Below are positions 1 to 64,000 of a DNA stretch of 64,000 bases, in pieces (position 1 is the first letter of the stretch; each line of letters starts with the position of its first letter). Origin of the DNA: Pseudomonas saudimassiliensis (GTDB lineage Bacteria; Pseudomonadota; Gammaproteobacteria; Pseudomonadales; Pseudomonadaceae); assembly GCF_000939975.1 (NCBI RefSeq), contig NZ_LK391969.1, positions 372,001 through 436,000 on the forward strand, written 5' to 3'. The translations under genes were made by a program, and so were the position numbers. The notes under the pieces were generated by a model. It did no database searches, was not told where the DNA came from, and was given only the letters and a program-made list of their open reading frames with translations.

Positions 1-139
1 CGAAAAAGACATCGACCCCACCGGAGACCTTGTTCATCCAGATATGGAAGATCGCCACCAGCAAGGCCGCCAACGCACGCAGGCCTTCGATATCGCCGCG
101 GAAGCTGTCCGCTGCTGTTTTATCAGGGAAGTTGCCCAT
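1..139 (-). CDS. Acyltransferase 3 family protein (N-terminal fragment)
   Basis: The first 46 residues of a leftward gene cut by the window edge. They read MGNFPDKTAADSF, then RGDIEGLRALAALLVAIFHI, then SGGVDVFF. This is the standard N-terminus of integral-membrane acyltransferase 3 (OafA/YrhL) proteins: the (R/Y)xxIDGLRAxA motif at the start of the first membrane helix, followed by GVDxFF. Family members O-acylate sugars of surface polysaccharides, peptidoglycan or lipid A. The ATG lies 2 bp past the stop of the TupA-like gene, whose last codons supply a GGGG ribosome site, so the two are co-transcribed. The substrate cannot be read; modification of the adjacent polysaccharide is an inference. 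Confidence 0.8.
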   Translation of the reverse strand, partial: MGNFPDKTAADSFRGDIEGLRALAALLVAIFHIWMNKVSGGVDVFF

Positions 140-141
140 AG

Positions 142-1146
142 TTACCCCAGCTCATTCACGGCGTCATGAAAACGACCGCCCCGCACCACCACGGGCGCAT
201 CCTGGGGCGGCACCGGCAGCTCGGGCCAGCGAAACAGTGCGCCGAGTTTCCGATCCCACTCCTCGGGGTAGAGCTTGAACGCCCCCGCGCCAGGCGTGAA
301 GGTGATCTCGCCAACATAGATGCGCCCTTCGTACACATACATGTCCACCCGAGCGTAGCCGAACGGCTGGGCCAGCCGACGGGCTACATCCAGCAGTTCC
401 GCCAACACAGCGGGGGGCCGGGTAACCTGGGCGTCCGTACTTGGCGACAACTTGTCGCCAAGCCTGAACGGCAGGCCCTGCCAATCCTCGGAGAACAGAT
501 TTTGCGTCATGCGGCCAAACCGACCGTTGATCACCTGGATGAACAGGAAGCTTTCGCCTTCGGCGGGATTGAATACATGGACCTTGTAGTCTGCGGGCGG
601 GCCGTCTGCCGTCAGCAACGCCTGCTCAAATAGCACCTGGGGGCGTATTGCCTTGTAATGACGCTCACCTCGACGGCGAGAAAAGTCTTCCCGTAACCAG
701 GCATTGCCCAGTGCCGTCAACTCACTGACATCTTCCTTTGACTTGTCCGGCACGATACGTACGGAACCGCTGCTGTTATTTGTTTTCATAACAAAACTGT
801 CAGGTAAATGCTCAAACTGTGACGCAGTTAACAATTCCGCAGCGGCATACAGAGGCACATTGAATCTTTCGCCTACAGTAGCGCCAATATATTCGCGCGC
901 TAACACCTTGTCAGCCAGACGGGAGAAATGCGGCAGGGGGTAACGCATTCGATGGTGCAACTTTTCGGTCAGGCTTTGCGGATTACTGAAGCTGCAGAAA
1001 CGACCGTGCCGTTTCAGGTACCGGAGTTGGTATTCCGCCCACTCCGGGAGCACCTCCACTACCGAGGAAGTCAAGGAATAACGCATCGCGTTCATCAGTT
1101 TCTCGGCAAACTTGCCAGCAATGTCCATATCAACACCCCAATGCAT
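142..1146 (-). CDS. TupA-like ATP-grasp protein, surface polysaccharide biosynthesis
   Basis: A 334-residue soluble protein resembling the TupA-like ATP-grasp family. It has the early segment NPQSLTEKLHHRMRY, then LADKVLAREYI, the lysine-bearing strand DSFVMKTNNSSGS (about 115-127) and a C-terminal metal-binding run in VDMYVYEGRIYVGEITFTPG (about 266-285), where acidic residues follow the ARVDMY strand. TupA forms amide bonds in teichuronopeptide, and relatives are scattered through LPS and capsule clusters, so an amino-acyl ligation onto a glycan is the likely but unproven role. Start: the ATG at 1146 has AAAGGG five bases upstream; an ATG at 1128 is an alternative. It diverges from the winged-helix gene and is followed directly by the acyltransferase. 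Confidence 0.75.
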   Translation of the reverse strand: MHWGVDMDIAGKFAEKLMNAMRYSLTSSVVEVLPEWAEYQLRYLKRHGRFCSFSNPQSLTEKLHHRMRYPLPHFSRLADKVLAREYIGATVGERFNVPLYAAAELLTASQFEHLPDSFVMKTNNSSGSVRIVPDKSKEDVSELTALGNAWLREDFSRRRGERHYKAIRPQVLFEQALLTADGPPADYKVHVFNPAEGESFLFIQVINGRFGRMTQNLFSEDWQGLPFRLGDKLSPSTDAQVTRPPAVLAELLDVARRLAQPFGYARVDMYVYEGRIYVGEITFTPGAGAFKLYPEEWDRKLGALFRWPELPVPPQDAPVVVRGGRFHDAVNELG

Positions 1147-1260
1147 GAGGACCCTTTAACTCGGCGCAGCAATTGCATCAATGCCTTTGCCATTCACGGA
1201 GACATTCAGGCATGGAACCCGGAGGAATGCCTTCACGAATCGGTAACGTCAGCAGGGAGA

Positions 1261-1291
1261 TAACTGATCCATAACCGATCACTAACGGACC
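1261..1291 (+). promoter_or_regulatory. Three 11-bp-phased direct repeats, candidate operator of the winged-helix regulator
   Basis: TAACTGATC at 1261, TAACCGATC at 1272 and TAACGGACC at 1283 repeat every 11 bp, about one helical turn. They sit in the gap between the divergent TupA-like gene and the winged-helix/pseudokinase gene, 65-95 bp before the latter's ATG. OmpR/PhoB-type winged helices bind tandem direct repeats with this period, one monomer per repeat. A -10-like TTATCT follows at 1307-1312. Autoregulation by the adjacent gene is an inference. Confidence 0.5.
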
Positions 1292-1355
1292 AAACTAAAT
1301 GCTGTTTTATCTGCCTTAATGTCCGGCGAGGATCAATGCAGCGAGGGAAACAAAA

Positions 1356-2453
1356 ATGGATTTACTGCAGAAAAGGCCCCTTAAGTTATACCGATATTTC
1401 TTCGGTACGGCAGAGTTTAACGAAGCGAGATTCGAACTCAGAATCAACGAGCGACCCGTAGCAATAGAACGCAGGCCTCTTGTTTTGCTGGCCAAGATCC
1501 TCGAGCACGCTGATCAGGTCGTAACCAAAGCCGAATTGCTGCATACCGTCTGGGGTGGGCGGATCACCGTCGAAAACGTCCTGGCCAATGCCATGGCCAA
1601 ACTGCGCAAGGCGCTGGGGGATAACGCCGGCCTACTGGTGACCATCCCTCGGGTGGGTTATCGCATCCAGGGTCCGGTAAAGAAGATGGAGGCGCAGGCT
1701 GACTGCGCCCTGATCCCAGCCCCACCGCGCCCCGAGTCAGTGTTCACCAGCGCCCGTATCGCACCGCCCGTCACCTCGTTTCATTATCTCGATGTAATCT
1801 CACTAAACCCCACCGAGTTTGATCGCTCCGGCACTACCCTGGACGCCGGTACCAGCGTAGCCGAGCGAACCGAACGCGCCGGAGGCAAGGCCTTCCACCC
1901 TGAAGGTGACCCGACCCTGGAAGCCTGGGCCGGGCGGCGTCACCTGGACATCATGCCGATCGAACAGCGGCTCAGCCTGTTCCTGGCCCTGGCAAAAGCA
2001 GTATCGCTGCAACACGCACGAGGCACCGTGCACGCGTTCCTGCAACCCGACAATCTGCTTGTGGCGGACAACGGCAGTATTCGCATCACTGCACCGGAAA
2101 GACGCCTTACAGATGCTGGCCAAGCGCAGAAAGCCACCGTCGGCTATTTCTACCGAGCCCCGGAAACCTATCGTGATAACGACGTCTCCCCACGTAGCGA
2201 TATCTACTCGCTGGGCATACTGCTGTATCAGCTGCTGACCTCGGATTTCAACCGACCACTGCTTCCCGACTGGCGACAAGACATCACCAACAGATCGTTC
2301 CAGCACCTTATCGAAGCAGCCACGCACTCCTGCCCTTCTTTGCGCCCGGAGTCCGTGGAAGAGTTTGTAAGACCTTTATACACCCACCGAATCGGACATC
2401 ACCAACAGCCTGAATTCAAGATGGCGAACTTGGCGAGCATGCTCCGGCGATAA
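1356..2453 (+). CDS. OmpR/PhoB-type winged helix fused to a degenerate protein-kinase domain
   Basis: 365 residues. Residues about 15-105 form a C-terminal-type response-regulator winged helix: RPLVLLAKILEHADQVVTKA, the recognition segment around TVENVLANAMAKLRKALGD, and the wing VTIPRVGYRI. No receiver domain precedes it and no membrane helix follows, unlike CadC. Residues about 198-345 resemble a Ser/Thr kinase C-lobe: helix E (IEQRLSLFLALAKAVSLQHA), catalytic loop VHAFLQPDN at 225-233, APE at 268-270 and SDIYSLGILLYQLL. The catalytic HRD aspartate is replaced (H-A-F), DFG is replaced by I-T-A, and no glycine loop or VAIK lysine is visible in the short segment before helix E, so it should be a pseudokinase. 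It lies immediately upstream of the EPS operon and probably controls it; that is inference. Confidence 0.8.
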   Translation: MDLLQKRPLKLYRYFFGTAEFNEARFELRINERPVAIERRPLVLLAKILEHADQVVTKAELLHTVWGGRITVENVLANAMAKLRKALGDNAGLLVTIPRVGYRIQGPVKKMEAQADCALIPAPPRPESVFTSARIAPPVTSFHYLDVISLNPTEFDRSGTTLDAGTSVAERTERAGGKAFHPEGDPTLEAWAGRRHLDIMPIEQRLSLFLALAKAVSLQHARGTVHAFLQPDNLLVADNGSIRITAPERRLTDAGQAQKATVGYFYRAPETYRDNDVSPRSDIYSLGILLYQLLTSDFNRPLLPDWRQDITNRSFQHLIEAATHSCPSLRPESVEEFVRPLYTHRIGHHQQPEFKMANLASMLRR

Positions 2454-2580
2454 CGAGCTTTTAATTATTAACTGCCTTCCCCAAACGCGCCTTCGGCCGT
2501 TGTGGGTGGCCTGTGCCTGTTTGACCAGTAGTACCACTTTAAAGAACCACCAGTCTTCAGGATCCGACTAGAAATCCTGG

Positions 2581-2593
2581 GGCGGTAGCGTGC
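2581..2593 (+). promoter_or_regulatory. ops / JUMPStart element in the EPS operon leader
   Basis: GGCGGTAGCGTGC is an exact match to the operon polarity suppressor (ops) core known from enterobacterial LPS, capsule and haemolysin operons, and the flanking CCTGG before it and CT after it resemble the longer JUMPStart sequence. It lies in the sense orientation 77 bp before the first EPS gene. A short inverted repeat, CAGGAT at 2558 and ATCCTG at 2574, comes just before it. ops pauses RNA polymerase and recruits RfaH, a NusG paralogue that prevents termination in long operons. No clear sigma-70 promoter is visible in the 2454-2557 part of the gap. Confidence 0.75.
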
Positions 2594-2669
2594 CTGGAGC
2601 GCCGTTTCCCTCCACTCCGGAGCCGGGGCTTCACAACCACCTTCAATATGCGCGAGCGCAAGGGAAATC

Positions 2670-4895
2670 ATGCAAAACATCACCCCCCCATATCGGAACC
2701 AGAGCAGTACCGACGAAATCGACCTCGCGGTCCTTTTCGGGGCACTGATCGATGGCAAATGGATCATTGCCGGCCTGACTCTGCTTTTCGCCCTGCTGGG
2801 CGTGACCTACGCCATCCTGGCAACCCCCATTTATCAAGCCAACGCCCTGATTCAGATTGAAGAAAAGAGCGGTGGCCTGGCGGGCATGTCCGAGCTGTCC
2901 GACGTATTCGGCGGGCCGTCCAAGGCGGTAACCGAAATTGAATTGATCAAATCCCGTGCGGTGATCGGCCAAGCCGTCACCAACCTCAAACTGGATACCG
3001 TATCGTCGCCCAGCTACTTTCCGCTTATCGGCCACTGGGCAGCGCGCCGCTTCAAGCCGGAGTATGAAGGCGAACTGGCCCAACCCTGGTTTGGCCTGGC
3101 GCAATACGCCTGGGGCGGCGAAGAGCTGGAAATATTCCAGCTGGCAGTCCCGCCGGCCTACCTTGATCAACCCCTCGCCCTCGTCGCTGGCGCCCATGAC
3201 TATTTCAGCCTGTACAACGATGACGGTGAGCAGCTGCTGACCGGCCAGGTCGGCCAGCAGGTCGAGCAGAACGGTTTCAAGGTCCAGATCGCCAAACTTA
3301 TCGCCCGTCCCGGCACGCGCTTCACCGTCGCCCATAACCGGCTGCTGAACAGCATCATGTACCTGCAGAACGAGCTGGATGCCAGCGAGCGCGCCAAGGA
3401 CTCGGGCATCATCAGCCTGTCGCTACAGCATGAAGACCACCAGCATGCCATCCGCGTACTGGATGAGATCAGCCGGCTGTATGTTCGCCAGAACGTCGAG
3501 CGCAACTCGGCGGAAGCCGCGCAGAGCCTCGAATTCCTGCGCGACCAGTTGCCCCAGGTGCGCTCCGAGCTGGAGCGTTACGAGCAGGCCCTGAACGACT
3601 TCCAGACCAGCAGCAAATCGGTGGATATCTCCATTGAAACCCAGTCGGTCCTCAATCAGATCATCGAACTGGACACGCTGATTTCCGAGCAGAACCTCAA
3701 GCGTTCTGAACTGCAACGCCGCTTTACCGGTGAACACCCTTCTTATCAGATCCTCCAGGAGCAGACCCAGCAGCTACAACGCCAGCGCAACGAGTTGAGC
3801 GCCAAGGTAGATCAACTGCCGGAAACCCAGCAGGAGCTGCTGCGCCTGTCGCGGGACGTCGCTGTCACCACCGAAGTCTACACCGCGATGCTCAACCGTT
3901 CCCAGGAACTGGATGTGCTGCGCGCGGGCACCGTCGGCAACGTTCGCATCATCGATGCCGCCGACGCCAGCGTCACCCGCCCGGTCAAGCCGCGCAAGGC
4001 CATCGTCGCCATACTCTCTACGCTGTTCGGCGGCTTCCTTGGCGTCGCCCTGGTGCTGCTGCGCCAGATCCACAACCGTGGCGTGGAGAATCCGGAGCTC
4101 ATCGAGCAGCTCGGCCTGCCGGTGTACGCCAGCATCCCCTTCAGCCGGGAACAGGAATTCCTGGAAAAGCACATGCGCAGCAGTAATCGCGCCGCCCAGC
4201 ATGACAGTCTGATCCTGGCGCTGAAGAACCCCGCTGACCTGGCCGTGGAGTCCCTGCGCCGGCTGCGTACCAGCCTGCACTTTGCCCATGCCGGGGCCAT
4301 GAATAACGTGTTGATGATCACCGGCCCCAGCCCGGGCGTGGGTAAATCTTTCGTCGCGGTAAACCTGGCGACCACCATGGCCCAGACCGGCCAGCGCGTC
4401 CTGCTGATCGACGCGGATATGCGCAAGGGCTACATCAACAAGGTGTTCCGCATGCCTGCCCGGGACGGCCTGTCCGACCTGCTGACCTCGCGCATCGACA
4501 TCCAGACCGCGATTCGGCCTACCGAAGTCGAACGACTGGACCTGATCGCCCGCGGCCGTATTCCGCCGAATCCATCCGAGTTGCTGATGCACGACAACTT
4601 CCGCCGCTTCCTCCGGGAAATCGACAACCAATACGACCTCATCATCATCGACACGCCACCGGTGCTGGCGGTTACCGACGCGTCCCTGGTCGGCCGCGAA
4701 GCGGGTATCTGCCTGCTGGTTACCCGCTTCGGGCAGAACTCGGCGAGGGAGATCGAGGCGGCCAAACGCTGCTTCGAGCAGGACGGCATCCAGCTCAAGG
4801 GCGCCATTTTCAACGCCGTCGTCAAGAAGGCCTCGGCCTACGGCTACAACCAGTACGGCAGCTACTTCTATGAATACAAATCAGAAAAGGCCTAG
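2670..4895 (+). CDS. wzc: Wzc-type polysaccharide co-polymerase with cytoplasmic tyrosine autokinase (BY-kinase)
   Basis: 741 residues, the normal length for a fused Gram-negative Wzc. There is a Wzz-type N-terminus with a first membrane helix at about 31-50 and a long periplasmic part with coiled coil at about 285-400. A second helix lies at about 443-464, just after the Pro-rich SVTRPVKPRK. The cytoplasmic kinase has Walker A GPSPGVGKS (552-560), Walker A' VLLIDADMRK (577-586) and Walker B DLIIIDTPP (656-664). The C-terminal tail carries six clustered tyrosines between 724 and 736, the autophosphorylation cluster. It controls chain length and export of the polymer. The ATG at 2670 has AAGGGA upstream. 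The cognate phosphatase Wzb and outer-membrane channel Wza are not in the window. Confidence 0.93.
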   Translation: MQNITPPYRNQSSTDEIDLAVLFGALIDGKWIIAGLTLLFALLGVTYAILATPIYQANALIQIEEKSGGLAGMSELSDVFGGPSKAVTEIELIKSRAVIGQAVTNLKLDTVSSPSYFPLIGHWAARRFKPEYEGELAQPWFGLAQYAWGGEELEIFQLAVPPAYLDQPLALVAGAHDYFSLYNDDGEQLLTGQVGQQVEQNGFKVQIAKLIARPGTRFTVAHNRLLNSIMYLQNELDASERAKDSGIISLSLQHEDHQHAIRVLDEISRLYVRQNVERNSAEAAQSLEFLRDQLPQVRSELERYEQALNDFQTSSKSVDISIETQSVLNQIIELDTLISEQNLKRSELQRRFTGEHPSYQILQEQTQQLQRQRNELSAKVDQLPETQQELLRLSRDVAVTTEVYTAMLNRSQELDVLRAGTVGNVRIIDAADASVTRPVKPRKAIVAILSTLFGGFLGVALVLLRQIHNRGVENPELIEQLGLPVYASIPFSREQEFLEKHMRSSNRAAQHDSLILALKNPADLAVESLRRLRTSLHFAHAGAMNNVLMITGPSPGVGKSFVAVNLATTMAQTGQRVLLIDADMRKGYINKVFRMPARDGLSDLLTSRIDIQTAIRPTEVERLDLIARGRIPPNPSELLMHDNFRRFLREIDNQYDLIIIDTPPVLAVTDASLVGREAGICLLVTRFGQNSAREIEAAKRCFEQDGIQLKGAIFNAVVKKASAYGYNQYGSYFYEYKSEKA

Positions 4896-4941
4896 CACCC
4901 ACCTCCCTTGCGGCAACGACTGAATTCATCGAGGAATCACC

Positions 4942-6264
4942 ATGAAAGTAACCGTATTTGGCACTGGCTATGTGGGTCTGGTGCAGGGCGCCGTGCTGGC
5001 CGAAGTCGGCCACCAGGTGGTCTGCGTGGATGTGGACCCGGACAAGATCGCGCGCCTGCAGCAGGGCCAGATTCCGATCTATGAACCGGGCCTGGAAAAC
5101 CTGGTGCGCGACAACCACGCCGCCGGCCGGCTGCAGTTCACCACCGACGCGGCGGCCGGTGTGCGCCACGGCAGTGTCCAGTTCATCGCCGTTGGCACGC
5201 CCCCGGACGAGGATGGCTCCGCCGACCTGCAATATGTGCTGGCGGTCGCCGCTACCATCGCCGAGCACATGGACGGCCACCGCATCATCATCAACAAATC
5301 CACCGTACCGGTGGGCACAGCCCGCCAGGTCTGCGCGACGGTCGAAGCCATCCTGGCCGAGCGCAACGACGCGAGGCTGACCTTCGATGTGGTGTCCAAC
5401 CCCGAGTTTCTCAAGGAAGGCTCCGCCGTGGCGGACTGCATGCGGCCGGACCGCATCATCATCGGGACCGACAGCGGCGAGGCCGAGGAGGTGATGCGCG
5501 AACTCTACGCGCCGTTCAACCGCATTCACGAAAAGATCATCATCATGGATGTGCCGAGTGCCGAGCTGACCAAGTACGCCGCCAACTGCATGCTGGCGAC
5601 CAAGATCAGCTTCATGAATGAAATGGCCAACCTGGCCGAGCTGCTCGGCGCTGATATCGAGATGGTACGCCAAGGCATCGGGTCGGATCCGCGTATCGGC
5701 TATCACTTCATCTACCCCGGGGCCGGCTACGGCGGCTCCTGTTTCCCCAAGGACGTCCAGGCACTGATCCGCACCGCGGAAGTGGTCGACTTCGATGCGC
5801 GGGTGTTGCGGGCGGTGGAATCGCGCAACAAGGAGCAGAAGACCCTCCTCTACCGCAAGATCTCCAACCATTTCCAGGGCGACCTGGAGGGCAAGACCTT
5901 TGCCATCTGGGGCCTGGCCTTCAAGCCCAATACCAATGACATGCGCGAAGCGCCCAGCCGGGTACTGATGGAAGCACTCTGGCAGGCCGGCGCCCGGGTG
6001 CATGCCTACGATCCCGAAGCCATGGAAGAGACCCAGCGGCTATACCTGCACTGTGACGACCTGCAGCTGTGCGGCACCAAGGAGTCGGCCCTCAAGGGCG
6101 CCGACGCCCTGGTCGTGGTTACTGACTGGCAGGCCTTCAAGGCTCCGGACTTCGACCTCATCCACGACTATCTGAACTACCCGGTGATCTTCGACGGCCG
6201 CAACCTCTACGACCCCAAACGCATGGCGAAAAAGGGCTTCACCTATTACGCCATCGGACGCTGA
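4942..6264 (+). CDS. ugd: UDP-glucose 6-dehydrogenase
   Basis: 440 residues of the UDP-glucose/GDP-mannose dehydrogenase family. The Rossmann motif GTGYVG is at 7-12, the substrate segment [19 protein letters not shown] at 153-171, and the catalytic cysteine is C267 in GGSCFPKD. The C-terminal domain has the family signature [16 protein letters not shown]. It makes UDP-glucuronate from UDP-glucose with two NAD+; family sequence and the WcaJ-type initiator in the same operon favour glucose over GDP-mannose. The start has GAGGAATC upstream. The next gene follows its stop by one base, so translation is coupled. It implies glucuronic acid in the polymer. Confidence 0.93.
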
Positions 6265-6265
6265 G

Positions 6266-7474
6266 ATGAAGATCGCCATTCTCAATACGCTATACCACCC
6301 CTACCGGGTTGGCGGCGCCGAAGTCTCGGTACAGCTGCTCGCCGAAGGCTTGGCTGGCCAGGGGCATACAGTAAGCGTCATCACCTTGCATGAGGGGCGA
6401 CAGCCCAGCGTCGAGCAAGCCGGCGGCGTCACGCTGTATCGCCTGCCCGTGCGCAACCTGTACTGGCCCTTCGGCGGCCACCCGTCCCGGCTACGGCGAC
6501 TGCTCTGGCATGTGCTGGATACCTATAACCCGCTGGCGCGCGCCGATGTATCGCGCCTGCTGCGGCAGATCCAGCCGGACCTGCTGCACACCAACAACCT
6601 GGCGGGCTTTTCCGTTGCGGTATGGGACGCCGCCCGGGCCGTGGGCATCCCGGTGGTGCACACCTCCCGGGACTATTACCTGATTCATCCCAACTGCACG
6701 CTCTACAGCGGTGAGCGCAACCAGGATCCGCGCTCGCTGAGTTGCCGGTTGTTTTCCCTGGTCCGCAAGTGGCGCTCCCACCAGGTCCAGCACTACGTCG
6801 GGATCAGTGAACACGTGAGTGAATTGCACCAACGCCTGGGCTATTTCCGCCAGGCACCGGCGGAGGTCATCTACAACTCGATCAGCCAGCCCGCGGCAAC
6901 ACCACCCCGAGCCAGCGATAAGGGCACGGTGCTGGGCTACATGGGCCGGATCGAGCCGGCCAAGGGCCTCGAAACCGCATTGCAGGCCTGCCGTAGACTC
7001 GGCCCCGGCTTCAGCCTGCGCATTGCCGGCAAGGGCGATAGCGCCTATGTCGCCCGGCTGCAGGCGGCCTATGCCGACCAGGACCTGACCTGGCTGGGGC
7101 ACTCAGCACCGGAGGCATTCTTCCCGAGCATCGACATCATGCTGGTGCCCTCACAGTGGGCCGAGCCCCTGGGCCGGGTGGTACTGGAAGCCAGCTCCTA
7201 TGGCGTGCCCGTGGTCGGTTCGGACGCCGGTGGCATCCCCGAGATCATTCGCCCCGGGGAGACCGGGTTCGCCTGCCCCGCCGGTGACGTGGATGCCTTC
7301 GTCGCAGCCGTCCAGCGGCTGGCCCGCAGCGACCGCACGCTGCTGCGTGAACATTGCCTGGCCTGGGCGGCGCAGTTCTCCGGCGAGCGGATCACCGCAC
7401 GCTACCTGCGCGCCTATCAGAGTCTGGATGGCACCCAGGAAAAACCGCTGCCCGCTACCCAGACGACCGTCTGA
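6266..7474 (+). CDS. Glycosyltransferase family 4 (GT-B fold)
   Basis: 402 residues with two Rossmann-like domains. The N-terminal acceptor domain begins MKIAILNTLYHPYRVGGAEV with the usual GG turn; the C-terminal nucleotide-sugar domain starts at GYMGRIEPAKGLETAL (about 224-239). The EX7E catalytic motif is E300-P-L-G-R-V-V-L-E with GVPVVGSDAGGIPE after it. It is a retaining transferase adding one sugar to the lipid-linked repeat on the cytoplasmic face of the membrane. Donor and linkage cannot be read from sequence. It lies one base after ugd. Confidence 0.87.
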   Translation: MKIAILNTLYHPYRVGGAEVSVQLLAEGLAGQGHTVSVITLHEGRQPSVEQAGGVTLYRLPVRNLYWPFGGHPSRLRRLLWHVLDTYNPLARADVSRLLRQIQPDLLHTNNLAGFSVAVWDAARAVGIPVVHTSRDYYLIHPNCTLYSGERNQDPRSLSCRLFSLVRKWRSHQVQHYVGISEHVSELHQRLGYFRQAPAEVIYNSISQPAATPPRASDKGTVLGYMGRIEPAKGLETALQACRRLGPGFSLRIAGKGDSAYVARLQAAYADQDLTWLGHSAPEAFFPSIDIMLVPSQWAEPLGRVVLEASSYGVPVVGSDAGGIPEIIRPGETGFACPAGDVDAFVAAVQRLARSDRTLLREHCLAWAAQFSGERITARYLRAYQSLDGTQEKPLPATQTTV

Positions 7475-7529
7475 ACCCGGCCGCCCCGCTCCCCTGTCAG
7501 AGCCCAGCTCGCGTTATGTCAGAGACCCC

Positions 7530-8837
7530 ATGAAAATCCAGTACCTGCTCAATGCCGCCTTCCTGGCCCTGGTATGCCTGTTTGCCGTATTCGGCAACCT
7601 GCCGCGCTTCGTCCCCGTGGCCGGCTCCTTCGGCAACGTCAATGCCAGCGAATTGGTGATCTACCTGTGTGCCGCGCCCATCCTGATCAGGAACTTCAAA
7701 CGCCTGATCACTTCGCGCGCGGTGCTGTTCCTGCTGGCCGTCAACACCTTCTCCCTGGGCGTTGGCATATTCCACTACGGCGTGGCGATGGACTCGGTCT
7801 TCTACAATATCCGCCTCAGCGCCATGATCCTGTCGGGCTTTGCGGCCGGCGTCGCCCTGCAATGGGTGTTCCGCGACGACATCCCACGCCTGACCAAGGC
7901 CTTCGTCATCACCTACGGCGCCGCCTCCGTCTTCAGCTTCGTGCTGCTGGCGATCTTCCCGGATTCCACGGTGCTCTGGCTCAAGCTGGAGCAGATGGGC
8001 ATCAATTTCACCGGTGACCCCCATCAATTTCGCCTGGTCTCCACCTACCTGGACCCCAACTTCTTCGGCACCATCATCGTGTTGCCGATCCTGATGGCCA
8101 CCCTGGTGCTCCAGCGCACCGGCTACATCGCGCTCTTCCTGCTGATGGTGGTGGCGCTACTGTTCAGCTTCTCCCGCTCGGGCATCTCCCTGGCCCTGCT
8201 CGCGTTTGCCTGCGTCTTCGGCCTGCGTGCCCTGAGCATGATTACCCAGTTCCAGAGCCGGAATATCGGCGTACGGCCGCTGCATGTGTATCTGCTATTG
8301 CTGTCGCCCTTCCTGATCATGGCCTTGGCCGTGATCTTCGAAAGCCAGCTCGAGCGCGTCATCGAACGCTTCACCACCACCCGTGATGACAGCTCCGCGC
8401 TGTCGCGGCTGAAGGCCTTCGATACCGGGATGGAGCTGATCGCGCAGCACCCACTGCTCGGCCACGGCTACAACTTCGCCATCCGTTTCCTGTTCAAGGA
8501 CGGCACCAAGGTCGATTCCAGCCTGCAGATGGTGATCATGAGCTATGGCTTCATCGGCTCCCTGGTCACCCTGGTGGCAGGAGGAATCTGGGCCTGGGTC
8601 GTGGCCGGCAAGCTGCGCCAACTGCCGTCTCCCGAGCCCTATCAGCTGTTTCGCAAGCTCATCATCTACACCGCCCTGACCCTGCTCTGGGCCGGGCATT
8701 TCAACCAGATCGTCTTCTACCCGTTCTGGCTCTTGCCGGTGCTGGCCCTGTTCTTCTACTTCGATCAGCTCTGCGTGAGCCTGAAGTCACCCCACCTCAT
8801 TCGGAGACCACATGGAACACTCGCACATAGCTTTTGA
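7530..8837 (+). CDS. wzy: O-antigen ligase/polymerase-family membrane protein (Wzy-like)
   Basis: 435 residues, almost entirely hydrophobic with about 10-12 membrane helices. A larger periplasmic loop includes LDPNFFG and SFSRSGISLALLA, the latter typical of Wzy_C/O-antigen ligase domains (RSG after a helix). A second conserved patch, HPLLGHGYNFAIR, fits the G-x-G-x-x region near the C-terminus. It would polymerise the repeat units in the periplasm, together with the Wzx and Wzc in the same operon. The ATG at 7530 was chosen because the protein then begins directly with the first membrane helix; the longer in-frame opening overlaps the upstream glycosyltransferase in another frame. The stop overlaps the next gene by 26 bp. 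Confidence 0.83.
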   Translation: MKIQYLLNAAFLALVCLFAVFGNLPRFVPVAGSFGNVNASELVIYLCAAPILIRNFKRLITSRAVLFLLAVNTFSLGVGIFHYGVAMDSVFYNIRLSAMILSGFAAGVALQWVFRDDIPRLTKAFVITYGAASVFSFVLLAIFPDSTVLWLKLEQMGINFTGDPHQFRLVSTYLDPNFFGTIIVLPILMATLVLQRTGYIALFLLMVVALLFSFSRSGISLALLAFACVFGLRALSMITQFQSRNIGVRPLHVYLLLLSPFLIMALAVIFESQLERVIERFTTTRDDSSALSRLKAFDTGMELIAQHPLLGHGYNFAIRFLFKDGTKVDSSLQMVIMSYGFIGSLVTLVAGGIWAWVVAGKLRQLPSPEPYQLFRKLIIYTALTLLWAGHFNQIVFYPFWLLPVLALFFYFDQLCVSLKSPHLIRRPHGTLAHSF

Positions 8838-9813
8838 TTCCAGGTGGATCGGCCCCCATGGGATCGGCCGCTTTGCCACGGAAGTGCAGGACCGTCTGAA
8901 TTTCACCAAGCTGTTCGACGGCGCCGGCAACCCGGCGTCCTTCGCCTCCTCGGTACGCCTGGGCCGCTGGCTCGCCGGCAGCGGGGCCAAGGCGCTCTAC
9001 AGCCCCGGTTACATTCCGCCGTCGGGCAGCCGGCTGCCCTTCGTGTTCACTATCCACGACCTCAACCACATCGATGTGGAACACAACAGCTCGGCGCTCA
9101 AGCGCCTCTATTACCAGTTGATCATCCGTCCAGCAGTGCACCGGGCCGAGCAGGTGCTGACCGTCTCGGAATTCTCCCGCGGGCGGATCGTCGAGTGGGC
9201 GGAGTGTGACCCCGACCGGGTCACCGTGGTCGGCAATGGCGTCAGCGATATCTTCCACGCCCAGGTCGTGCCCATGCAGCCCGGCTATGCCTACTTCTTT
9301 TGCTGCAGCAACCGCAAGGGCCACAAGAATGAAAAGCGATTGGTGCAGGCGTTCAAGCTGAGCGGCCTGCACCGTGACTGCAAGCTGGTGTTCACCGGCA
9401 ATGCCGATGTCGAGCTGCAGCAGCTGATCGCCCGCGAGGACCTGCAGGACCGGGTCCTGTTCACCGGTCGCCTGAGTGAGATCGAACTGGCCAGCTGGTA
9501 CCGGGGGGCTATCGCCACGGTCTTCCCGTCCCTCTATGAGGGCTTCGGCCTGCCCGTTGCCGAGAGCATGGCCTGCGGTACGCCGGTGATTACTTCCGAG
9601 GTGTCCTCTATGCCGGAGGTCGGCGGTGACGCCGCACTCTACGTCGATCCCCATGACAGCGACAGCATCTCCATGGCGATGCTCGCCGTCGCCGGCAATA
9701 CCGAGCTCAGCAAGCAACTCTGCGCCCGTGGACTCGTCCAGGCGCAAAACTTCACCTGGGACCGAACCGCGGGCCTGGTCAGTACCGCGCTGGCCCGGTT
9801 GCCCCTTCATTGA
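8812..9813 (+). CDS. Glycosyltransferase family 4, mannosyltransferase-B-like
   Basis: 333 residues. The N-terminus IAFDSRWIGPHGIGRFATEV and the following VFTIHDLNHI are typical of the GT4 MtfB-like group. The donor-binding half has FTGRLSEIELASWYRGA, then PSLYEGFGLPVAESMACGTP, whose E-GFGLPVA-E is the EX7E motif. It starts inside the end of the polymerase gene (26 bp overlap), which shows translational coupling. The donor may be GDP-mannose, since manC lies downstream, but this is inference. Confidence 0.86.
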   Translation: MEHSHIAFDSRWIGPHGIGRFATEVQDRLNFTKLFDGAGNPASFASSVRLGRWLAGSGAKALYSPGYIPPSGSRLPFVFTIHDLNHIDVEHNSSALKRLYYQLIIRPAVHRAEQVLTVSEFSRGRIVEWAECDPDRVTVVGNGVSDIFHAQVVPMQPGYAYFFCCSNRKGHKNEKRLVQAFKLSGLHRDCKLVFTGNADVELQQLIAREDLQDRVLFTGRLSEIELASWYRGAIATVFPSLYEGFGLPVAESMACGTPVITSEVSSMPEVGGDAALYVDPHDSDSISMAMLAVAGNTELSKQLCARGLVQAQNFTWDRTAGLVSTALARLPLH

Positions 9814-9848
9814 TCTGTCCAGCTCCCCCATTCAGCAAGGAACCCACC

Positions 9849-10994
9849 ATGAAAGTTGCCCTCGTCGTCGACTGGCTTACCGTGTACTCAGGCGCAGAAC
9901 GGGTGGTCGAGCAAATACTGCAGCTCTATCCCGATGCCGATCTGTTTTCACTGATTGACTTCCTGCAGGATGATCAACGGGCATTTCTCAACGGCAAACA
10001 GGCAACCACCTCGTTCCTGCAACGCATGCCCTTCGCCCGCACACGCTACCGCAGCTACCTGCCGCTGATGCCGCTTGCCATCGAACAATTCGATCTCAGC
10101 GGCTACGACTTAATCATCTCCAGTTCCCATGCGGTCGCCAAGGGCGTGCTGACCGGGCCGGACCAACTGCACATCTGCTACATCCATTCGCCGGTGCGCT
10201 ACGCCTGGGACCTGCAACACCAATACTTGATGCAATCGGGCCTCAACAAGGGTCTGAAGAACTGGATCGCCCGCTGGTCGCTGCACTACATCCGCAATTT
10301 CGACGCGCGCTCCTCCCTCGGGGTGAATGCCTTTATTGCCAATTCCGAGTTCATAGCCCGTCGCGTGCAGAAGTGCTATCGGCGGCCCGCCGAGGTGGTG
10401 TATCCACCGGTGAACATCACCGATTTCATCCCGCAACCCGACAAGCAGGACTTCTACGTCGCGGCCTCGCGCATGGTGCCCTACAAGCGCATGGACCTGA
10501 TCGCGCAGGCGTTCCGGCAGATGCCCGAGCGCAAGCTGGTGATCATCGGCGACGGCCCGGATCTCGACAAGGTCCGCGCCGTCGCCGCCGGCGCCAGCAA
10601 CATCACGGTGACCGGTTTCCTGCCCTTTCCGCAGATGCGCCACTACATGCAGCAGGCGAAAGCCTTCGTCTTTGCCGCTGAGGAGGATTTCGGCATCACC
10701 CCGGTTGAGGCCATGGCCTGTGGCACCCCCGTCATCGCCTACGGCAAGGGTGGCGCCCTGGAAACCGTGGTGGACGGCCGGACCGGCTTCTTCTTTCCCC
10801 AGCAAACACCCGAATCGCTCATCCAGGCAGTGGAGCATTTCGAACAACAAGGCCACAGCATCCGTCCCGAGCATTGCCGTGAACAGGCAGAGCATTTCTC
10901 CATCGAGCTGTTCCGCGAGCGTTTTTCCCGGGCGGTGGATGCGGCCATCCAGGAGTTCAATCCGAACCCTAACTCAACCCTTGCAGGAGTATGA
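9849..10994 (+). CDS. Glycosyltransferase family 4, WbaZ-like (putative mannosyltransferase)
   Basis: 381 residues starting [20 protein letters not shown], characteristic of the WbaZ-like GT4 subgroup, which includes GDP-mannose-dependent enzymes. The acceptor half has [10 protein letters not shown] and [11 protein letters not shown]; the donor half has [25 protein letters not shown] and [20 protein letters not shown] with EX7E. The ATG at 9849 follows AAGGAACCC; an in-frame ATG 13 codons upstream overlaps the previous gene and lacks a ribosome site. The stop TGA overlaps the first ATG of manC. Mannose as donor fits the neighbouring manC. Confidence 0.86.
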
Positions 10995-10996
10995 CC

Positions 10997-12448
10997 ATGT
11001 TGCAGCCCGTAATCATGGCCGGTGGTTCCGGCTCCCGTCTCTGGCCGCTGTCTCGCCAGCTCAACCCGAAGCAGTTCCTGGCACTGGCTGACCAGCAACT
11101 GACCATGCTGCAAGCCACCATCAAGCGGCTCGACGGCCTGGACTGTGCCCAACCGCTGCTCATCTGCAATGAACAGCACCGGTTCCTGGCAGCAGCGCAG
11201 CTGGACCAGCTGGGCATGGACGACACCCGCATCATCCTCGAACCCTGCGGCCGCAATACCGCGCCCGCCATTGCCCTAGCCGCCATCAAGCTCCACACCA
11301 TCGGCCAGGACCCGCTGCTGCTAGTCCTCCCGGCCGACCACAAGATTGCCGATACCGCCGCCTTCCAGGCCAGCCTGCGGCAAGCCATCCCCCTGGCCGA
11401 GGCCGGCAAGCTGGTGACCTTCGGCATAGTACCCACCGCGGCGGAGACCGGTTATGGCTATATCCAGCAGGGCGAACCGGCGGGCGACGGCGCCTTCAGC
11501 GTCAGCCGCTTCGTCGAGAAGCCAGACGCGGCCGCTGCCGATGACTACCTGCGTTCGGGCCAGTATCTGTGGAACAGCGGCATGTTCCTGTTCCGCGCCT
11601 CCCGCTATCTGGAAGAGCTGGCCGACCACCGCCCGGACATCCTCACCGCCTGCCGGCAGGCTGCACTGGATAATACCTACGACCTGCTGTTCACCCGGGT
11701 GCATGCCGAAGCTTTCGCCGCCTGCCCGAGCGAATCCATCGACTACGCGGTAATGGAACACACCGCCGACGCGGTGGTGGTCAGCCTGGACGCTGGCTGG
11801 AGCGATATCGGCTCCTGGTCAGCGCTGTGGGACATCAGCGACAAAGACGCCCATGGCAACGCCACCCAGGGCGACACCCTGGCCCATGACTCGCGCAACA
11901 CCCTGATCCGCGCCGAGCACCGGCTGGTTGCCACCCTGGGAGTCGATGACCTGATCATTGTCGAAACCAAGGACGCCGTGCTGGTCGCCCACAAGGACCG
12001 CGTCCAGGAGGTGAAAGCGCTGGTGGAGCAGCTCAAGTCCACCGGTCGGCAGGAGCACATCAGCCACCGCGAGGTCTACCGGCCCTGGGGCGTGTACGAC
12101 TCGATCGACCACGGCTATCGCTATCAGGTCAAGCACATCACCGTGAAGCCGGGTGCCAAGCTATCCCTGCAGATGCACCACCACCGGGCCGAACACTGGA
12201 TCGTGGTCTGCGGCACGGCCAAGGTGACCAACGGCGACAAGACCTACCTGGTGACCGAGAACCAGTCCTCCTATATCCCGGTAGGCCAGGTGCACACCCT
12301 GGAAAACCCCGGCGTCATCGACCTGCAATTGATCGAGGTGCAGTCGGGCTCCTACCTGGGCGAGGATGACATCGTGCGCTTCGAGGACCGTTACGGCCGG
12401 GTCGAGAAGGTGACCGGCGACACCAGGGCAGTGACGCCACTCAAATGA
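10997..12448 (+). CDS. manC: Mannose-1-phosphate guanylyltransferase / mannose-6-phosphate isomerase
   Basis: About 483 residues, the usual length of bifunctional ManC/AlgA/XanB. The pyrophosphorylase signature [12 protein letters not shown] lies at the N-terminus, FVEKPD is the lysine-bearing substrate site, and the C-terminal cupin has [20 protein letters not shown], with the metal-binding histidines of type II phosphomannose isomerase. It makes GDP-mannose from GTP and mannose-1-P and interconverts fructose-6-P and mannose-6-P; phosphomannomutase must come from elsewhere. AGGAG at 10985-10989 is well spaced from the ATG at 10997 but only one base from the in-frame ATG at 10991, so I prefer 10997. 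Confidence 0.92.
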
Positions 12449-13935
12449 GCGACCGCGACCCCGTATCGGCCACGCCGCCACCACGCAGCCTCGGCAGTAT
12501 TGCGGCCCGGGGCGCCGTCCTCACGCTGGGTGGCCAGGGCGTGAAGATCATGCTGCAGTTCTGCGGCATCGTGGTGCTCGCCCGACTGCTGTCACCCAAC
12601 GACTATGGCCTCATGGCCATGGTCGTGGTGCTGACGGGTATCGGGGAGGTGCTGCGCGACCTCGGGCTGTCCTCCGCCGCTGTCCAGGCGCGGAGCCTGT
12701 CCGACCAGCAACGCAGCAACCTGTTCTGGATCAACTCGGCAATCGGCCTGGGCCTGGCGCTGCTGGTGTTCGCCATCGCTCCGGCCATTGCTGCCTTTTA
12801 TGATGAACCCCGGCTGATTCCGATTAGCCGGGTGCTGGCGATCACCTTCGTGCTCAACGGCATCGCCACCCAGTATCGGGCACAGCTCAACCGCGGCCTG
12901 CAATTCGGGGCGCTGGCGATCGTCGATATCCTCGGCATGGCGGCCGGCCTGGCCGCTGGGCTGTATCTGGCAATCACCGGCTGGAACTACTGGGCACTGG
13001 TCGGGCAGCAACTGGCCATGTCCACCGCCACCCTACTGACCCTGCTGTGCGCCGCTCGCTGGCTGCCGGGCAGGCCCCGGCGCAATGCAGCCATGGGCGA
13101 CCTGCTGCGCTATGGCAGCAACCTGATGGGCACCCAGCTGATTGGCTACGCCACCCGCAATCTCGACAGCCTGATCATCGGTTATCGGTTCGGCGCCGAG
13201 TCCCTGGGGTTGTACAGCAAGTCCTACCAGCTCTCCATGTTGCCGCTGAACCAGATCAACGCGCCCGCCACTACCATCGCCCTGCCGGTACTGTCACGGC
13301 TGCAGCAGGAGCCGGCGCGCTATGACCAGTTCCTGCTCCATGGCCAGACAGTGATGCTGCATCTGATCGTCGGTCTGCTGGCCAGCGCCGCGGCATTGGC
13401 CGAGCCGCTGATCCTGTTGGTGCTGGGGCCGCAATGGCAGGCCGCCGTGCCGGTGTTTCGCATTCTCGCGGTAGCGGGGATTTTCCAGGCGGCCAGCTAT
13501 GCAAGCTACTGGGTCTTCCTCTCCAAGGGGCTGACGCCACTGCATCTGCGGTTCACCCTGATCTCGCGTCCGGTAATGATCGCCGCCATCTTTCTGGGCG
13601 CCTACTGGGGCATGCAGGGCGTGGCGCTGACCGTCGCGGCCGGCACCGGTGTGCTGTGGCTCTGGGGGCTGTACTTCCTGCGGCATTCCGGCGCGCCGGT
13701 CCCCGCCATGCTGCGTAACGGCCTGACCATCATCGGCGGCCACGCCCTCAGTGCCTGCCTGGCCTGGTACAGCGCCAGCCAGTGGGGCAGCTCACTGCTG
13801 ATGCAGCTGCTGATCGGCGGCGCGGCCATGGCCAGCGCCCTGGTGCTGCTCGGACTGATCTGGCCGCCCTTCCGCCGCAGTCTGCTGCAGGTGCTCGGCT
13901 CCGGCGCCCTGCTGCGCGCACGCCGCAAACAATAG
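12445..13935 (+). CDS. wzx: Wzx-type lipid-linked oligosaccharide flippase
   Basis: 496 residues with about 12-14 membrane helices. The N-terminus is typical of the MATE/MOP polysaccharide transport family (WzxC/TuaB group): a helix with [20 protein letters not shown] followed by [12 protein letters not shown], and later [20 protein letters not shown] with the [19 protein letters not shown] stretch. It flips undecaprenyl-linked repeat units to the periplasm for Wzy. The start ATG overlaps the manC stop (ATGA). Together with Wzy and Wzc it defines this as a Wzx/Wzy-dependent pathway. Confidence 0.9.
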
Positions 13936-13969
13936 CCATGAACTTTTCAACCACTTGCTCGGAACAGTC

Positions 13970-15220
13970 ATGAAAAAACACATCAGAGCCGCACTGGGGC
14001 ATCCGCGCCTGCTGCATCTGTTCGATCGCCTGATGTTCACCATCGGCCCTGCGACCAGTCAACCTTCGACCTTCAGCCTGCTGATCGCGCCTCCCGGCGC
14101 GGGCAATATCGGCGACCAGGCGATGGTCGAGGCCTTTCTGGAAAACACCCCGGGCAACGTGCGGATCATCTGCCACGGCCAGCAGGATATCTGTATTCCC
14201 GATCAGCACGCCGAGCGCACCCGGGTCATCGTGCTGCCGGGGTTGATCTATGGGCACCTGCTGCCACACCTGCGCAGTATCGGGGTTTTTCGCCGACTGC
14301 TCGGTCGCGCGCAGATGGTCGCCATTACCGGGGCGGATATCATGGACGGCGCCTACAACTGGCAAGCTTCCACCAATCGGGCCAACATCGCCTGGCTCGC
14401 CGCCCAGGCCAACATCCCGGTACGCATTCTGGGCTTCAGCTGGAACGGCCGGGCACATCCCCAGGCCCTGGCCGCCCTGAAGCGGGCCACGGCCGCCGGC
14501 GTGCAATTGTGCCTGCGTGATCCGCTGTCCGCCGAGCGGGCCCGGGCCGACGGCCTGGCCAATGTGACCGAAGTGGCGGATATCGTCTTCGCCGCGCGCA
14601 CTGTCAACTTCGCCACCGCTTCGCAATTGCTGTATTCCCTACCTTCCCAGTGCAACTACGCACTGGTCAATGCCAGTGGCCTGATTGGCCGCTCGTCGGT
14701 GCAGATCGAGGGCTACGTGCGCATCATCCGCGAGCTGCAACACCATGGCCTGCAGGTGATACTGCTGCCCCACGTCTCCCGCCCCGGCGGTGATGATCTG
14801 CCCGTCTGCCGGGAGATCTGCGAGGCATTGGGCGACTCGACGGTGCTGATGATCGAGCGCCTGCTGTCTCCGGCAGAAATCCGCGGCCTGACCGCTGGCG
14901 CCACCCTTACCGTCACGGGCCGCATGCACCTGGCAATCATGTCCCTGTACAGCGGCGTGCCCGCCATCACCCTCGCCACCCAGGGCAAGGTCGAGGGCAT
15001 GATGCGGCTCTTTGGTGCGGAATTTCTGGCCATCGAACCACGGCCCGACTTCGCCGAACGCATCGTCGCTCTGATCCAGCAGGTGCTGGCCCGCCCGGAC
15101 GACCTGCGCCAACACCTGCACAGCAAGCTGCCCGCCGTGCGCACCCTGGCCCGGCGCAATTTCGACGCGGCCCAGCCCGAGCCGGCCCGCCAGGAGGAGT
15201 TGTCCTGTGCCTACGATTGA
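13970..15220 (+). CDS. Polysaccharide pyruvyl transferase family protein
   Basis: 416 residues. The family fingerprint PPGAGNIGDQAMVEAFL lies near residues 43-59, and the C-terminal half has the conserved VTGRMHLAIMSLYSGVPAI region of CsaB/WcaK-type enzymes, including the expected Arg and His. These enzymes ketalise sugar residues with pyruvate from phosphoenolpyruvate, adding negative charge to the polymer. The ATG at 13970 with GGAAC upstream was chosen over an in-frame TTG at 13955. The end overlaps the next gene by 14 bp, and the two families very often occur as a pair in EPS clusters. Confidence 0.88.
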   Translation: MKKHIRAALGHPRLLHLFDRLMFTIGPATSQPSTFSLLIAPPGAGNIGDQAMVEAFLENTPGNVRIICHGQQDICIPDQHAERTRVIVLPGLIYGHLLPHLRSIGVFRRLLGRAQMVAITGADIMDGAYNWQASTNRANIAWLAAQANIPVRILGFSWNGRAHPQALAALKRATAAGVQLCLRDPLSAERARADGLANVTEVADIVFAARTVNFATASQLLYSLPSQCNYALVNASGLIGRSSVQIEGYVRIIRELQHHGLQVILLPHVSRPGGDDLPVCREICEALGDSTVLMIERLLSPAEIRGLTAGATLTVTGRMHLAIMSLYSGVPAITLATQGKVEGMMRLFGAEFLAIEPRPDFAERIVALIQQVLARPDDLRQHLHSKLPAVRTLARRNFDAAQPEPARQEELSCAYD

Positions 15221-16601
15221 ACAGGTAGTCGCGCGGGATATCTGCGTCGGTTGCGGCGCCTGCCAGTTCGCCACCCGCGGCGACATCACCGTCCAGCGCA
15301 ACGACCTGGGTTACTACCGTGCCGACCTGACCACTGCCAGCCCCCAGAGCATCGCCACCGGCAGCCGCGTCTGCCCCTTTGCCCAGGAGGCGCCGAACGA
15401 GGATGCCATTGCCGCCGAGGTGTTCCCCGCCGTGCTCCGGGAGGACCCGCGCACCGGCAAGTACCTCAGCATCGCCGCCGCCCGGGTCACCGCCGATGAC
15501 TACCTGCTCGGCAGCAGCTCCGGCGGTCTCACCAGCTGGATTCTGATCCAGTTGCTGGAGACAGGGCATATCGACGGGGTCATCCACGTCGGCCAGGGTG
15601 GCGACGGGCTGTTTTCCTACCGCATCTCCCGTAGCCGCCAGGAATTGACTGCCCGCCGCAAGTCCATCTATTACTCGACCAGCTTCAATAGCGCGCTACA
15701 CAGTGTCCACGGAGATGGCCAGCGCTACGCCCTGGTGGGCGTGCCCTGTTTCATCAAGAGCGCGCGCCTGCTGTGCCGGGAAGATCGGACCCTGGCCACC
15801 CAACTGATCTACTTTATCGGCCTGGTCTGCGGCCATCTGAAATCCGCCGCCTTCGCCGAGTTGCTGGCCTGGCAATGCGGCGTCGGCCCCAACGAACTGG
15901 CCGCGGTGGACTTTCGCGTCAAGCAACCCGGTGAGGATGCCGGGCGTTACCGCTTCGGTGCCCGCGCCAAAGCAGCGACCGTCGGCGGCGCCGACGACTG
16001 CGAATGGACCACCCGCCCCACCAGCCAACTGCTGGGGGGTAACTGGGGCCACGGCATGTTCCAGCTCAACGCCTGCAACTACTGCGACGACATTTTCGCT
16101 GAAACCGCCGATGTGGTGCTGGGCGACGCCTGGCTACCGGAATACCGGGCCGACTGGCGCGGCACCAATGTCCTGCTGTGCCGCAACGCCGTGATCCAGC
16201 GGCTGATCGACCGCGGCCAGGCCGAAGGCGAACTCTTCATTGCTCCCCTGTCCGCCGCCGAAGCCGCCCAATCCCAGGCCGGCAACTTCCGCCACCGTCG
16301 CGAAGGGCTGGCCCTGCGCCTGGCCGACGACCAGAACGCAGGCCTGTGGGCGCCAACCAAGCGGGTAATGCCCGACGCGAACATCGTTGGCAGCCGCCGT
16401 CGGGAACTCATCCGGCGGCGCCGCGAGCTGTCCCGCGCCAGCCACGAACTGTTCGCCACGGCAAAACGCCAGGGGTCCCTCGACCTATTCATCGAGCGCA
16501 TCACCCCCCTGGTACAGCAATACGAGAAATACAACACCCCCTCGCTACCACGCCGGCTCCTCGGCCTGGCCAAACGCAGAATCAAGCTGATTTTGTCATG
16601 A
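15207..16601 (+). CDS. Coenzyme F420 hydrogenase/dehydrogenase beta-subunit family, EPS-associated
   Basis: 464 residues. A GTG start is preceded by AGGAGG. The N-terminus carries a ferredoxin-like site, CVGCGACQF then VCPFA, giving CxxCxxC...CP for one 4Fe-4S cluster. The FrhB-type body has the conserved LGSSSGGLTSWILIQLLE, YSTSFNSAL, GVPCFIKSARL and, near residue 290, CNYCDDIFAETADVVLGDAW. Archaeal relatives reduce F420, which pseudomonads are not known to make. Bacterial members sit next to pyruvyl transferases in polysaccharide clusters and their reaction is unknown. It overlaps the pyruvyl transferase gene, so a linked role is likely. Confidence 0.85.
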   Translation: MPTIEQVVARDICVGCGACQFATRGDITVQRNDLGYYRADLTTASPQSIATGSRVCPFAQEAPNEDAIAAEVFPAVLREDPRTGKYLSIAAARVTADDYLLGSSSGGLTSWILIQLLETGHIDGVIHVGQGGDGLFSYRISRSRQELTARRKSIYYSTSFNSALHSVHGDGQRYALVGVPCFIKSARLLCREDRTLATQLIYFIGLVCGHLKSAAFAELLAWQCGVGPNELAAVDFRVKQPGEDAGRYRFGARAKAATVGGADDCEWTTRPTSQLLGGNWGHGMFQLNACNYCDDIFAETADVVLGDAWLPEYRADWRGTNVLLCRNAVIQRLIDRGQAEGELFIAPLSAAEAAQSQAGNFRHRREGLALRLADDQNAGLWAPTKRVMPDANIVGSRRRELIRRRRELSRASHELFATAKRQGSLDLFIERITPLVQQYEKYNTPSLPRRLLGLAKRRIKLILS

Positions 16602-16675
16602 AAACCAAAACGTCCCGGCGTTTGGCTCCCGCCCAAGAGCATTCGCAAACCTAATACCCAGATAAGGAAAACGTT

Positions 16676-17707
16676 TTGAAGAAGATTACAGATCCCCAGC
16701 TGAAGATCGGCTATGTGCCCGGGTACGCGGAGGCTAACGCCTATGTCCAGCGGACCCAGGAAGCACTGGCCGAACTGGGTCAGGTCTATCCGCTGTCGCC
16801 CTCGACCAAGTCCCTGTGGCGACTGCTGAAATACCGTCCCGGCTTCTTCGATGTGATCATCGTCAACTGGCTGGAATACAAGACCGCCAACCCGCGGACC
16901 GGGCGCCTGTCGATGGCTGGCATACTGGCGTATTTCGTGCAGATTATCTTCCTCCGCCTCATGTGCCGGCGGTTGGTCTACATCCGCCACAACACCTATC
17001 CCCACCATGCCAGTAGCCAATCCGCCACCGCCCTGACCAAGGTGATCGACCTGTCCGAACACCTGTACTCCGTGACCGCCACCCACAGTGGCCACTATGC
17101 GGAGAAACACTACATTCCGCACCCGCTCTACCTGGAACAATCCATGTGCGCCAAGGGGCCGCACTTCATCGTCTTCGGGCGGGTCATGCCGTACAAGAAT
17201 ATCGAGCAGTTGATCCACCAGTTTCCCCTGGATGAACAACTCGTTATCGCCGGCCCCTGTGATGACCAGCCCTATTTCCGCAAGCTCCAGACCGCTGCCG
17301 AAGGCAAACAGATCACCTTCATCTCGCGCTTTCTGTCCGAAACGGAAGCCCGCCAACTGGTCGGCTCCGCCCGCGGCCTGATCCTGTCCCACGCCGATAA
17401 CGACATGATCGTCAGCGGCAGTTTCTTCTATGCCCTGAGCCTCGGCACCCCGGTCATTGCCGTGAAAACGCCCTTCTTCGACTGGGTACAGCGGGAGCTT
17501 GACCTGCAGGGCCTGACCCTGGTGGACGAGCTGGACAGCATCGGCGCGGCCATCAAGCAGCAGAACGACCTGCCCCCCGAGACCATTCTCAGCTCGGCGC
17601 GCAAATACTTTTCCATGGCCACCGTAACAGCCTGCTGGGACAACCTGTTCCGCCAGTTGCGCCTGCATGGCCCGGCGTGCCCGCCGGAACCCTTGTCCCG
17701 ACCATGA
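16676..17707 (+). CDS. Putative glycosyltransferase (GT-B fold)
   Basis: 343 residues starting at a TTG that has AAGGAAAA upstream; the 74-bp gap before it is the widest within the operon core. The N-terminal half is divergent (IGYVPGYAEANAYVQR, VIIVNWLEYK, LVYIRHNTYPHH). The C-terminal half has HFIVFGRVMPYKNIEQLI, VIAGPCDD and SHADNDMIVSGSFFYALSLG, the donor domain of GT4-like enzymes. The usual second Glu of EX7E is not obvious, so the catalytic assignment is weaker than for the other three transferases. It is likely the fourth transferase of the repeat unit. Confidence 0.75.
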   Translation: MKKITDPQLKIGYVPGYAEANAYVQRTQEALAELGQVYPLSPSTKSLWRLLKYRPGFFDVIIVNWLEYKTANPRTGRLSMAGILAYFVQIIFLRLMCRRLVYIRHNTYPHHASSQSATALTKVIDLSEHLYSVTATHSGHYAEKHYIPHPLYLEQSMCAKGPHFIVFGRVMPYKNIEQLIHQFPLDEQLVIAGPCDDQPYFRKLQTAAEGKQITFISRFLSETEARQLVGSARGLILSHADNDMIVSGSFFYALSLGTPVIAVKTPFFDWVQRELDLQGLTLVDELDSIGAAIKQQNDLPPETILSSARKYFSMATVTACWDNLFRQLRLHGPACPPEPLSRP

Positions 17708-17784
17708 CGGTAACGTCAGTCCCGGAGCCCGCCTCCGCCTGACGGCTTCCATACCACCTTGCGCCTCGACTGCAGGATCTTTCC

Positions 17785-19200
17785 ATGTTGAACAATCAAG
17801 ACGGCATCATTCGCTCCAACGAACCCATACTCAACGTGATCCAGCGTTGGCTGGACCTGGGTGTCATCTGCGCCACGCTGCTGCTGGTGATGCTGGGGCG
17901 CGACATCCCCGCGTCACCGCAACACACGCTCAACCTGCTGATCGCCCTGTTCCTGTTCTACGTGCTCAGCGATGGCAGCAAACTGTACGGCTCCTGGCGG
18001 GGCGAGCCCACGTTCCGCGAGCACCGGCGGGTAGCGGGAAACTGGGCCGCCGCCTTCGTCGGCATGTTCATCGCCGACTACTTCCTGCTGCACAATGAGC
18101 TGCTGGCGGACCGGGACAAGCTGTGCTGGTTCGCCGGCGGCCTGGTTATCCTCAGCGGCTACCGCATCGGCCTGCGCCTGCTCATGCGCACCCTGCGGGC
18201 CAATGGCTACAACACCCGCACCGTCGCCATCGTCGGTGCCGGCTCACTGGGTCAACGGCTCGCCGCCAACATCGTCGACAACCCCTGGATGGGCCTGGAC
18301 CTGCTGGGCTTCTACGACGACGCGACCAGCGACGCGGTCTATCTGCAAAAGATCCAGGGCTTCGTGCCGGTGCGCGGTGATCACCAGGCGCTGGTTGACA
18401 ACGTCCGCGCCGGGTATATCGACAAGGTCTACATTACCCTGCCCATGGGCGCCGAAGAACGCATCAAATGGCTGCTCGACCAGCTCAGCGACAGCACCGC
18501 CTCGGTCTACCTGATCCCCAACGTCTTCATCGTCGACCTGCTGCATGCCCGCAGCGAGTCCATCAACGGCTTGCCCAGCATCAGCATCTTCGACTCTCCC
18601 ATGGACGGCGCTAGCCGGCTGGTCAAACGTGTCGAGGACATAGTGCTGTCCTTGGCCATCCTCGCGATCATCGCCGTGCCCATGCTGATCATCGCCCTGG
18701 GCGTGCGCCTCACTTCCCCCGGCCCCGCGCTGTTCCGGCAGAAACGCTACGGCATGGACGGGCGCCCCATCGAGGTGTGGAAATTCCGCAGCATGACCGT
18801 CATGGAAAACGGCGACACCGTCACCCAGGCCAAGCGCAACGACAGCCGCATCACTCCGTTCGGCGCCTTCCTGCGCCGCACTTCCCTGGACGAGCTGCCG
18901 CAATTTCTCAATGTGCTGCGTGGCGATATGTCCATCGTTGGCCCTCGCCCCCACGCCATCGCCCACAACGAGGAATACCGCAAGCTCATCAGCGGCTACA
19001 TGCTCCGCCACAAGGTCAAACCCGGCATCACCGGCTGGGCCCAGATCAACGGCTGGCGCGGCGAAACCGACACCCTCGACAAGATGCAGAAACGCATCGA
19101 ATACGACCTCAACTACATCCGCCGCTGGTCCCTCTGGCTGGACCTGAAGATCGTCTTCCTCACCGTATTCAAAGGCTTCCTCAACAAGAACGCCTATTGA
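17785..19200 (+). CDS. wcaJ: Undecaprenyl-phosphate glucose phosphotransferase (WcaJ/GumD type)
   Basis: 471 residues, the normal length of a polyisoprenyl-phosphate hexose-1-phosphate transferase. Four N-terminal membrane helices (about 20-125) are followed by a Rossmann-like soluble part (VAIVGAGSLGQRLA). The C-terminal catalytic domain has a re-entrant helix at KRVEDIVLSLAILAIIAVPM, then PGPALFRQKRYGMDGRPIEV, KFRSM, SLDELPQFLNVLRGDMS, VGPRPHA and KPGITGWAQ. It loads Glc-1-P from UDP-glucose on undecaprenyl phosphate, the first step of the repeat unit. Being last in the operon is common for this gene. Glucose as first sugar rests on family similarity. Confidence 0.92.
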   Translation: MLNNQDGIIRSNEPILNVIQRWLDLGVICATLLLVMLGRDIPASPQHTLNLLIALFLFYVLSDGSKLYGSWRGEPTFREHRRVAGNWAAAFVGMFIADYFLLHNELLADRDKLCWFAGGLVILSGYRIGLRLLMRTLRANGYNTRTVAIVGAGSLGQRLAANIVDNPWMGLDLLGFYDDATSDAVYLQKIQGFVPVRGDHQALVDNVRAGYIDKVYITLPMGAEERIKWLLDQLSDSTASVYLIPNVFIVDLLHARSESINGLPSISIFDSPMDGASRLVKRVEDIVLSLAILAIIAVPMLIIALGVRLTSPGPALFRQKRYGMDGRPIEVWKFRSMTVMENGDTVTQAKRNDSRITPFGAFLRRTSLDELPQFLNVLRGDMSIVGPRPHAIAHNEEYRKLISGYMLRHKVKPGITGWAQINGWRGETDTLDKMQKRIEYDLNYIRRWSLWLDLKIVFLTVFKGFLNKNAY

Positions 19201-19274
19201 GTCTGATCCCAGGCGGGCTGTTCCTGCTACACTAGCACCCCTTTCCCACGCTAGCGCCAGGACAGCCCGCACCA

Positions 19275-20309
19275 ATGCAGCAACCTCCCCCGTCGTCTTT
19301 CCCTTGCTCCCGGCCCGGCCCCTCCCGGCGCTTCTGCGTCGCGCCCATGATGGACTGGACTGACCGCCATTATCGCTACTTTGCGCGACTGATCAGCCGG
19401 CACGCCCTGTTGTATACCGAGATGGTGACCACCGGCGCGGTATTACAGGGCGATCGGGCGCGGTTTCTCGGCTACAGCCCGCAAGAGCAGCCGCTGGCGT
19501 TGCAACTGGGTGGCAGCAATGCGCAGGATCTGGCGCAATGCGCGCGGCTGGCCGAGCAAGCCGGTTACGCCGAGGTCAACCTGAACGTCGGCTGTCCCAG
19601 CGACCGCGTGCAGAACAACCTGATCGGCGCCTGCCTGATGGGCCATCCCGAGCTGGTGGTGGATGGCGTCAAGGCGATGCTGGATGCCTGCAGCATCCCG
19701 GTCACGGTCAAGCACCGCATCGGCATCAACGGCCGCGACAGCTATGAACAGCTGGTGGACTTTGTCGGCCAGCTCCAGGAGGCAGGTTGCGAGACCTTTA
19801 TCGTGCATGCGCGCATCGCCATCCTCGAGGGACTGTCACCCAAGGAGAATCGCGAGGTGCCGCCGTTGCGTTATGAGGTGGTGCAGCAACTGAAAAGGGA
19901 TTTCCCGCAGTTGGAGATCATCCTCAATGGCGGCCTTACCGATCTCGACATGATGCAACAGCAGATGGATGAACTCGATGGCGTCATGGTCGGGCGCGAG
20001 GCCTACCACAACCCCTACCTGATGGCCGAGGTGGACCGCCGCTTCTACGGCGACCCGGCGCCGGTGCGCAGCCGCATTGAGGTGCTCCATGCGCTACGCC
20101 CTTACATTGCTGCGCATCTGGCCCAGGGCGGCGCGATGCACCATGTGACCCGGCATATCCTCGGCCTGTTCCAGGGACTCCCCGGTGCCCGGCACTTCCG
20201 CCGGCAGCTGAGTACCGAGATCCACCGCACCGACCAGCCCCTGGCGCTGTATGACCGGTTGGTCAGCGAGATGACGGAGCGCACACAACCACAGGATTGC
20301 TCACTGTAA
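19275..20309 (+). CDS. dusA: tRNA-dihydrouridine(20/20a) synthase
   Basis: 344 residues. It has the FMN-binding TIM barrel start APMMDWTDRHYRYFARLIS, the catalytic cysteine C107 in NLNVGCPSDRVQ, KHRIGI, HARIAILEGLSPKENREVPP (the DusA subgroup insertion) and the phosphate-binding NGGL. The enzyme reduces U20 and U20a in the tRNA D-loop using NADPH. The 74-bp gap to the EPS operon ends that operon; no rho-independent terminator is visible there. The dusA-tal order is the one I know from Pseudomonas. Confidence 0.95.
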   Translation: MQQPPPSSFPCSRPGPSRRFCVAPMMDWTDRHYRYFARLISRHALLYTEMVTTGAVLQGDRARFLGYSPQEQPLALQLGGSNAQDLAQCARLAEQAGYAEVNLNVGCPSDRVQNNLIGACLMGHPELVVDGVKAMLDACSIPVTVKHRIGINGRDSYEQLVDFVGQLQEAGCETFIVHARIAILEGLSPKENREVPPLRYEVVQQLKRDFPQLEIILNGGLTDLDMMQQQMDELDGVMVGREAYHNPYLMAEVDRRFYGDPAPVRSRIEVLHALRPYIAAHLAQGGAMHHVTRHILGLFQGLPGARHFRRQLSTEIHRTDQPLALYDRLVSEMTERTQPQDCSL

Positions 20310-20362
20310 CAAGCTTGAGGTAAGGTCGAAGTCCACTTTCTTCGCAACCACCTCGGGCCATC

Positions 20363-21313
20363 ATGACAAGCAAACTGGATAGTCTCCGTCAGCACACATT
20401 GATCGTCGCCGACACCGGTGATATCGACGCGATCCGCACTCTGCAACCGGTGGATGCCACCACCAACCCCTCCCTCCTGCTCAAGGCCGCGCAGCAACCC
20501 GATTGCAGTCATCTGCTGGACCGGGCACTGCAGCAGGCTGCCGGCAGCCACGAGCTGATTACCGACGCCTGCGACCATTTTGCCGTGGCGGTAGGTAGCG
20601 AGATCATCAAGCTGGTCCCCGGTCGGGTGTCCACCGAGGTGGATGCGCGGTTGTCCTTCGATCGCGATGCCACCCTGGCCAAGGCCCGCAAGCTGATTGA
20701 ACTCTATGAACAGGCCGGTGTGACCCGCGACCGCGTACTGATCAAGATTGCCGCCACCTGGGAAGGCATCCAGGCGGCCGCCGAACTCGAGCGTGAAGGC
20801 ATCCAGTGCAACCTGACGCTGCTGTTCTCCTTTGCCCAGGCCCAGGCCTGCGCTGACGCCGGGGTGTTTCTCATCTCACCCTTCGTGGGACGGATCTATG
20901 ACTGGTACAAGCAGCGTGATGGGCGGGAATATCAGGGCGCGGAAGACCCTGGGGTGCAGTCGGTGGCGCGCATCTACCGTTATTACAAGGAGCACATGTA
21001 CGCCACCGTGGTCATGGGCGCGAGCTTCCGTAACATCGGCCAGATCGAGGCGCTCTGTGGTTGCGACCGGTTGACCATCAGCCCCGCCCTGCTCCAGCAA
21101 CTGGCGACCGAGTCCGGCAGCCTGACACCGTCGGGCCTGCTGACCAGCGGCTCGGATGATCCACGGGAGATACTGACCGAGCCGACCTTCCGCTGGGCAC
21201 ACAACGAGGATGCCATGGCAACGGAAAAGCTCGCCGAGGGCATCCGCGCCTTTGCCGCAGATCAGCTCAAACTGGAGTCGTTGATGGGCGAGCGGGCCGC
21301 GTCAGTGGCCTGA
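20363..21313 (+). CDS. tal: Transaldolase
   Basis: 316 residues of the TalB class: [10 protein letters not shown] at 31-40, EVDARLSFD at 92-100, the Schiff-base lysine K128 in [31 protein letters not shown] and [11 protein letters not shown]. It transfers a dihydroxyacetone unit between sedoheptulose-7-P and glyceraldehyde-3-P in the pentose phosphate pathway. It is oriented with dusA. Its last 12 bp overlap the end of rssC on the other strand, leaving no room for a terminator between the convergent genes. Confidence 0.96.
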
Positions 21314-21790
21314 TTCGAGGGTACTGACCAGATCGGTAAAGGCCGCCCGGTTGTGCTCGTTGAGGTCCATCAGTATGCGATGGGCCTCCAGCACGCGGCT
21401 TCTGACCTGCTCCTCGGAAAGAATCTGACCAGGCAGATCCTGTAGTTCGGCATCAGTCGGGGTGGTTTCAGGAACGATATTGAATATCTGGTCGAAGCCC
21501 ATGCTTTGCAGCAAGCGGTTCATATCCTCATGGGTAGACACCAGGGTCGGCAACAGGCCAACCCGGTCCCGGGAGAGGATCGACAACTTCGCCAACAACC
21601 CCAGTGAGGTGCTGTCGATGTTATCGGTTTCCGTCAGGTCGATGACGATGCAACCAAAACTCAGCGCGCTGAAGATCTTCTCGATATAGGCATCCAGCGC
21701 CGCGCAGAGCGTTAATCGCACATCACCGATGAATTTCAGGATGAAAGTATCTTCGGATTCAGCGAACTGAATCCTGCCCGTCGTCATCAT
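21302..21790 (-). CDS. rssC: STAS-domain anti-sigma-factor antagonist (RssC)
   Basis: 162 residues. The STAS fold (about 5-105) has the conserved [20 protein letters not shown], with S60 at the usual phosphorylation position. A helical tail of about 55 residues follows. The start is one of two adjacent ATGs (21790 or 21787) that overlap the rssB stop, so it is translationally coupled to rssB. In Pseudomonas this pair is thought to act as a partner-switching module, the RssB phosphatase removing phosphate from the STAS protein. The sigma factor or anti-sigma partner is not in the window. Confidence 0.87.
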
Positions 21791-22977
21791 TCCGATGTCC
21801 TGCTCAACAGCAATACTGAAATATCGTCCGGCATGACCCTGGTGTGGTCGAGGCCGAGCAACTGCATGAAACGCTGCATGTCCCCTCCGGCTTGGCCGAC
21901 CAGCTCCGGCAACCGCTCTTCCTTCTCCTTGAGCGTAGTACCCTCGAGGCAATCGAGCACGCCGTCGGAGCACAGGGTCAGGGAAAAACGGGGCGGGAGC
22001 GGGATCTGGTGGTTCTCGAATTCGGCTTCGGCAAACAACCCCACCGGCCGGCCCTTGCCCTGCAGGTATTCGGCCTTGCCATCGATACAGATGACCGGCA
22101 GCGGCAGATGCCCGCCAATGCTATAGGTAAGGGTCTGATCGGCTTCGTCGATCACACCGCCGAGCATGGTTACATGCTTGCCCAGATTGCAACTGATCAG
22201 GCTGCGGTTGATGTGCCCGAGCACATCGGAGGGCTGGAAACGGATCGGCCCCTGCTCCTGCAACTTGCGTTGCTCGTACAGCAGGCGGGTGGTCATGAAC
22301 TTAAGCAGCACGGTGACAAAGGCCGAGGACGCGCCGTGGCCGGATACGTCCGCCAGATAGAACGCCAACTGGGTTTCCGAGACGCGGAAGTAATCGACGA
22401 AGTCACCGGACAGGTACAGCGAAGGGATGATGCGGTGTTCGAACAGGTATTGGTCGCTCTGCCAGGGTGAGGCGGGGAGCATGTTGAGCTGCACCTGCCG
22501 CCCGGCTGCCTGGTCATCGCGCAACTCGCGCAGGTGATTTTCCAGTTCGCGGTTGGCCAGCTCGAGGCGCTCACGGATGCGCTGGTTCTCGCTGCGCAGG
22601 CGCGCCCGGTCGAGCGATCGTCGGACCGCATGCTCCAGCACTTCCAGGTCCGCCTGGGGTTTGATCAGGTAATCGCTGGCGCCAAGGCGCAGGGCTTCGA
22701 CGACGTCGCACATCACCCCATCATCGGAGATGACCACGACCGGTGTATCCGGCCGGGCATCGGCAATCTGCGCCAGCAGCTCGAAACCGCTCATGTCGGA
22801 CATGTAGAGATCGCAGAGCACCAGCTCTGGACGCCGGGCAGAAACCAGCGCCAGACCGTCCTGGGCGCGACTGGCCTGCAGTACCTCGAAGCCACACTGT
22901 TCAAGATGAATCGAGATGCTTTGACGAACCTGGTCGTCATCATCAATAACCAGCAAAGTGGTGCCAGGAAGCTGCAT
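21787..22977 (-). CDS. rssB: Response regulator with C-terminal PP2C/SpoIIE phosphatase domain (RssB)
   Basis: 396 residues. The N-terminal receiver has acidic DDDD at 12-15, phospho-acceptor D56 in LVLCDLYMSDMSG, and the conserved lysine in DYLIKP. A coiled-coil linker follows (about 128-165). The SpoIIE-type PP2C phosphatase domain then has SGDFVDYF, LADVSGHGASSAFVT and CSDGVLDC. Enterobacterial RssB has a degenerate output domain; this one keeps the metal-binding aspartates, so it should be active. It forms an operon with rssC. No cognate kinase is nearby. Confidence 0.9.
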   Translation of the reverse strand: MQLPGTTLLVIDDDDQVRQSISIHLEQCGFEVLQASRAQDGLALVSARRPELVLCDLYMSDMSGFELLAQIADARPDTPVVVISDDGVMCDVVEALRLGASDYLIKPQADLEVLEHAVRRSLDRARLRSENQRIRERLELANRELENHLRELRDDQAAGRQVQLNMLPASPWQSDQYLFEHRIIPSLYLSGDFVDYFRVSETQLAFYLADVSGHGASSAFVTVLLKFMTTRLLYEQRKLQEQGPIRFQPSDVLGHINRSLISCNLGKHVTMLGGVIDEADQTLTYSIGGHLPLPVICIDGKAEYLQGKGRPVGLFAEAEFENHQIPLPPRFSLTLCSDGVLDCLEGTTLKEKEERLPELVGQAGGDMQRFMQLLGLDHTRVMPDDISVLLLSRTSE

Positions 22978-23135
22978 AGATTCCCTACGTCATTGCCGCG
23001 AAGCCAGGCAGAGCCACGCGGCCACAGGGTGTATTCATAGTCAGACTCACGTCTGAAGCCCAGGGATGTCTCCCGAAGGGGCAGACATTACTCCCATCCG
23101 CTCCGGCAGGCAACCGTCGTCCGGACGAGGCTCGG

Positions 23136-23861
23136 TCAGAAGTCATCCTCCACCTGCCCGTCCATGACCTTGTACTCGCGATTCTGTAACCAGACATTGC
23201 GCAGGAAGCGATATTTGTCGCCGCGGATCAGGCGTTCCTGGGACAACAGCCCGGCGCGGGTATCGACCACATCCACCCCGCGCGCAGTGTTGCGGCTGGG
23301 GACATGGTCCATCTGGCTGCCGTAGGTGTAACCGGCAAATCCTTCAGCAGCAAACGCGCTGCCATCACGTACCGTGCTGGGGCCGAAGAACGGTAGCATC
23401 ACGTAGGGTCCACTCTCGACGCCCCAGGCGCCCAGGGTCTGGCCGAAATCCTCGTCGTTACGTTGCAGGCCCATGCGGGTCGCCACGTCGAACAGGCCCA
23501 CCACCCCGACGGTGGTGTTCATCAGGAACCGGGACAGGTCGACACTGGCGTCATGGAACTTGCCCTGCAGCAGGTTGTTGACCAGGTTCTTCGGCTCGCC
23601 CAGGTTGTTGAAGACGTTGGTCACGCCGTCGTCCAACGGACCCGGCACGACCCGGTCATAGCCCTTGGCGATGGGCTTCAAGGCATAGGTGTCGAGGGTA
23701 TCATTGAACCGGAAGACTACCCGGTTGACCGGCTCCCAGGGATCGGGATTGTGGTATTCGACCGCGTAGTCGTCGTCTTCAACGGCCGAGGCCGGGCCAA
23801 CCAGTGCCAGGGAGAGCGCTCCGGCCAGCAAACCATATGTAGTGACGTTCATCAGGTTCAT
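23136..23861 (-). CDS. mlaA: MlaA/VacJ family outer-membrane lipid asymmetry protein
   Basis: 241 residues from the chosen ATG. The family core is clear: NPDPWEPVNRVVFRFNDTLD, ALKPIAKGYD, FNNLGEPKNLVNNLLQG, RFLMNTTVGVVGLFD, FGQTLGAWGVESGPY and LPFFGPST. MlaA sits in the outer membrane and removes misplaced phospholipids from the outer leaflet, handing them to MlaC and MlaFEDB. The signal sequence ends LVGPASA before VEDDDY, which suits signal peptidase I; no lipobox cysteine is present with this start. A longer in-frame reading reaches back to 23954 and contains two cysteines, but without a hydrophobic signal in front of them. Confidence 0.9.
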   Translation of the reverse strand: MNLMNVTTYGLLAGALSLALVGPASAVEDDDYAVEYHNPDPWEPVNRVVFRFNDTLDTYALKPIAKGYDRVVPGPLDDGVTNVFNNLGEPKNLVNNLLQGKFHDASVDLSRFLMNTTVGVVGLFDVATRMGLQRNDEDFGQTLGAWGVESGPYVMLPFFGPSTVRDGSAFAAEGFAGYTYGSQMDHVPSRNTARGVDVVDTRAGLLSQERLIRGDKYRFLRNVWLQNREYKVMDGQVEDDF

Positions 23862-24041
23862 CGTTGCTACAGTCTCCATTGGGGAGGTCAGACGGCCGAA
23901 GCAGCATGCCGCGTTCACGATCATCATTGTAATGCAAACTCCCGGTCCGCCCACCGGCTTTTATGTTGTATCAATCGCCGTGCAGACGTCCACGGTGCGC
24001 AGCGCTATAGTGTGACCAGATTCTTAGTTAAGGAGAAACCC

Positions 24042-24320
24042 ATGGCGGACGAACATCTGCAAGCCCAGCTTGAATCCCTGCAACAGACGTTGAACGATCC
24101 GGCCATCGTGCTGAGCGAAGAGGAACGCAGCTCCCTGGAGACGCTGGCGATCAATCTCGAAGCCCGGCTGCTGGTCAGCGAAGGCAGCGAGGAAGCCGTG
24201 GCCGACCCCAGCCTGGTTGACAGCGTAAACCTGCTCGTCGAGGAATTCTCGGAACGTCACCCCACCCTGTCCGCTACTCTGCAGAACGTGGTCCAGAGCC
24301 TGTCGAATATGGGCATCTGA
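24042..24320 (+). CDS. DUF4404 family small protein
   Basis: 92 residues, acidic and predicted all-helical. LQAQLESLQQTL, then LSEEERSSLETLAINLEAR and the C-terminal LVEEFSERHPTLSATLQNVV match the DUF4404 pattern known from pseudomonads. No membrane segment or signal is seen. AGGAGA lies five bases before the ATG. It is divergent from mlaA and convergent with queF. Function is unknown; four-helix or coiled-coil packing is a guess from the heptad-like leucines. Confidence 0.82.
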   Translation: MADEHLQAQLESLQQTLNDPAIVLSEEERSSLETLAINLEARLLVSEGSEEAVADPSLVDSVNLLVEEFSERHPTLSATLQNVVQSLSNMGI

Positions 24321-24325
24321 AGCAA

Positions 24326-24352
24326 GATGGCCCCGCATTCCGCGGGGCCATC
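24326..24352. terminator. Bidirectional terminator-like hairpin between DUF4404 and queF
   Basis: GATGGCCCCGC, a five-base loop ATTCC, then GCGGGGCCATC form a perfect 11-bp stem between the stops of two convergent genes. The T-tract is poor on both strands, so efficiency is uncertain. Confidence 0.7.
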
Positions 24353-24359
24353 CTGTCTA

Positions 24360-25193
24360 TTATTGGCGCGCCAGCCGCGTGTTGTCCGGCGTGCCGGGGT
24401 GTGTGGAGCGCCAGGGATTGATATCGAGCCCGCCGCGGCGCAGGTAGCGCGCATAGACGGTCAATTCGCACCCCTCCCCCAGCACCCGCTGCAGATCGAG
24501 GAAAATCCGCTCGACACACTGCTCGTGAAAATCTCCGTGCTGACGGAATGAGACCAGATAGCGGAGCAGCGCCGCCTTGTCGAGAGCCGGGCCGGCGTAA
24601 CTGATGGCGACACTGCCCCAGTCGGGCTGGCCGGTCACCGGGCAGTTGGACTTGAGCAGGTGGCTATGCAGGGTTTCCCGCGCCCAACCATCGCCCGGCA
24701 CCCGCTGCAACAGCTCCGGCGAATACTCGTATACATCGATGGTAACGTCCAGATCGTCCAGGCATTCGCCGGGCAGCCGCCCGACCCCCACCTGCTGCAA
24801 GCGGGGCATCGTCAGCAGCCGCACCATGACCGGTGCCTGGGCGGTCACGCTCAGATCGGATTCCAGCGTACGCAACACATCGGCACGGTCCCTGAACACC
24901 GTCTGGTTGAAGGAGTTCAGATACAGCTTGAAGGACTTGGACTCGACGATACGCGCATTGGCCGTGACCGGAAAAACGAATTCCACCGCCGCCACTTCCG
25001 GCTTGCCGGAGGGCGTCAGCCAGGAGACCTCATAACTGTTCCAGACATCCACCCCATGGAACGGCAGCCGCTGCGGATCGATACCCAGCTCCTGCCAGAT
25101 CGGTTGACGGGGGATCGGGTACAGCAATGACGGGGTATAGATACCGTTATAGCTGCTGGACTTGCCCAGCGGCGACTGTTCTGCCGGATGCAT
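24360..25193 (-). CDS. queF: NADPH-dependent 7-cyano-7-deazaguanine reductase
   Basis: 277 residues, the long two-domain QueF type. The QueF motif [15 protein letters not shown] lies at 84-98, and the C-terminal half carries catalytic C184 and D191 in [13 protein letters not shown], with [10 protein letters not shown] later. It reduces preQ0 to preQ1 in queuosine synthesis for tRNA wobble positions. The gene order DUF4404-queF-ABC exporter is the pseudomonad arrangement. Confidence 0.96.
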
Positions 25194-25259
25194 CTGCGGG
25201 TCTCCTTCAATTAACCCGCAAGCATACCTGTGCCGGACGGCTCAGCCAATAACCAATGC

Positions 25260-26042
25260 CTACTGCCGCAGGCCGGTGCCGCGTACCAGCAAGCGATAGC
25301 TGAACACATAGAGCGCCACCGCAAAGCCAGCCATCAGCAACAGCGCCAGGCCGATGTTGATATCGGATACCCCCAGAATGCCGAAGCGGAAGGCGTTGAC
25401 CATATGCAGGATGGGGTTGATCAGCGACACCATCTGCCAGAAGTCCGGCAACAGGCTGATCGAGTAGAAGACGCCGCCAAGGTAGGTCAGGGGTGTCAGC
25501 ACGAAGGTCGGCACGATGGAAATATCATCGAAACTGCGAGCATACACCGCGTTGATGAAGCCACCCAGGGCAAATACCAGCGAGGTCAGGAAGACCACAC
25601 CAACCGTCAGCCCGATATGCTGTACCTGCAGCCGGGTGAAGAACAGCGACATCAGGGTCACGATCAACCCGACCGCCAGCCCCCGCGCCACGCCGCCCAG
25701 GGAGTACCCCAGCAGAATCACGTGGGGCGACACCGGCGCCACCATCAGCTCTTCGATGGAACGCTGGAACTTGGTGCTGAAAAAGCTCGATACCACGTTG
25801 GAGTAACTGTTGGTGATCACCGACATCATGATCAGGCCCGGCACGATGTAATCGATGTACGCAAAACCATCCATCTCGCCGATGCGCCCGCCGATCAGGT
25901 TGCCGAAGATGACGAAGTACAACGCCATGGTGATGCCCGGCGGCAGCAGCGTTTGCGGCCAGATGCGGGTAAAGCGCCGTACTTCCTTGGTAAGGATGGT
26001 GGTAAAGGCAATCCAGCTGCTGCGCCGATGACTCATGTTCAT
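25260..26042 (-). CDS. yadH: ABC-2 type transporter permease (YadH family)
   Basis: 260 residues with six membrane helices of the ABC-2 permease type: a Lys/Arg-rich cytoplasmic start (FTTILTKEVRRFTRIWPQTL), LPPGITMALYFVIFGNLIGG, the coupling-helix region FQRSIEELMVAPVSP and the late motif LTYLGGVFYSI. It is the membrane half of an exporter with the ATPase just upstream; their coding regions overlap by 4 bp (ATGA). The substrate of YadGH is not established. Confidence 0.9.
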   Translation of the reverse strand: MNMSHRRSSWIAFTTILTKEVRRFTRIWPQTLLPPGITMALYFVIFGNLIGGRIGEMDGFAYIDYIVPGLIMMSVITNSYSNVVSSFFSTKFQRSIEELMVAPVSPHVILLGYSLGGVARGLAVGLIVTLMSLFFTRLQVQHIGLTVGVVFLTSLVFALGGFINAVYARSFDDISIVPTFVLTPLTYLGGVFYSISLLPDFWQMVSLINPILHMVNAFRFGILGVSDINIGLALLLMAGFAVALYVFSYRLLVRGTGLRQ

Positions 26043-26971
26043 GCTGCTCCCTTGTCCGAATTGCCATCAACCAGGTGGAGGAACAGCTCCTCCAGGCGAT
26101 TGCTCTTGTTGCGCAGGCTGAGCACCTCTATGCCCTGCGCCGCCAGCGCCGCAAACAGACCATTCATGCCCTGCCCCTTGTCGACCTGAACCTCCAGCGT
26201 GTGGTCATCGGCCAGCGTGCAGGGGAAGCCCGGCAGGCTGGGCGCCTGCGCCATGGCGTCGCGACAGTCGAGCAGGAAAGTCTCGACATGCAATTGCTTG
26301 AGCAACTGGCGCATGCTGGTGTTATGGATGATCCGGCCGCCGTCGATGATGGCGATATTCCGGCACAGCTGTTCGGCCTCTTCCAGATAGTGCGTGGTGA
26401 GGATGATGGTCACCCCCTGGGCATTGATCTCTTCGAGAAACTGCCACATCGAACGGCGAATCTCGATATCCACGCCCGCGGTCGGTTCGTCGAGAATCAG
26501 CAGCCGCGGCTCATGGATCAACGCGCGGGCGATCATCAGGCGGCGTTTCATGCCGCCGGAGAGCATGCGCGAGGGCACATCGCGCTTGTCCCAGAGACTC
26601 AGGCGGCGCAGGAAGTGCTCGGCTCGCTCGCGGGCTTCGCCCGCCGGGATGCCGTAATAGCCGGCCTGGTTGACGAGAATGTCCTGCGCCTTCTCGAATT
26701 GGCTGAAATTGAATTCCTGGGGCACCACACCGATGCAACGCTTGGCGGCCATCAAGTCCGTGTCCAGATCATGGCCGAAGATGCTGACCTTACCCGCCGT
26801 CTTGCTCACCAGCGACGACAATATGCCAATGGTGGTGGATTTACCGGCGCCGTTGGGGCCGAGCAGGGCGAAGAAGTCGCCCTGCGCCACGTCCAGGTCC
26901 AATCCCTTCAACGCGCGCATCCCATTGGGGTAGGTTTTCTCGAGCCCGCGGATTGTGATTGCTGCCGTCAT
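26039..26971 (-). CDS. yadG: ABC transporter ATP-binding protein (YadG family)
   Basis: 310 residues. It has Walker A LLGPNGAGKSTT, Q-loop GVVPQEFNF, ABC signature MLSGGMKRRLMIARALIHEP and Walker B LLILDEPTAGVD, with the H-loop in LTTHYLEEAE. A C-terminal extension of about 90 residues is typical of ABC-2 exporter ATPases. It pairs with the permease downstream. The signature glycine-methionine variant is common in this subfamily. Confidence 0.93.
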   Translation of the reverse strand: MTAAITIRGLEKTYPNGMRALKGLDLDVAQGDFFALLGPNGAGKSTTIGILSSLVSKTAGKVSIFGHDLDTDLMAAKRCIGVVPQEFNFSQFEKAQDILVNQAGYYGIPAGEARERAEHFLRRLSLWDKRDVPSRMLSGGMKRRLMIARALIHEPRLLILDEPTAGVDIEIRRSMWQFLEEINAQGVTIILTTHYLEEAEQLCRNIAIIDGGRIIHNTSMRQLLKQLHVETFLLDCRDAMAQAPSLPGFPCTLADDHTLEVQVDKGQGMNGLFAALAAQGIEVLSLRNKSNRLEELFLHLVDGNSDKGAA

Positions 26972-27075
26972 GCATGCCCCTTCAATTCATGGATCAGCCG
27001 ATCGATATGGGGACGAAATCCACGAATTCAAGCCCGACGAGCCCGGAGCAGGAATTACAAAAGTTCTACAAATGT

Positions 27076-27097
27076 GACCATGTGGTCGATTGTGGTC
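27076..27097. promoter_or_regulatory. Palindrome GACCATGTGGTC plus a third half-site upstream of the MFS gene
   Basis: GACCATGTGGTC is a perfect 12-bp palindrome at 27076-27087, followed by another TGTGGTC at 27091-27097. It lies in the 185-bp divergent gap between yadG and the MFS transporter gene, 60-80 bp before the MFS start. This spacing suits a repressor operator. No regulator gene is adjacent, so the binding protein is unknown. Confidence 0.35.
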
Positions 27098-27156
27098 GCA
27101 GGGGGCGGGCCGTATTCTTCGGACCAGAAAAATAACCACACGATACGGAGATTTAC

Positions 27157-28470
27157 ATGCCCCAATTGCCAGAAGCATCGGCAACGGCCAAGGACGACTT
27201 TGCCAGTCGCATTACTCCTGCCTACCGTCGTTACGCCCTGTTCATCCTGGTGCTGGCCTACACTTCGAGTCACGTTGACCGCAACATCGTCGGCATCCTG
27301 ATCGAGCCACTGAAAGCCGACCTCTTGCTGTCTGACACCCAGTTGGGCTTTCTGTCCGGCATCGCCTTCGCGCTGTTCTACGCTACCCTCGGCATTCCGA
27401 TCGCCGTCTGGGCGGACCGTTCCAATCGCCGCAACATCATCGCCTGGGCCATTGCCATCTGGAGCCTGATGACCGCGGTCTGTGGTCTGGCGCAGAATTT
27501 CTGGCAACTGGCTGCCGCCCGCATCGGGGTTGGCATCGGCGAAGCCGGCTCCAGTCCGCCATCACATTCGATGCTGTCTGACCTCTACCCCAAGGAACAG
27601 CGCTCCAGTGCCATGGCCCTGTACTCGCTGGGTGTGTATTTCGGCATCATGATCGGCTTCATCGTCGGCGGCTTCGTCGCCGATGCCTGGGGCTGGCGTG
27701 CAGCCTTCTTCGTGGTCGGCTTCCCGGGACTGTTGATTGCTCTGCTGGTGCGCTTCACCATGATCGAGCCGCCGCGCGGCTTCGCCGACGGCGTGCCACC
27801 GCCACCGCGCGGCAAGGTCAGCGTCAAAGCCGGCATGGCCGTGCTGTGGCGGGTGCGCACTACCCGTCACGTGGTGACCGGCGTTACCCTGACGGCACTG
27901 GTCGGCTATGGCACCATCGTCTGGAACCCGGCCTTCCTCATACGCAGTCACGGCATGAGCGCAGGCGAAGTCGGTATGCTGCTCGGCCCGCTGATGGGTA
28001 TCGTCGGCGGCCTGGGCGTCTGGATCGGCGGACTGCTGGCCGACAAGCTGACAGCACGCGATCAGAGCTGGAACGCATGGATTGTTGGTCTGGCCAAGCT
28101 CATGGCGATCCCGTTCATCATCGCCTTCTACACCATCGAAAATACCACGCTGGCACTGATGGCCTATATGCCAGCGGTGTTCCTTGGCGCCTTCTACCTC
28201 GGGCCGAGCTTCGCCATGATCCAGAGCCTGACACCGCTGCGCAGCCGCGCGCTGGCCTCGGCCGTCATGCTGCTGATCCTCAACCTGTTCGGCCTGGGTT
28301 TCGGCCCGCAGCTGGTTGGTCTGGCCAGTGACCTGATGAACAGTAGCTATGGTGCAGACAGCCTGCGCTACGCGCTGATTGCCGCGGCGCTCGTCAATAT
28401 CTGGGCCTGCTTCCATTACTACCTTGCGGGCAAGACCATCAAGTACGATACCGCGCACATCGAGCCTTAA
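27157..28470 (+). CDS. MFS transporter, spinster-like family
   Basis: 437 residues with 12 membrane helices. Helix 1 holds YALFILVLAYTSSHVDRNIV with the D-R pair typical of spinster-like proteins; the MFS motif between helices 2 and 3 is GIPIAVWADRSNRRNIIAWA, and helix 4 onward has ARIGVGIGEAGSSPPSHSMLSDLYPKEQR. Such bacterial proteins are annotated as sphingolipid, sugar or aromatic-acid transporters; the substrate cannot be read. CGGAGATTTAC precedes the ATG. It is a single-gene unit with its own terminator. Confidence 0.88.
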   Translation: MPQLPEASATAKDDFASRITPAYRRYALFILVLAYTSSHVDRNIVGILIEPLKADLLLSDTQLGFLSGIAFALFYATLGIPIAVWADRSNRRNIIAWAIAIWSLMTAVCGLAQNFWQLAAARIGVGIGEAGSSPPSHSMLSDLYPKEQRSSAMALYSLGVYFGIMIGFIVGGFVADAWGWRAAFFVVGFPGLLIALLVRFTMIEPPRGFADGVPPPPRGKVSVKAGMAVLWRVRTTRHVVTGVTLTALVGYGTIVWNPAFLIRSHGMSAGEVGMLLGPLMGIVGGLGVWIGGLLADKLTARDQSWNAWIVGLAKLMAIPFIIAFYTIENTTLALMAYMPAVFLGAFYLGPSFAMIQSLTPLRSRALASAVMLLILNLFGLGFGPQLVGLASDLMNSSYGADSLRYALIAAALVNIWACFHYYLAGKTIKYDTAHIEP

Positions 28471-28479
28471 GCGCAGCCA

Positions 28480-28512
28480 CCGGGTAGCAGCTTTCGCTGC
28501 TGCCCGGCTTTT
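28480..28512 (+). terminator. Rho-independent terminator after the MFS gene
   Basis: CCGGGTAGCAGC, loop TTTC, then GCTGCTGCCCGG form a 12-bp stem with one G-T wobble, followed by CTTTT. It begins nine bases past the MFS stop. Confidence 0.85.
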
Positions 28513-28621
28513 CCTCCCTCCCTTGCTTCCTTCCTGGTGATATTCCGTTACACCGGCGGTCACAGCATGACGGCAAACCGACTATGCTGAAGACTGGATT
28601 TCAACCCTGAAGGAGTGATTC

Positions 28622-31054
28622 ATGCTGACCCTGCTCTGGCTGCTGGGCCTGATCTTTCTTGTCACCGTGCTCGCCTGGGTACGCGTTGGCCTGCTGAACG
28701 CCTGTCTCGCCGTTGGCGCTTACCTGCTGGCAATGACCCTGCTGGGTCCGGTCCACTGGTTGTTGGATCTCATCCTGTGGGCACTGTTCTTTGGTGTGGC
28801 CATACCCCTGAACATGACGGACTGGCGCCGCCGGAGCATCACCACACCGCTGTTCCACTGGTTCCGCAAGGTATTGCCGCCGATCTCCGCGACCGAGCAG
28901 GAAGCCCTGGATGCCGGCACCGTCTGGTGGGATGGCGAGATCTTCAGCGGTCGCCCCGACTGGAACAAGCTGCACAGCTATCCCCAGCCCCGATTGACCG
29001 CAGAGGAGCAGGCCTTTCTCGATGGCCCGGTGGAGGAGTTGTGCAGGATGACCAACGAGTGGGAGGTGACCACTGAGTTGCAGGATCTGCCAGAAGCGGT
29101 CTGGGACTTCATCAAGAGTAACGGCTTTTTTGGCCTGATCATTCCCAAGGAATACGGCGGCAAGGGCTTTTCAGCCTACGCCCATTCCCAGGTCGCCATG
29201 AAACTGGCCAGCCGCAGCGGTGACCTCGGCTCCACCGTCATGGTGCCCAATTCCCTGGGACCTGCCGAACTGCTCATGCAATACGGCACCGATGAGCAGA
29301 AACAGCATTATCTGCCGCGCCTGGCCGCCGGCCAGGAAATTCCCTGCTTCGCTCTCACCTCCCCTGAGGCCGGATCCGATGCCGGTGGCATGCCGGACCG
29401 GGGCATCGTCTGTCGGCAGCAATGGAACGGCGAAGAGGTACTGGGACTGAGCGTCACCTGGGAAAAACGCTACATCACCCTCGGCCCGATCGCCACGCTG
29501 CTGGGCCTGGCCTTCAAGGTATACGACCCTGATGGCCTGCTGGGCGACCAGGAAGACCTGGGCATTACCCTCGCCCTGATCCCTACCGACACCCAGGGCG
29601 TGGAAATCGGCCGCCGGCACTTTCCGCTCAATGCGGCGTTCATGAACGGTCCCAATTCCGGCACCAATGTGTTCATCCCGATGGACTACCTGATTGGCGG
29701 TCAGCAGATGATCGGCCATGGCTGGAAGATGCTGATGAACTGCCTGGCGGTCGGCCGCTCCATTTCCCTGCCGGCGGGGGCCACCGGCGCCGCCAAGATG
29801 ACCAGCATGACCACCGGCGCCTATGCCCGGATTCGCCGCCAGTTCGACCTGCCCATCGGCGAGTTCGAAGGAGTGCAGGAAGCCCTCGCCCGGATCGGCG
29901 GTAATACCTATGTGATGGATGCCGCACGGACCATGACTGCCGGGGCGGTGGATCTCGGCGAGAAGCCGGCAGTGCTATCCGGCGTGGTCAAGTACCACCT
30001 GACCGAGCGTATGCGCCAGTGCATGAACGACGCCATGGACGTGCACGGCGGCAAGGGTATCTGCATGGGGCCGAAGAATTACCTCGGTCGCGGCTATCAG
30101 TCGGTGCCGATCTCCATCACCGTGGAAGGCGCCAACATCCTCACCCGCAGCATGATGATCTTCGGCCAGGGCGCCATCCGCTGCCACCCCTATGTACTGC
30201 AGGAGATGGAAGCCACCCGGGACCCGGACCAGGAGTGCGCCATCGCACGGTTCGATGCCCTGCTGTTCCAGCACATCGGCCACGCCCTGAGCAACGCCGC
30301 CGGCAGCCTGCTGCTGGGCCTGACCGCCGGCGCTCTGGTCAAGACGCCGGGCAATGACCACACCCGCCCCTACTACCGGCAGCTGTCCCGGCTCAGTGCG
30401 GCCTTCGCCACGCTGACGGACACCAGCATGCTGATGCTGGGCGGTGAGCTGAAACGCCGCGAGCGGCTGTCGGCCCGGCTAGGGGATGTGATGAGTTACA
30501 TCTATCTCGCCAGCGCCACGCTCAAGCATTACCACGATCACGGTAGCCCCGAGGAGGACCTGCCGCTGCTGCGCTGGGGTATCGAGGATCTGCTGGCGAA
30601 GACGGAGCAGGCCATGCACGAGATCCTGCTCAACTTCCCGGATCGCTGCATGGGCATTGCCCTGCGGGTTCTGATCTTCCCGCTGGGTCGCCGCCTCAAG
30701 CCACCGTCCGACCGGACCGGCGGAGAAGTGGCGCGTAGCCTGATGACACCCAGCGCCTCACGTGACCGCCTGTTGGCCGGTTGCTACCGCAGCAGCGACC
30801 CGGATGATGTGACCGGCTTGTTGAACGACACCCTGGAGAAAGTCATTCTCGCCGACCCGATCGAACGGCGGCTGAGCAAGGCGCAGCGCTCCGGCGAGCT
30901 GGAAGCTGGCAGTGACATCGACGAGCTCGCGGTGGCAGCGGAAAGCGGGGTCATCAGCCCCGACGAAGCGCTGAAACTGCGCGAAGCCCGCCTCGCCCGC
31001 CGCGCGGTGATCGAAGTGGATGATTTTGCGCCGGAGGATATGCGGCCGGGCTGA
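28622..31054 (+). CDS. fadE: Acyl-CoA dehydrogenase FadE, membrane-anchored long form
   Basis: 810 residues, the length of gammaproteobacterial FadE. Two or three N-terminal hydrophobic helices (about 1-65) precede the dehydrogenase body: FFGLIIPKEYGGKGFSAYAH, CFALTSPEAGSDAGGMPD (flavin/substrate site), KRYITLGPIATLLGLAF, GATGAAKM and VMDAARTMTAG with GGKGICMGPKNYLGRGYQ. A C-terminal DUF1974 part (about 520-800) ends the protein. It catalyses the first, FAD-dependent step of fatty acid beta-oxidation. AAGGAGTGATTC precedes the ATG. A TATGCT at 28583 is a possible -10; no strong -35 is seen. Confidence 0.95.
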   Translation: MLTLLWLLGLIFLVTVLAWVRVGLLNACLAVGAYLLAMTLLGPVHWLLDLILWALFFGVAIPLNMTDWRRRSITTPLFHWFRKVLPPISATEQEALDAGTVWWDGEIFSGRPDWNKLHSYPQPRLTAEEQAFLDGPVEELCRMTNEWEVTTELQDLPEAVWDFIKSNGFFGLIIPKEYGGKGFSAYAHSQVAMKLASRSGDLGSTVMVPNSLGPAELLMQYGTDEQKQHYLPRLAAGQEIPCFALTSPEAGSDAGGMPDRGIVCRQQWNGEEVLGLSVTWEKRYITLGPIATLLGLAFKVYDPDGLLGDQEDLGITLALIPTDTQGVEIGRRHFPLNAAFMNGPNSGTNVFIPMDYLIGGQQMIGHGWKMLMNCLAVGRSISLPAGATGAAKMTSMTTGAYARIRRQFDLPIGEFEGVQEALARIGGNTYVMDAARTMTAGAVDLGEKPAVLSGVVKYHLTERMRQCMNDAMDVHGGKGICMGPKNYLGRGYQSVPISITVEGANILTRSMMIFGQGAIRCHPYVLQEMEATRDPDQECAIARFDALLFQHIGHALSNAAGSLLLGLTAGALVKTPGNDHTRPYYRQLSRLSAAFATLTDTSMLMLGGELKRRERLSARLGDVMSYIYLASATLKHYHDHGSPEEDLPLLRWGIEDLLAKTEQAMHEILLNFPDRCMGIALRVLIFPLGRRLKPPSDRTGGEVARSLMTPSASRDRLLAGCYRSSDPDDVTGLLNDTLEKVILADPIERRLSKAQRSGELEAGSDIDELAVAAESGVISPDEALKLREARLARRAVIEVDDFAPEDMRPG

Positions 31055-31061
31055 AGCGTTC

Positions 31062-31141
31062 CCCTGGGTGGGACGAGCACCAGCTCGTCCAAGATGTCCC
31101 ATACCACACCGTGGTCGAGCTGGTGCTCGACCATCCCAGGG
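31062..31141. repeat. Paired REP-like palindromes in inverted orientation (REPIN-like)
   Basis: GACGAGC-ACCA-GCTCGTC (31072-31089) and GTCGAGC-TGGT-GCTCGAC (31114-31131) are two perfect 7-bp hairpins. Together with flanking CCCTGGG and CCCAGGG they form 26-nt arms that are mostly inverted copies of one another (31062-31087 and 31116-31141). This architecture, a palindrome with a GTGG-like head in facing pairs, is that of Pseudomonas REP doublets. It sits between the convergent fadE and ABC transporter genes and may also act as a transcription barrier. Confidence 0.7.
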
Positions 31142-31173
31142 TTAATGCAGCCCTCCTCGAGACGAGCGGGCTG

Positions 31174-33015
31174 TCAGGCCAGCTGCGGACCCTTCCCTTC
31201 TTGCCCGCCATCCCCCTCGCGCTGCTGCTCCGCCCACAACCGTGCATAGGCCCCACCAGCCACCAATAGCTCCTGGTGCGTGCCCTGCTCTACCACCTCC
31301 CCCTGCTCCAACACCAGAATCTGCTCGGCATGGGTAATGGTCGACAACCGGTGGGCGATGGCCAAGGTGGTACGTCGCCGCGCCACCAGGTTGAGGGCGT
31401 CGAGGATGCGCCGTTCGGAATGGGTATCCAGGGAAGAGGTCGCCTCGTCGAGGATCAGCAGTTGCGGGCCCTTGAGCAGCACCCGGGCGATGGCGATGCG
31501 CTGCTTTTCGCCCCCGGATAGCTTCAGCCCCCGTTCGCCCACCTGTGTGTTCAGCCCTTCGGGCAAACGCTGGACAAAGTCTTCCAGCTGCGCCATGCGC
31601 AGCGCATTCCAGATATCCTCGTCGGTGGCACCCGGTTTGCCGTAGGCAATGTTGTAGCCAATGGTGTCGTTGAATAACACAGTGTCCTGGGGCACCACAC
31701 CGATAGCCTGGCGCAGGCTGTGTTGACTGACGGTCCGAATGTCCTGGCCGTCAATGGTGATGCGTCCACTTTCGACGTCATAGAAGCGGAACAGTAGCCG
31801 CGCCAGGGTAGATTTGCCTGCGCCGCTGGGGCCGACCACCGCCAGGGTCTGCCCCGCCGGGATGGTGAAACTGACATTCCTGAGTATCGGCCGCTCCGGC
31901 GTATAGGCATGACTGACCTGCTCGAAGCGCACCGTGCCACCGTCCACCTGCAACGCCGGCGCCGCAGCGGCGTCCGCCACCTTGACCGGGGCCTCCAGCA
32001 GTCCGAACAGCCGCTCGATATTGATCAGCGCCTCGCGGATCTCGCGGTAGATGAAGCCGAGGAAGTTCAGCGGAATGAACAGCTGGATCATGTAGGCGTT
32101 GATCATTACCAACCCACCCAGGGTCATGCTGCCCGCCGACACCTGGTTCGCCGCCAGCACCATCATCAGGGTCACCGACCCGGCAATGATCAGCGCCTGG
32201 CCGGAATTGAGCGCCGCCAGCGACAGCCGCGTCTTCATCCGCGCCGACTCCCAGCCCGCCAGGTGCTCGTCATATTGCCGGGCTTCGAACTGCTCGTTGC
32301 CGAAATACTTGACCGTTTCGTAGTTCAGCAGGCTATCCACCGCCCGGGTATTGGAGCGGTTATCCAGTTGGTTGCTTTCGCGTACGAAGCGGTTGCGCCA
32401 CTCGGTGAACACGATGGTGAACAACCCGTAAACCAGCACGGCACCGAGCACCGTCAAGGCATACACAGGACTGAAGTTGGCTAGCAGGATGATGGCAATC
32501 AGGCCAATCTCCAACAGCGTGGGCAGGATATTGAACACCATGAAACGCAGCAGGAAGCTGATGCCGCTGGTCCCCCGCTCAATGTCCCGTGCCAGTCCGC
32601 CAGTACGGCGGGACAGGTGAAAGCCAAGGTCCAGCCGGTGCAGATGCTCGAACACCTTGAGCGATATCCGCCGCATGGCCCGTTCGGCTACCCGCGCAAA
32701 TACGGCATCGCGCAGCTCCGAAAAGAACACGGTAGAAAAGCGCAGCAGGCCGTAGGCCGCCAGCAAGGCCACCGGTACCAGCACCAGCGCATCGGTAACG
32801 GTCTCGTAATGCTCAACGATCAGCTTGAGCACCCAGGGCACCGCCACCCCGGCCAGCTTGGCGAGCAACAGACAGGCCATGGCCAGGGTTACCCGGCCAC
32901 GGAACTCGCTGAGATAGGGAATCAGACTACGGATGATCCGCCAATTGACCGGTCCACCGGCGTAGGAGCTATCACTTCTGGGTCGCAATGCAAAAGCCTC
33001 GGGATGCTGTGCCAA
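31174..33015 (-). CDS. ABC transporter, Atm1/HMT1-type half-transporter (permease plus ATPase)
   Basis: 613 residues. The N-terminal six-helix type IV exporter domain contains the Atm1 signatures RAVDSLLNYETVKYFGNEQFE and LVMINAYMIQLFIPLNFLGF. The ATPase domain has Walker A VGPSGAGKSTLARLL, Q-loop GVVPQDTVLFNDT, signature LSGGEKQRIAIAR, Walker B LLILDEATSSLD and H-loop AHRLST. Relatives export glutathione-derived or persulfide compounds and confer heavy-metal tolerance. It functions as a homodimer. It is separated by 38 bp from the upstream leftward permease gene and could share its transcript. Confidence 0.9.
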   Translation of the reverse strand: MAQHPEAFALRPRSDSSYAGGPVNWRIIRSLIPYLSEFRGRVTLAMACLLLAKLAGVAVPWVLKLIVEHYETVTDALVLVPVALLAAYGLLRFSTVFFSELRDAVFARVAERAMRRISLKVFEHLHRLDLGFHLSRRTGGLARDIERGTSGISFLLRFMVFNILPTLLEIGLIAIILLANFSPVYALTVLGAVLVYGLFTIVFTEWRNRFVRESNQLDNRSNTRAVDSLLNYETVKYFGNEQFEARQYDEHLAGWESARMKTRLSLAALNSGQALIIAGSVTLMMVLAANQVSAGSMTLGGLVMINAYMIQLFIPLNFLGFIYREIREALINIERLFGLLEAPVKVADAAAAPALQVDGGTVRFEQVSHAYTPERPILRNVSFTIPAGQTLAVVGPSGAGKSTLARLLFRFYDVESGRITIDGQDIRTVSQHSLRQAIGVVPQDTVLFNDTIGYNIAYGKPGATDEDIWNALRMAQLEDFVQRLPEGLNTQVGERGLKLSGGEKQRIAIARVLLKGPQLLILDEATSSLDTHSERRILDALNLVARRRTTLAIAHRLSTITHAEQILVLEQGEVVEQGTHQELLVAGGAYARLWAEQQREGDGGQEGKGPQLA

Positions 33016-33053
33016 GGCGGCAGTCTAGCATCCCGAGGCAGAGCCGCTGGTGG

Positions 33054-34454
33054 CTAACCTTCCGCTTCCAGGGTCTTGGTGGCCATAGCCTGGGGTTTGG
33101 GCTCCTCATGTTCCTGCGGAATCGGCTCAACATTTCGATCCCAGCCGACCAGCAACAAGGTGGTCAGCACCCCAAACAGGAGCCCCACCCAGGGCTCGAA
33201 GAAAGCCAGCCCAGCACCGATCATCAGCACCGCGCCCCGCGACGCATTGCTCTGGGGGATGGCCATGGCGATGTAGGCGCAGGCAAAGCCGGTCAACACC
33301 AGCGTCAGCGACAACGCAATGCCCAGTAAGGGTTGTAGCCCGGTGACCAGCGGCAGCAGGAAGAAGAGGATCGGGATGCCCATGCCGTAATAGGAAACCA
33401 GCCCGCTGTGGAGGCTGTCCATGGTCTGCTTGCCCTGCTTCCAGCGCTGGATGATGATCACGTGCACGCCGGTCCACATCGGCCCCTGGGTGGGGAAGAA
33501 GGGCGCGCTGATGCCCATCAGGGCATTACGGATGGCCAACGAGAAGTGCGAACGAGTCGGGTTGATATCAATGTGTTCATCGTTGCGCTCCTTCAGTCCT
33601 TCGCGAATCACTTCGTTGCCGGTCACCAGATCACCAAACAGGATGACGTAGGTAATGATGGCCAGCGGCATGGCCTGGAGCATCATGGTCAGGCTGGGAA
33701 AGCCGATGGAGAATGGCGACATCTTGGCCCACATATCCCCCACCGGCGGAATCATGAAGCCCCAGCGAATGTCATAGGCCACCTCCCCGACCATGGGCCC
33801 GATCACGGCGGCGATGAGAAAGCCCGGCAGCAGACCCAGAGCCGCAATCAGCGCCACCCAGCGGTACTTTTCTTTGAGTTTCTGCATCGGCAACGAGAAA
33901 GCAAACACCAGACACACAGCACAGGCCAGGGTGGTGGCGATGGGTTGCTGCAGCAGAAACCGCTCGGCGTCATCGATGAATACCCGCTTGAGCGCCGCCA
34001 GCGCGGCCCCGAGAATGATCCCCGCCTTCAGCGTGTCCGGCAGCCAGATGACGAATTTCTTGCCCAGCCCGGTAAGCCCCAGCACGAACAGCAGCAAGGC
34101 GAAGTCCAGGGACAACGCGGTCATTGCTTGCAGGCGCAGCGTCGGATCATCACCAGCGCCGATGGCAAAAGCCAGCACCAGGGGCAACGCGGGGGTCAGC
34201 CAACCAGGCGCGTAGGGCTCGCCGAATACGATCAACGCCGAGCTGATGAGAATGGAGTGGATCATCGAAGCGGCCACCGCCTCCTCGAATGTCAGACCGA
34301 AGAACATGGTCATCAAAGGAATGAGCGACAGCCCCGTCGCCGCGGCAATGAAAATGCCTTGGAAGAGTTCCGGCCAGTACAACCGGGTATGGTAGAAAGG
34401 CAAACGGAATGTAAAGGGGCCCCAGCGCCAGCCGGGCAGTTCAGGTTGGGACAT
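33054..34454 (-). CDS. Multi-pass inner-membrane protein, putative permease
   Basis: 466 residues and about 12 hydrophobic helices. The first begins after a short WRWGPFTFRLPFYHTRLYWP segment. Notable patches are GYEPYAPGWLTPALPL-like GEPYAPGWLTPALP, GFMIPPVGDMWAKMSPFSIG, FFPTQGPMWTGVHV and a cytoplasmic Pro/Glu-rich tail. The overall layout and the paired half-repeats recall SLC23/NCS2-like or SulP-like carriers, but I see no diagnostic motif, so no substrate is given. The ATG at 34454 has GGAG seven bases upstream; the longer in-frame reading to 34625 is not membrane-like and is rejected. Confidence 0.7.
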   Translation of the reverse strand: MSQPELPGWRWGPFTFRLPFYHTRLYWPELFQGIFIAAATGLSLIPLMTMFFGLTFEEAVAASMIHSILISSALIVFGEPYAPGWLTPALPLVLAFAIGAGDDPTLRLQAMTALSLDFALLLFVLGLTGLGKKFVIWLPDTLKAGIILGAALAALKRVFIDDAERFLLQQPIATTLACAVCLVFAFSLPMQKLKEKYRWVALIAALGLLPGFLIAAVIGPMVGEVAYDIRWGFMIPPVGDMWAKMSPFSIGFPSLTMMLQAMPLAIITYVILFGDLVTGNEVIREGLKERNDEHIDINPTRSHFSLAIRNALMGISAPFFPTQGPMWTGVHVIIIQRWKQGKQTMDSLHSGLVSYYGMGIPILFFLLPLVTGLQPLLGIALSLTLVLTGFACAYIAMAIPQSNASRGAVLMIGAGLAFFEPWVGLLFGVLTTLLLVGWDRNVEPIPQEHEEPKPQAMATKTLEAEG

Positions 34455-34689
34455 GATCCATCTCCATCGATTATTGTTATTCAACACCGCGCGGTTACGC
34501 CGTTCCTGGCCTGCGCTGCTGTGGTCATTATTGATGGGGAACGGGTGAACCACTAGCGGCATGCACCCGTCATCAGTCTGCTGAATATCACCCGTTATGG
34601 TGGCCTCGCGATGGCCTTCTACCATCCTCGCCCACGCCCCGCAGGGGCGGGGTTACCCACCCACGACGCACACTGCTGTAACCGCAGCT

Positions 34690-35475
34690 TCAGTCGGCCA
34701 GGGTTTCAGCAAAGAAGCTGCGCATCTGGGCAAAGGCGCGTTCGGCAACAACCGGGTGGTACTCCGCCTGCCCCTTGGCCTTGGCCGTCGGATCAGTGAA
34801 CGAATGCACCGCGCCGCCATAGCTGAGCAACTGCCAGTCGGCCACCTTGGCACTGCGCATTTCCTGTTCGAAGGCCGCCACCTGCTCCGGTGGCACGTAG
34901 GGATCATCGGCGCCGTGCAGTACCAGCAGCGGCATCCGGATAGCCTTGGCGTCTTCCGGATTCGGCGTATCCAGGTTGCCATGGAAGGACACCACCCCGC
35001 CGATCTCGGTACCCGAGCGGGCCAACTCCAGCACAGCGGTGCCACCAAAACAGAAGCCGATCGCCCCCAACCGCCCGGTGTCGAGGGCGACCTTGTCGCC
35101 CTGCGCCTTGAACACCTCCAGCGCAGCATTGACCCGTTTGCGCATCACCGCCCGGTCGGCGCGTACTTCCCCGGCAGCCTTGCCGGCCTGTTCCGTATCG
35201 GCTGGCCGAACGTCCCGACCATACAAGTCGGCAACAAAGACCACATAGTCGGTACCCGCAGCGCGGTAGGCCTTCTTCGCCGCATTCTCGGTCACGCCCA
35301 TCCAGTTCGGCACCATCAATAGCCCCGGCCGTGGCTCGGTGACCGCGTCGTCATACACCAGCATGCCCTGATAGGGCTTGCCATCGATTTCATAATCCAC
35401 TGTCTGTGTCGTCATCTCCGCCTGGGCCAATCCAGCCGCTGTGGCCAGAATCATGGTGGTAAGCATCTTGGTCAT
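34690..35475 (-). CDS. Exported dienelactone hydrolase family protein
   Basis: 261 residues with a signal peptide ending GLAQA. The alpha/beta hydrolase triad is complete: nucleophile Cys in GFCFGG, Asp in LHGADDPYVP and His in GGAVHSFTDP. A Cys nucleophile is the mark of dienelactone hydrolases, although exported members have no known link to chlorocatechol breakdown. AAGGGA precedes the ATG at 35475. Neighbourhood with htpG matches the order I recall in Pseudomonas aeruginosa. The natural substrate is unknown. Confidence 0.87.
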   Translation of the reverse strand: MTKMLTTMILATAAGLAQAEMTTQTVDYEIDGKPYQGMLVYDDAVTEPRPGLLMVPNWMGVTENAAKKAYRAAGTDYVVFVADLYGRDVRPADTEQAGKAAGEVRADRAVMRKRVNAALEVFKAQGDKVALDTGRLGAIGFCFGGTAVLELARSGTEIGGVVSFHGNLDTPNPEDAKAIRMPLLVLHGADDPYVPPEQVAAFEQEMRSAKVADWQLLSYGGAVHSFTDPTAKAKGQAEYHPVVAERAFAQMRSFFAETLAD

Positions 35476-35574
35476 GCCAGCATCCCTTGCGCGTTGGTTG
35501 AAAGGCAAGAATAGACCATCAAGAGGAAGCCGAAGGGCGCTAAGGTTTTCTCTCAGCCGCGCCGAAGCCATAAG

Positions 35575-35685
35575 CCGGTGTTGTGCAGTTGCCCTTGGCG
35601 AACCGTGTGCGGCCAGGGACGGCCGCACACGAGCGCCATGGATGGCACGGGTGCGCGTTCGCCAAGGGCAACTGCACAGCACCGG
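35575..35685. repeat. Large compound palindrome in the DLH-htpG gap
   Basis: The gap 35476-35802 has no gene. It holds 29-nt arms at 35575-35603 and 35657-35685 that are inverted copies with one mismatch; the inner part TGTGCAGTTGCCCTTGGCGA is exact. Directly inside the left arm is a second perfect hairpin, CGTGTGCGGCC (35604-35614), loop AGGGAC, GGCCGCACACG (35621-35631), followed by GCGCCATGGATGGC, a partly self-complementary run. The whole could fold as a cruciform or a branched RNA. It looks like a mobile intergenic repeat rather than a terminator, since htpG has its own terminator at 35745. Confidence 0.75.
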
Positions 35686-35744
35686 CGGACGCCAAACATG
35701 CCGCAAACATAGCACCGACGAGCTCCGAACACGCCCCAGACACA

Positions 35745-35780
35745 ACAACGCCCGGTGCGGAGAACCGGACCGGGCGTTGT
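35745..35780 (-). terminator. Terminator after htpG
   Basis: ACAACGCCCGGT and ACCGGGCGTTGT form a perfect 12-bp stem with a 12-base loop, 22 bp past the htpG stop. The leftward T-tract is weak (TTGTTGTGT). Confidence 0.7.
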
Positions 35781-35802
35781 AGCGTGATGCGCTGACGAAG
35801 AC

Positions 35803-37707
35803 TTACTTGCTCAATTCAACCAGCAACGCATTCAGGCGACGCACATAACTACCCGGGTCCTGCAGCGCTTCGCCAGCAGCCAACGCCGCCTGGTCGAACA
35901 GGATACGAGTCAGGTCGGCGAAACGGTCCTCGTCCTGCTCCTGGTCAAGCTTCTCCAACAGCGGGTGCACCGGGTTGATCTCGAGGATCGGCTTGCTCTC
36001 AGGCGCCTTCTGGCCGGTAGCCTCGAGGATCTTGCGCATCTGCAGCCCCATGCCGTCCTCATTGATTACCAGCACAGCCGGCGAATCGGTCAGACGGTGC
36101 GAGACCTTTACTTCCTCGACGTCATCGGCGAGCACCTTCTTCACGCGCTCGACCAGATCAGCCTTGGCCTTGGCCACTTCTTCCTGGGCCTGCTTGTCCT
36201 CTTCCCCTTCCAGCTTGCCCAGATCCAGATCACCACGGGCCACATCGACGAACTGCTTGCCCTTGAACTCGCTCAGGTGGCTCATCAGCCACTCGTCGAT
36301 GCGGTCGGTCAACAGCAGGACCTCGATACCCTTCTTGCGGAAGATCTCCAGGTGCGGGCTGTTCTTGACCTGGCTGTAGCGCTCGCCGGTGAGGTAGTAG
36401 ATCTTGTCCTGGCCTTCCTGCATGCGCTCGATGTAGGCGTCCAGGCTGACCACTTCGCTGTCATCGTTCTGCGCGGTGGAAGCAAAGCGCAGCAGGCCGG
36501 CGATCTTCTCGCGGTTGGCGAAGTCTTCCGCCGGGCCTTCCTTCATCACGCTGCCGAAGGCCTTCCAGAAGGTGGCGTATTTCTCGGCGTCGTTCTTCGC
36601 CAGTTTCTCCAGCATGTCCAGTACGCGTTTGGTCAGTGCCGACTTCATGCTGTCGATGGCCGGGTCCTTCTGCAGGATCTCCCGGGAGACGTTCAGCGAG
36701 AGGTCGTTGGAATCGACCACACCCTTGATGAAGCGCAGGTACAGCGGCAGGAACTGCTCGGCGTCGTCCATGATGAACACGCGCTGCACATAGAGTTTCA
36801 ACCCACGGGGGGCTTCGCGGTGGTACAGGTCAAACGGCGCGCGGCCGGGTACGTACAACAGGCTGGTGTACTCCAGCTTGCCTTCGACCTTGTTGTGGCT
36901 CCAGCTCAGCGGGTCCTCGAAGTCGTGGGAGACGTGCTTGTAGAACTCCTGGTATTCCTCGTCCTTGATCTCGGTACGCGGGCGAGTCCACAGGGCGCTG
37001 GCACGGTTGACGCTCTCCCACTCGATCTCGGTGGGCTTGTCCTTGTCCTCGCCGAAGTGCTGCTTGGGCAGCTCGATCGGCAGGGAAATGTGGTCGGAGT
37101 ACTTCTTGATGACGTTGCGCAGACGCCAGCCATCGGCGAACTCCTTCTCGTCCGCCTTGAGGTGCAGCACGATGCGGGTACCGCGATCGGGCTTCTCGAT
37201 GTTCTCGATGGTGAAGTCGCCCTCTGCGGCGGATTCCCAGCGTACGCCTTCGGCCGCAGTCAAGCCGGCGCGGCGGGTGAAGACTTCGACCTTGTCGGCG
37301 ACGATAAACGCACTGTAGAAGCCCACACCAAATTGGCCGATCAGCTGCGCGTCCTTCTTCTGGTCGCCGGTCAGCTGCTGCATGAAGCTCGCGGTACCGG
37401 ACTTGGCGATGGTGCCCAGATGGCTGATCACTTCTTCGCGGGACATGCCGATGCCGTTGTCCTCGATGGTCAGGGTGTTGGCCTGCTCATCAGCGCTGAT
37501 ACGAATGCGCAGGTTGGGATCGCTTTCCAGCAATTCGGGTTTGGCAATGGCTTCGAAACGCAGCTTGTCCGAGGCGTCGGAGGCGTTGGAAATCAGCTCG
37601 CGGAGGAAAATCTCCTTGTTCGAGTACATCGAATGGATCATCAGGTGCAGCAGTTGCTTCACCTCGGTCTGAAATCCAAGCGTTTCCTTCTGGGCTTCCA
37701 CGGTCAT
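35803..37707 (-). CDS. htpG: Chaperone HtpG (Hsp90)
   Basis: 634 residues, close to the Escherichia coli protein. The N-terminal GHKL ATPase has [26 protein letters not shown] and [11 protein letters not shown]. The middle domain has the catalytic arginine region and [20 protein letters not shown]. The C-terminal dimerisation domain has [20 protein letters not shown]. It is an ATP-dependent cytosolic chaperone of the heat-shock response. A sigma-32 promoter lies about 65-90 bp before the ATG, overlapping the last bases of the upstream gene. Confidence 0.97.
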
Positions 37708-37770
37708 GTTTGCAAGATCTCCATGTTTCTCAAGGACTATGGCCCGTGCGTGAGCGGGCGGATGGATCCT

Positions 37771-37799
37771 TGATGGGGATGCTGCGGCATTATTTCAAG
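37771..37799 (-). promoter_or_regulatory. Sigma-32 heat-shock promoter of htpG
   Basis: Reading leftward: CTTGAAA (37799-37793), a 14-base spacer, then CCCCATCA (37778-37771). This matches the RpoH consensus CTTGAAA-N13-15-CCCCATnT nearly perfectly. The start point would lie about 57-60 bp before the htpG ATG. Confidence 0.85.
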
Positions 37800-38793
37800 G
37801 CGTGCCCCGCGTCTCGATCATCCGGACGTCCAGCGGATGGAAATGCAGTTCGACCTGATCCGCGCCCCGAGCGAGCGCGAGAACCAGCCGCTGTTCGCTG
37901 CTGAGCTGGCGAAACGTACCCATATGTACCCGGCCGGACCAGGTGGTCAGGCGCACGGGAATATCCCTGAACAGGTCAGGCTCATCGAGCAGCGCCAGCA
38001 AACTCAGCTCCTGCCATTCCGGTCGTGGCGTTTGGCTAGGGTTGGCCGGCGCAGCGGTGACCGCGTCCGCAGCCTGCCGGGCCCGATTTTCACGCTGGGC
38101 CTGGCTACGTTCGAGCAACCATGGGGGTGCCGATGACAGCTCCACCCGCCCGGTCAACCAGGTGCTGTAGAGCGTCGGCAGATGCAGATGAATACGACCC
38201 TCCACCCGTCCCTGCTCCGGCTCGGCAAAATGCAGGCTGAGACTGTAGTCATCCACCACCTTGCGCAGACCTGGTGCGGTCAATGCGCCGGAATACCACT
38301 GGAGTATCAGCTCAGGCCAGGCGCCCTCATCACCTGGCAGGCGTTCGATAACCGGATCCTGCAACAGCGCCTCGGCGCGGGCAAACCGAATGGTGAGTGC
38401 ACGACGTGGCCGTTCTGCTGGACCCTCCTCGAATACCAGGTCCTCACCCTGCCAGAATACCCGTTCCGGCGTGAAGGCCTGGCCCATGATGGTGCCCTGC
38501 AGTTCGCTGGCTGCCGGGGCAGAGGCACCCCACTGTCCGCTAAGCAACAGGTCCAAGCGTTCCGGTTGATGACGGTGCAGCTGCAGCGCGCCCAGGGTGA
38601 TGCCCAGTAGACCCAGCAGCACCAGCAGGCGCGGCACGTTGGGATAACCGCCACTGCGCCAGAACAGGGTGAGCGGAGCGAGAAACAAGGCCAGCAGCAT
38701 GCGGCTTACAGATAGTCGGGTGGCGGCAACGACCAGCCAGATCCAGCCCAGGATCAGCAACAGCCCACCGGCTAATATCATCAAGGCTTCCAT
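37795..38793 (-). CDS. Hypothetical membrane-anchored protein
   Basis: 332 residues from the ATG at 38793 (AGGAGA lies 12 bases upstream); a TTG at 38832 overlapping the previous stop would add 13 residues. Two or three hydrophobic helices occupy the first 70 residues (MILAGGLLLILGWIWLVV, LLALFLAPLTLFW, LLVLLGLLGITLGAL). The remaining 260 residues are hydrophilic and probably periplasmic, without cysteines or repeats that I recognise. I know no family name. It is the last gene of a leftward run with the two thioesterases, and its stop overlaps the htpG -35 element. Confidence 0.72.
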   Translation of the reverse strand: MEALMILAGGLLLILGWIWLVVAATRLSVSRMLLALFLAPLTLFWRSGGYPNVPRLLVLLGLLGITLGALQLHRHQPERLDLLLSGQWGASAPAASELQGTIMGQAFTPERVFWQGEDLVFEEGPAERPRRALTIRFARAEALLQDPVIERLPGDEGAWPELILQWYSGALTAPGLRKVVDDYSLSLHFAEPEQGRVEGRIHLHLPTLYSTWLTGRVELSSAPPWLLERSQAQRENRARQAADAVTAAPANPSQTPRPEWQELSLLALLDEPDLFRDIPVRLTTWSGRVHMGTFRQLSSEQRLVLALARGADQVELHFHPLDVRMIETRGTP

Positions 38794-38828
38794 GTCCTGA
38801 ATGTCTCCTGTTGAGGCCAGCTGTTGGC

Positions 38829-39266
38829 TCAATCCAGCTTGAAATGTGCCCGCGCCGTGGCTACCGGCTCATCCGATCGGGCCTGCCAGGCGGTTACCGC
38901 CACATTACCCACTCGCCGGCCCTGACGCCATACCTGGCAGGTGGCGTAGGTATCCTTGGATAATCCTGCCCGCAGGTAGTCCACGGAGAAGTCGATGATC
39001 TTGGGGAAGCTCTCGCTGTGCATGGAGGTCATCAGGTGGAGCATGGCTGCCTGTTCCATGAAGCCTGCCAGCACTCCGCCGTGCAGTGCTGGCAGTATCG
39101 GATTACCGATATTGTCCGGATGCAGCGGCAAGTGGAATACCATCTGCTCGCCGAGTCGCAATACCTGCATGCCGAGCATCCGTGCATAGGGAATCTCTTC
39201 GATCAGCGGCATGTAATCGCCAGAGTCATGCGCATCACGGACGAGCTGCTCGATACGCTCGTTCAT
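38829..39266 (-). CDS. PaaI-family hotdog thioesterase
   Basis: 145 residues, one hotdog domain. The active-site region is LPALHGGVLAGFMEQAAMLH, the PaaI-type HGG motif followed by an acidic residue on the central helix, and later VDYLRAGLSKDTYATCQVWR. It probably hydrolyses an acyl-CoA. GGGAGGT precedes the ATG at 39266, which overlaps the stop of the next thioesterase gene. The longer in-frame reading is rejected because it runs over that gene. Confidence 0.85.
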   Translation of the reverse strand: MNERIEQLVRDAHDSGDYMPLIEEIPYARMLGMQVLRLGEQMVFHLPLHPDNIGNPILPALHGGVLAGFMEQAAMLHLMTSMHSESFPKIIDFSVDYLRAGLSKDTYATCQVWRQGRRVGNVAVTAWQARSDEPVATARAHFKLD

Positions 39267-39727
39267 GCCGCACCTCCCGCCGCCAGCTGCATCTTGTCCA
39301 GATCGAGCGAACCCTTGCCCATGCGCATGAAGGTGCCGACCACATGGGCCAGCGGTTCGTCCCGGGATTGTTGGTAGGCGACGCCGCGGGTGAAGATCAC
39401 CGTGGGGGTCACCCGGTAGCATTCAGCAAACCCATAGATGGGCGCCCCCGGCTCGGCCGGATGCATGTAGTCGATGCGCAGGTCCAGCGTCGGGCAGATT
39501 TCGAAATCGTCGAGATAGCACACCGTAGAAATGCCGCAGCAGGTATCCATCAGGGTGGTGATGGCACCGCCGTGGACCACGCCGGTGACCGGGTTGCCGA
39601 CGATGAGATCGCTATAGGGGAGCTTGATCACCAGCCCATCCTTGTCGGCCTGTTCCACGGTCATGCCAAGCACCTGGCAATGGCGCAATACCGAAAGAAA
39701 GGCTCGCGCACGCTGTTCAATGATCAT
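39263..39727 (-). CDS. PaaI-family hotdog thioesterase
   Basis: 154 residues, one hotdog domain with VTGVVHGGAITTLMDTCCGI and LDLRIDYMHPAEPGAPIY, the classical PaaI/YigI layout (HGG then D on the helix). It is paired by a 4-bp overlap with a second, diverged hotdog gene. Hotdog proteins act as dimers or tetramers, so a heteromeric enzyme is possible. It is divergent from the small lipoprotein gene. Confidence 0.86.
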   Translation of the reverse strand: MIIEQRARAFLSVLRHCQVLGMTVEQADKDGLVIKLPYSDLIVGNPVTGVVHGGAITTLMDTCCGISTVCYLDDFEICPTLDLRIDYMHPAEPGAPIYGFAECYRVTPTVIFTRGVAYQQSRDEPLAHVVGTFMRMGKGSLDLDKMQLAAGGAA

Positions 39728-39884
39728 AGGAAGTCCGTGTCGACTGAAAAGAGCACAGATTTTATCAGATCGCTACATGTTGGCGCTAAAACCCCGCGGC
39801 AACCCGCTGTGTTTTACCGAGAGCACGGAACTCTTTGCGTTTCGCTTGGACTAATCCCTCGTGCAACATCACTTGGAGAATCAG

Positions 39885-40205
39885 ATGAAAAAACTATGCG
39901 CAACTGCGGTTCTGATGGCCAGCCTCGGTTTACTGGCAGCTTGCCAGGACGAGCCCGAAGACAAGATGGAATCGGCCCAGGAGTCGATGTCTGACGCCAT
40001 GGACAACATGGGTGACGCCGCCGAAGAAACGGGCGATGCCATCGAGCAGAAGGCCGACCGGGCTTTCAATAACGAGCCCACCACTGGCGAAAAAATCCAG
40101 GAAAACCTGGATGAAGCTGGTGAGCGCGTCGGTGAAGCCTATGACGACACAGCCGAAGCTGCGGCTGATGCGAAGAACGACGCCAAGGAGCGCATCAACG
40201 AGTAA
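39885..40205 (+). CDS. Small acidic lipoprotein, extended helical
   Basis: 106 residues. The signal peptide MKKLCATAVLMASLGLLAAC ends in the lipobox LAAC, giving a mature Cys followed by Q-D, so outer-membrane sorting is less certain than with Ser. The mature part is rich in Ala, Asp, Glu and Lys, with few aromatic residues, and would form one long amphipathic helix. TTGGAGAATCAG precedes the ATG; an in-frame ATG at 39861 would bury the signal. A GAACTC at 39828 resembles the -35 of AlgU/sigma-E promoters, but I see no convincing -10. An envelope-stress role is a guess. Confidence 0.8.
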   Translation: MKKLCATAVLMASLGLLAACQDEPEDKMESAQESMSDAMDNMGDAAEETGDAIEQKADRAFNNEPTTGEKIQENLDEAGERVGEAYDDTAEAAADAKNDAKERINE

Positions 40206-40230
40206 CGCTTTTACTCTGCTGCATCCCAAA

Positions 40231-40265
40231 CAACACCGGCCGCTTCTGCGGCCGGTGTTGTTTCT
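40231..40265. terminator. Bidirectional terminator between the lipoprotein gene and DUF599 gene
   Basis: CAACACCGGCCGC, loop TTCT, GCGGCCGGTGTTG form a perfect 13-bp stem, followed by TTTCT rightward. Convergent genes lie on both sides. Confidence 0.85.
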
Positions 40266-40267
40266 GC

Positions 40268-41023
40268 TCACTTTTCCGGCTTCAAGACGTCCTCGGCCGG
40301 CGGTTCGGGAAAGTGGGTGGGCGTGGCCATCAGCACTTCCAGCACGGTAGAGCGGAATTCCCGCCGATAGAGTACGTACACTACCCCCGCGGTAATACCC
40401 ATGAACACCCAGGGATTGATGAACCAACTGAGCATGGCCAGGGCAAAGTAATAGGAACGCAGCCCCAGATTGAAGGAATGCGCCGCCTTGGATAGCACCT
40501 TGGCCGCCCGGTTGGCAAAAGCCTTGCGCTCGATCTCGCCCACATGCTTCTCCCCTACCAGGGGGGCCGCACCAAACAGTACCGAGGCGAAGTTGTATTG
40601 GCGCATGGCCCAGGAAAAGGTGAAGAAGGCATAGACAAAGATGCCGAGCATACTCAGCAACTTCATTTCCGACACCTCCCGGCTGACCGGTGCCACAAAG
40701 GGCAGATCGTGGAGCAGATTCTGCGCCTGGTCACTCGCCCCCATGACGGTAATCAGACCCGCCAGGATCAGCAGGGTGCTGGAGGCAAAGAACGAGGTAT
40801 TGCGTTCCAGATTGCTGATCAGACTGGCGTCTGCGATGCGCTGCTCACGCAGCAGCAAGCGGCTCATCCAGTCCTTGCGGTACAGGTGCAATACGCTAGC
40901 CAGGCACGGCGTATCCCGCCCCCGATGCCAGGCGTAACGGTTATAGCCGATCCAGCAGAACATGAACCAGCATACCGCCGCCAGGTTCAACCACAGCGAT
41001 TCAGCGCCAGGCAATTCGCTCAT
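40268..41023 (-). CDS. DUF599 family membrane protein
   Basis: 251 residues, four or five membrane helices. DUF599 features are WIGYNRYAWHRG, DWMSRLLLREQRIADASLIS, NLERNTSFFASSTLLILAG and the late HSFNLGLRSYYFALAMLSW. Function is unknown. AAGGGAAAAC precedes the ATG. It follows brnQ by 20 bp in the same direction and is probably co-transcribed. Confidence 0.88.
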   Translation of the reverse strand: MSELPGAESLWLNLAAVCWFMFCWIGYNRYAWHRGRDTPCLASVLHLYRKDWMSRLLLREQRIADASLISNLERNTSFFASSTLLILAGLITVMGASDQAQNLLHDLPFVAPVSREVSEMKLLSMLGIFVYAFFTFSWAMRQYNFASVLFGAAPLVGEKHVGEIERKAFANRAAKVLSKAAHSFNLGLRSYYFALAMLSWFINPWVFMGITAGVVYVLYRREFRSTVLEVLMATPTHFPEPPAEDVLKPEK

Positions 41024-41043
41024 TGTTTTCCCTTACCCCTGCA

Positions 41044-42354
41044 TCAAGCCTGTTGCGGCCCGGCGTGCCGGACGCGATCCACGATCAAGGCCACTACCAG
41101 CATGATGATCGCCGGCACCAACCAGCCCAGCCCCTGGGAAGTAAAGGGCAAGGAGCTCAGCCAGGCAACATCGCGCTCGATGAAACCGGCAGCCTTCAAT
41201 CCGTCGATGATACCGAAGACCAACGCAACCAGCATGACCGGACGCATGATGTTCTGCGGCCGCTGCCAGCCCGGCAGGAACAGGCCGAGCAGAACCAGCA
41301 CGATCGCCAGCGGATAAAGCCCTACCAGCACCGGTACGGATATACGGATCAGGCTGTCGAGCCCCTGGTTGGATACGGCCATGCAGAAGAGGGTGAAGAC
41401 CCAGACCACCTGCGCATAACTGAACGGGAACTCCCGACTGAAGAAAGCGCCACAGGCAGATATCAGGCCTACCGCGGTAGTCAGGCACGCCAGGGTGATG
41501 ACGATCGCCAACAACAGGCTACCGGCAGTGCCGAAGCGGTGCTGGACAAAGGCCGCAAGGATCTGACCGCCGTTGGCACCGGGCTCGATCAGCGCGCTGC
41601 TGGTGGCGCCCAACTGGAACAGGGCGAGATAAACCAGGGCAAGGCCGATCGCGGCGATGATCGCGGCAATGATGGTGTAACGGGTGACGATATGGGTTTC
41701 CTGCACCTGGCGGTCGCGGATCGCCCGGGTGATCACGACACCAAATACCAGGGCGCCCAGCGCATCCATGGTCAGATAACCCTGCAGCACACCTTCCACC
41801 AGCGGGCTTTCGCGGTAGCCGGGCATGGCTTCACCCACCGCCCCCACCGGAAACAGAACGGCGGACACGCCGAGGATGACCAGGGCCAGCAAGAGCACCG
41901 GCGTGATCAACTTACCGATGTTGTCGACCAGCCGACCCGGCTTGAGCGCCAACGCCAGCACCACGGCAAAATACAGCAGCGAGTACACCAGCAAAGTCTG
42001 CCAGCTGTCCCCCACCAGACCCACAACGCCCACCTCGTAGGAGACGACCGCAGTACGCGGCGTGGCGAACAGCGGCCCGATGGACAGGTACACCAGCACG
42101 GCCAGCACCAATCCTGGCAGCCGCCCCAGGGGCGCGGTCAACTCTTGGATACCGCCGCCGACGCGTGCCAGTGCCACCAGCGTCAGCAGCGGCAATCCCA
42201 CCGCGGTCAGCAGGAAGCCCACCGCCGTCGGCCACATATTGTCACCCGCCGACAGGCCAGCACTGGGTGGGAAGATGATGTTGCCAGCCCCAAGAAACAG
42301 GGCAAATGTCATGAAGCCAAGGGCTATCAAGTTAGCCGGAGATAGTGTTTTCAT
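41044..42354 (-). CDS. brnQ: Branched-chain amino acid transport system II carrier protein
   Basis: 436 residues, 12 membrane helices of the LIVCS family: LIALGFMTFALFLGAGNIIF, PSAGLSAGDNMW, LSIGPLFATPRTAVVSYEVG and the late AGLKAAGF-like stretch. It takes up leucine, isoleucine and valine with a cation, sodium in characterised Pseudomonas BraB. In P. aeruginosa the braB/brnQ-type gene also follows the suc genes. The ATG at 42354 was chosen because the membrane part then begins at once; AAGAAGA precedes it. Confidence 0.94.
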   Translation of the reverse strand: MKTLSPANLIALGFMTFALFLGAGNIIFPPSAGLSAGDNMWPTAVGFLLTAVGLPLLTLVALARVGGGIQELTAPLGRLPGLVLAVLVYLSIGPLFATPRTAVVSYEVGVVGLVGDSWQTLLVYSLLYFAVVLALALKPGRLVDNIGKLITPVLLLALVILGVSAVLFPVGAVGEAMPGYRESPLVEGVLQGYLTMDALGALVFGVVITRAIRDRQVQETHIVTRYTIIAAIIAAIGLALVYLALFQLGATSSALIEPGANGGQILAAFVQHRFGTAGSLLLAIVITLACLTTAVGLISACGAFFSREFPFSYAQVVWVFTLFCMAVSNQGLDSLIRISVPVLVGLYPLAIVLVLLGLFLPGWQRPQNIMRPVMLVALVFGIIDGLKAAGFIERDVAWLSSLPFTSQGLGWLVPAIIMLVVALIVDRVRHAGPQQA

Positions 42355-42477
42355 CGAAATTCTTCTTTGCAGTCTGCCCGGTACAGGCAAAAATCACCGG
42401 CATTATAAACAGCCAGGCGCGCAAAGGCCCATGCCGATCCGCCATGCGGGCCGAAAGCCGGGCGGCTGAAACGAAAA

Positions 42478-42501
42478 GACCCCGCCGAAGCGGGGTCCTT
42501 T
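42478..42501 (-). terminator. Rho-independent terminator after sucD
   Basis: GACCCCGC, tetraloop TTCG on the leftward strand, GCGGGGTC, then TTTTCG. A perfect 8-bp GC-rich stem with a stable UUCG loop and a T-run, 17 bp past the sucD stop. CCTTTC on the other side gives partial bidirectional activity. Confidence 0.9.
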
Positions 42502-42517
42502 CATGGCGCGGGGCGTG

Positions 42518-43398
42518 TTACTTCATTGCCCAGCCGGTCAGCTCGGACAGAGCAGAACCGATTTCGGCCAGCGAACGCACGGTTTTCACACCGGCATCTT
42601 CCAGCGCAGCGAACTTCTCGTCGGCAGTGCCCTTGCCGCCGGAGATGATCGCACCAGCGTGACCCATACGCTTGCCTGCCGGAGCAGTCACACCAGCGAT
42701 GTAGGACACAACCGGCTTGGTCACATTGGCCTTGATGTAGGCCGCGGCCTCTTCTTCAGCGCTGCCGCCGATCTCGCCGATCATGACGATGGCTTCGGTC
42801 TGCGGATCGTTCTGGAACATCTCCAGAATGTCGATGAAGTTAGAGCCCGGGATCGGGTCACCACCGATACCCACGCAAGTGGACTGACCGAAACCAGCGT
42901 CAGTGGTCTGCTTGACCGCTTCGTAGGTCAGGGTGCCAGAGCGGGAAACGATGCCCACTTTGCCCGGCAGGTGGATGTGACCGGGCATGATGCCGATCTT
43001 GCACTCGCCGGGAGTGATCACGCCCGGGCAGTTCGGCCCGATCAGGCGTACACCCAGCTCGTCACACTTGACCTTGGCGTCGAGCATGTCGAGGGTAGCG
43101 ATGCCTTCGGTGATGCAGACGATCAGCTTGATGCCAGCGTTGGCCGCTTCCAGGATGGAGTCCTTGCAGAACGGCGCCGGAACGTAGATCACGGAAGCTT
43201 CCGCACCAGTGGCTTCAACCGCTTCAGCCACAGTGTTGAAGACCGGCAGACCCAGGTGCTCGGTACCGCCCTTGCCCGGAGTGACGCCACCAACCATCTT
43301 GGTGCCGTAGGCAAGCGCCTGCTCCGTGTGGAAGGAACCCTGCGAACCAGTGATGCCCTGGCAGATTACCTTGGTGTTCTTGTCGATCAGGATGCTCA

Positions 43399-43399
<1 letters not shown>
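42518..43399 (-). CDS. sucD: Succinyl-CoA synthetase, alpha subunit (ADP-forming)
   Basis: 293 residues. The CoA-binding N-terminal Rossmann domain starts [20 protein letters not shown]. The ligase half includes [20 protein letters not shown] and the phosphohistidine in [10 protein letters not shown]-like [13 protein letters not shown]. It makes succinate and ATP (or GTP) from succinyl-CoA with SucC. Its ATG overlaps the sucC stop by one base. Confidence 0.97.
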
Positions 43400-44565
<1,166 letters not shown>

Positions 44566-44719
44566 TCTTTTGTACCGTAGTTCGTATGAATTCAATAACG
44601 ACGACCAGACCGCGCCCTCGTCACCAGTCAGGCTGCCGAATCAACGATCCGACACACCCGGTCCACCCTCCCAGGGGTGATGGTCAGTCCCTTGACCTTG
44701 CCTTGTGAATGGCAACCAG

Positions 44720-44753
44720 GCTACCAGCGCATCCACTGGGATGCGCCGGTAGC
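44720..44753 (-). other. Long hairpin between lpd and sucC
   Basis: On the leftward strand GCTACCGGCGCATCC, loop CAGT, GGATGCGCTGGTAGC gives a 15-bp stem with a single G-U wobble, starting 16 bp past the lpd stop. No T-tract follows (CTGGTTGCC), so it is more likely a processing or mRNA-stabilising element, or a partial terminator, than a full one. Confidence 0.65.
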
Positions 44754-44768
44754 AACTGGGAAGATTCT

Positions 44769-46269
<1,501 letters not shown>

Positions 46270-46307
46270 GCCGCTTGATGCGTTGAAGCCTGAAATCCGC
46301 TCGCGGA

Positions 46308-47546
46308 TCAGATATCCAGCAGCATGCGTGCCGGATCTTCCAGCAGATCCTTGAGGGCGACCAGGAAGCTGACCGCTTCCTTGCCGTCGATCAGGCGGTG
46401 GTCGTACGACAGCGCCAGGTACATCATGGGCAGGATCACCACCTGGCCATCGACGGCCATGGGACGATCCTGGATCTTGTGCATGCCCAGGATGGCCGCC
46501 TGCGGCGGGTTGACGATCGGCGAGGACAGCAGCGAGCCGAACACACCGCCATTGGAGATGGTGAAGGTGCCACCGGTCATCTCTTCCATGGACAGCTTGC
46601 CGTCGCGGGCCTTGCGGCCGTAGTCGGCGATGGTGCCTTCGATTTGCGCCAGGCTCATGAATTCGGTGTTACGCAGGATCGGCACGACCAGGCCACGGTC
46701 GCTGGAAACGGCAACGCCGATATCCTGGTAGCCATGGTAGACAATATCCTTGCCATCGATCGAAGCGTTGACTGCCGGGTAGCGCTTGAGCGCCTCGGTG
46801 GCCGCCTTGACGAAGAAGGACATGAAGCCCAGGCGCACGCCGTCGTGCTTCTTCTCGAACAGGTCCTTGTACTTCTTGCGCAGGTCCATGATCGGCTTCA
46901 TGTTGACTTCGTTATAGGTGGTCAACATGGCCATGCTGGACTGGGCTTCGACCAGGCGCTCGGCGATACGCGCGCGCAGGCGGGTCATGGGTACACGCTT
47001 CTCTACCCGGTCACCTTCGCTCAGCATGACACTGGAAGCGCTGGCAGCGGCGGCCGGCTTGGCCGCAGGCGCAGCGGCCGGAGCCGGGGCGGACTTCTTG
47101 GCTTCGATGGCGTTGAGCACGTCTTCCTTGGTAACGCGACCGCCCTTGCCGGTGCCCTTGAGCTCGGCAGGGTTCAGGCCATTTTCTTCGGCCAGCTTGC
47201 GGGCAGCGGGGTTCAACAGCTGCTCATCGGCGTCGCTGTCAGCGGCGGCAGGTGCAGCGGCCGCAGCGGGTGCGGCTTCGGCGGCCTTGGGCTGGGGCGC
47301 AGCCGCGCCACCTTCGTTCAGAGTGCCCAGCAGCTCGGCGCTGAGGACGGTCTCGCCTTCACCCTTGATGATTTCGCCCAGGACACCATCAGCCTCGGCC
47401 AAGACTTCCAGCACGACCTTGTCGGTCTCGATGTCGACGATCAGATCATCACGCTTGACCGCATCGCCAGGCTGCTTGTGCCAGGTGGCAACGGTGCCAT
47501 CGGCAACCGATTCGGGAAATGTAGGGGCCTTGATTTCAATAGCCAT
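46308..47546 (-). CDS. sucB: 2-oxoglutarate dehydrogenase E2, dihydrolipoamide succinyltransferase
   Basis: 412 residues. One N-terminal lipoyl domain with the lipoylated lysine in [11 protein letters not shown] (about 43), an Ala/Pro-rich linker, the E3-binding domain ([34 protein letters not shown]), a second Ala/Pro linker, and the catalytic core ending in [12 protein letters not shown] with the HxxxDG active site. The single lipoyl domain fits OGDH rather than a multi-domain pyruvate E2. The gene is 35 bp from sucA. Confidence 0.97.
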
Positions 47547-47581
47547 TGTCGATCCTTAAATAAACGGTGTTATGCAGCGGC

Positions 47582-50419
47582 TCAAGCGTAGAGCGCGTCC
47601 TGCAGGAGTTTCGCCTGTTCTTCCGCGTGGACGGAGGGGTAGCCGCCGGCAGGTGCCGCGGAAGCCTCTCGTCCAGCGTAGTCCAGATACAGATTGCTGA
47701 CGCTGTGTTCTGCCAGTACCCGGCGCATGTGATGCTGGCTGCAGTACCAGGCGCCCTGGTTCATCGGCTCTTCCTGACACCAGACGACCTTCTTCAGGTT
47801 GGTGTAGGGGGCGAGCACATCGCTCAGGTCGTCCTCGGGGAACGGGTACAGCTGTTCGATACGGACGATGGCGACATTGTCGATCTCGTCGGCACGGCGT
47901 TTTTCCAGCAGGTCGTAGTACACCTTGCCACTGCACATGATCACCCGATCCACCTTCGCCGGATCGATGGCATCGGCTTCCGGGATCACGGTCTGGAAAG
48001 ACCCTTCAGCCAGATCTTCCAGGGTAGAGACTGCCAATTTATGACGCAGCAGCGATTTCGGTGTCAGCACGACCAGTGGCTTGCGCAGCGGGCGGATGAC
48101 CTGACGGCGCAGCAGATGGTAGATCTGGGCCGGCGTGGTCGGCACTGCGACCTGAATGTTCTGCTCGGCGCACAGCTGCAGGAAGCGTTCCAGACGGGCG
48201 GAAGAATGCTCCGGGCCCTGACCTTCATAACCGTGCGGCAGCAGCATGGTCAGACCGCACAGACGGCCCCACTTGTGCTCGCCACTGGTAATGAACTGAT
48301 CGATCACCACCTGGGCACCGTTGGCAAAGTCGCCGAACTGGGCTTCCCAGATCACCAGTGCATTGGGCGTGGTGGTGGCGTAGCCGTATTCGAAGGCCAG
48401 CACGGCCTCTTCCGACAGCAGCGAGTCGTAGATGTCGAAGCGCGGCTGGTTCTCGCTGAGGTTGGCCAGCGGGATGTAAGCGCCCTCCTCCTTCTGGTTG
48501 TGCAGCACCGCATGGCGGTGGGAGAAGGTACCGCGACCCACGTCCTGGCCGGTGATGCGCACCGGGTGGCCTTCATGCAGCAGGGTGGCGTAGGCCATGG
48601 TTTCGGCAAAGCCCCAGTTCAGGGCCAGGCCGCCGGCGGCCATCTTGCGACGGTCTTCGATGATCTTGGAGACCTGACGCTGGACGACCAGACCGTCCGG
48701 CAGGTCGGTCAGGCGGTTGGCCAGTTCCTGCAGGGTCTTGAGGTCAAAGCGGGTGTCATGGCGCGCGGTCCACTTGTGGCCCAGGTAGGGTTTCCAATCA
48801 ACGAAGGAATTGGAATCCGGCTCCTTGACCAGGCTCTTGACGACGTGATCGCCATTGTCCAGCGCGGTGCGGTACTCCTCGATCCGGGCCTGAACCTCGT
48901 CATCGGTCAGTACACCCGCTTCCACCAGGCGCTTGGCATAGATTTCACGGGTAGTCGGCTGCTTCGCGATCACTGCGTACATGCGCGGCTGGGTGCCGGA
49001 GGGCTCGTCCGCTTCGTTGTGACCACGGCGGCGGTAGCAGACCAGGTCGATAACCACGTCACGCTTGAACTGCATGCGATAGTCGACCGCCAGTTGAGTG
49101 ACGAACAGCACCGCTTCCGGGTCGTCGCCATTAACGTGGAAAATCGGCGCCTGGATCATCTTGGCGATGTCGGTGGCGTACTCGGTGGAGCGGGCATCGT
49201 CCTGGCGGCTGGTAGTGAAGCCGACCTGGTTGTTGACCACGATATGGATGGTGCCACCGGTCTTGTAGGCGCGGGTCTGGGACATCTGGAATGTCTCCAT
49301 GACCACACCCTGGCCAGCGAAGGCCGCGTCGCCGTGGATACTGATCGGCAACACCTTGTCACCAGTAGGATCCTTGCGACGGTCCTGGCGAGCACGTACG
49401 GACCCTTCCACCACCGGCGAGACAATCTCCAGGTGCGAAGGGTTGAACGACAGTGCCAGGTGTACTTCACCGCCGGAGGTCATCACGTTGGACGAGAAGC
49501 CCTGGTGGTATTTCACGTCACCCGAGCCCAGATCGATCATCTTCTTGCCTTCGAACTCGTCGAACAGATCGCGGGGGTTCTTGCCCAGGGTGTTGACCAG
49601 CACGTTGAGGCGGCCGCGGTGGGCCATACCCAGCACCACTTCGTTGACGCCGTAGGAGCCGGAGCGCTGGATGATCTCGTCCAGCATGGGGATCAGGCTT
49701 TCGCCACCTTCCACACCGAAACGCTTGGTGCCCGGGTACTTGGTGCCCAGGTACTTTTCCAGACCTTCCGCTGCGGTCAGACGCTCAAGCAGGTGACGCC
49801 GGCTTTCGACGGAGTGCTGCGGTTTGCCGCGCACGCTTTCCAGGCGCTGCTGGAACCAGCGGCGCTGCGTGGAATCGACGATATGCATGTACTCGGCGCC
49901 AATGGTGCCGCAATAGGTCGACTTCAACGCATCGAGAATTTCGCGAAGGGGAGCTTCTTCCTTGCCGATCTGCAGTTCACCGGTACGGAACACGGTATCC
50001 AGATCAGCATCGGTCAGGCCGTATTCGGCCAGGGTCAGATCAGCGATTTGGTCCCGCTTCCACAGACCCAGCGGGTCGAGCGACGACGCCTGGTGGCCGC
50101 GCATCCGATAGGCCTGAATCAGGCGTAGAACGCCAACCTGTTTCTTGTCCCGTTCGCTGCTGACCTGGCCACCGGCAGCCGCCTGCGGGCGACGGGTGTT
50201 CCGGGCGAGCGACAGAAAGTGCTCACGGATAGTGGAATGGGAAATATCCGATCCAGTGAAACCGCTGATCTGGGGCAGCTTGTCGAAGTAGCTGCGCCAT
50301 TCCTCGGCGACACCGTTGGGATCGTGCAGATAGAGCTCATAGAGCTCTTCAACATAGGAGGCATTCCCACCGGATAGGTGAGATGTACTCCACAGCTGCT
50401 GCATTTCGCTGTCTGGCAT
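47582..50419 (-). CDS. sucA: 2-oxoglutarate dehydrogenase E1
   Basis: 945 residues, typical for the E1o subunit. It starts with the E2-binding SHLSGGNASYVEELYELYLH and has VVLGMAHRGRLNVLVNTLGK, the thiamine diphosphate motif GDAAFAGQGVVMETFQMS to NNQVGFTTS, and VDYRMQFKRDVVIDLVCYRR. The C-terminal half has EAQFGDFANGAQVVIDQFI and LPHGYEGQGPEHSSARLERF. It decarboxylates 2-oxoglutarate. A 302-bp gap separates it from sdhB. AGAGGG lies about ten bases before the ATG. Confidence 0.97.
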   Translation of the reverse strand: MPDSEMQQLWSTSHLSGGNASYVEELYELYLHDPNGVAEEWRSYFDKLPQISGFTGSDISHSTIREHFLSLARNTRRPQAAAGGQVSSERDKKQVGVLRLIQAYRMRGHQASSLDPLGLWKRDQIADLTLAEYGLTDADLDTVFRTGELQIGKEEAPLREILDALKSTYCGTIGAEYMHIVDSTQRRWFQQRLESVRGKPQHSVESRRHLLERLTAAEGLEKYLGTKYPGTKRFGVEGGESLIPMLDEIIQRSGSYGVNEVVLGMAHRGRLNVLVNTLGKNPRDLFDEFEGKKMIDLGSGDVKYHQGFSSNVMTSGGEVHLALSFNPSHLEIVSPVVEGSVRARQDRRKDPTGDKVLPISIHGDAAFAGQGVVMETFQMSQTRAYKTGGTIHIVVNNQVGFTTSRQDDARSTEYATDIAKMIQAPIFHVNGDDPEAVLFVTQLAVDYRMQFKRDVVIDLVCYRRRGHNEADEPSGTQPRMYAVIAKQPTTREIYAKRLVEAGVLTDDEVQARIEEYRTALDNGDHVVKSLVKEPDSNSFVDWKPYLGHKWTARHDTRFDLKTLQELANRLTDLPDGLVVQRQVSKIIEDRRKMAAGGLALNWGFAETMAYATLLHEGHPVRITGQDVGRGTFSHRHAVLHNQKEEGAYIPLANLSENQPRFDIYDSLLSEEAVLAFEYGYATTTPNALVIWEAQFGDFANGAQVVIDQFITSGEHKWGRLCGLTMLLPHGYEGQGPEHSSARLERFLQLCAEQNIQVAVPTTPAQIYHLLRRQVIRPLRKPLVVLTPKSLLRHKLAVSTLEDLAEGSFQTVIPEADAIDPAKVDRVIMCSGKVYYDLLEKRRADEIDNVAIVRIEQLYPFPEDDLSDVLAPYTNLKKVVWCQEEPMNQGAWYCSQHHMRRVLAEHSVSNLYLDYAGREASAAPAGGYPSVHAEEQAKLLQDALYA

Positions 50420-50721
50420 GCTTGGTCACCCTCTATAAGGGGACACCATCTGGCGCAAAGACCATTAATAGGCAAATGAATTGCCCTCCGTGCAGAACAG
50501 TCAGATGAGCATTCGGCATTGTCCCTGCCAGTCGCCCTGCTCTGTCACATTCCGCGAAACCGGAATATTGCCGGCCCCGACAGATAGTTCGGGTGTTACC
50601 CGTTGCCCCTGTTGGTTTAGGTACATAACAGGCCGCTGCTTTGTGAGCTGCGACCCGAATTTGTTGCGACCAGCGGCTGTTTCAGCCGCTGGGATTGCTT
50701 AACTCTAATGCAGACGCCGGA
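50420..50721 (-). other. 302-bp gap between sdhB and sucA, with hairpin at 50671-50693
   Basis: No gene is seen. Near the sdhB end, CCAGCGGCTG, loop AAA on the leftward strand, CAGCCGCTGG form a perfect 10-bp stem without a following T-tract. The rest is moderately AT-rich, with TATTAA at about 50462-50467 as a possible -10 for sucA but no matching -35. The gap probably holds either a sucA promoter or an attenuator between the sdh and suc modules. Confidence 0.5.
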
Positions 50722-51426
50722 TCAGGTCCCGCTCTGCAGCAGCATGTTGCGGATATGGCCAATGGCCCGGGTCGGATTTAGACCCTTGGGGCAGACCTGT
50801 ACGCAGTTCATGATGCCGCGGCAGCGGAATACGCTGAAGGGGTCATCCATGGCCGCCAGACGGCTCTCGGTCTCGGTGTCACGGCTATCCGCCAGGAAGC
50901 GGTAGGCCTGCAACAAACCGGCGGGACCGATGAACTTGTCCGGGTTCCACCAAAAGGACGGGCAGGAGGTGGAGCAGCATGCACAGAGAATGCACTCGTA
51001 CAGGCCATCCAGCTTCGCCCGCTCTTCCGGCGATTGCAGGCGCTCGATAGCCGGCGCCGGCGTGTCATTCTGCAGATACGGCTGAACTTTCTCGTACTGC
51101 TTGTAGAAGATGCTCATATCCACGACCAGGTCACGGATTACCGGCAGACCTGGCAACGGACGCAGCACCAGCTTGTTGTTCTTCACTACACTGGACAGCG
51201 GAGTGATGCAAGCGAGGCCGTTCTTGCCGTTGATGTTCATGCCGTCGGAACCGCACACACCTTCGCGGCAGGCGCGACGGAAGCCCAGACCGGCATCCTG
51301 CTCCTTGGCCAACTGCAGAACGTCAAGCACCATCAGATCCTTACCTTCGGTATCGATCTGGAAGTCCTGCATGTAAGGAGCTTTGTCGGTCTCCGGGTTA
51401 TAACGATAAATACTGACTTTCAACAT
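50722..51426 (-). CDS. sdhB: Succinate dehydrogenase iron-sulfur subunit
   Basis: 234 residues. The N-terminal 2Fe-2S domain has CREGVCGSDGMNINGKNGLA with the ferredoxin cysteines. The C-terminal domain has CILCACCSTSCPSFWW and CRGIMNCVQVCPKGLNP, supplying the 4Fe-4S and 3Fe-4S clusters. It carries electrons from SdhA to quinone at SdhCD on the inner membrane. It follows sdhA by 11 bp. Confidence 0.97.
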   Translation of the reverse strand: MLKVSIYRYNPETDKAPYMQDFQIDTEGKDLMVLDVLQLAKEQDAGLGFRRACREGVCGSDGMNINGKNGLACITPLSSVVKNNKLVLRPLPGLPVIRDLVVDMSIFYKQYEKVQPYLQNDTPAPAIERLQSPEERAKLDGLYECILCACCSTSCPSFWWNPDKFIGPAGLLQAYRFLADSRDTETESRLAAMDDPFSVFRCRGIMNCVQVCPKGLNPTRAIGHIRNMLLQSGT

Positions 51427-51437
51427 ACCGGGCCCCC

Positions 51438-53210
51438 TTAATAAGTGCGGATTTTAGGCTCGAACACCGGAACGGTCTTCGGCGCGAAGTTGACCGCACG
51501 CTTGGTCAGCTGCTTGGTCTGCGGGTGGTACATGCTGTGGCACAGCCAGTTCTCGTCATCGCGATCTTCGAAGTCCTCGCGAGCGTGGGCGCCACGGCTT
51601 TCCTTCCGCGCTTCGGCGGCGATAGCGGTTGCTTCGGCCACTTCCAGCAGGTTCTGCAGTTCCAGCGCTTCGATCCGCGCGGTGTTGAAGGCGTTGCTCT
51701 TGTCGTCGATCTTGACGTTGGCAATGCGCTCGCGCAGGCTTTCCAGCTCCTTGATGCCCTTCTGCATGTATTCGCCAGTACGGAATACACCGAAGTAGTT
51801 CTGCATGCAGTTCTGCAGTTCCTTGCGCAGCGGGGCGACTTCTTCACCGGTGGTGCGGGTGTTGATGCCGGACAGGCGAGCCAGGGAGGCCTCGATGTCG
51901 GACTCGGAAGCACCGCGGTATTCGATACCTTCTTTCAGCGCGCTCTCCAGGTGCAGACCGGCCGCACGACCGAAGACCACCAGGTCCAGCAGCGAGTTGC
52001 CGCCCAGACGGTTGGCGCCGTGTACGGATACGCAAGCCACTTCGCCGACAGCGAACAGACCTTCGATGATACGGTCGTTACCGTCCAGGTCCTGGGCAAT
52101 GGCCTGGCCATGGATGTTGGTAGCCACGCCACCCATCATGTAGTGACAGGTCGGGACCACAGGCACCGGCGCGGTGACCGGATCAACGTGGGCGAAGGTC
52201 TTGGACAGTTCACAGATACCCGGCAGGCGGCTGTGCAGTACTTCTTCACCCAGGTGGTCCAGCTTCAGCATCACGTGGTCGCCATCCGGACCACAGCCGT
52301 TACCAGCCAGGATTTCCTTGACCATGGAGCGGGCTACCACGTCACGGCCGGCGAGGTCCTTGGCGTTGGGTGCATAACGCTCCATGAAGCGCTCGCCATG
52401 CTTGTTGATCAGGTATCCACCTTCACCACGGCAGCCTTCGGTAACCAGCACCCCGGCACCGGCAATACCGGTCGGGTGGAACTGCCACATTTCCATGTCC
52501 TGTACCGGCACGCCAGCGCGCAGCGCCATGCCGACGCCGTCGCCGGTGTTGATCAGGGCGTTGGTCGTGGAGGCGTAGATACGGCCCGCACCACCAGTGG
52601 CCAGGACGGTGGCCTTGGAACGGATGTAGACGGTTTCGCCGGTTTCGATGCAGATGGCGATAACGCCCACGACAGCGCCGTCCTGGTTCTTCACCAGGTC
52701 AACCGCGTACCACTCGTTCAGGAAGGTGGTGTCGTGCTTGACGTTGTTCTGGTACAGGGTGTGCAACAGGGCATGACCGGTACGGTCGGCCGCGGCACAG
52801 GTACGGGCAGCCTGGCCACCGTTACCGTAGTCCTTGGACTGGCCACCGAACGGACGCTGGTAGATACGACCCTGCTCGGTACGGGAGAACGGCAGACCCA
52901 TGTGCTCCAGTTCGAACACGGCTTCGGGGCCAACGGAACACATGTATTCGATAGCGTCCTGGTCACCGATATAGTCGGAACCCTTGACGGTATCGTACAT
53001 GTGCCAGCGCCAATCATCATTCGGGTCCGCCGAGGCGATGGCACAGGTAATACCGCCCTGGGCGGATACAGTGTGCGAACGGGTCGGGAACACCTTGGTA
53101 ATCACAGCAGTCTTGTGACCGCCTTGAGCCAGTTGCAGCGCTGCGCGCATACCGGCACCACCACCACCAACAATGATGGCGTCAAAAGTCAAAGTACGCA
53201 TATTAGCCAT
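51438..53210 (-). CDS. sdhA: Succinate dehydrogenase flavoprotein subunit
   Basis: 590 residues. FAD dinucleotide site [17 protein letters not shown], covalent flavin histidine in [14 protein letters not shown], active-site patches [33 protein letters not shown] and [20 protein letters not shown], and the C-terminal [12 protein letters not shown]-type signature (here [17 protein letters not shown]). It oxidises succinate to fumarate. The gene starts 3 bp after the sdhD stop. Confidence 0.98.
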
Positions 53211-53213
53211 TGA

Positions 53214-53582
53214 TCAAATACCCCACAGGATCTGTACGCCCCACACGAACAGCACGAACATCGCCAGACCGCATACAACCTGGAACAGGAAGCGCAGAAC
53301 AGTGGCGGCTTTGCCGAACGCCATGGGTGTCAGGTAGTCGGTAGAAATGGTCCACATACCGACCCAGGAATGCACAGCCAGCGCCACCAGTGTCAGCAGA
53401 CTGAAGATGCGCATGGCATTGTTGCTGAACAGGCCCTGCCATTCGGCGTAGGTCAGACCGGGGTTAAGCAACAGATAACCGAGCATGAAAATCGTGTAGG
53501 CCGCCAGCAGCACGGCGGAGACACGCTGCGCCATCCAGTCGTACAGGCCGCTACGCGACAGGTTGGTGACGTTGGTTACCAT
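53214..53582 (-). CDS. sdhD: Succinate dehydrogenase membrane anchor subunit
   Basis: 122 residues, three membrane helices. LSRSGLYDWMAQRVSAVLLA carries the Ser/Arg of the quinone site, and HSWVGMWTISTDYL has the haem-region histidine and the Asp-Tyr that complete that site. The ATG at 53582 overlaps the sdhC stop; it gives the length known from Pseudomonas, whereas a TTG two codons earlier is less likely. Confidence 0.95.
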   Translation of the reverse strand: MVTNVTNLSRSGLYDWMAQRVSAVLLAAYTIFMLGYLLLNPGLTYAEWQGLFSNNAMRIFSLLTLVALAVHSWVGMWTISTDYLTPMAFGKAATVLRFLFQVVCGLAMFVLFVWGVQILWGI

Positions 53583-53962
53583 ATCCAAACCCCCAGGAGA
53601 ACGATCAGAACAACGGCGATCACGACTACCAGCTTCGCACCCAGCCGGCCACTTTCCAGCCCCTCACCGACACCGGCATCCATGATCAGATGGCGAATGC
53701 CCGCGACCAGGTGGTACAGCAGGGCAGACAGGACGCCCCAGAGCACCAGCTTGGCTAACGGATGTTGCAGGGTTGCCTTGACTTGCTCGAAGCCGGTTTC
53801 GGAACTCAAAGAAGTGCTCAGCAACCAAAGCAGGCCTGCAATGGCGATGAACAGAATGACTCCCGAAATCCGGTGAGCAATAGACGTATAGGCGGTAACA
53901 GGAAGCTTGATCGTCCTGAGGTCGAGATTGACAGGTCTTTTGCTATTCACGGCTATCTTCAC
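53576..53962 (-). CDS. sdhC: Succinate dehydrogenase cytochrome b556 subunit
   Basis: 128 residues, three membrane helices. RPVNLDLRTIKLPVTAYTSI and AHRISGVILF carry the quinone-site Ser/Arg, and HLVAGIRHLIMDAGVGEGLE has the haem-ligand histidine. Start choice: GTG at 53962 has AGGG eight bases upstream and gives the 128-residue length of other pseudomonads; the ATG two codons upstream (53968) is too close to that AGGG. It is the first gene of the sdh-suc run and diverges from gltA. Confidence 0.92.
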   Translation of the reverse strand: MKIAVNSKRPVNLDLRTIKLPVTAYTSIAHRISGVILFIAIAGLLWLLSTSLSSETGFEQVKATLQHPLAKLVLWGVLSALLYHLVAGIRHLIMDAGVGEGLESGRLGAKLVVVIAVVLIVLLGVWIW

Positions 53963-54073
53963 ACTCATGGCCCTGTGGTCAGGGCTGGTTATAGGAAGGT
54001 GTGGATCACACCCAAATGACGCGCGGCTTAGCTTCATGAAAGAAGCCGAATGGGTCACTTTTGCCGGTCAAGG

Positions 54074-54102
54074 AGTATAGTGAGTTGGGCGTCTGATTAC
54101 AA
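54074..54102 (-). promoter_or_regulatory. Sigma-70 promoter of the sdh operon
   Basis: Leftward: TTGTAA (54102-54097), a 17-base spacer, TATACT (54079-54074). Both hexamers are close to consensus with ideal spacing. The transcript would start about 105 bp before sdhC. Confidence 0.6.
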
Positions 54103-54216
54103 TCTGCAAAACCCCTGCCCTCGGCCTCCGCGCCGCGCAGCTGCGACATATGCGCGCATCCGCAAAAGTCAATGAAACCTTTGAATAACGTCGATTTGCA
54201 AACTCTATCGGCATAA

Positions 54217-54244
54217 TTGACAAACGGGTTTTTGACTTTATAGT
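54217..54244 (+). promoter_or_regulatory. Sigma-70 promoter of gltA
   Basis: TTGACA (54217-54222), a 16-base spacer, TATAGT (54239-54244). It is a near-consensus promoter with a leader of about 50 nt before the gltA ATG at 54302. Confidence 0.75.
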
Positions 54245-54301
54245 GATGCGGGCCCTGCGTGGGGGGTCACACTTTCGATACAGCAAATTAGGAGGCCATC
54301 A

Positions 54302-55576
54302 ATGGCTGATAAAAAAGCGCAGTTGATCATCGAGGGCGCTGCCCCCATCGATCTGCCTGTCTATTCGGGCACGTTGGGGCCGGACGTTATTGATGTTCGA
54401 GGCCTGACAGCCGAAGGCGTCTTTACTTTCGACCCAGGCTTCATGGCGACCTCGTCCTGCGAATCCAAGATCACCTTCATTGATGGCGACAAGGGAATTC
54501 TCTTGCATCGGGGCTACCCGATCGAGCAGCTGGCAGAAAAGTCCGACTTCCTCGAAACCTGCTACCTGCTGCTCAAGGGCGAACTGCCCAGCGCAGAGGA
54601 AAAGCAGAAGTTCGACAGCACCATCAAGAACCACACCATGGTGCACGAGCAGCTGAAGAACTTCCTCAACGGCTTCCGCCGCGACGCCCATCCCATGGCC
54701 ATCATGTGTGGTGTGGTGGGTGCCTTGTCCGCGTTCTACCACGACTCGCTGGACATCAACGACGCCCATCACCGGGAAATCTCGGCCATCCGCCTGATCG
54801 CCAAGATGCCGACTATCGCTGCGATGGTCTACAAGTACTCCATGGGCCAGCCGCTGATGTACCCCAGCAACGAACTGGGCTACGCAGAAAACTTCCTGCA
54901 CATGATGTTCAACACGCCGGCCGAGATCAAACCGATCGACCCGATCCTGTCCCGCGCCATGGACCGCATCTTCGTGCTGCACGCCGACCACGAACAGAAT
55001 GCCTCGACGTCCACCGTCCGCCTGGCCGGCTCGACTGGCGCCAACCCCTTCGCCTGTATCGCCGCCGGTATTGCCGCGCTGTGGGGACCGGCCCATGGTG
55101 GTGCCAACGAAGCCGTGCTGCGCATGCTGGACGAGATTGGCGATGTATCCAACATCGAAACCTTCATTGCCAAGGCCAAGGACAAGGACGATCCGTTCAA
55201 GCTGATGGGCTTCGGCCATCGCGTGTACAAGAACTTCGATCCGCGCGCCAAGGTCATGAAGGAAACCTGTGATGAGGTACTGGGCCTGCTGGGGATCAAC
55301 GATCCGCAGCTGGAACTGGCGATGAAGCTGGAAGAAATCGCGCTGAACGACCCCTACTTCGTCGAGCGCAACCTGTACCCGAACGTCGACTTCTACTCCG
55401 GCATCATCCTCAAGGCCCTGGGCATCCCAGCCGAGCTGTTCACCGTGATCTTCGCCACCGGCCGCACGCCGGGCTGGATTGCGCATTGGAACGAGATGAT
55501 CAGCGGTCCGTACAAGATCGGTCGTCCGCGCCAGCTGTACACCGGCCACACCAAGCGCGACTACCCCAGCAAGTAA
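54302..55576 (+). CDS. gltA: Citrate synthase (type II, hexameric)
   Basis: 424 residues. It begins with the short beta-rich N-terminal domain of NADH-sensitive Gram-negative enzymes ([20 protein letters not shown]). The catalytic residues are in [15 protein letters not shown], in the [14 protein letters not shown] loop, and in [16 protein letters not shown] with the downstream Asp of YPNVDFYSG. It condenses acetyl-CoA and oxaloacetate. TAGGAGG lies eight bases before the ATG. It has its own promoter and terminator and diverges from sdh. Confidence 0.98.
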
Positions 55577-55588
55577 GTTGACGCCTAG

Positions 55589-55624
55589 CCACAAAAAAGC
55601 CCGCATCGCGGGCTTTTTTTGTGG
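55589..55624 (+). terminator. Rho-independent terminator after gltA
   Basis: CCACAAAAAAGCCCGC, loop ATC, GCGGGCTTTTTTTGTGG: a GC stem extended by A-T pairs with a seven-T run, 12 bp past the gltA stop. Confidence 0.95.
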
Positions 55625-55672
55625 CTGGAAGCTGGAAGCTGGAAGCTGGAAGCTGGAAGCTGGAAGCTGGAA
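55624..55672. repeat. Seven perfect tandem copies of GCTGGAA
   Basis: The heptamer GCTGGAA is repeated exactly seven times right after the gltA terminator, followed by a degenerate GCGAACAG. It is intergenic. Seven-base units change frame on slippage, but no gene crosses it, so it would be a length-variable marker rather than a switch. Confidence 0.95.
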
Positions 55673-55735
55673 GCGAACAGGCTATGCACTCGCGGCGTAA
55701 TCGCAAGCCTTTCACTCGCATGACCTGCTTGCCGC

Positions 55736-55990
55736 TCAACAGGCGGTGGCCTGCTCCCACCAGGTGAGGATCTGCAGGGCTTCTTCGCCGCTGTTGCCGC
55801 AGACCTGCTCGTCGGCCATGAACGCCGCGCATACCGCGGGGCGCTCCGGGGAGTGGAATATGCGGCAGCGCCGGTCCGGGGCCAGGTGAATACAGGCGAC
55901 GCCGGCGGGCTTGCCCTGGGGCATGCCCGGGATGGGCGAGGTGATCGAGGGCGCTATGCAACAGGCGCCGCAGCCTTCTCGACAGTTCAT
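55736..55990 (-). CDS. YkgJ-family cysteine cluster protein
   Basis: 84 residues with nine cysteines: MNCREGCGACCIAPSI at the N-terminus, VACIHLAPDRRCRIFHSPER, VCAAF and VCGNSGEEAL. The CxxxCxxCC...C pattern is that of the zinc- or iron-sulfur-binding YkgJ (UPF0153) family. Function is unknown. The ribosome site is poor. It stands alone between the gltA terminator and the dehydrogenase gene. Confidence 0.83.
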   Translation of the reverse strand: MNCREGCGACCIAPSITSPIPGMPQGKPAGVACIHLAPDRRCRIFHSPERPAVCAAFMADEQVCGNSGEEALQILTWWEQATAC

Positions 55991-56048
55991 GGGTGCGCAG
56001 CATCTCGTGACGGATTACGGAACGCCCGGCCAGCGGGCGTCGCGTATT

Positions 56049-56921
56049 TTATTTTCCGTTCTTGAGTCTGGCAATCAGACTTGAGGTATCCCAGCGGCCG
56101 CCGCCCATCTGCTGCACATCGGCATAGAACTGATCGACCAGCGCGGTGACGGGAAGCTGCGCGCCATTGCGCCGGGACTCCTCCAGCACGATGGCCAGAT
56201 CCTTGCGCATCCAGTCCACGGCAAATCCGAAGTCATAGTCGCCAGCGAGCATGGTCTTGTGGCGATTTTCCATCTGCCATGACTGGGCCGCGCCCTTGCT
56301 GATCACCGAGACCACCGCCTCGCCATCCAGCCCGGCATGCTCGGCGAAATTCAGCGCCTCGGCCAGCCCCTGCACCAACCCGGCGATACAGATCTGGTTG
56401 ACCATCTTGGTCAGCTGGCCGCTGCCCACCTCGCCCATCAGGCGGATCATGCGTGAATAGCTGTGAATAACCGGCCGCGCCAGGTCGAATACCGACTCCT
56501 CGCCGCCCACCATGACCGTCAGCTGACCATGCTCGGCACCCGCCTGGCCGCCGGAGACCGGCGCATCCAGAAAGCCCACGCCGCGCTCCCTGGCCAGCTG
56601 CGCCACCTGGCGGGCCATACCTGCCGAGGCGGTGGTGTGGTCGACAATCACCGTACCGCTGCGCGCGCCGGCGAGTATGCCTTCCGGCCCGTTCACCACC
56701 TCCAGCAGGTCCTGGTCATTGCCTACGCAGATCATCACGAAATCCTGTTCCGTCGCCGCCTCTGCTGGCGTGGCGCAGGCCTTGCCGCCGTGTTCCGCCA
56801 CCCAGGCCCGGGCCTTCTCCGCGGTGCGGTTGTACACCGTTACCTCATGCCCGGCGCGGGCCAGATGCCCCGCCATCGGATATCCCATTACCCCAAGACC
56901 CACAAAGGCTACGCTGGCCAT
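56049..56921 (-). CDS. NAD(P)-dependent 3-hydroxyisobutyrate dehydrogenase family oxidoreductase
   Basis: 290 residues. Rossmann motif [20 protein letters not shown] at the start, substrate motif [19 protein letters not shown], catalytic lysine region [12 protein letters not shown] and the distal [14 protein letters not shown]. The family includes 3-hydroxyisobutyrate, tartronate semialdehyde and related beta-hydroxyacid dehydrogenases, and the substrate is not determined by these motifs. GGGGAG precedes the ATG at 56921; the longer reading to 57059 is non-coding in character. Confidence 0.9.
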
Positions 56922-57135
56922 ACAGACTCCCCGCTTGTCAGATTCAGTGATCCGGCCTCCGGCATCCGCCACACGATTCGCGCACTCAGGCATACCGGAG
57001 GACAACCGCTGGATCATAGCAGGCTTGAGGCCTGCGGCCAGCCACCAGGGCGAGGGCAATCGCAGGGCGGTGCTGGCTGGCGGGCCGGGCGACAGGCATA
57101 ATATGCGCCCTTTAGCTCACTCTTGGAGTCGCCGG

Positions 57136-57417
57136 ATGTTCAATATCAATCAGTATTTCGAAGGAAAAGTTGCTTCCATTGCCTTCCGGCAGCCTGAAGG
57201 TGCAGCCACCGTCGGCGTCATGGCGCCGGGCGAGTACGAGTTCGGGACCGGCAGCCTGGAAATCATGCATGTGATCACCGGCCAGTTGACCGTCAAGCTG
57301 CCCGGCAGCGACCACTGGGAGGACTTCGGCGCGGGCACCCGCTTCACCGTCCCCGCCAACAGCCGCTTCAATCTCAAGGTGGAGCAGGATACCGCCTACC
57401 TCTGCGAATACCGCTGA
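57136..57417 (+). CDS. ppnP: Pyrimidine/purine nucleoside phosphorylase PpnP
   Basis: 93 residues, nearly the E. coli length of 94. A single cupin barrel with [54 protein letters not shown] and the terminal YLCEYR matches YaiE/PpnP. It phosphorolyses a broad range of nucleosides. GGAG lies nine bases before the ATG. It is divergent from the dehydrogenase gene. Confidence 0.95.
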
Positions 57418-57429
57418 GACGCCAGCGCG

Positions 57430-57864
57430 CTAGGCGCCGACAATCGCTTGACCATACAGCTCGATGAACTCCCGCGGCATCCGCCGCGGCCGTCCGCTGC
57501 TCAGCTCGACGCAGGCAAAGGTAGTATGCGCACGTAACAGCGTGACCCCGTCACGTGGCCGGCACAGCTGGAACTGGCGGGTCATGCGCAGCTTGCTGTC
57601 CCAACTGACGATCCAGGTCCCCATGCTCAGCTCCTCGCCCAGGTAGGCCGCCGCCAGGTAATCAATCTCGTGGCGAACCACTACCATGGCCCGGTCGAGT
57701 TGCTGATACTCCTCCAGCCCCAGCCCAAGCGAACGTGAATGCTGCCAGGCGCACCGCTCCAGCCAGCGCACATACACCGCATTGTTGGCATGCCCCAGTT
57801 CGTCGATATCGTCCGGCTGCACCCGAACCTCATCGATAAAGGGGTTTTCCAGATCCCATTTCAC
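57430..57864 (-). CDS. YbgC-like acyl-CoA thioesterase (4HBT fold)
   Basis: 144 residues with one hotdog domain. VQPDDIDELGHANNAVYVRW contains the catalytic Asp of the 4-hydroxybenzoyl-CoA thioesterase group (D before the GHxNN motif). A GTG at 57864 is preceded by GGGAGATCG and begins just before the WDLENPF segment, so it is preferred to the longer reading to 57975. Substrate unknown. Confidence 0.86.
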   Translation of the reverse strand: MKWDLENPFIDEVRVQPDDIDELGHANNAVYVRWLERCAWQHSRSLGLGLEEYQQLDRAMVVVRHEIDYLAAAYLGEELSMGTWIVSWDSKLRMTRQFQLCRPRDGVTLLRAHTTFACVELSSGRPRRMPREFIELYGQAIVGA

Positions 57865-58010
57865 AGTCGATCTCCCGGCAAAGCACAACGTAAAGGGGTG
57901 CAGCATACCATTCCCGGCACCGGCGCGATGCCACGCAAGCGCCACGGCGGGCTTGCCAACGCCCGGCCGCAGCACAACACTGTGTGACAGATCCCCACAT
58001 AGGAGGCGGC

Positions 58011-60266
58011 ATGTTCAAGCACCTGCATTTCCCGATTCTGGTCATCAACCCCGATTGCGGGCGCGGCAATGTGGCTGGCCAGCAGCTCAACGAACTCTTC
58101 GATGAGCTCCGCCACCAGGGCTTCGAAGTCCTGGCCACCACCTCCCTGGATGAAGGGCGCCTCGTAGCCGAGGCGCATCGCGGGCTGTCCTGCATACTAT
58201 TCAGCGCGGAAAATGACCATCAACACGGTCTCGATCCGGTGCGCAAGCTGTTCCTCGCCGCCCATTCACGCTCCCCGGAGCTGCCGATCATGGCCCTGAG
58301 CACGACCCAGTCGCTGGATAATCAGCTGCTCAGCAATCTGCGGGACCTGCACCAGCTGCGCGGCATCATCTACCTGTTCGAAGACACCATGCCCTTCATC
58401 GCCGGCCAGATCGCCCGCACCGCACGCGCCTACCTGTCGCAGCTGCTGCCGCCGTTCTTCAAGGCCCTGCTCGACTATACCGGCCGCGCCAGCTACTCCT
58501 GGCATTCCCCCGGCCATGGCGGTGGCGTGGCCTTCCGCAAGAGCCCGGTGGGCCGGGCATTCCATGATTTCTTCGGCGAGAACACCCTGCGCTCGGACCT
58601 GTCGGTGTCCGTACCGGGACTGGGCTCGCTGCTGGATCACAACGGCCCCATCGCCGAAGCCGAAGCCAATACCGCGCGCACCTTTGGCGCCGATCACAGC
58701 TTCTACGTGGTCAATGGCACCTCCACTGCCAACAAGATCATCTGGCATGCCTTCGTCACCCGGGACGATGTAGTGTTGGTGGACCGCAACTGCCACAAAT
58801 CCATCCTCCATGCCATTACCATGACCGGCGCCATCCCGGTGTACCTGACCGGCTCGCGCAACGACTACGGCATCATCGGCCCCATCACCCTGGACTCCTT
58901 TTCCCCGCAGAACCTGCGCCAACGCCTGGCCGAGCATCCCCTATTGCAGGGGCGTACGCCGCGCATCCGCCTGGCGGTGCTCACCAACTCTACGTACGAC
59001 GGCCTGTGCTACAACGCCGAGCTGATCAAGGATGAGCTGGAAGACGCGGTGGACGTGCTGCATTTCGACGAGGCCTGGTACGGCTACGCCGCCTTTCACG
59101 AGTTCTACGCGGGGCGCCACGGCATGGGCAGCAAGCGCGGCTTCGACCGTGCCCAGCATCCGCTGGTGTTCGCCACCCAATCGCCGCACAAGGTGCTGGC
59201 CGCTCTGTCGCAGGCCTCGATCATCCTCGCCGAAAACAGCGTCGAGCAGCAGCTGGATGTGGAGCGCTTCAACGAAGCCTTCATGATGCACACCTCGACC
59301 TCGCCGCATTACGGCATCATTGCCTCGATTGATGTCGCCACCGGGATGATGGCCGGCGAACCGGGCCGCTCCCTGGTCCAGGAGACTCTGGACGAAGCCC
59401 TGTCCTTCCGCCGCGCCATGCAGCAGACCGCGGAACGGCTGGCAGAAGATGAATGGTGGTTTGATGTCTGGGAGCCGGAACAGGCGCTCGACAATGAAGA
59501 GTTGGCCGCCAGCGACTGGACCCTGGACAACCAGGCCGAGTGGCATGGCTTTGGCGACATGGCTGATGACTACGCCCTGCTCGACCCGATCAAGGTCACC
59601 CTCTTGACCCCCGGCGTACAGGAACAGGGCCGCCTGGGCCGCACCGGCATCCCGGCCGCCATCGTCACCCGCTTTCTCGCCGAGCGCGGCCTGGTGGTGG
59701 AAAAGACCGGCCTGTATTCCTTCCTGATCCTGTTTTCCCTGGGCATTACCAAGGGCAAGTGGAGCGCCCTGGTTTCCGAGCTGCAGGAGTTCAAGCGGCT
59801 TTACGACAACAACGCGCCGCTGGACCTCACCCTGCCCGCCATCGCACGCAGCGGTCATTACCCCGACATGGGCCTGCGGGACCTGTGCAACCAGCTGCAC
59901 CGCTTCTACAAGCAGCAGCACATGGTGCGGGTACTGCGCCAAATCTATACCCAGCTACCGGAGATCGTCCTGCGCCCCGCCGACGCCTACCAGATGATGG
60001 TGCGCGGCCAGGTAGAGATGGTACCCATCGACCAGCTCAGCGGCCGCATCAGCGCCGTCATGCTGGTGCCCTACCCGCCGGGCATCCCCGTCATCATGCC
60101 CGGGGAACGCTTCTCCCGTGACAGCAGTGCCATTGCCGACTACCTGCAGATCGCCCTGGCTCAGGATCGGGAGTTCCCCGGGTTCGAGAGCGATATCCAC
60201 GGGCTGCGGCCGGTAGTGCAGGAGGACGGGACCGTCGGGTTCTTTGTGGATTGCCTGGTGGAGTGA
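58011..60266 (+). CDS. ldcA: Lysine/arginine decarboxylase (LdcA type)
   Basis: 751 residues. An N-terminal receiver-like wing domain (PILVINPDCGRGNVAGQQLN onward), then the PLP fold: SWHSPGHGGGVAFRKSPVG, VVNGTSTANKIIWHAFV, HFDEAWYGYAAFHEFY and the PLP lysine in ATQSPHKVLAALSQAS, then the C-terminal domain. Length and sequence fit Pseudomonas LdcA, which decarboxylates lysine to cadaverine and is induced by arginine; arginine decarboxylase activity cannot be excluded. AGGAGG directly precedes the ATG at 58011, which decides the start over an ATG 9 codons upstream. Confidence 0.93.
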   Translation: MFKHLHFPILVINPDCGRGNVAGQQLNELFDELRHQGFEVLATTSLDEGRLVAEAHRGLSCILFSAENDHQHGLDPVRKLFLAAHSRSPELPIMALSTTQSLDNQLLSNLRDLHQLRGIIYLFEDTMPFIAGQIARTARAYLSQLLPPFFKALLDYTGRASYSWHSPGHGGGVAFRKSPVGRAFHDFFGENTLRSDLSVSVPGLGSLLDHNGPIAEAEANTARTFGADHSFYVVNGTSTANKIIWHAFVTRDDVVLVDRNCHKSILHAITMTGAIPVYLTGSRNDYGIIGPITLDSFSPQNLRQRLAEHPLLQGRTPRIRLAVLTNSTYDGLCYNAELIKDELEDAVDVLHFDEAWYGYAAFHEFYAGRHGMGSKRGFDRAQHPLVFATQSPHKVLAALSQASIILAENSVEQQLDVERFNEAFMMHTSTSPHYGIIASIDVATGMMAGEPGRSLVQETLDEALSFRRAMQQTAERLAEDEWWFDVWEPEQALDNEELAASDWTLDNQAEWHGFGDMADDYALLDPIKVTLLTPGVQEQGRLGRTGIPAAIVTRFLAERGLVVEKTGLYSFLILFSLGITKGKWSALVSELQEFKRLYDNNAPLDLTLPAIARSGHYPDMGLRDLCNQLHRFYKQQHMVRVLRQIYTQLPEIVLRPADAYQMMVRGQVEMVPIDQLSGRISAVMLVPYPPGIPVIMPGERFSRDSSAIADYLQIALAQDREFPGFESDIHGLRPVVQEDGTVGFFVDCLVE

Positions 60267-60274
60267 AAGGAAAA

Positions 60275-60310
60275 TTCGGTGATTGACCCACCACTCGGTC
60301 AATCGCCGAA
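60275..60310 (-). terminator. Terminator after the VOC gene
   Basis: Leftward: TTCGGCGATTGACC, 8-base loop, GGTCAATCACCGAA, then TTTTCC. A 14-bp stem with one wobble and a short T-run. It may also act for ldcA in the other direction, without a T-run. Confidence 0.7.
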
Positions 60311-60345
60311 AGCACTATTCGATCAGACGAAAGTCATCCCGTAGG

Positions 60346-60825
60346 CTACCCCGCCACGGCCGCCTCAATCGCCGCCACATCAATCTTCTGCATTCCCATC
60401 ATCGCCGTGAACACCCTGCGGGCGACGGCGGGATCTGGGTCATACAGCGCCTCGGTCAACACCCGGGGCGTGATCTGCCATGACAGGCCCCATTTGTCCT
60501 TGCACCAACCGCACTCGCTGGTCTGCCCGCCGTTACCCACGATGGCGTCCCATAGTCGGTCCGTTTCCGCCTGGTCCGCAGTGGCCACCTGGAAAGAAAA
60601 GGCCTCACTGTGCCTGAACGCTGGCCCGCCATTGAGGCCCAGGCAGGGTATGCCCATGACGTTAAACTCGACGGTAAGGACGTCACCTTCCTTGCCGGCC
60701 GGGTAATCGCTGGGCGCGCGCAGGATGGCGCCGACGCAGCTGTCGGGAAAGGTGTCCTCGTAGAAACTGGCGGCTTCCAGTGCCGTGCCGTCGTACCAGA
60801 GGCAGATGCGATTTTTGCTGAACAT
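60346..60825 (-). CDS. VOC superfamily protein, PhnB/glyoxalase-like
   Basis: 159 residues. RICLWYDGTALEAASFYEDT, LTVEFNVMGIPCLGLNGGP, FSFQVATADQAETDRLWDAI and CGWCKDKWGLSWQITPRVL are the pattern of PhnB-like, 3-demethylubiquinone-methyltransferase-like VOC proteins. The CGWCKDKWG motif is typical. The reaction is unknown despite the old annotation. It is a single-gene unit convergent with ldcA. Confidence 0.9.
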   Translation of the reverse strand: MFSKNRICLWYDGTALEAASFYEDTFPDSCVGAILRAPSDYPAGKEGDVLTVEFNVMGIPCLGLNGGPAFRHSEAFSFQVATADQAETDRLWDAIVGNGGQTSECGWCKDKWGLSWQITPRVLTEALYDPDPAVARRVFTAMMGMQKIDVAAIEAAVAG

Positions 60826-60983
60826 GGTGCGTCACTCCGCAAAAGTAGTGCCCCCAGATTCTAGCCCTGCGTCGGTCGACTGCGAGCGGCAGGAACCACC
60901 GCCTGTCGCCTTGAACTAACGGCCGGTGGCGCAGTCCCTGATATGCCCTGTTACGCTGTCTCGGTCCCGCTCCGCACATACCC

Positions 60984-62966
60984 ATGACCATGCACCCACC
61001 GACCGCCGCTTCTCTTCCACCCGTCCTTGCCGGCCCCATCCTGCGCCGACTGGAGCCGGGCCGCCTGGTGCTGTGGCTGGTCGGCAGCGCGCCGCTGAAC
61101 CTGGCGCTGGTGCTGGAGCCGGACGGTGAGCCGTGCAGACGGATCGACCTGGATGAGCGTCATTGCCGCACCCTGCGGGTGGGTCGCCATGCGTGGCTAC
61201 ACCTGGTTGAGGTTGCGCTGGCCGAGCCATTGCCGCAGGACCGGCTGATTCATTACGACCTGCTGCTGGCCGCAGACGACGGCGCTGAAGCAGGCATGGC
61301 GCAATGGGCGCCGCATCTGCTGCATGCGGGCGCCAGGCGGCCGAACCTGGTGCTGCGCAGCCGTGCCGATAACATCCTGTTCGGCTCCTGCCGCAAACCC
61401 CACCATCCGGCCCCCGATGGACTCGCCCGGGCCGATGCGCTTTTGGCCGAGCAGATCATCCAGGCCGACGCTCGGCCGTTCATGCTGATGCTGTGCGGCG
61501 ATCAGGTGTATGCCGACGATGTCGCTGGCCCCATGCTGGCGGCCGTGCACGCCCTGATCCGCCGGCTTGGCCTGTATGACGAATGCCTGGAAGGGGCAGT
61601 GGTTGCCGACAGCGAGGAACTGTATCGCCACCCTGCCAGCTACTACCGCCGGGAAGACCTGCTACCCGCGTTCAAGTCCAACGAGGCGCTGCGAGAACGG
61701 TTCTTCGGCGGCGTGGAAAAGCCCATCTTCACCACGGCCAACGCCCACAACCACCTGGTGACGCTGGCCGAGGTGATGGCCATGTATCTTTTGGTGTGGT
61801 CGCCCATACCCTGGAAGCTGGTCGGGGATCCGGTGATGCCGGCGCTGGATGAGCAATACAGCGACCGCTGGCGACGCGAGATGCATGCCCTGCAGGGCTT
61901 TCGCCACGACTTGCCCCAGGCCGCCCGGCTGTTCGCCCATGTGCAGACCCTGATGATCTTTGACGACCACGACATCACCGATGACTGGAACCTCTCGGCA
62001 AAATGGGCCAGCACCGCCTACGGCCACCCCTTCTCCCGGCGCATCGTGGGCAACGCCCTGCTGGCCTATATGCTGTGCCAGGGCTGGGGTAATCGGCCGG
62101 ATGCCTTTACCGCGTTGCTGGATGACGCGACCGCATTGACCGCAGGCGCAGACAGCCAGGGCCGACTTGCCCCTGCGAACCAGGACGCCCTGATCAATCG
62201 CCTGCTGGGCTTTGACAAGTGGGACTATGTGCTGCGCACCTCCCCCACCGTGGTGGTGCTGGACACCCGCACCCGCCGCTGGCGCAGCCGAGGCCTGCAG
62301 AGTCGTCCCTCCGGCCTGATGGACTGGGAGTCGCTGATCGAATTGCAACATGAGTTGCTGGATGAAACGGCGACGGTGATCGTCTCGCCCACTCCCATGT
62401 TCGGGGTGAAACTGATCGAGGTGATCCAGCGGATCTGCTCCTTCGCCGGCCACGCCCTCACGGTGGACGCCGAGAACTGGATGGCGCACCGCGGTGCGGC
62501 CAGCGTCATGCTCAATATCTTTCGCCACTCACGCACGCCGGGCAACTACATCATCCTGTCCGGCGATGTGCACTACTCCTTCGCCTACGAAGTGCAGGTG
62601 CGTGACCGGGATCGCACGCCGCATATCTGGCAGATCACCAGCAGTGGCATCAAGAACGAGTTCCCACGGCGATTACTGGACTGGCTGGATCGACTGAATC
62701 GCTGGCTGTACTCGCCCCGCTCACCGCTGAATTGGTTCACCCAGCGCCGGGACCTGCGGGTGCGCCCGCGCCTGCCGGACCAGCGCCACCACGGCGAGCG
62801 CCTGTGGAACAGCTCCGGTATCGGCCAGGTCTGGATCGACACTCAGGGTCGCCCGGTGCGTATCGTGCAACACAACGCCGATGGGCGGCCTTCTACCGAG
62901 TTCCTTGCGCCAGATTCACCCGAATCAACTACAGCGCTTGTCGAACCGCCAAGCTCCAGCGTTTAG
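60984..62966 (+). CDS. PhoD-like metallophosphatase family protein
   Basis: 660 residues. The catalytic part has LFGSCRKPHHPA, MLCGDQVYADDVAG, FDDHDITDDWN and ILSGDVHYSFA, the metal-ligand motifs of PhoD-like phosphatases (D, N/H, H-x-H). An N-terminal beta domain of about 125 residues precedes it. No signal peptide is seen, so unlike Bacillus PhoD it is probably cytoplasmic. The true substrate may be a phosphodiester; alkaline phosphatase activity is not shown by sequence. MTM offers two starts, 60984 and 60990. Confidence 0.87.
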   Translation: MTMHPPTAASLPPVLAGPILRRLEPGRLVLWLVGSAPLNLALVLEPDGEPCRRIDLDERHCRTLRVGRHAWLHLVEVALAEPLPQDRLIHYDLLLAADDGAEAGMAQWAPHLLHAGARRPNLVLRSRADNILFGSCRKPHHPAPDGLARADALLAEQIIQADARPFMLMLCGDQVYADDVAGPMLAAVHALIRRLGLYDECLEGAVVADSEELYRHPASYYRREDLLPAFKSNEALRERFFGGVEKPIFTTANAHNHLVTLAEVMAMYLLVWSPIPWKLVGDPVMPALDEQYSDRWRREMHALQGFRHDLPQAARLFAHVQTLMIFDDHDITDDWNLSAKWASTAYGHPFSRRIVGNALLAYMLCQGWGNRPDAFTALLDDATALTAGADSQGRLAPANQDALINRLLGFDKWDYVLRTSPTVVVLDTRTRRWRSRGLQSRPSGLMDWESLIELQHELLDETATVIVSPTPMFGVKLIEVIQRICSFAGHALTVDAENWMAHRGAASVMLNIFRHSRTPGNYIILSGDVHYSFAYEVQVRDRDRTPHIWQITSSGIKNEFPRRLLDWLDRLNRWLYSPRSPLNWFTQRRDLRVRPRLPDQRHHGERLWNSSGIGQVWIDTQGRPVRIVQHNADGRPSTEFLAPDSPESTTALVEPPSSSV

Positions 62967-63011
62967 CTGTGTCAGTAAACGAATCGGCAAACTCCTCTGC
63001 TCCCCACCTCT

Positions 63012-63380
63012 TTAGCGATCCCGCTCATAGTGCTCGTCAAATGGAAATGCCGGCAACCAGGCCTCCCGCCGGATGGTCCACAGCTCATAAGTCGGCTGCA
63101 GTTGGTCAGGCGCATCCAGAGAGCCCAGATTCACTTCTATCTCATTTGCGGTGCGTGAGAACACCGACGAGCCGCAGCGTGGGCAGAAATAGCGTTCCTG
63201 ATATGCGTGCGTTCCGCCAATTACGGTGACCGCATCTTCCGGAAAGATAGCCGAGGCGTGGAAAAGCGCGCCGTGGTGTTTGCGGCAGTCGAGGCAGTGA
63301 CAGATGCCGACGCGGTTTGGCTGTCCAGTTGCTGTGAGACGAACATCGCCACAGAGGCAACCGCCGGTGAATTGGGTCAT
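63012..63380 (-). CDS. GFA (glutathione-dependent formaldehyde-activating) family protein
   Basis: 122 residues with the zinc-binding Mss4-like fold: GGCLCGDVRL, CHCLDCRKHHGALFHAS and YFCPRCGSSVF provide the CxC, CHCxxC and CxxC ligands. The founding member was proposed to bind formaldehyde and glutathione; for short members the function is open. GGAG lies six bases before the ATG at 63380, favouring it over a GTG three codons upstream. It is convergent with the phosphatase gene. Confidence 0.88.
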   Translation of the reverse strand: MTQFTGGCLCGDVRLTATGQPNRVGICHCLDCRKHHGALFHASAIFPEDAVTVIGGTHAYQERYFCPRCGSSVFSRTANEIEVNLGSLDAPDQLQPTYELWTIRREAWLPAFPFDEHYERDR

Positions 63381-63524
63381 GCCGCGCACTCCGAATTGGA
63401 CTCGGTTCTTGGCTCGCCGGAAGACGATGACCGAAACCGCTATAAATCATGATGCCCATAACCGCAAGCAGGCTGCCATCCAAGCCTTTCAGCGATAGAC
63501 ATACCACCCAAGCTTGCAGGACGT

Positions 63525-63806
63525 CTAGGGGACATGAACATTACGCCCATATTTCCATCTGACCTCGGCTCTTCCGTTGACTGGTTTCCTCGAACCTTTC
63601 GGCTCCCCTGCATCAAGGAGATGAATTGTCAAAATACCAGCATAGTAGCTACCAGACACTCCAGGAAAACCCGTCTGTTCGCCATCCTTGAAGCGGCCTT
63701 CATAGATCTGTACGGCCTCGCCGCTCTGTGGCGCGAGATTACAGAGACTCGTATTGTCTGGGCGACCAGCAGACCTCGTTTTCTGATATTTTATTTGGGC
63801 AAAGTC
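63525..63806 (-). pseudogene. Open frame without a start codon, possible gene remnant
   Basis: The lower-GC gap 63381-63840 contains a leftward stop-to-stop frame of 93 codons with no ATG. It reads through SLCNLAPQSGEAVQ, IYEGRFKDGEQTGFPG, SYYAGILTIHLLDAG and AEVRWKYGRNVHVP. YEGRFKDGEQTG resembles a MORN repeat (YEGxFKDGxxxG). Part of it has G/C-rich third positions as in a real gene, part does not. A rightward frame at 63534-63938 overlaps it and looks less protein-like. It may be the broken or rearranged tail of the gene entering at the right edge; confidence is low. Confidence 0.3.
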
Positions 63807-63840
63807 TTACCTTTATTTTCGTCGATAGTTTACGCGCCAG

Positions 63841-64000
63841 CTACAAACAACCGCCCATATTTATGCCTGCAGAAGCATAGCAAGGGTACTCGGGTTCTCT
63901 TAGTTCGATGTCAAAGTCGTAATCCAGCCTGTGAATAGCAGACAACAAGTAAGCATCGATGCTTGCCGGCTGGCCATAGAAATACAAGGCCTTGTAAACC
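63841..64000 (-). CDS. C-terminal fragment of an unidentified protein
   Basis: A leftward frame enters from the right edge and ends at TAG 63841-63843, giving 52 residues: VYKALYFYGQPASIDAYLLS, AIHRLDYDFDIELREPEYP, then CYASAGINMGGCL. The sequence is balanced and looks like real protein, though it is shorter than 60 codons within the window. I do not recognise the family. Base composition is lower in GC than its neighbours. Confidence 0.5.
   Translation of the reverse strand, partial: VYKALYFYGQPASIDAYLLSAIHRLDYDFDIELREPEYPCYASAGINMGGCL

What the first reader, a model, noticed from the sequence alone, without database searches (positions are those of the whole stretch)
2558..2670. Exact ops/JUMPStart element in the EPS operon leader
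GGCGGTAGCGTGC at 2581 is identical to the enterobacterial ops core and sits on the sense strand 77 bp before a 16.5-kb polysaccharide operon, the classic target of RfaH. ops/RfaH control is best studied in enterobacteria and little discussed for Pseudomonas-like EPS loci. It would make full transcription of this long operon depend on a NusG paralogue, alongside the winged-helix gene just upstream.
Basis: partly seen in the sequence, partly recalled or inferred. Interest (0 to 1): 0.72.

Follow-up and report, generated by a model that had tools for sequence, protein, structure and literature searches.

The report
RfaH recruitment signal before polysaccharide operon
A short signal in front of a long sugar-polymer operon in a Pseudomonas relative matches the one that recruits the transcription helper RfaH in gut bacteria, the genome encodes an RfaH, and the RNA made just before the signal appears to fold into a conserved knot that the current picture of RfaH recruitment does not include.

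Summary
GGCGGTAGCGTGC lies at 2581-2593 (+), 76 nt before wzc, first of 12 same-strand polysaccharide genes (16.5 kb). The genome (Halopseudomonas by its relatives) encodes NusG and a separate RfaH above NCBIfam's cut-off. Across 198 Pseudomonadaceae genomes the ops 14-mer tracks rfaH (78 of 129 with, 12 of 69 without); in 47 genomes it lies 84-1030 nt 3' of a listed rfaH match, same orientation.

New: the 30 nt before ops hold two interleaved helices (H-type pseudoknot) that covary in Pseudomonadaceae; the second ends one base before ops, about 12 nt behind the RNA 3' end of an ops-paused polymerase. Two E. coli leaders can be drawn the same way. Rfam draws one stem-loop. Its function (a backstop against backtracking is my best guess) is inferred; RfaH dependence is untested. 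Side finding: ops-like sites also sit beside chromosomal integron integrases.

The parts
2581..2593 (+). ops element GGCGGTAGCGTGC
   Evidence: exact match; 100% identical in 6 close orthologous leaders
2551..2592 (+). JUMPstart-like leader RNA
   Evidence: RF01707 25.3 bits, E 0.0027, below gathering 35
2552..2555 (+). pseudoknot helix S1, 5' arm AGTC
   Evidence: pairs with 2566-2569; covariation; letters checked
2566..2569 (+). pseudoknot helix S1, 3' arm GACT
   Evidence: pairs with 2552-2555
2558..2563 (+). pseudoknot helix S2, 5' arm CAGGAT
   Evidence: pairs with 2574-2579; S2 pairs in 100% of cells of 28 leaders and 93.6% of 13 leaders
2574..2579 (+). pseudoknot helix S2, 3' arm ATCCTG, one base before ops
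   Evidence: pairs with 2558-2563
2670..4895 (+). wzc-like co-polymerase/tyrosine kinase, first gene after the leader
   Evidence: PF02706 Wzz, PF23607 WZC_N, PF13807 GNVR, PF13614 AAA_31
2670..19200 (+). run of 12 same-strand polysaccharide genes with gaps of at most 77 nt; that it is one operon is inferred
   Evidence: ORFs; Pfam; gaps
1356..2453 (+). winged-helix (Trans_reg_C) plus kinase-like gene upstream; link to the operon unproven
   Evidence: PF00486, PF00069

Best explanation
The leader is an RfaH recruitment signal with two halves. RNA polymerase transcribing the leader pauses at ops; [quoted passage not shown] The nascent RNA just upstream of ops folds as an H-type pseudoknot (S1 AGTC/GACT, S2 CAGGAT/ATCCTG) whose second helix ends about 12 nt behind the RNA 3' end at the ops pause, near the mouth of the RNA exit channel. 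Its likeliest role is a co-transcriptional backstop that limits backtracking when polymerase escapes ops; a platform for RfaH or the ribosome is second. Shown here: ops, rfaH, their co-occurrence and linkage, conservation of the leader, covariation of both helices. Inferred from the E. coli system: pausing, recruitment, antitermination. Inferred only: that the knot forms in the cell, and its role.
For: Exact ops in sense orientation before a polysaccharide gene run; RfaH in the genome; leader in 12 of 12 loci at >=67% Wzc identity and in none of 14 examined loci at 57-61%; JUMPstart block 85% and 14-mer 100% identical in 6 orthologs, against 29-40% beyond; 14-mer in 78 of 129 genomes with rfaH against 12 of 69 without; 48 ops sites 3' of listed rfaH matches, 48 of 48 in the same orientation; in the own genome the ops behind rfaH also precedes polysaccharide genes. 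Pseudoknot: S1-blind register scan, 147 of 172 S1 cells paired against at most 136 in 1000 shuffles, tool counts, both halves of the data separately.
Against: No expression data. RfaH contacts H20 and R23 of E. coli are both N here, and E48 is Q (hand mapping). The Rfam score is below gathering. One genome with the wzc leader, G185, has no rfaH match, though it is a 350-contig, 92% complete assembly. 51 of 129 rfaH genomes lack the exact 14-mer. No sigma-70-like promoter was found. The leader is not unusually stable as a nested fold (z 0.48). Single-site pseudoknot p values run from 0 to 0.79; of 43 leaders 9 lack the three inner S1 pairs in this register; counts of pair types do not exceed shuffles; shuffles do not remove relatedness.
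Confidence: 0.85

Rival explanations
1. ops and RfaH do all the work; the upstream pairing is a plain S2 hairpin or serves something else (mRNA stability), and no pseudoknot forms.
For: [quoted passage not shown] RNAalifold gives only S2, extended into GGG, but it cannot draw pseudoknots. Nested folding of the leader shows no excess stability.
Against: S1 covaries in a fixed register found without using S1, in Halopseudomonas and in the other leaders separately.
Confidence: 0.3
2. The leader block is a double-stranded DNA site for another regulator, with ops incidental.
For: A 30-nt conserved block could be a protein site; a winged-helix gene lies just upstream.
Against: The helices tolerate U.G pairs (11 of 73 clusters at the innermost S1 pair), which mean nothing in duplex DNA; spacing to ops is fixed; the same plan recurs before polysaccharide genes without that gene, as in L017.
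Confidence: 0.06
3. Chance: a 13-mer in a 3.3-Mb genome without function.
For: About 0.3 exact copies expected per genome; the own genome also has 11 one-mismatch copies, and some exact copies in relatives lie inside predicted genes or an insertion-type gene.
Against: Conserved in orthologous leaders while flanks diverge; joined to a JUMPstart match; 147 family sites against 7 for the reversed pattern.
Confidence: 0.01

Closest known systems
E. coli RfaH/ops system (rfb and waaQ leaders; sRNA RirA in the waaQ leader)
   Same: Exact ops in the leader of a polysaccharide operon, upstream stem, an RfaH in the genome; both E. coli leaders can be drawn with the same interleaved helices. RirA, annotated in the waaQ leader, binds RfaH in the presence of RNAP (PMC6358824, passages).
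   Different: Here one ops operon lies directly behind rfaH and the window's operon is elsewhere; two of four ops-contacting residues differ in RfaH; S1 is longer than the 3 bp of the E. coli leaders.
Rfam RF01707 JUMPstart
   Same: Same stem (S2) before ops, in a polysaccharide leader.
   Different: Score 25.3 below gathering 35; Rfam and PMC2864571 (passages) give a single stem-loop, here a second interleaved helix is seen.
Shewanella CL7 RfaH and Bacteroides UpxY, encoded within polysaccharide operons
   Same: Regulator gene next to the operon it is thought to control (PMC7593976, section 11).
   Different: Here a known recruitment site (ops) stands between rfaH and the operon, and further ops operons lie elsewhere in the genome.
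LoaP with its leader RNA hairpin
   Same: NusG paralogue plus structured leader RNA before a long operon (PMC12691694, passages).
   Different: LoaP binds an RNA hairpin; here the ops DNA signal is present and binding of RfaH to the RNA is not shown.

Membership tests
ops element (RfaH recruitment site) | sequence GGCGGTAGCGTGC in sense orientation in the leader of a long operon | tested here: met
ops element (RfaH recruitment site) | an RfaH encoded in the genome | tested here: met
   TIGR01955 175.2 bits against cut-off 144.5
ops element (RfaH recruitment site) | conservation in orthologous leaders | tested here: met
   10 of 12 exact, 2 of 12 variant
ops element (RfaH recruitment site) | RNAP pause and RfaH-dependent expression | not testable with these tools
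   needs transcription assays
Rfam RF01707 JUMPstart | stem-loop directly before the ops sequence | tested here: met
   S2 counts
Rfam RF01707 JUMPstart | score at or above the gathering threshold | tested here: not met
   25.3 against 35 bits; over the threshold in only 5 of 198 family genomes. I therefore call it JUMPstart-like and do not file it under RF01707
RfaH (TIGR01955) | curated model score | tested here: met
RfaH (TIGR01955) | ops-contacting residues K10, H20, R23, R73 of E. coli | tested here: inconclusive
   K10 and R73 kept, H20 and R23 are N (hand mapping; residues from PMC5995543, passages)
RfaH (TIGR01955) | autoinhibition residues E48, I93, F130 | tested here: inconclusive
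   I93 and F130 kept, E48 is Q (hand mapping; residues from PMC7593976, passages)
RfaH (TIGR01955) | alpha-helical closed C-terminal domain | not tested
H-type RNA pseudoknot | two interleaved helices supported by covariation | tested here: met
   relatedness not removed by the shuffles
H-type RNA pseudoknot | both helices present in the RNA in solution or cells | not testable with these tools
   needs chemical probing

The most novel reading that the evidence does not exclude
JUMPstart is a conserved H-type pseudoknot, in Pseudomonadaceae and in E. coli alike, and is the missing second half of the RfaH recruitment signal: folded at the RNA exit channel while polymerase is held at ops, it blocks backtracking or positions RfaH or the ribosome, so that ops alone is not the full signal in the cell.
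Probability: 0.4. Interest if true: 0.82.

Novelty: new variant of a known kind. Interest (0 to 1): 0.62.

Why it matters
A 2020 survey says that E. [quoted passage not shown] A genome with one ops operon directly behind rfaH and another elsewhere lets action on a neighbour and at a distance be compared in one cell. The covarying pseudoknot gives a concrete, testable reason why some 30 nt before ops are conserved although ops suffices in vitro.

Tried and rejected
Chance match: rejected by conservation. Filing under RF01707: not done, gathering score not met. An unusually stable nested leader fold: not found, z 0.48. Sigma-70-like promoter before, and terminator-like site after, the gene run: none found by simple scans. 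The ops copy at C1:1976752 and the one-mismatch copies at C1:74415 and C1:188238 are not polysaccharide leaders as far as I looked: three proteins after the first gave one weak Mrr_cat match, the second shares context with it, the third lies beside a broken integron integrase. Direct-repeat searches in two such regions found no cassette-like array. My attC search gave 0 at each of the 55 sites tried; after relaxing it gave 2 in 132 kb against 0.6 in shuffles, so most of these regions are not shown to be cassette arrays; only L192 has repeats that look like attC. Ten proteins that I picked from such regions gave mixed or no Pfam matches.

Rows left out: alignment A2 holds 13 of the 15 leaders of its spacing class (L256 and L279 left out, both poor S1 fits); one search used all 43, all 28. 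In one search, 3 of 58 sites (L303, L204, L198) gave no candidate and are not printed, and several others (such as L298, L300-L302, L235) fit only in other arrangements. In one search, two further 58% Wzc matches (G141, G136) and the weaker ones had no locus in the script and were not examined.

Full report
What is there. GGCGGTAGCGTGC stands at 2581-2593 on the + strand, 76 nt before the ATG at 2670. Twelve ORFs on the same strand follow to 19200, with gaps of at most 77 nt: a Wzc-like co-polymerase/kinase, a UDP-sugar dehydrogenase, three glycosyltransferases, a Wzy-like protein, a ManC-like enzyme, a flippase, a pyruvyl transferase, an FrhB-like protein, a weak glycosyltransferase match and an initiating sugar transferase. 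For the Wzy-like ORF I scanned an in-frame piece from 7527, which is not a start codon. That the run is one operon is inferred. Upstream on the same strand lies a winged-helix plus kinase-like gene, 1356-2453.

RfaH. The genome has two NusG-domain proteins: NusG (TIGR00922 219.9 bits) and RfaH (TIGR01955 175.2 bits, cut-off 144.5). Against E. coli RfaH, with the residues named in PMC5995543 and PMC7593976 (passages), K10 and R73 are kept while H20 and R23 are N; I93 and F130 are kept while E48 is Q. I mapped these by hand. In an alignment of 31 family RfaH proteins, chosen as the 30 best-scoring loci plus the own one, the positions of K10 and R73 are invariant.

Conservation. The genus search with Wzc matched 27 of 37 genomes. 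I examined 26 of its loci upstream. Of the 12 at >=67% identity, 10 have the exact 13-mer: 6 begin 71-89 nt before wzc, 4 begin 646-660 nt before it; in two of those four that I could align in the right orientation (L126, L128) the stretch between reads as a low-molecular-weight phosphatase gene (my reading). The other 2 (L129, L130) have the same leader with GGCGGTAGCATTG. Of the 14 at 57-61%, which include the second copy of the own genome (L147), none has <=1 mismatch within 1500 nt; the best is 2 mismatches in L138. In six close orthologs the 36 nt before the 14-mer are 85% identical and the 14-mer 100%; the 6 nt after it are 86%; beyond, 29-40%, in a comparison without gaps.

Family-wide. 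In 198 Pseudomonadaceae genomes RfaH passes the cut-off in 126. I counted 129 as positive by adding three strong matches under it. The 14-mer is in 90 of 198: 78 of 129 with rfaH, 12 of 69 without, Fisher p 3e-9. Genomes are related, so that p is too small. 51 of the 129 lack the exact 14-mer. Forty-eight ops sites in 47 genomes lie 84-1030 nt beyond the end of a listed rfaH match, 48 of 48 in the same orientation; the list of rfaH matches is cut, so this is a lower bound. In the own genome the ops 98 nt behind the rfaH stop precedes a GlmS-like gene, a UDP-sugar dehydrogenase, an epimerase and glycosyltransferases, with two proteins of no Pfam match among the seven scanned. JUMPstart by Rfam reaches E <= 1 in 148 of 198 genomes, a lax bound, and its gathering score in 5. 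In 377 Gammaproteobacteria genomes the 14-mer is in 39.

The pseudoknot. Leaders read side by side showed the order AGTC - CAGGAT - GACT - ATCCTG directly before GGGCGG: two helices that interleave. To test S1 without using it, I took all 158 distinct contexts with 70 nt upstream, kept the 89 with an S2 of 5 bp flush with GGG and clustered them to 73. Over 216 registers an S1 of 3 bp forms in 1.9 clusters on average; in one register it forms in 36 of 73, and the next two (33 and 14) are the same helix moved along. The 37 that do not fit include integron-side sites and nearly all sites from outside the family. With the two common spacings (43 leaders) 147 of 172 S1 cells pair (shuffles 125.4, maximum 136 in 1000), double differences are 532 (155, maximum 347) and all four pairs form in 26 (11.5, maximum 19). 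The counting tool gives, on 28 leaders, 86.4% paired against 80.0 in shuffles and 21-47% in slid versions, and 31 cells changed on both sides against 13.7; for S1 alone 83.0 against 74.3, reached by 1 of 500 shuffles; on 13 further leaders 89.5 against 84.1. Measures that do not exceed shuffles: further pair types (482, 389 and 130 of 500 reach the observed value) and, pairs with a change on both sides (190 and 390 of 500). Halopseudomonas alone: 64 of 68 cells, reached by 4 of 1000 shuffles; the other leaders: 83 of 104, reached by 10 of 1000. Nine of 43 leaders lack the three inner pairs in this register. Pairings seen include AGTC/GACT, TGTC/GACA, CGTT/AACG, CGTC/GACG and AGTT/AACT, with U.G in between. 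Shuffles do not remove relatedness, so this is strong but not final. The loop after S1 is A-rich (A31 invariant, A30 in 90% or more), and a 2-nt first loop over a helix of 5-6 bp suits known H-type knots (recalled). The E. coli rfb and waaQ leaders read CAG-N4-C(U/A)GG-UAG-CUG-N5-CC(A/U)G before GGGCGG; S1 has only 3 bp there and is identical in both, so E. coli fits but gives no covariation for S1.

Mechanism. With polymerase paused at ops U11 (PMC11001881, passages), S2 ends 12 nt behind the 3' end (my count). That paper reports that RfaH-bound polymerase backtracks on escape and is helped by anti-backtracking factors, that the ops pause is distinct from an RNA-hairpin pause, and that the cycle is determined by ops and RfaH alone. 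A folded RNA just behind the enzyme would resist backtracking; I put this forward as the likeliest role, against the letter of that last conclusion, with a platform for RfaH or the ribosome second. A leader RNA with ops (RirA) binds RfaH in the presence of RNAP in E. coli (PMC6358824, passages).

Novelty. Searches of the held library: JUMPstart with pseudoknot (5 papers; of these I opened PMC2864571, which describes a conserved stem-loop, passages), RfaH with Halopseudomonas (none), RfaH with Pseudomonas and ops element (16 listed, three opened in passages), JUMPstart with RfaH and Pseudomonas (7 listed), JUMPstart with stem-loop (54 papers, 15 listed, passages of PMC3438125 seen), integron with RfaH (18 papers, 10 listed, none opened). 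I saw no report of the pseudoknot or of the integron link, but most listed papers were not opened and most subscription papers are not held. P. aeruginosa is said to lack RfaH (PMC7969949, passages); an RfaH-domain protein in the EPS locus of P. stutzeri 273 has been noted (PMC5532660, passages), and neighbours of rfaH are known to be rich in envelope genes in several clusters (PMC7593976, section 11). The system is thus known, its use here is a new member, and the pseudoknot and the rfaH-ops-operon order are what is new.

Side finding. Ops-like sites lie 11-24 nt beyond the 3' end of chromosomal integron integrases in this genus, reading toward the integrase. Of 26 integrase genes over the cut-off, 6 had the exact 14-mer there, 19 were examined (12 with <=2 mismatches, 7 without), and one at a contig end was not examined: 18 of 25. 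In one of the 19 flanks a shuffle also reached 2 mismatches. Whether RfaH acts there is open; G179 has the site with 1 mismatch but no rfaH.

Noticed in passing
L188:301-1297, L195, L208, L211, L215, L223, L233, L237, L230; own genome G000:C1:188238 (L019): Ops-like site 11-24 nt beyond the 3' end of chromosomal integron integrases, reading toward the integrase: 18 of 25 examined integrase genes. In the own genome it has one mismatch and the integrase is broken.
   Followed up: partly
L018:2753-2765 (C1:1976752), L020 (C1:74415), L181, L182, L187, L189, L194, L209, L234: A second group of ops sites without the S1/S2 plan shares other context (GGACAGCC upstream, GTAGTAATG and AAGCGAATACG downstream) and precedes orphan or defence-like genes (TIR, Mrr, HerA, STAND-like among those scanned); nature unknown.
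   Followed up: partly
G000:C1:2871302-2871919 (L017:1503-2120): rfaH lies directly before an ops-led polysaccharide operon, an order seen in 47 of 198 family genomes.
   Followed up: yes
window 2645-2670: A GCGC-N2-GCGC-like inverted repeat just before the AAGG and ATG of wzc is seen in most of the six ortholog leaders, although the rest of the leader diverges.
   Followed up: no
G000:C1:2866755-2868962 (L147): A second wzc (60% identical) lies near rfaH on the opposite strand, without ops.
   Followed up: partly
window 1356-2453: OmpR-type winged helix fused to a kinase-like domain of which only the C-terminal part matches Pfam.
   Followed up: no
L185, L227, L229: Three identical ops 14-mers within a multi-copy gene on the opposite strand (probably an insertion element), most likely chance.
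   Followed up: no
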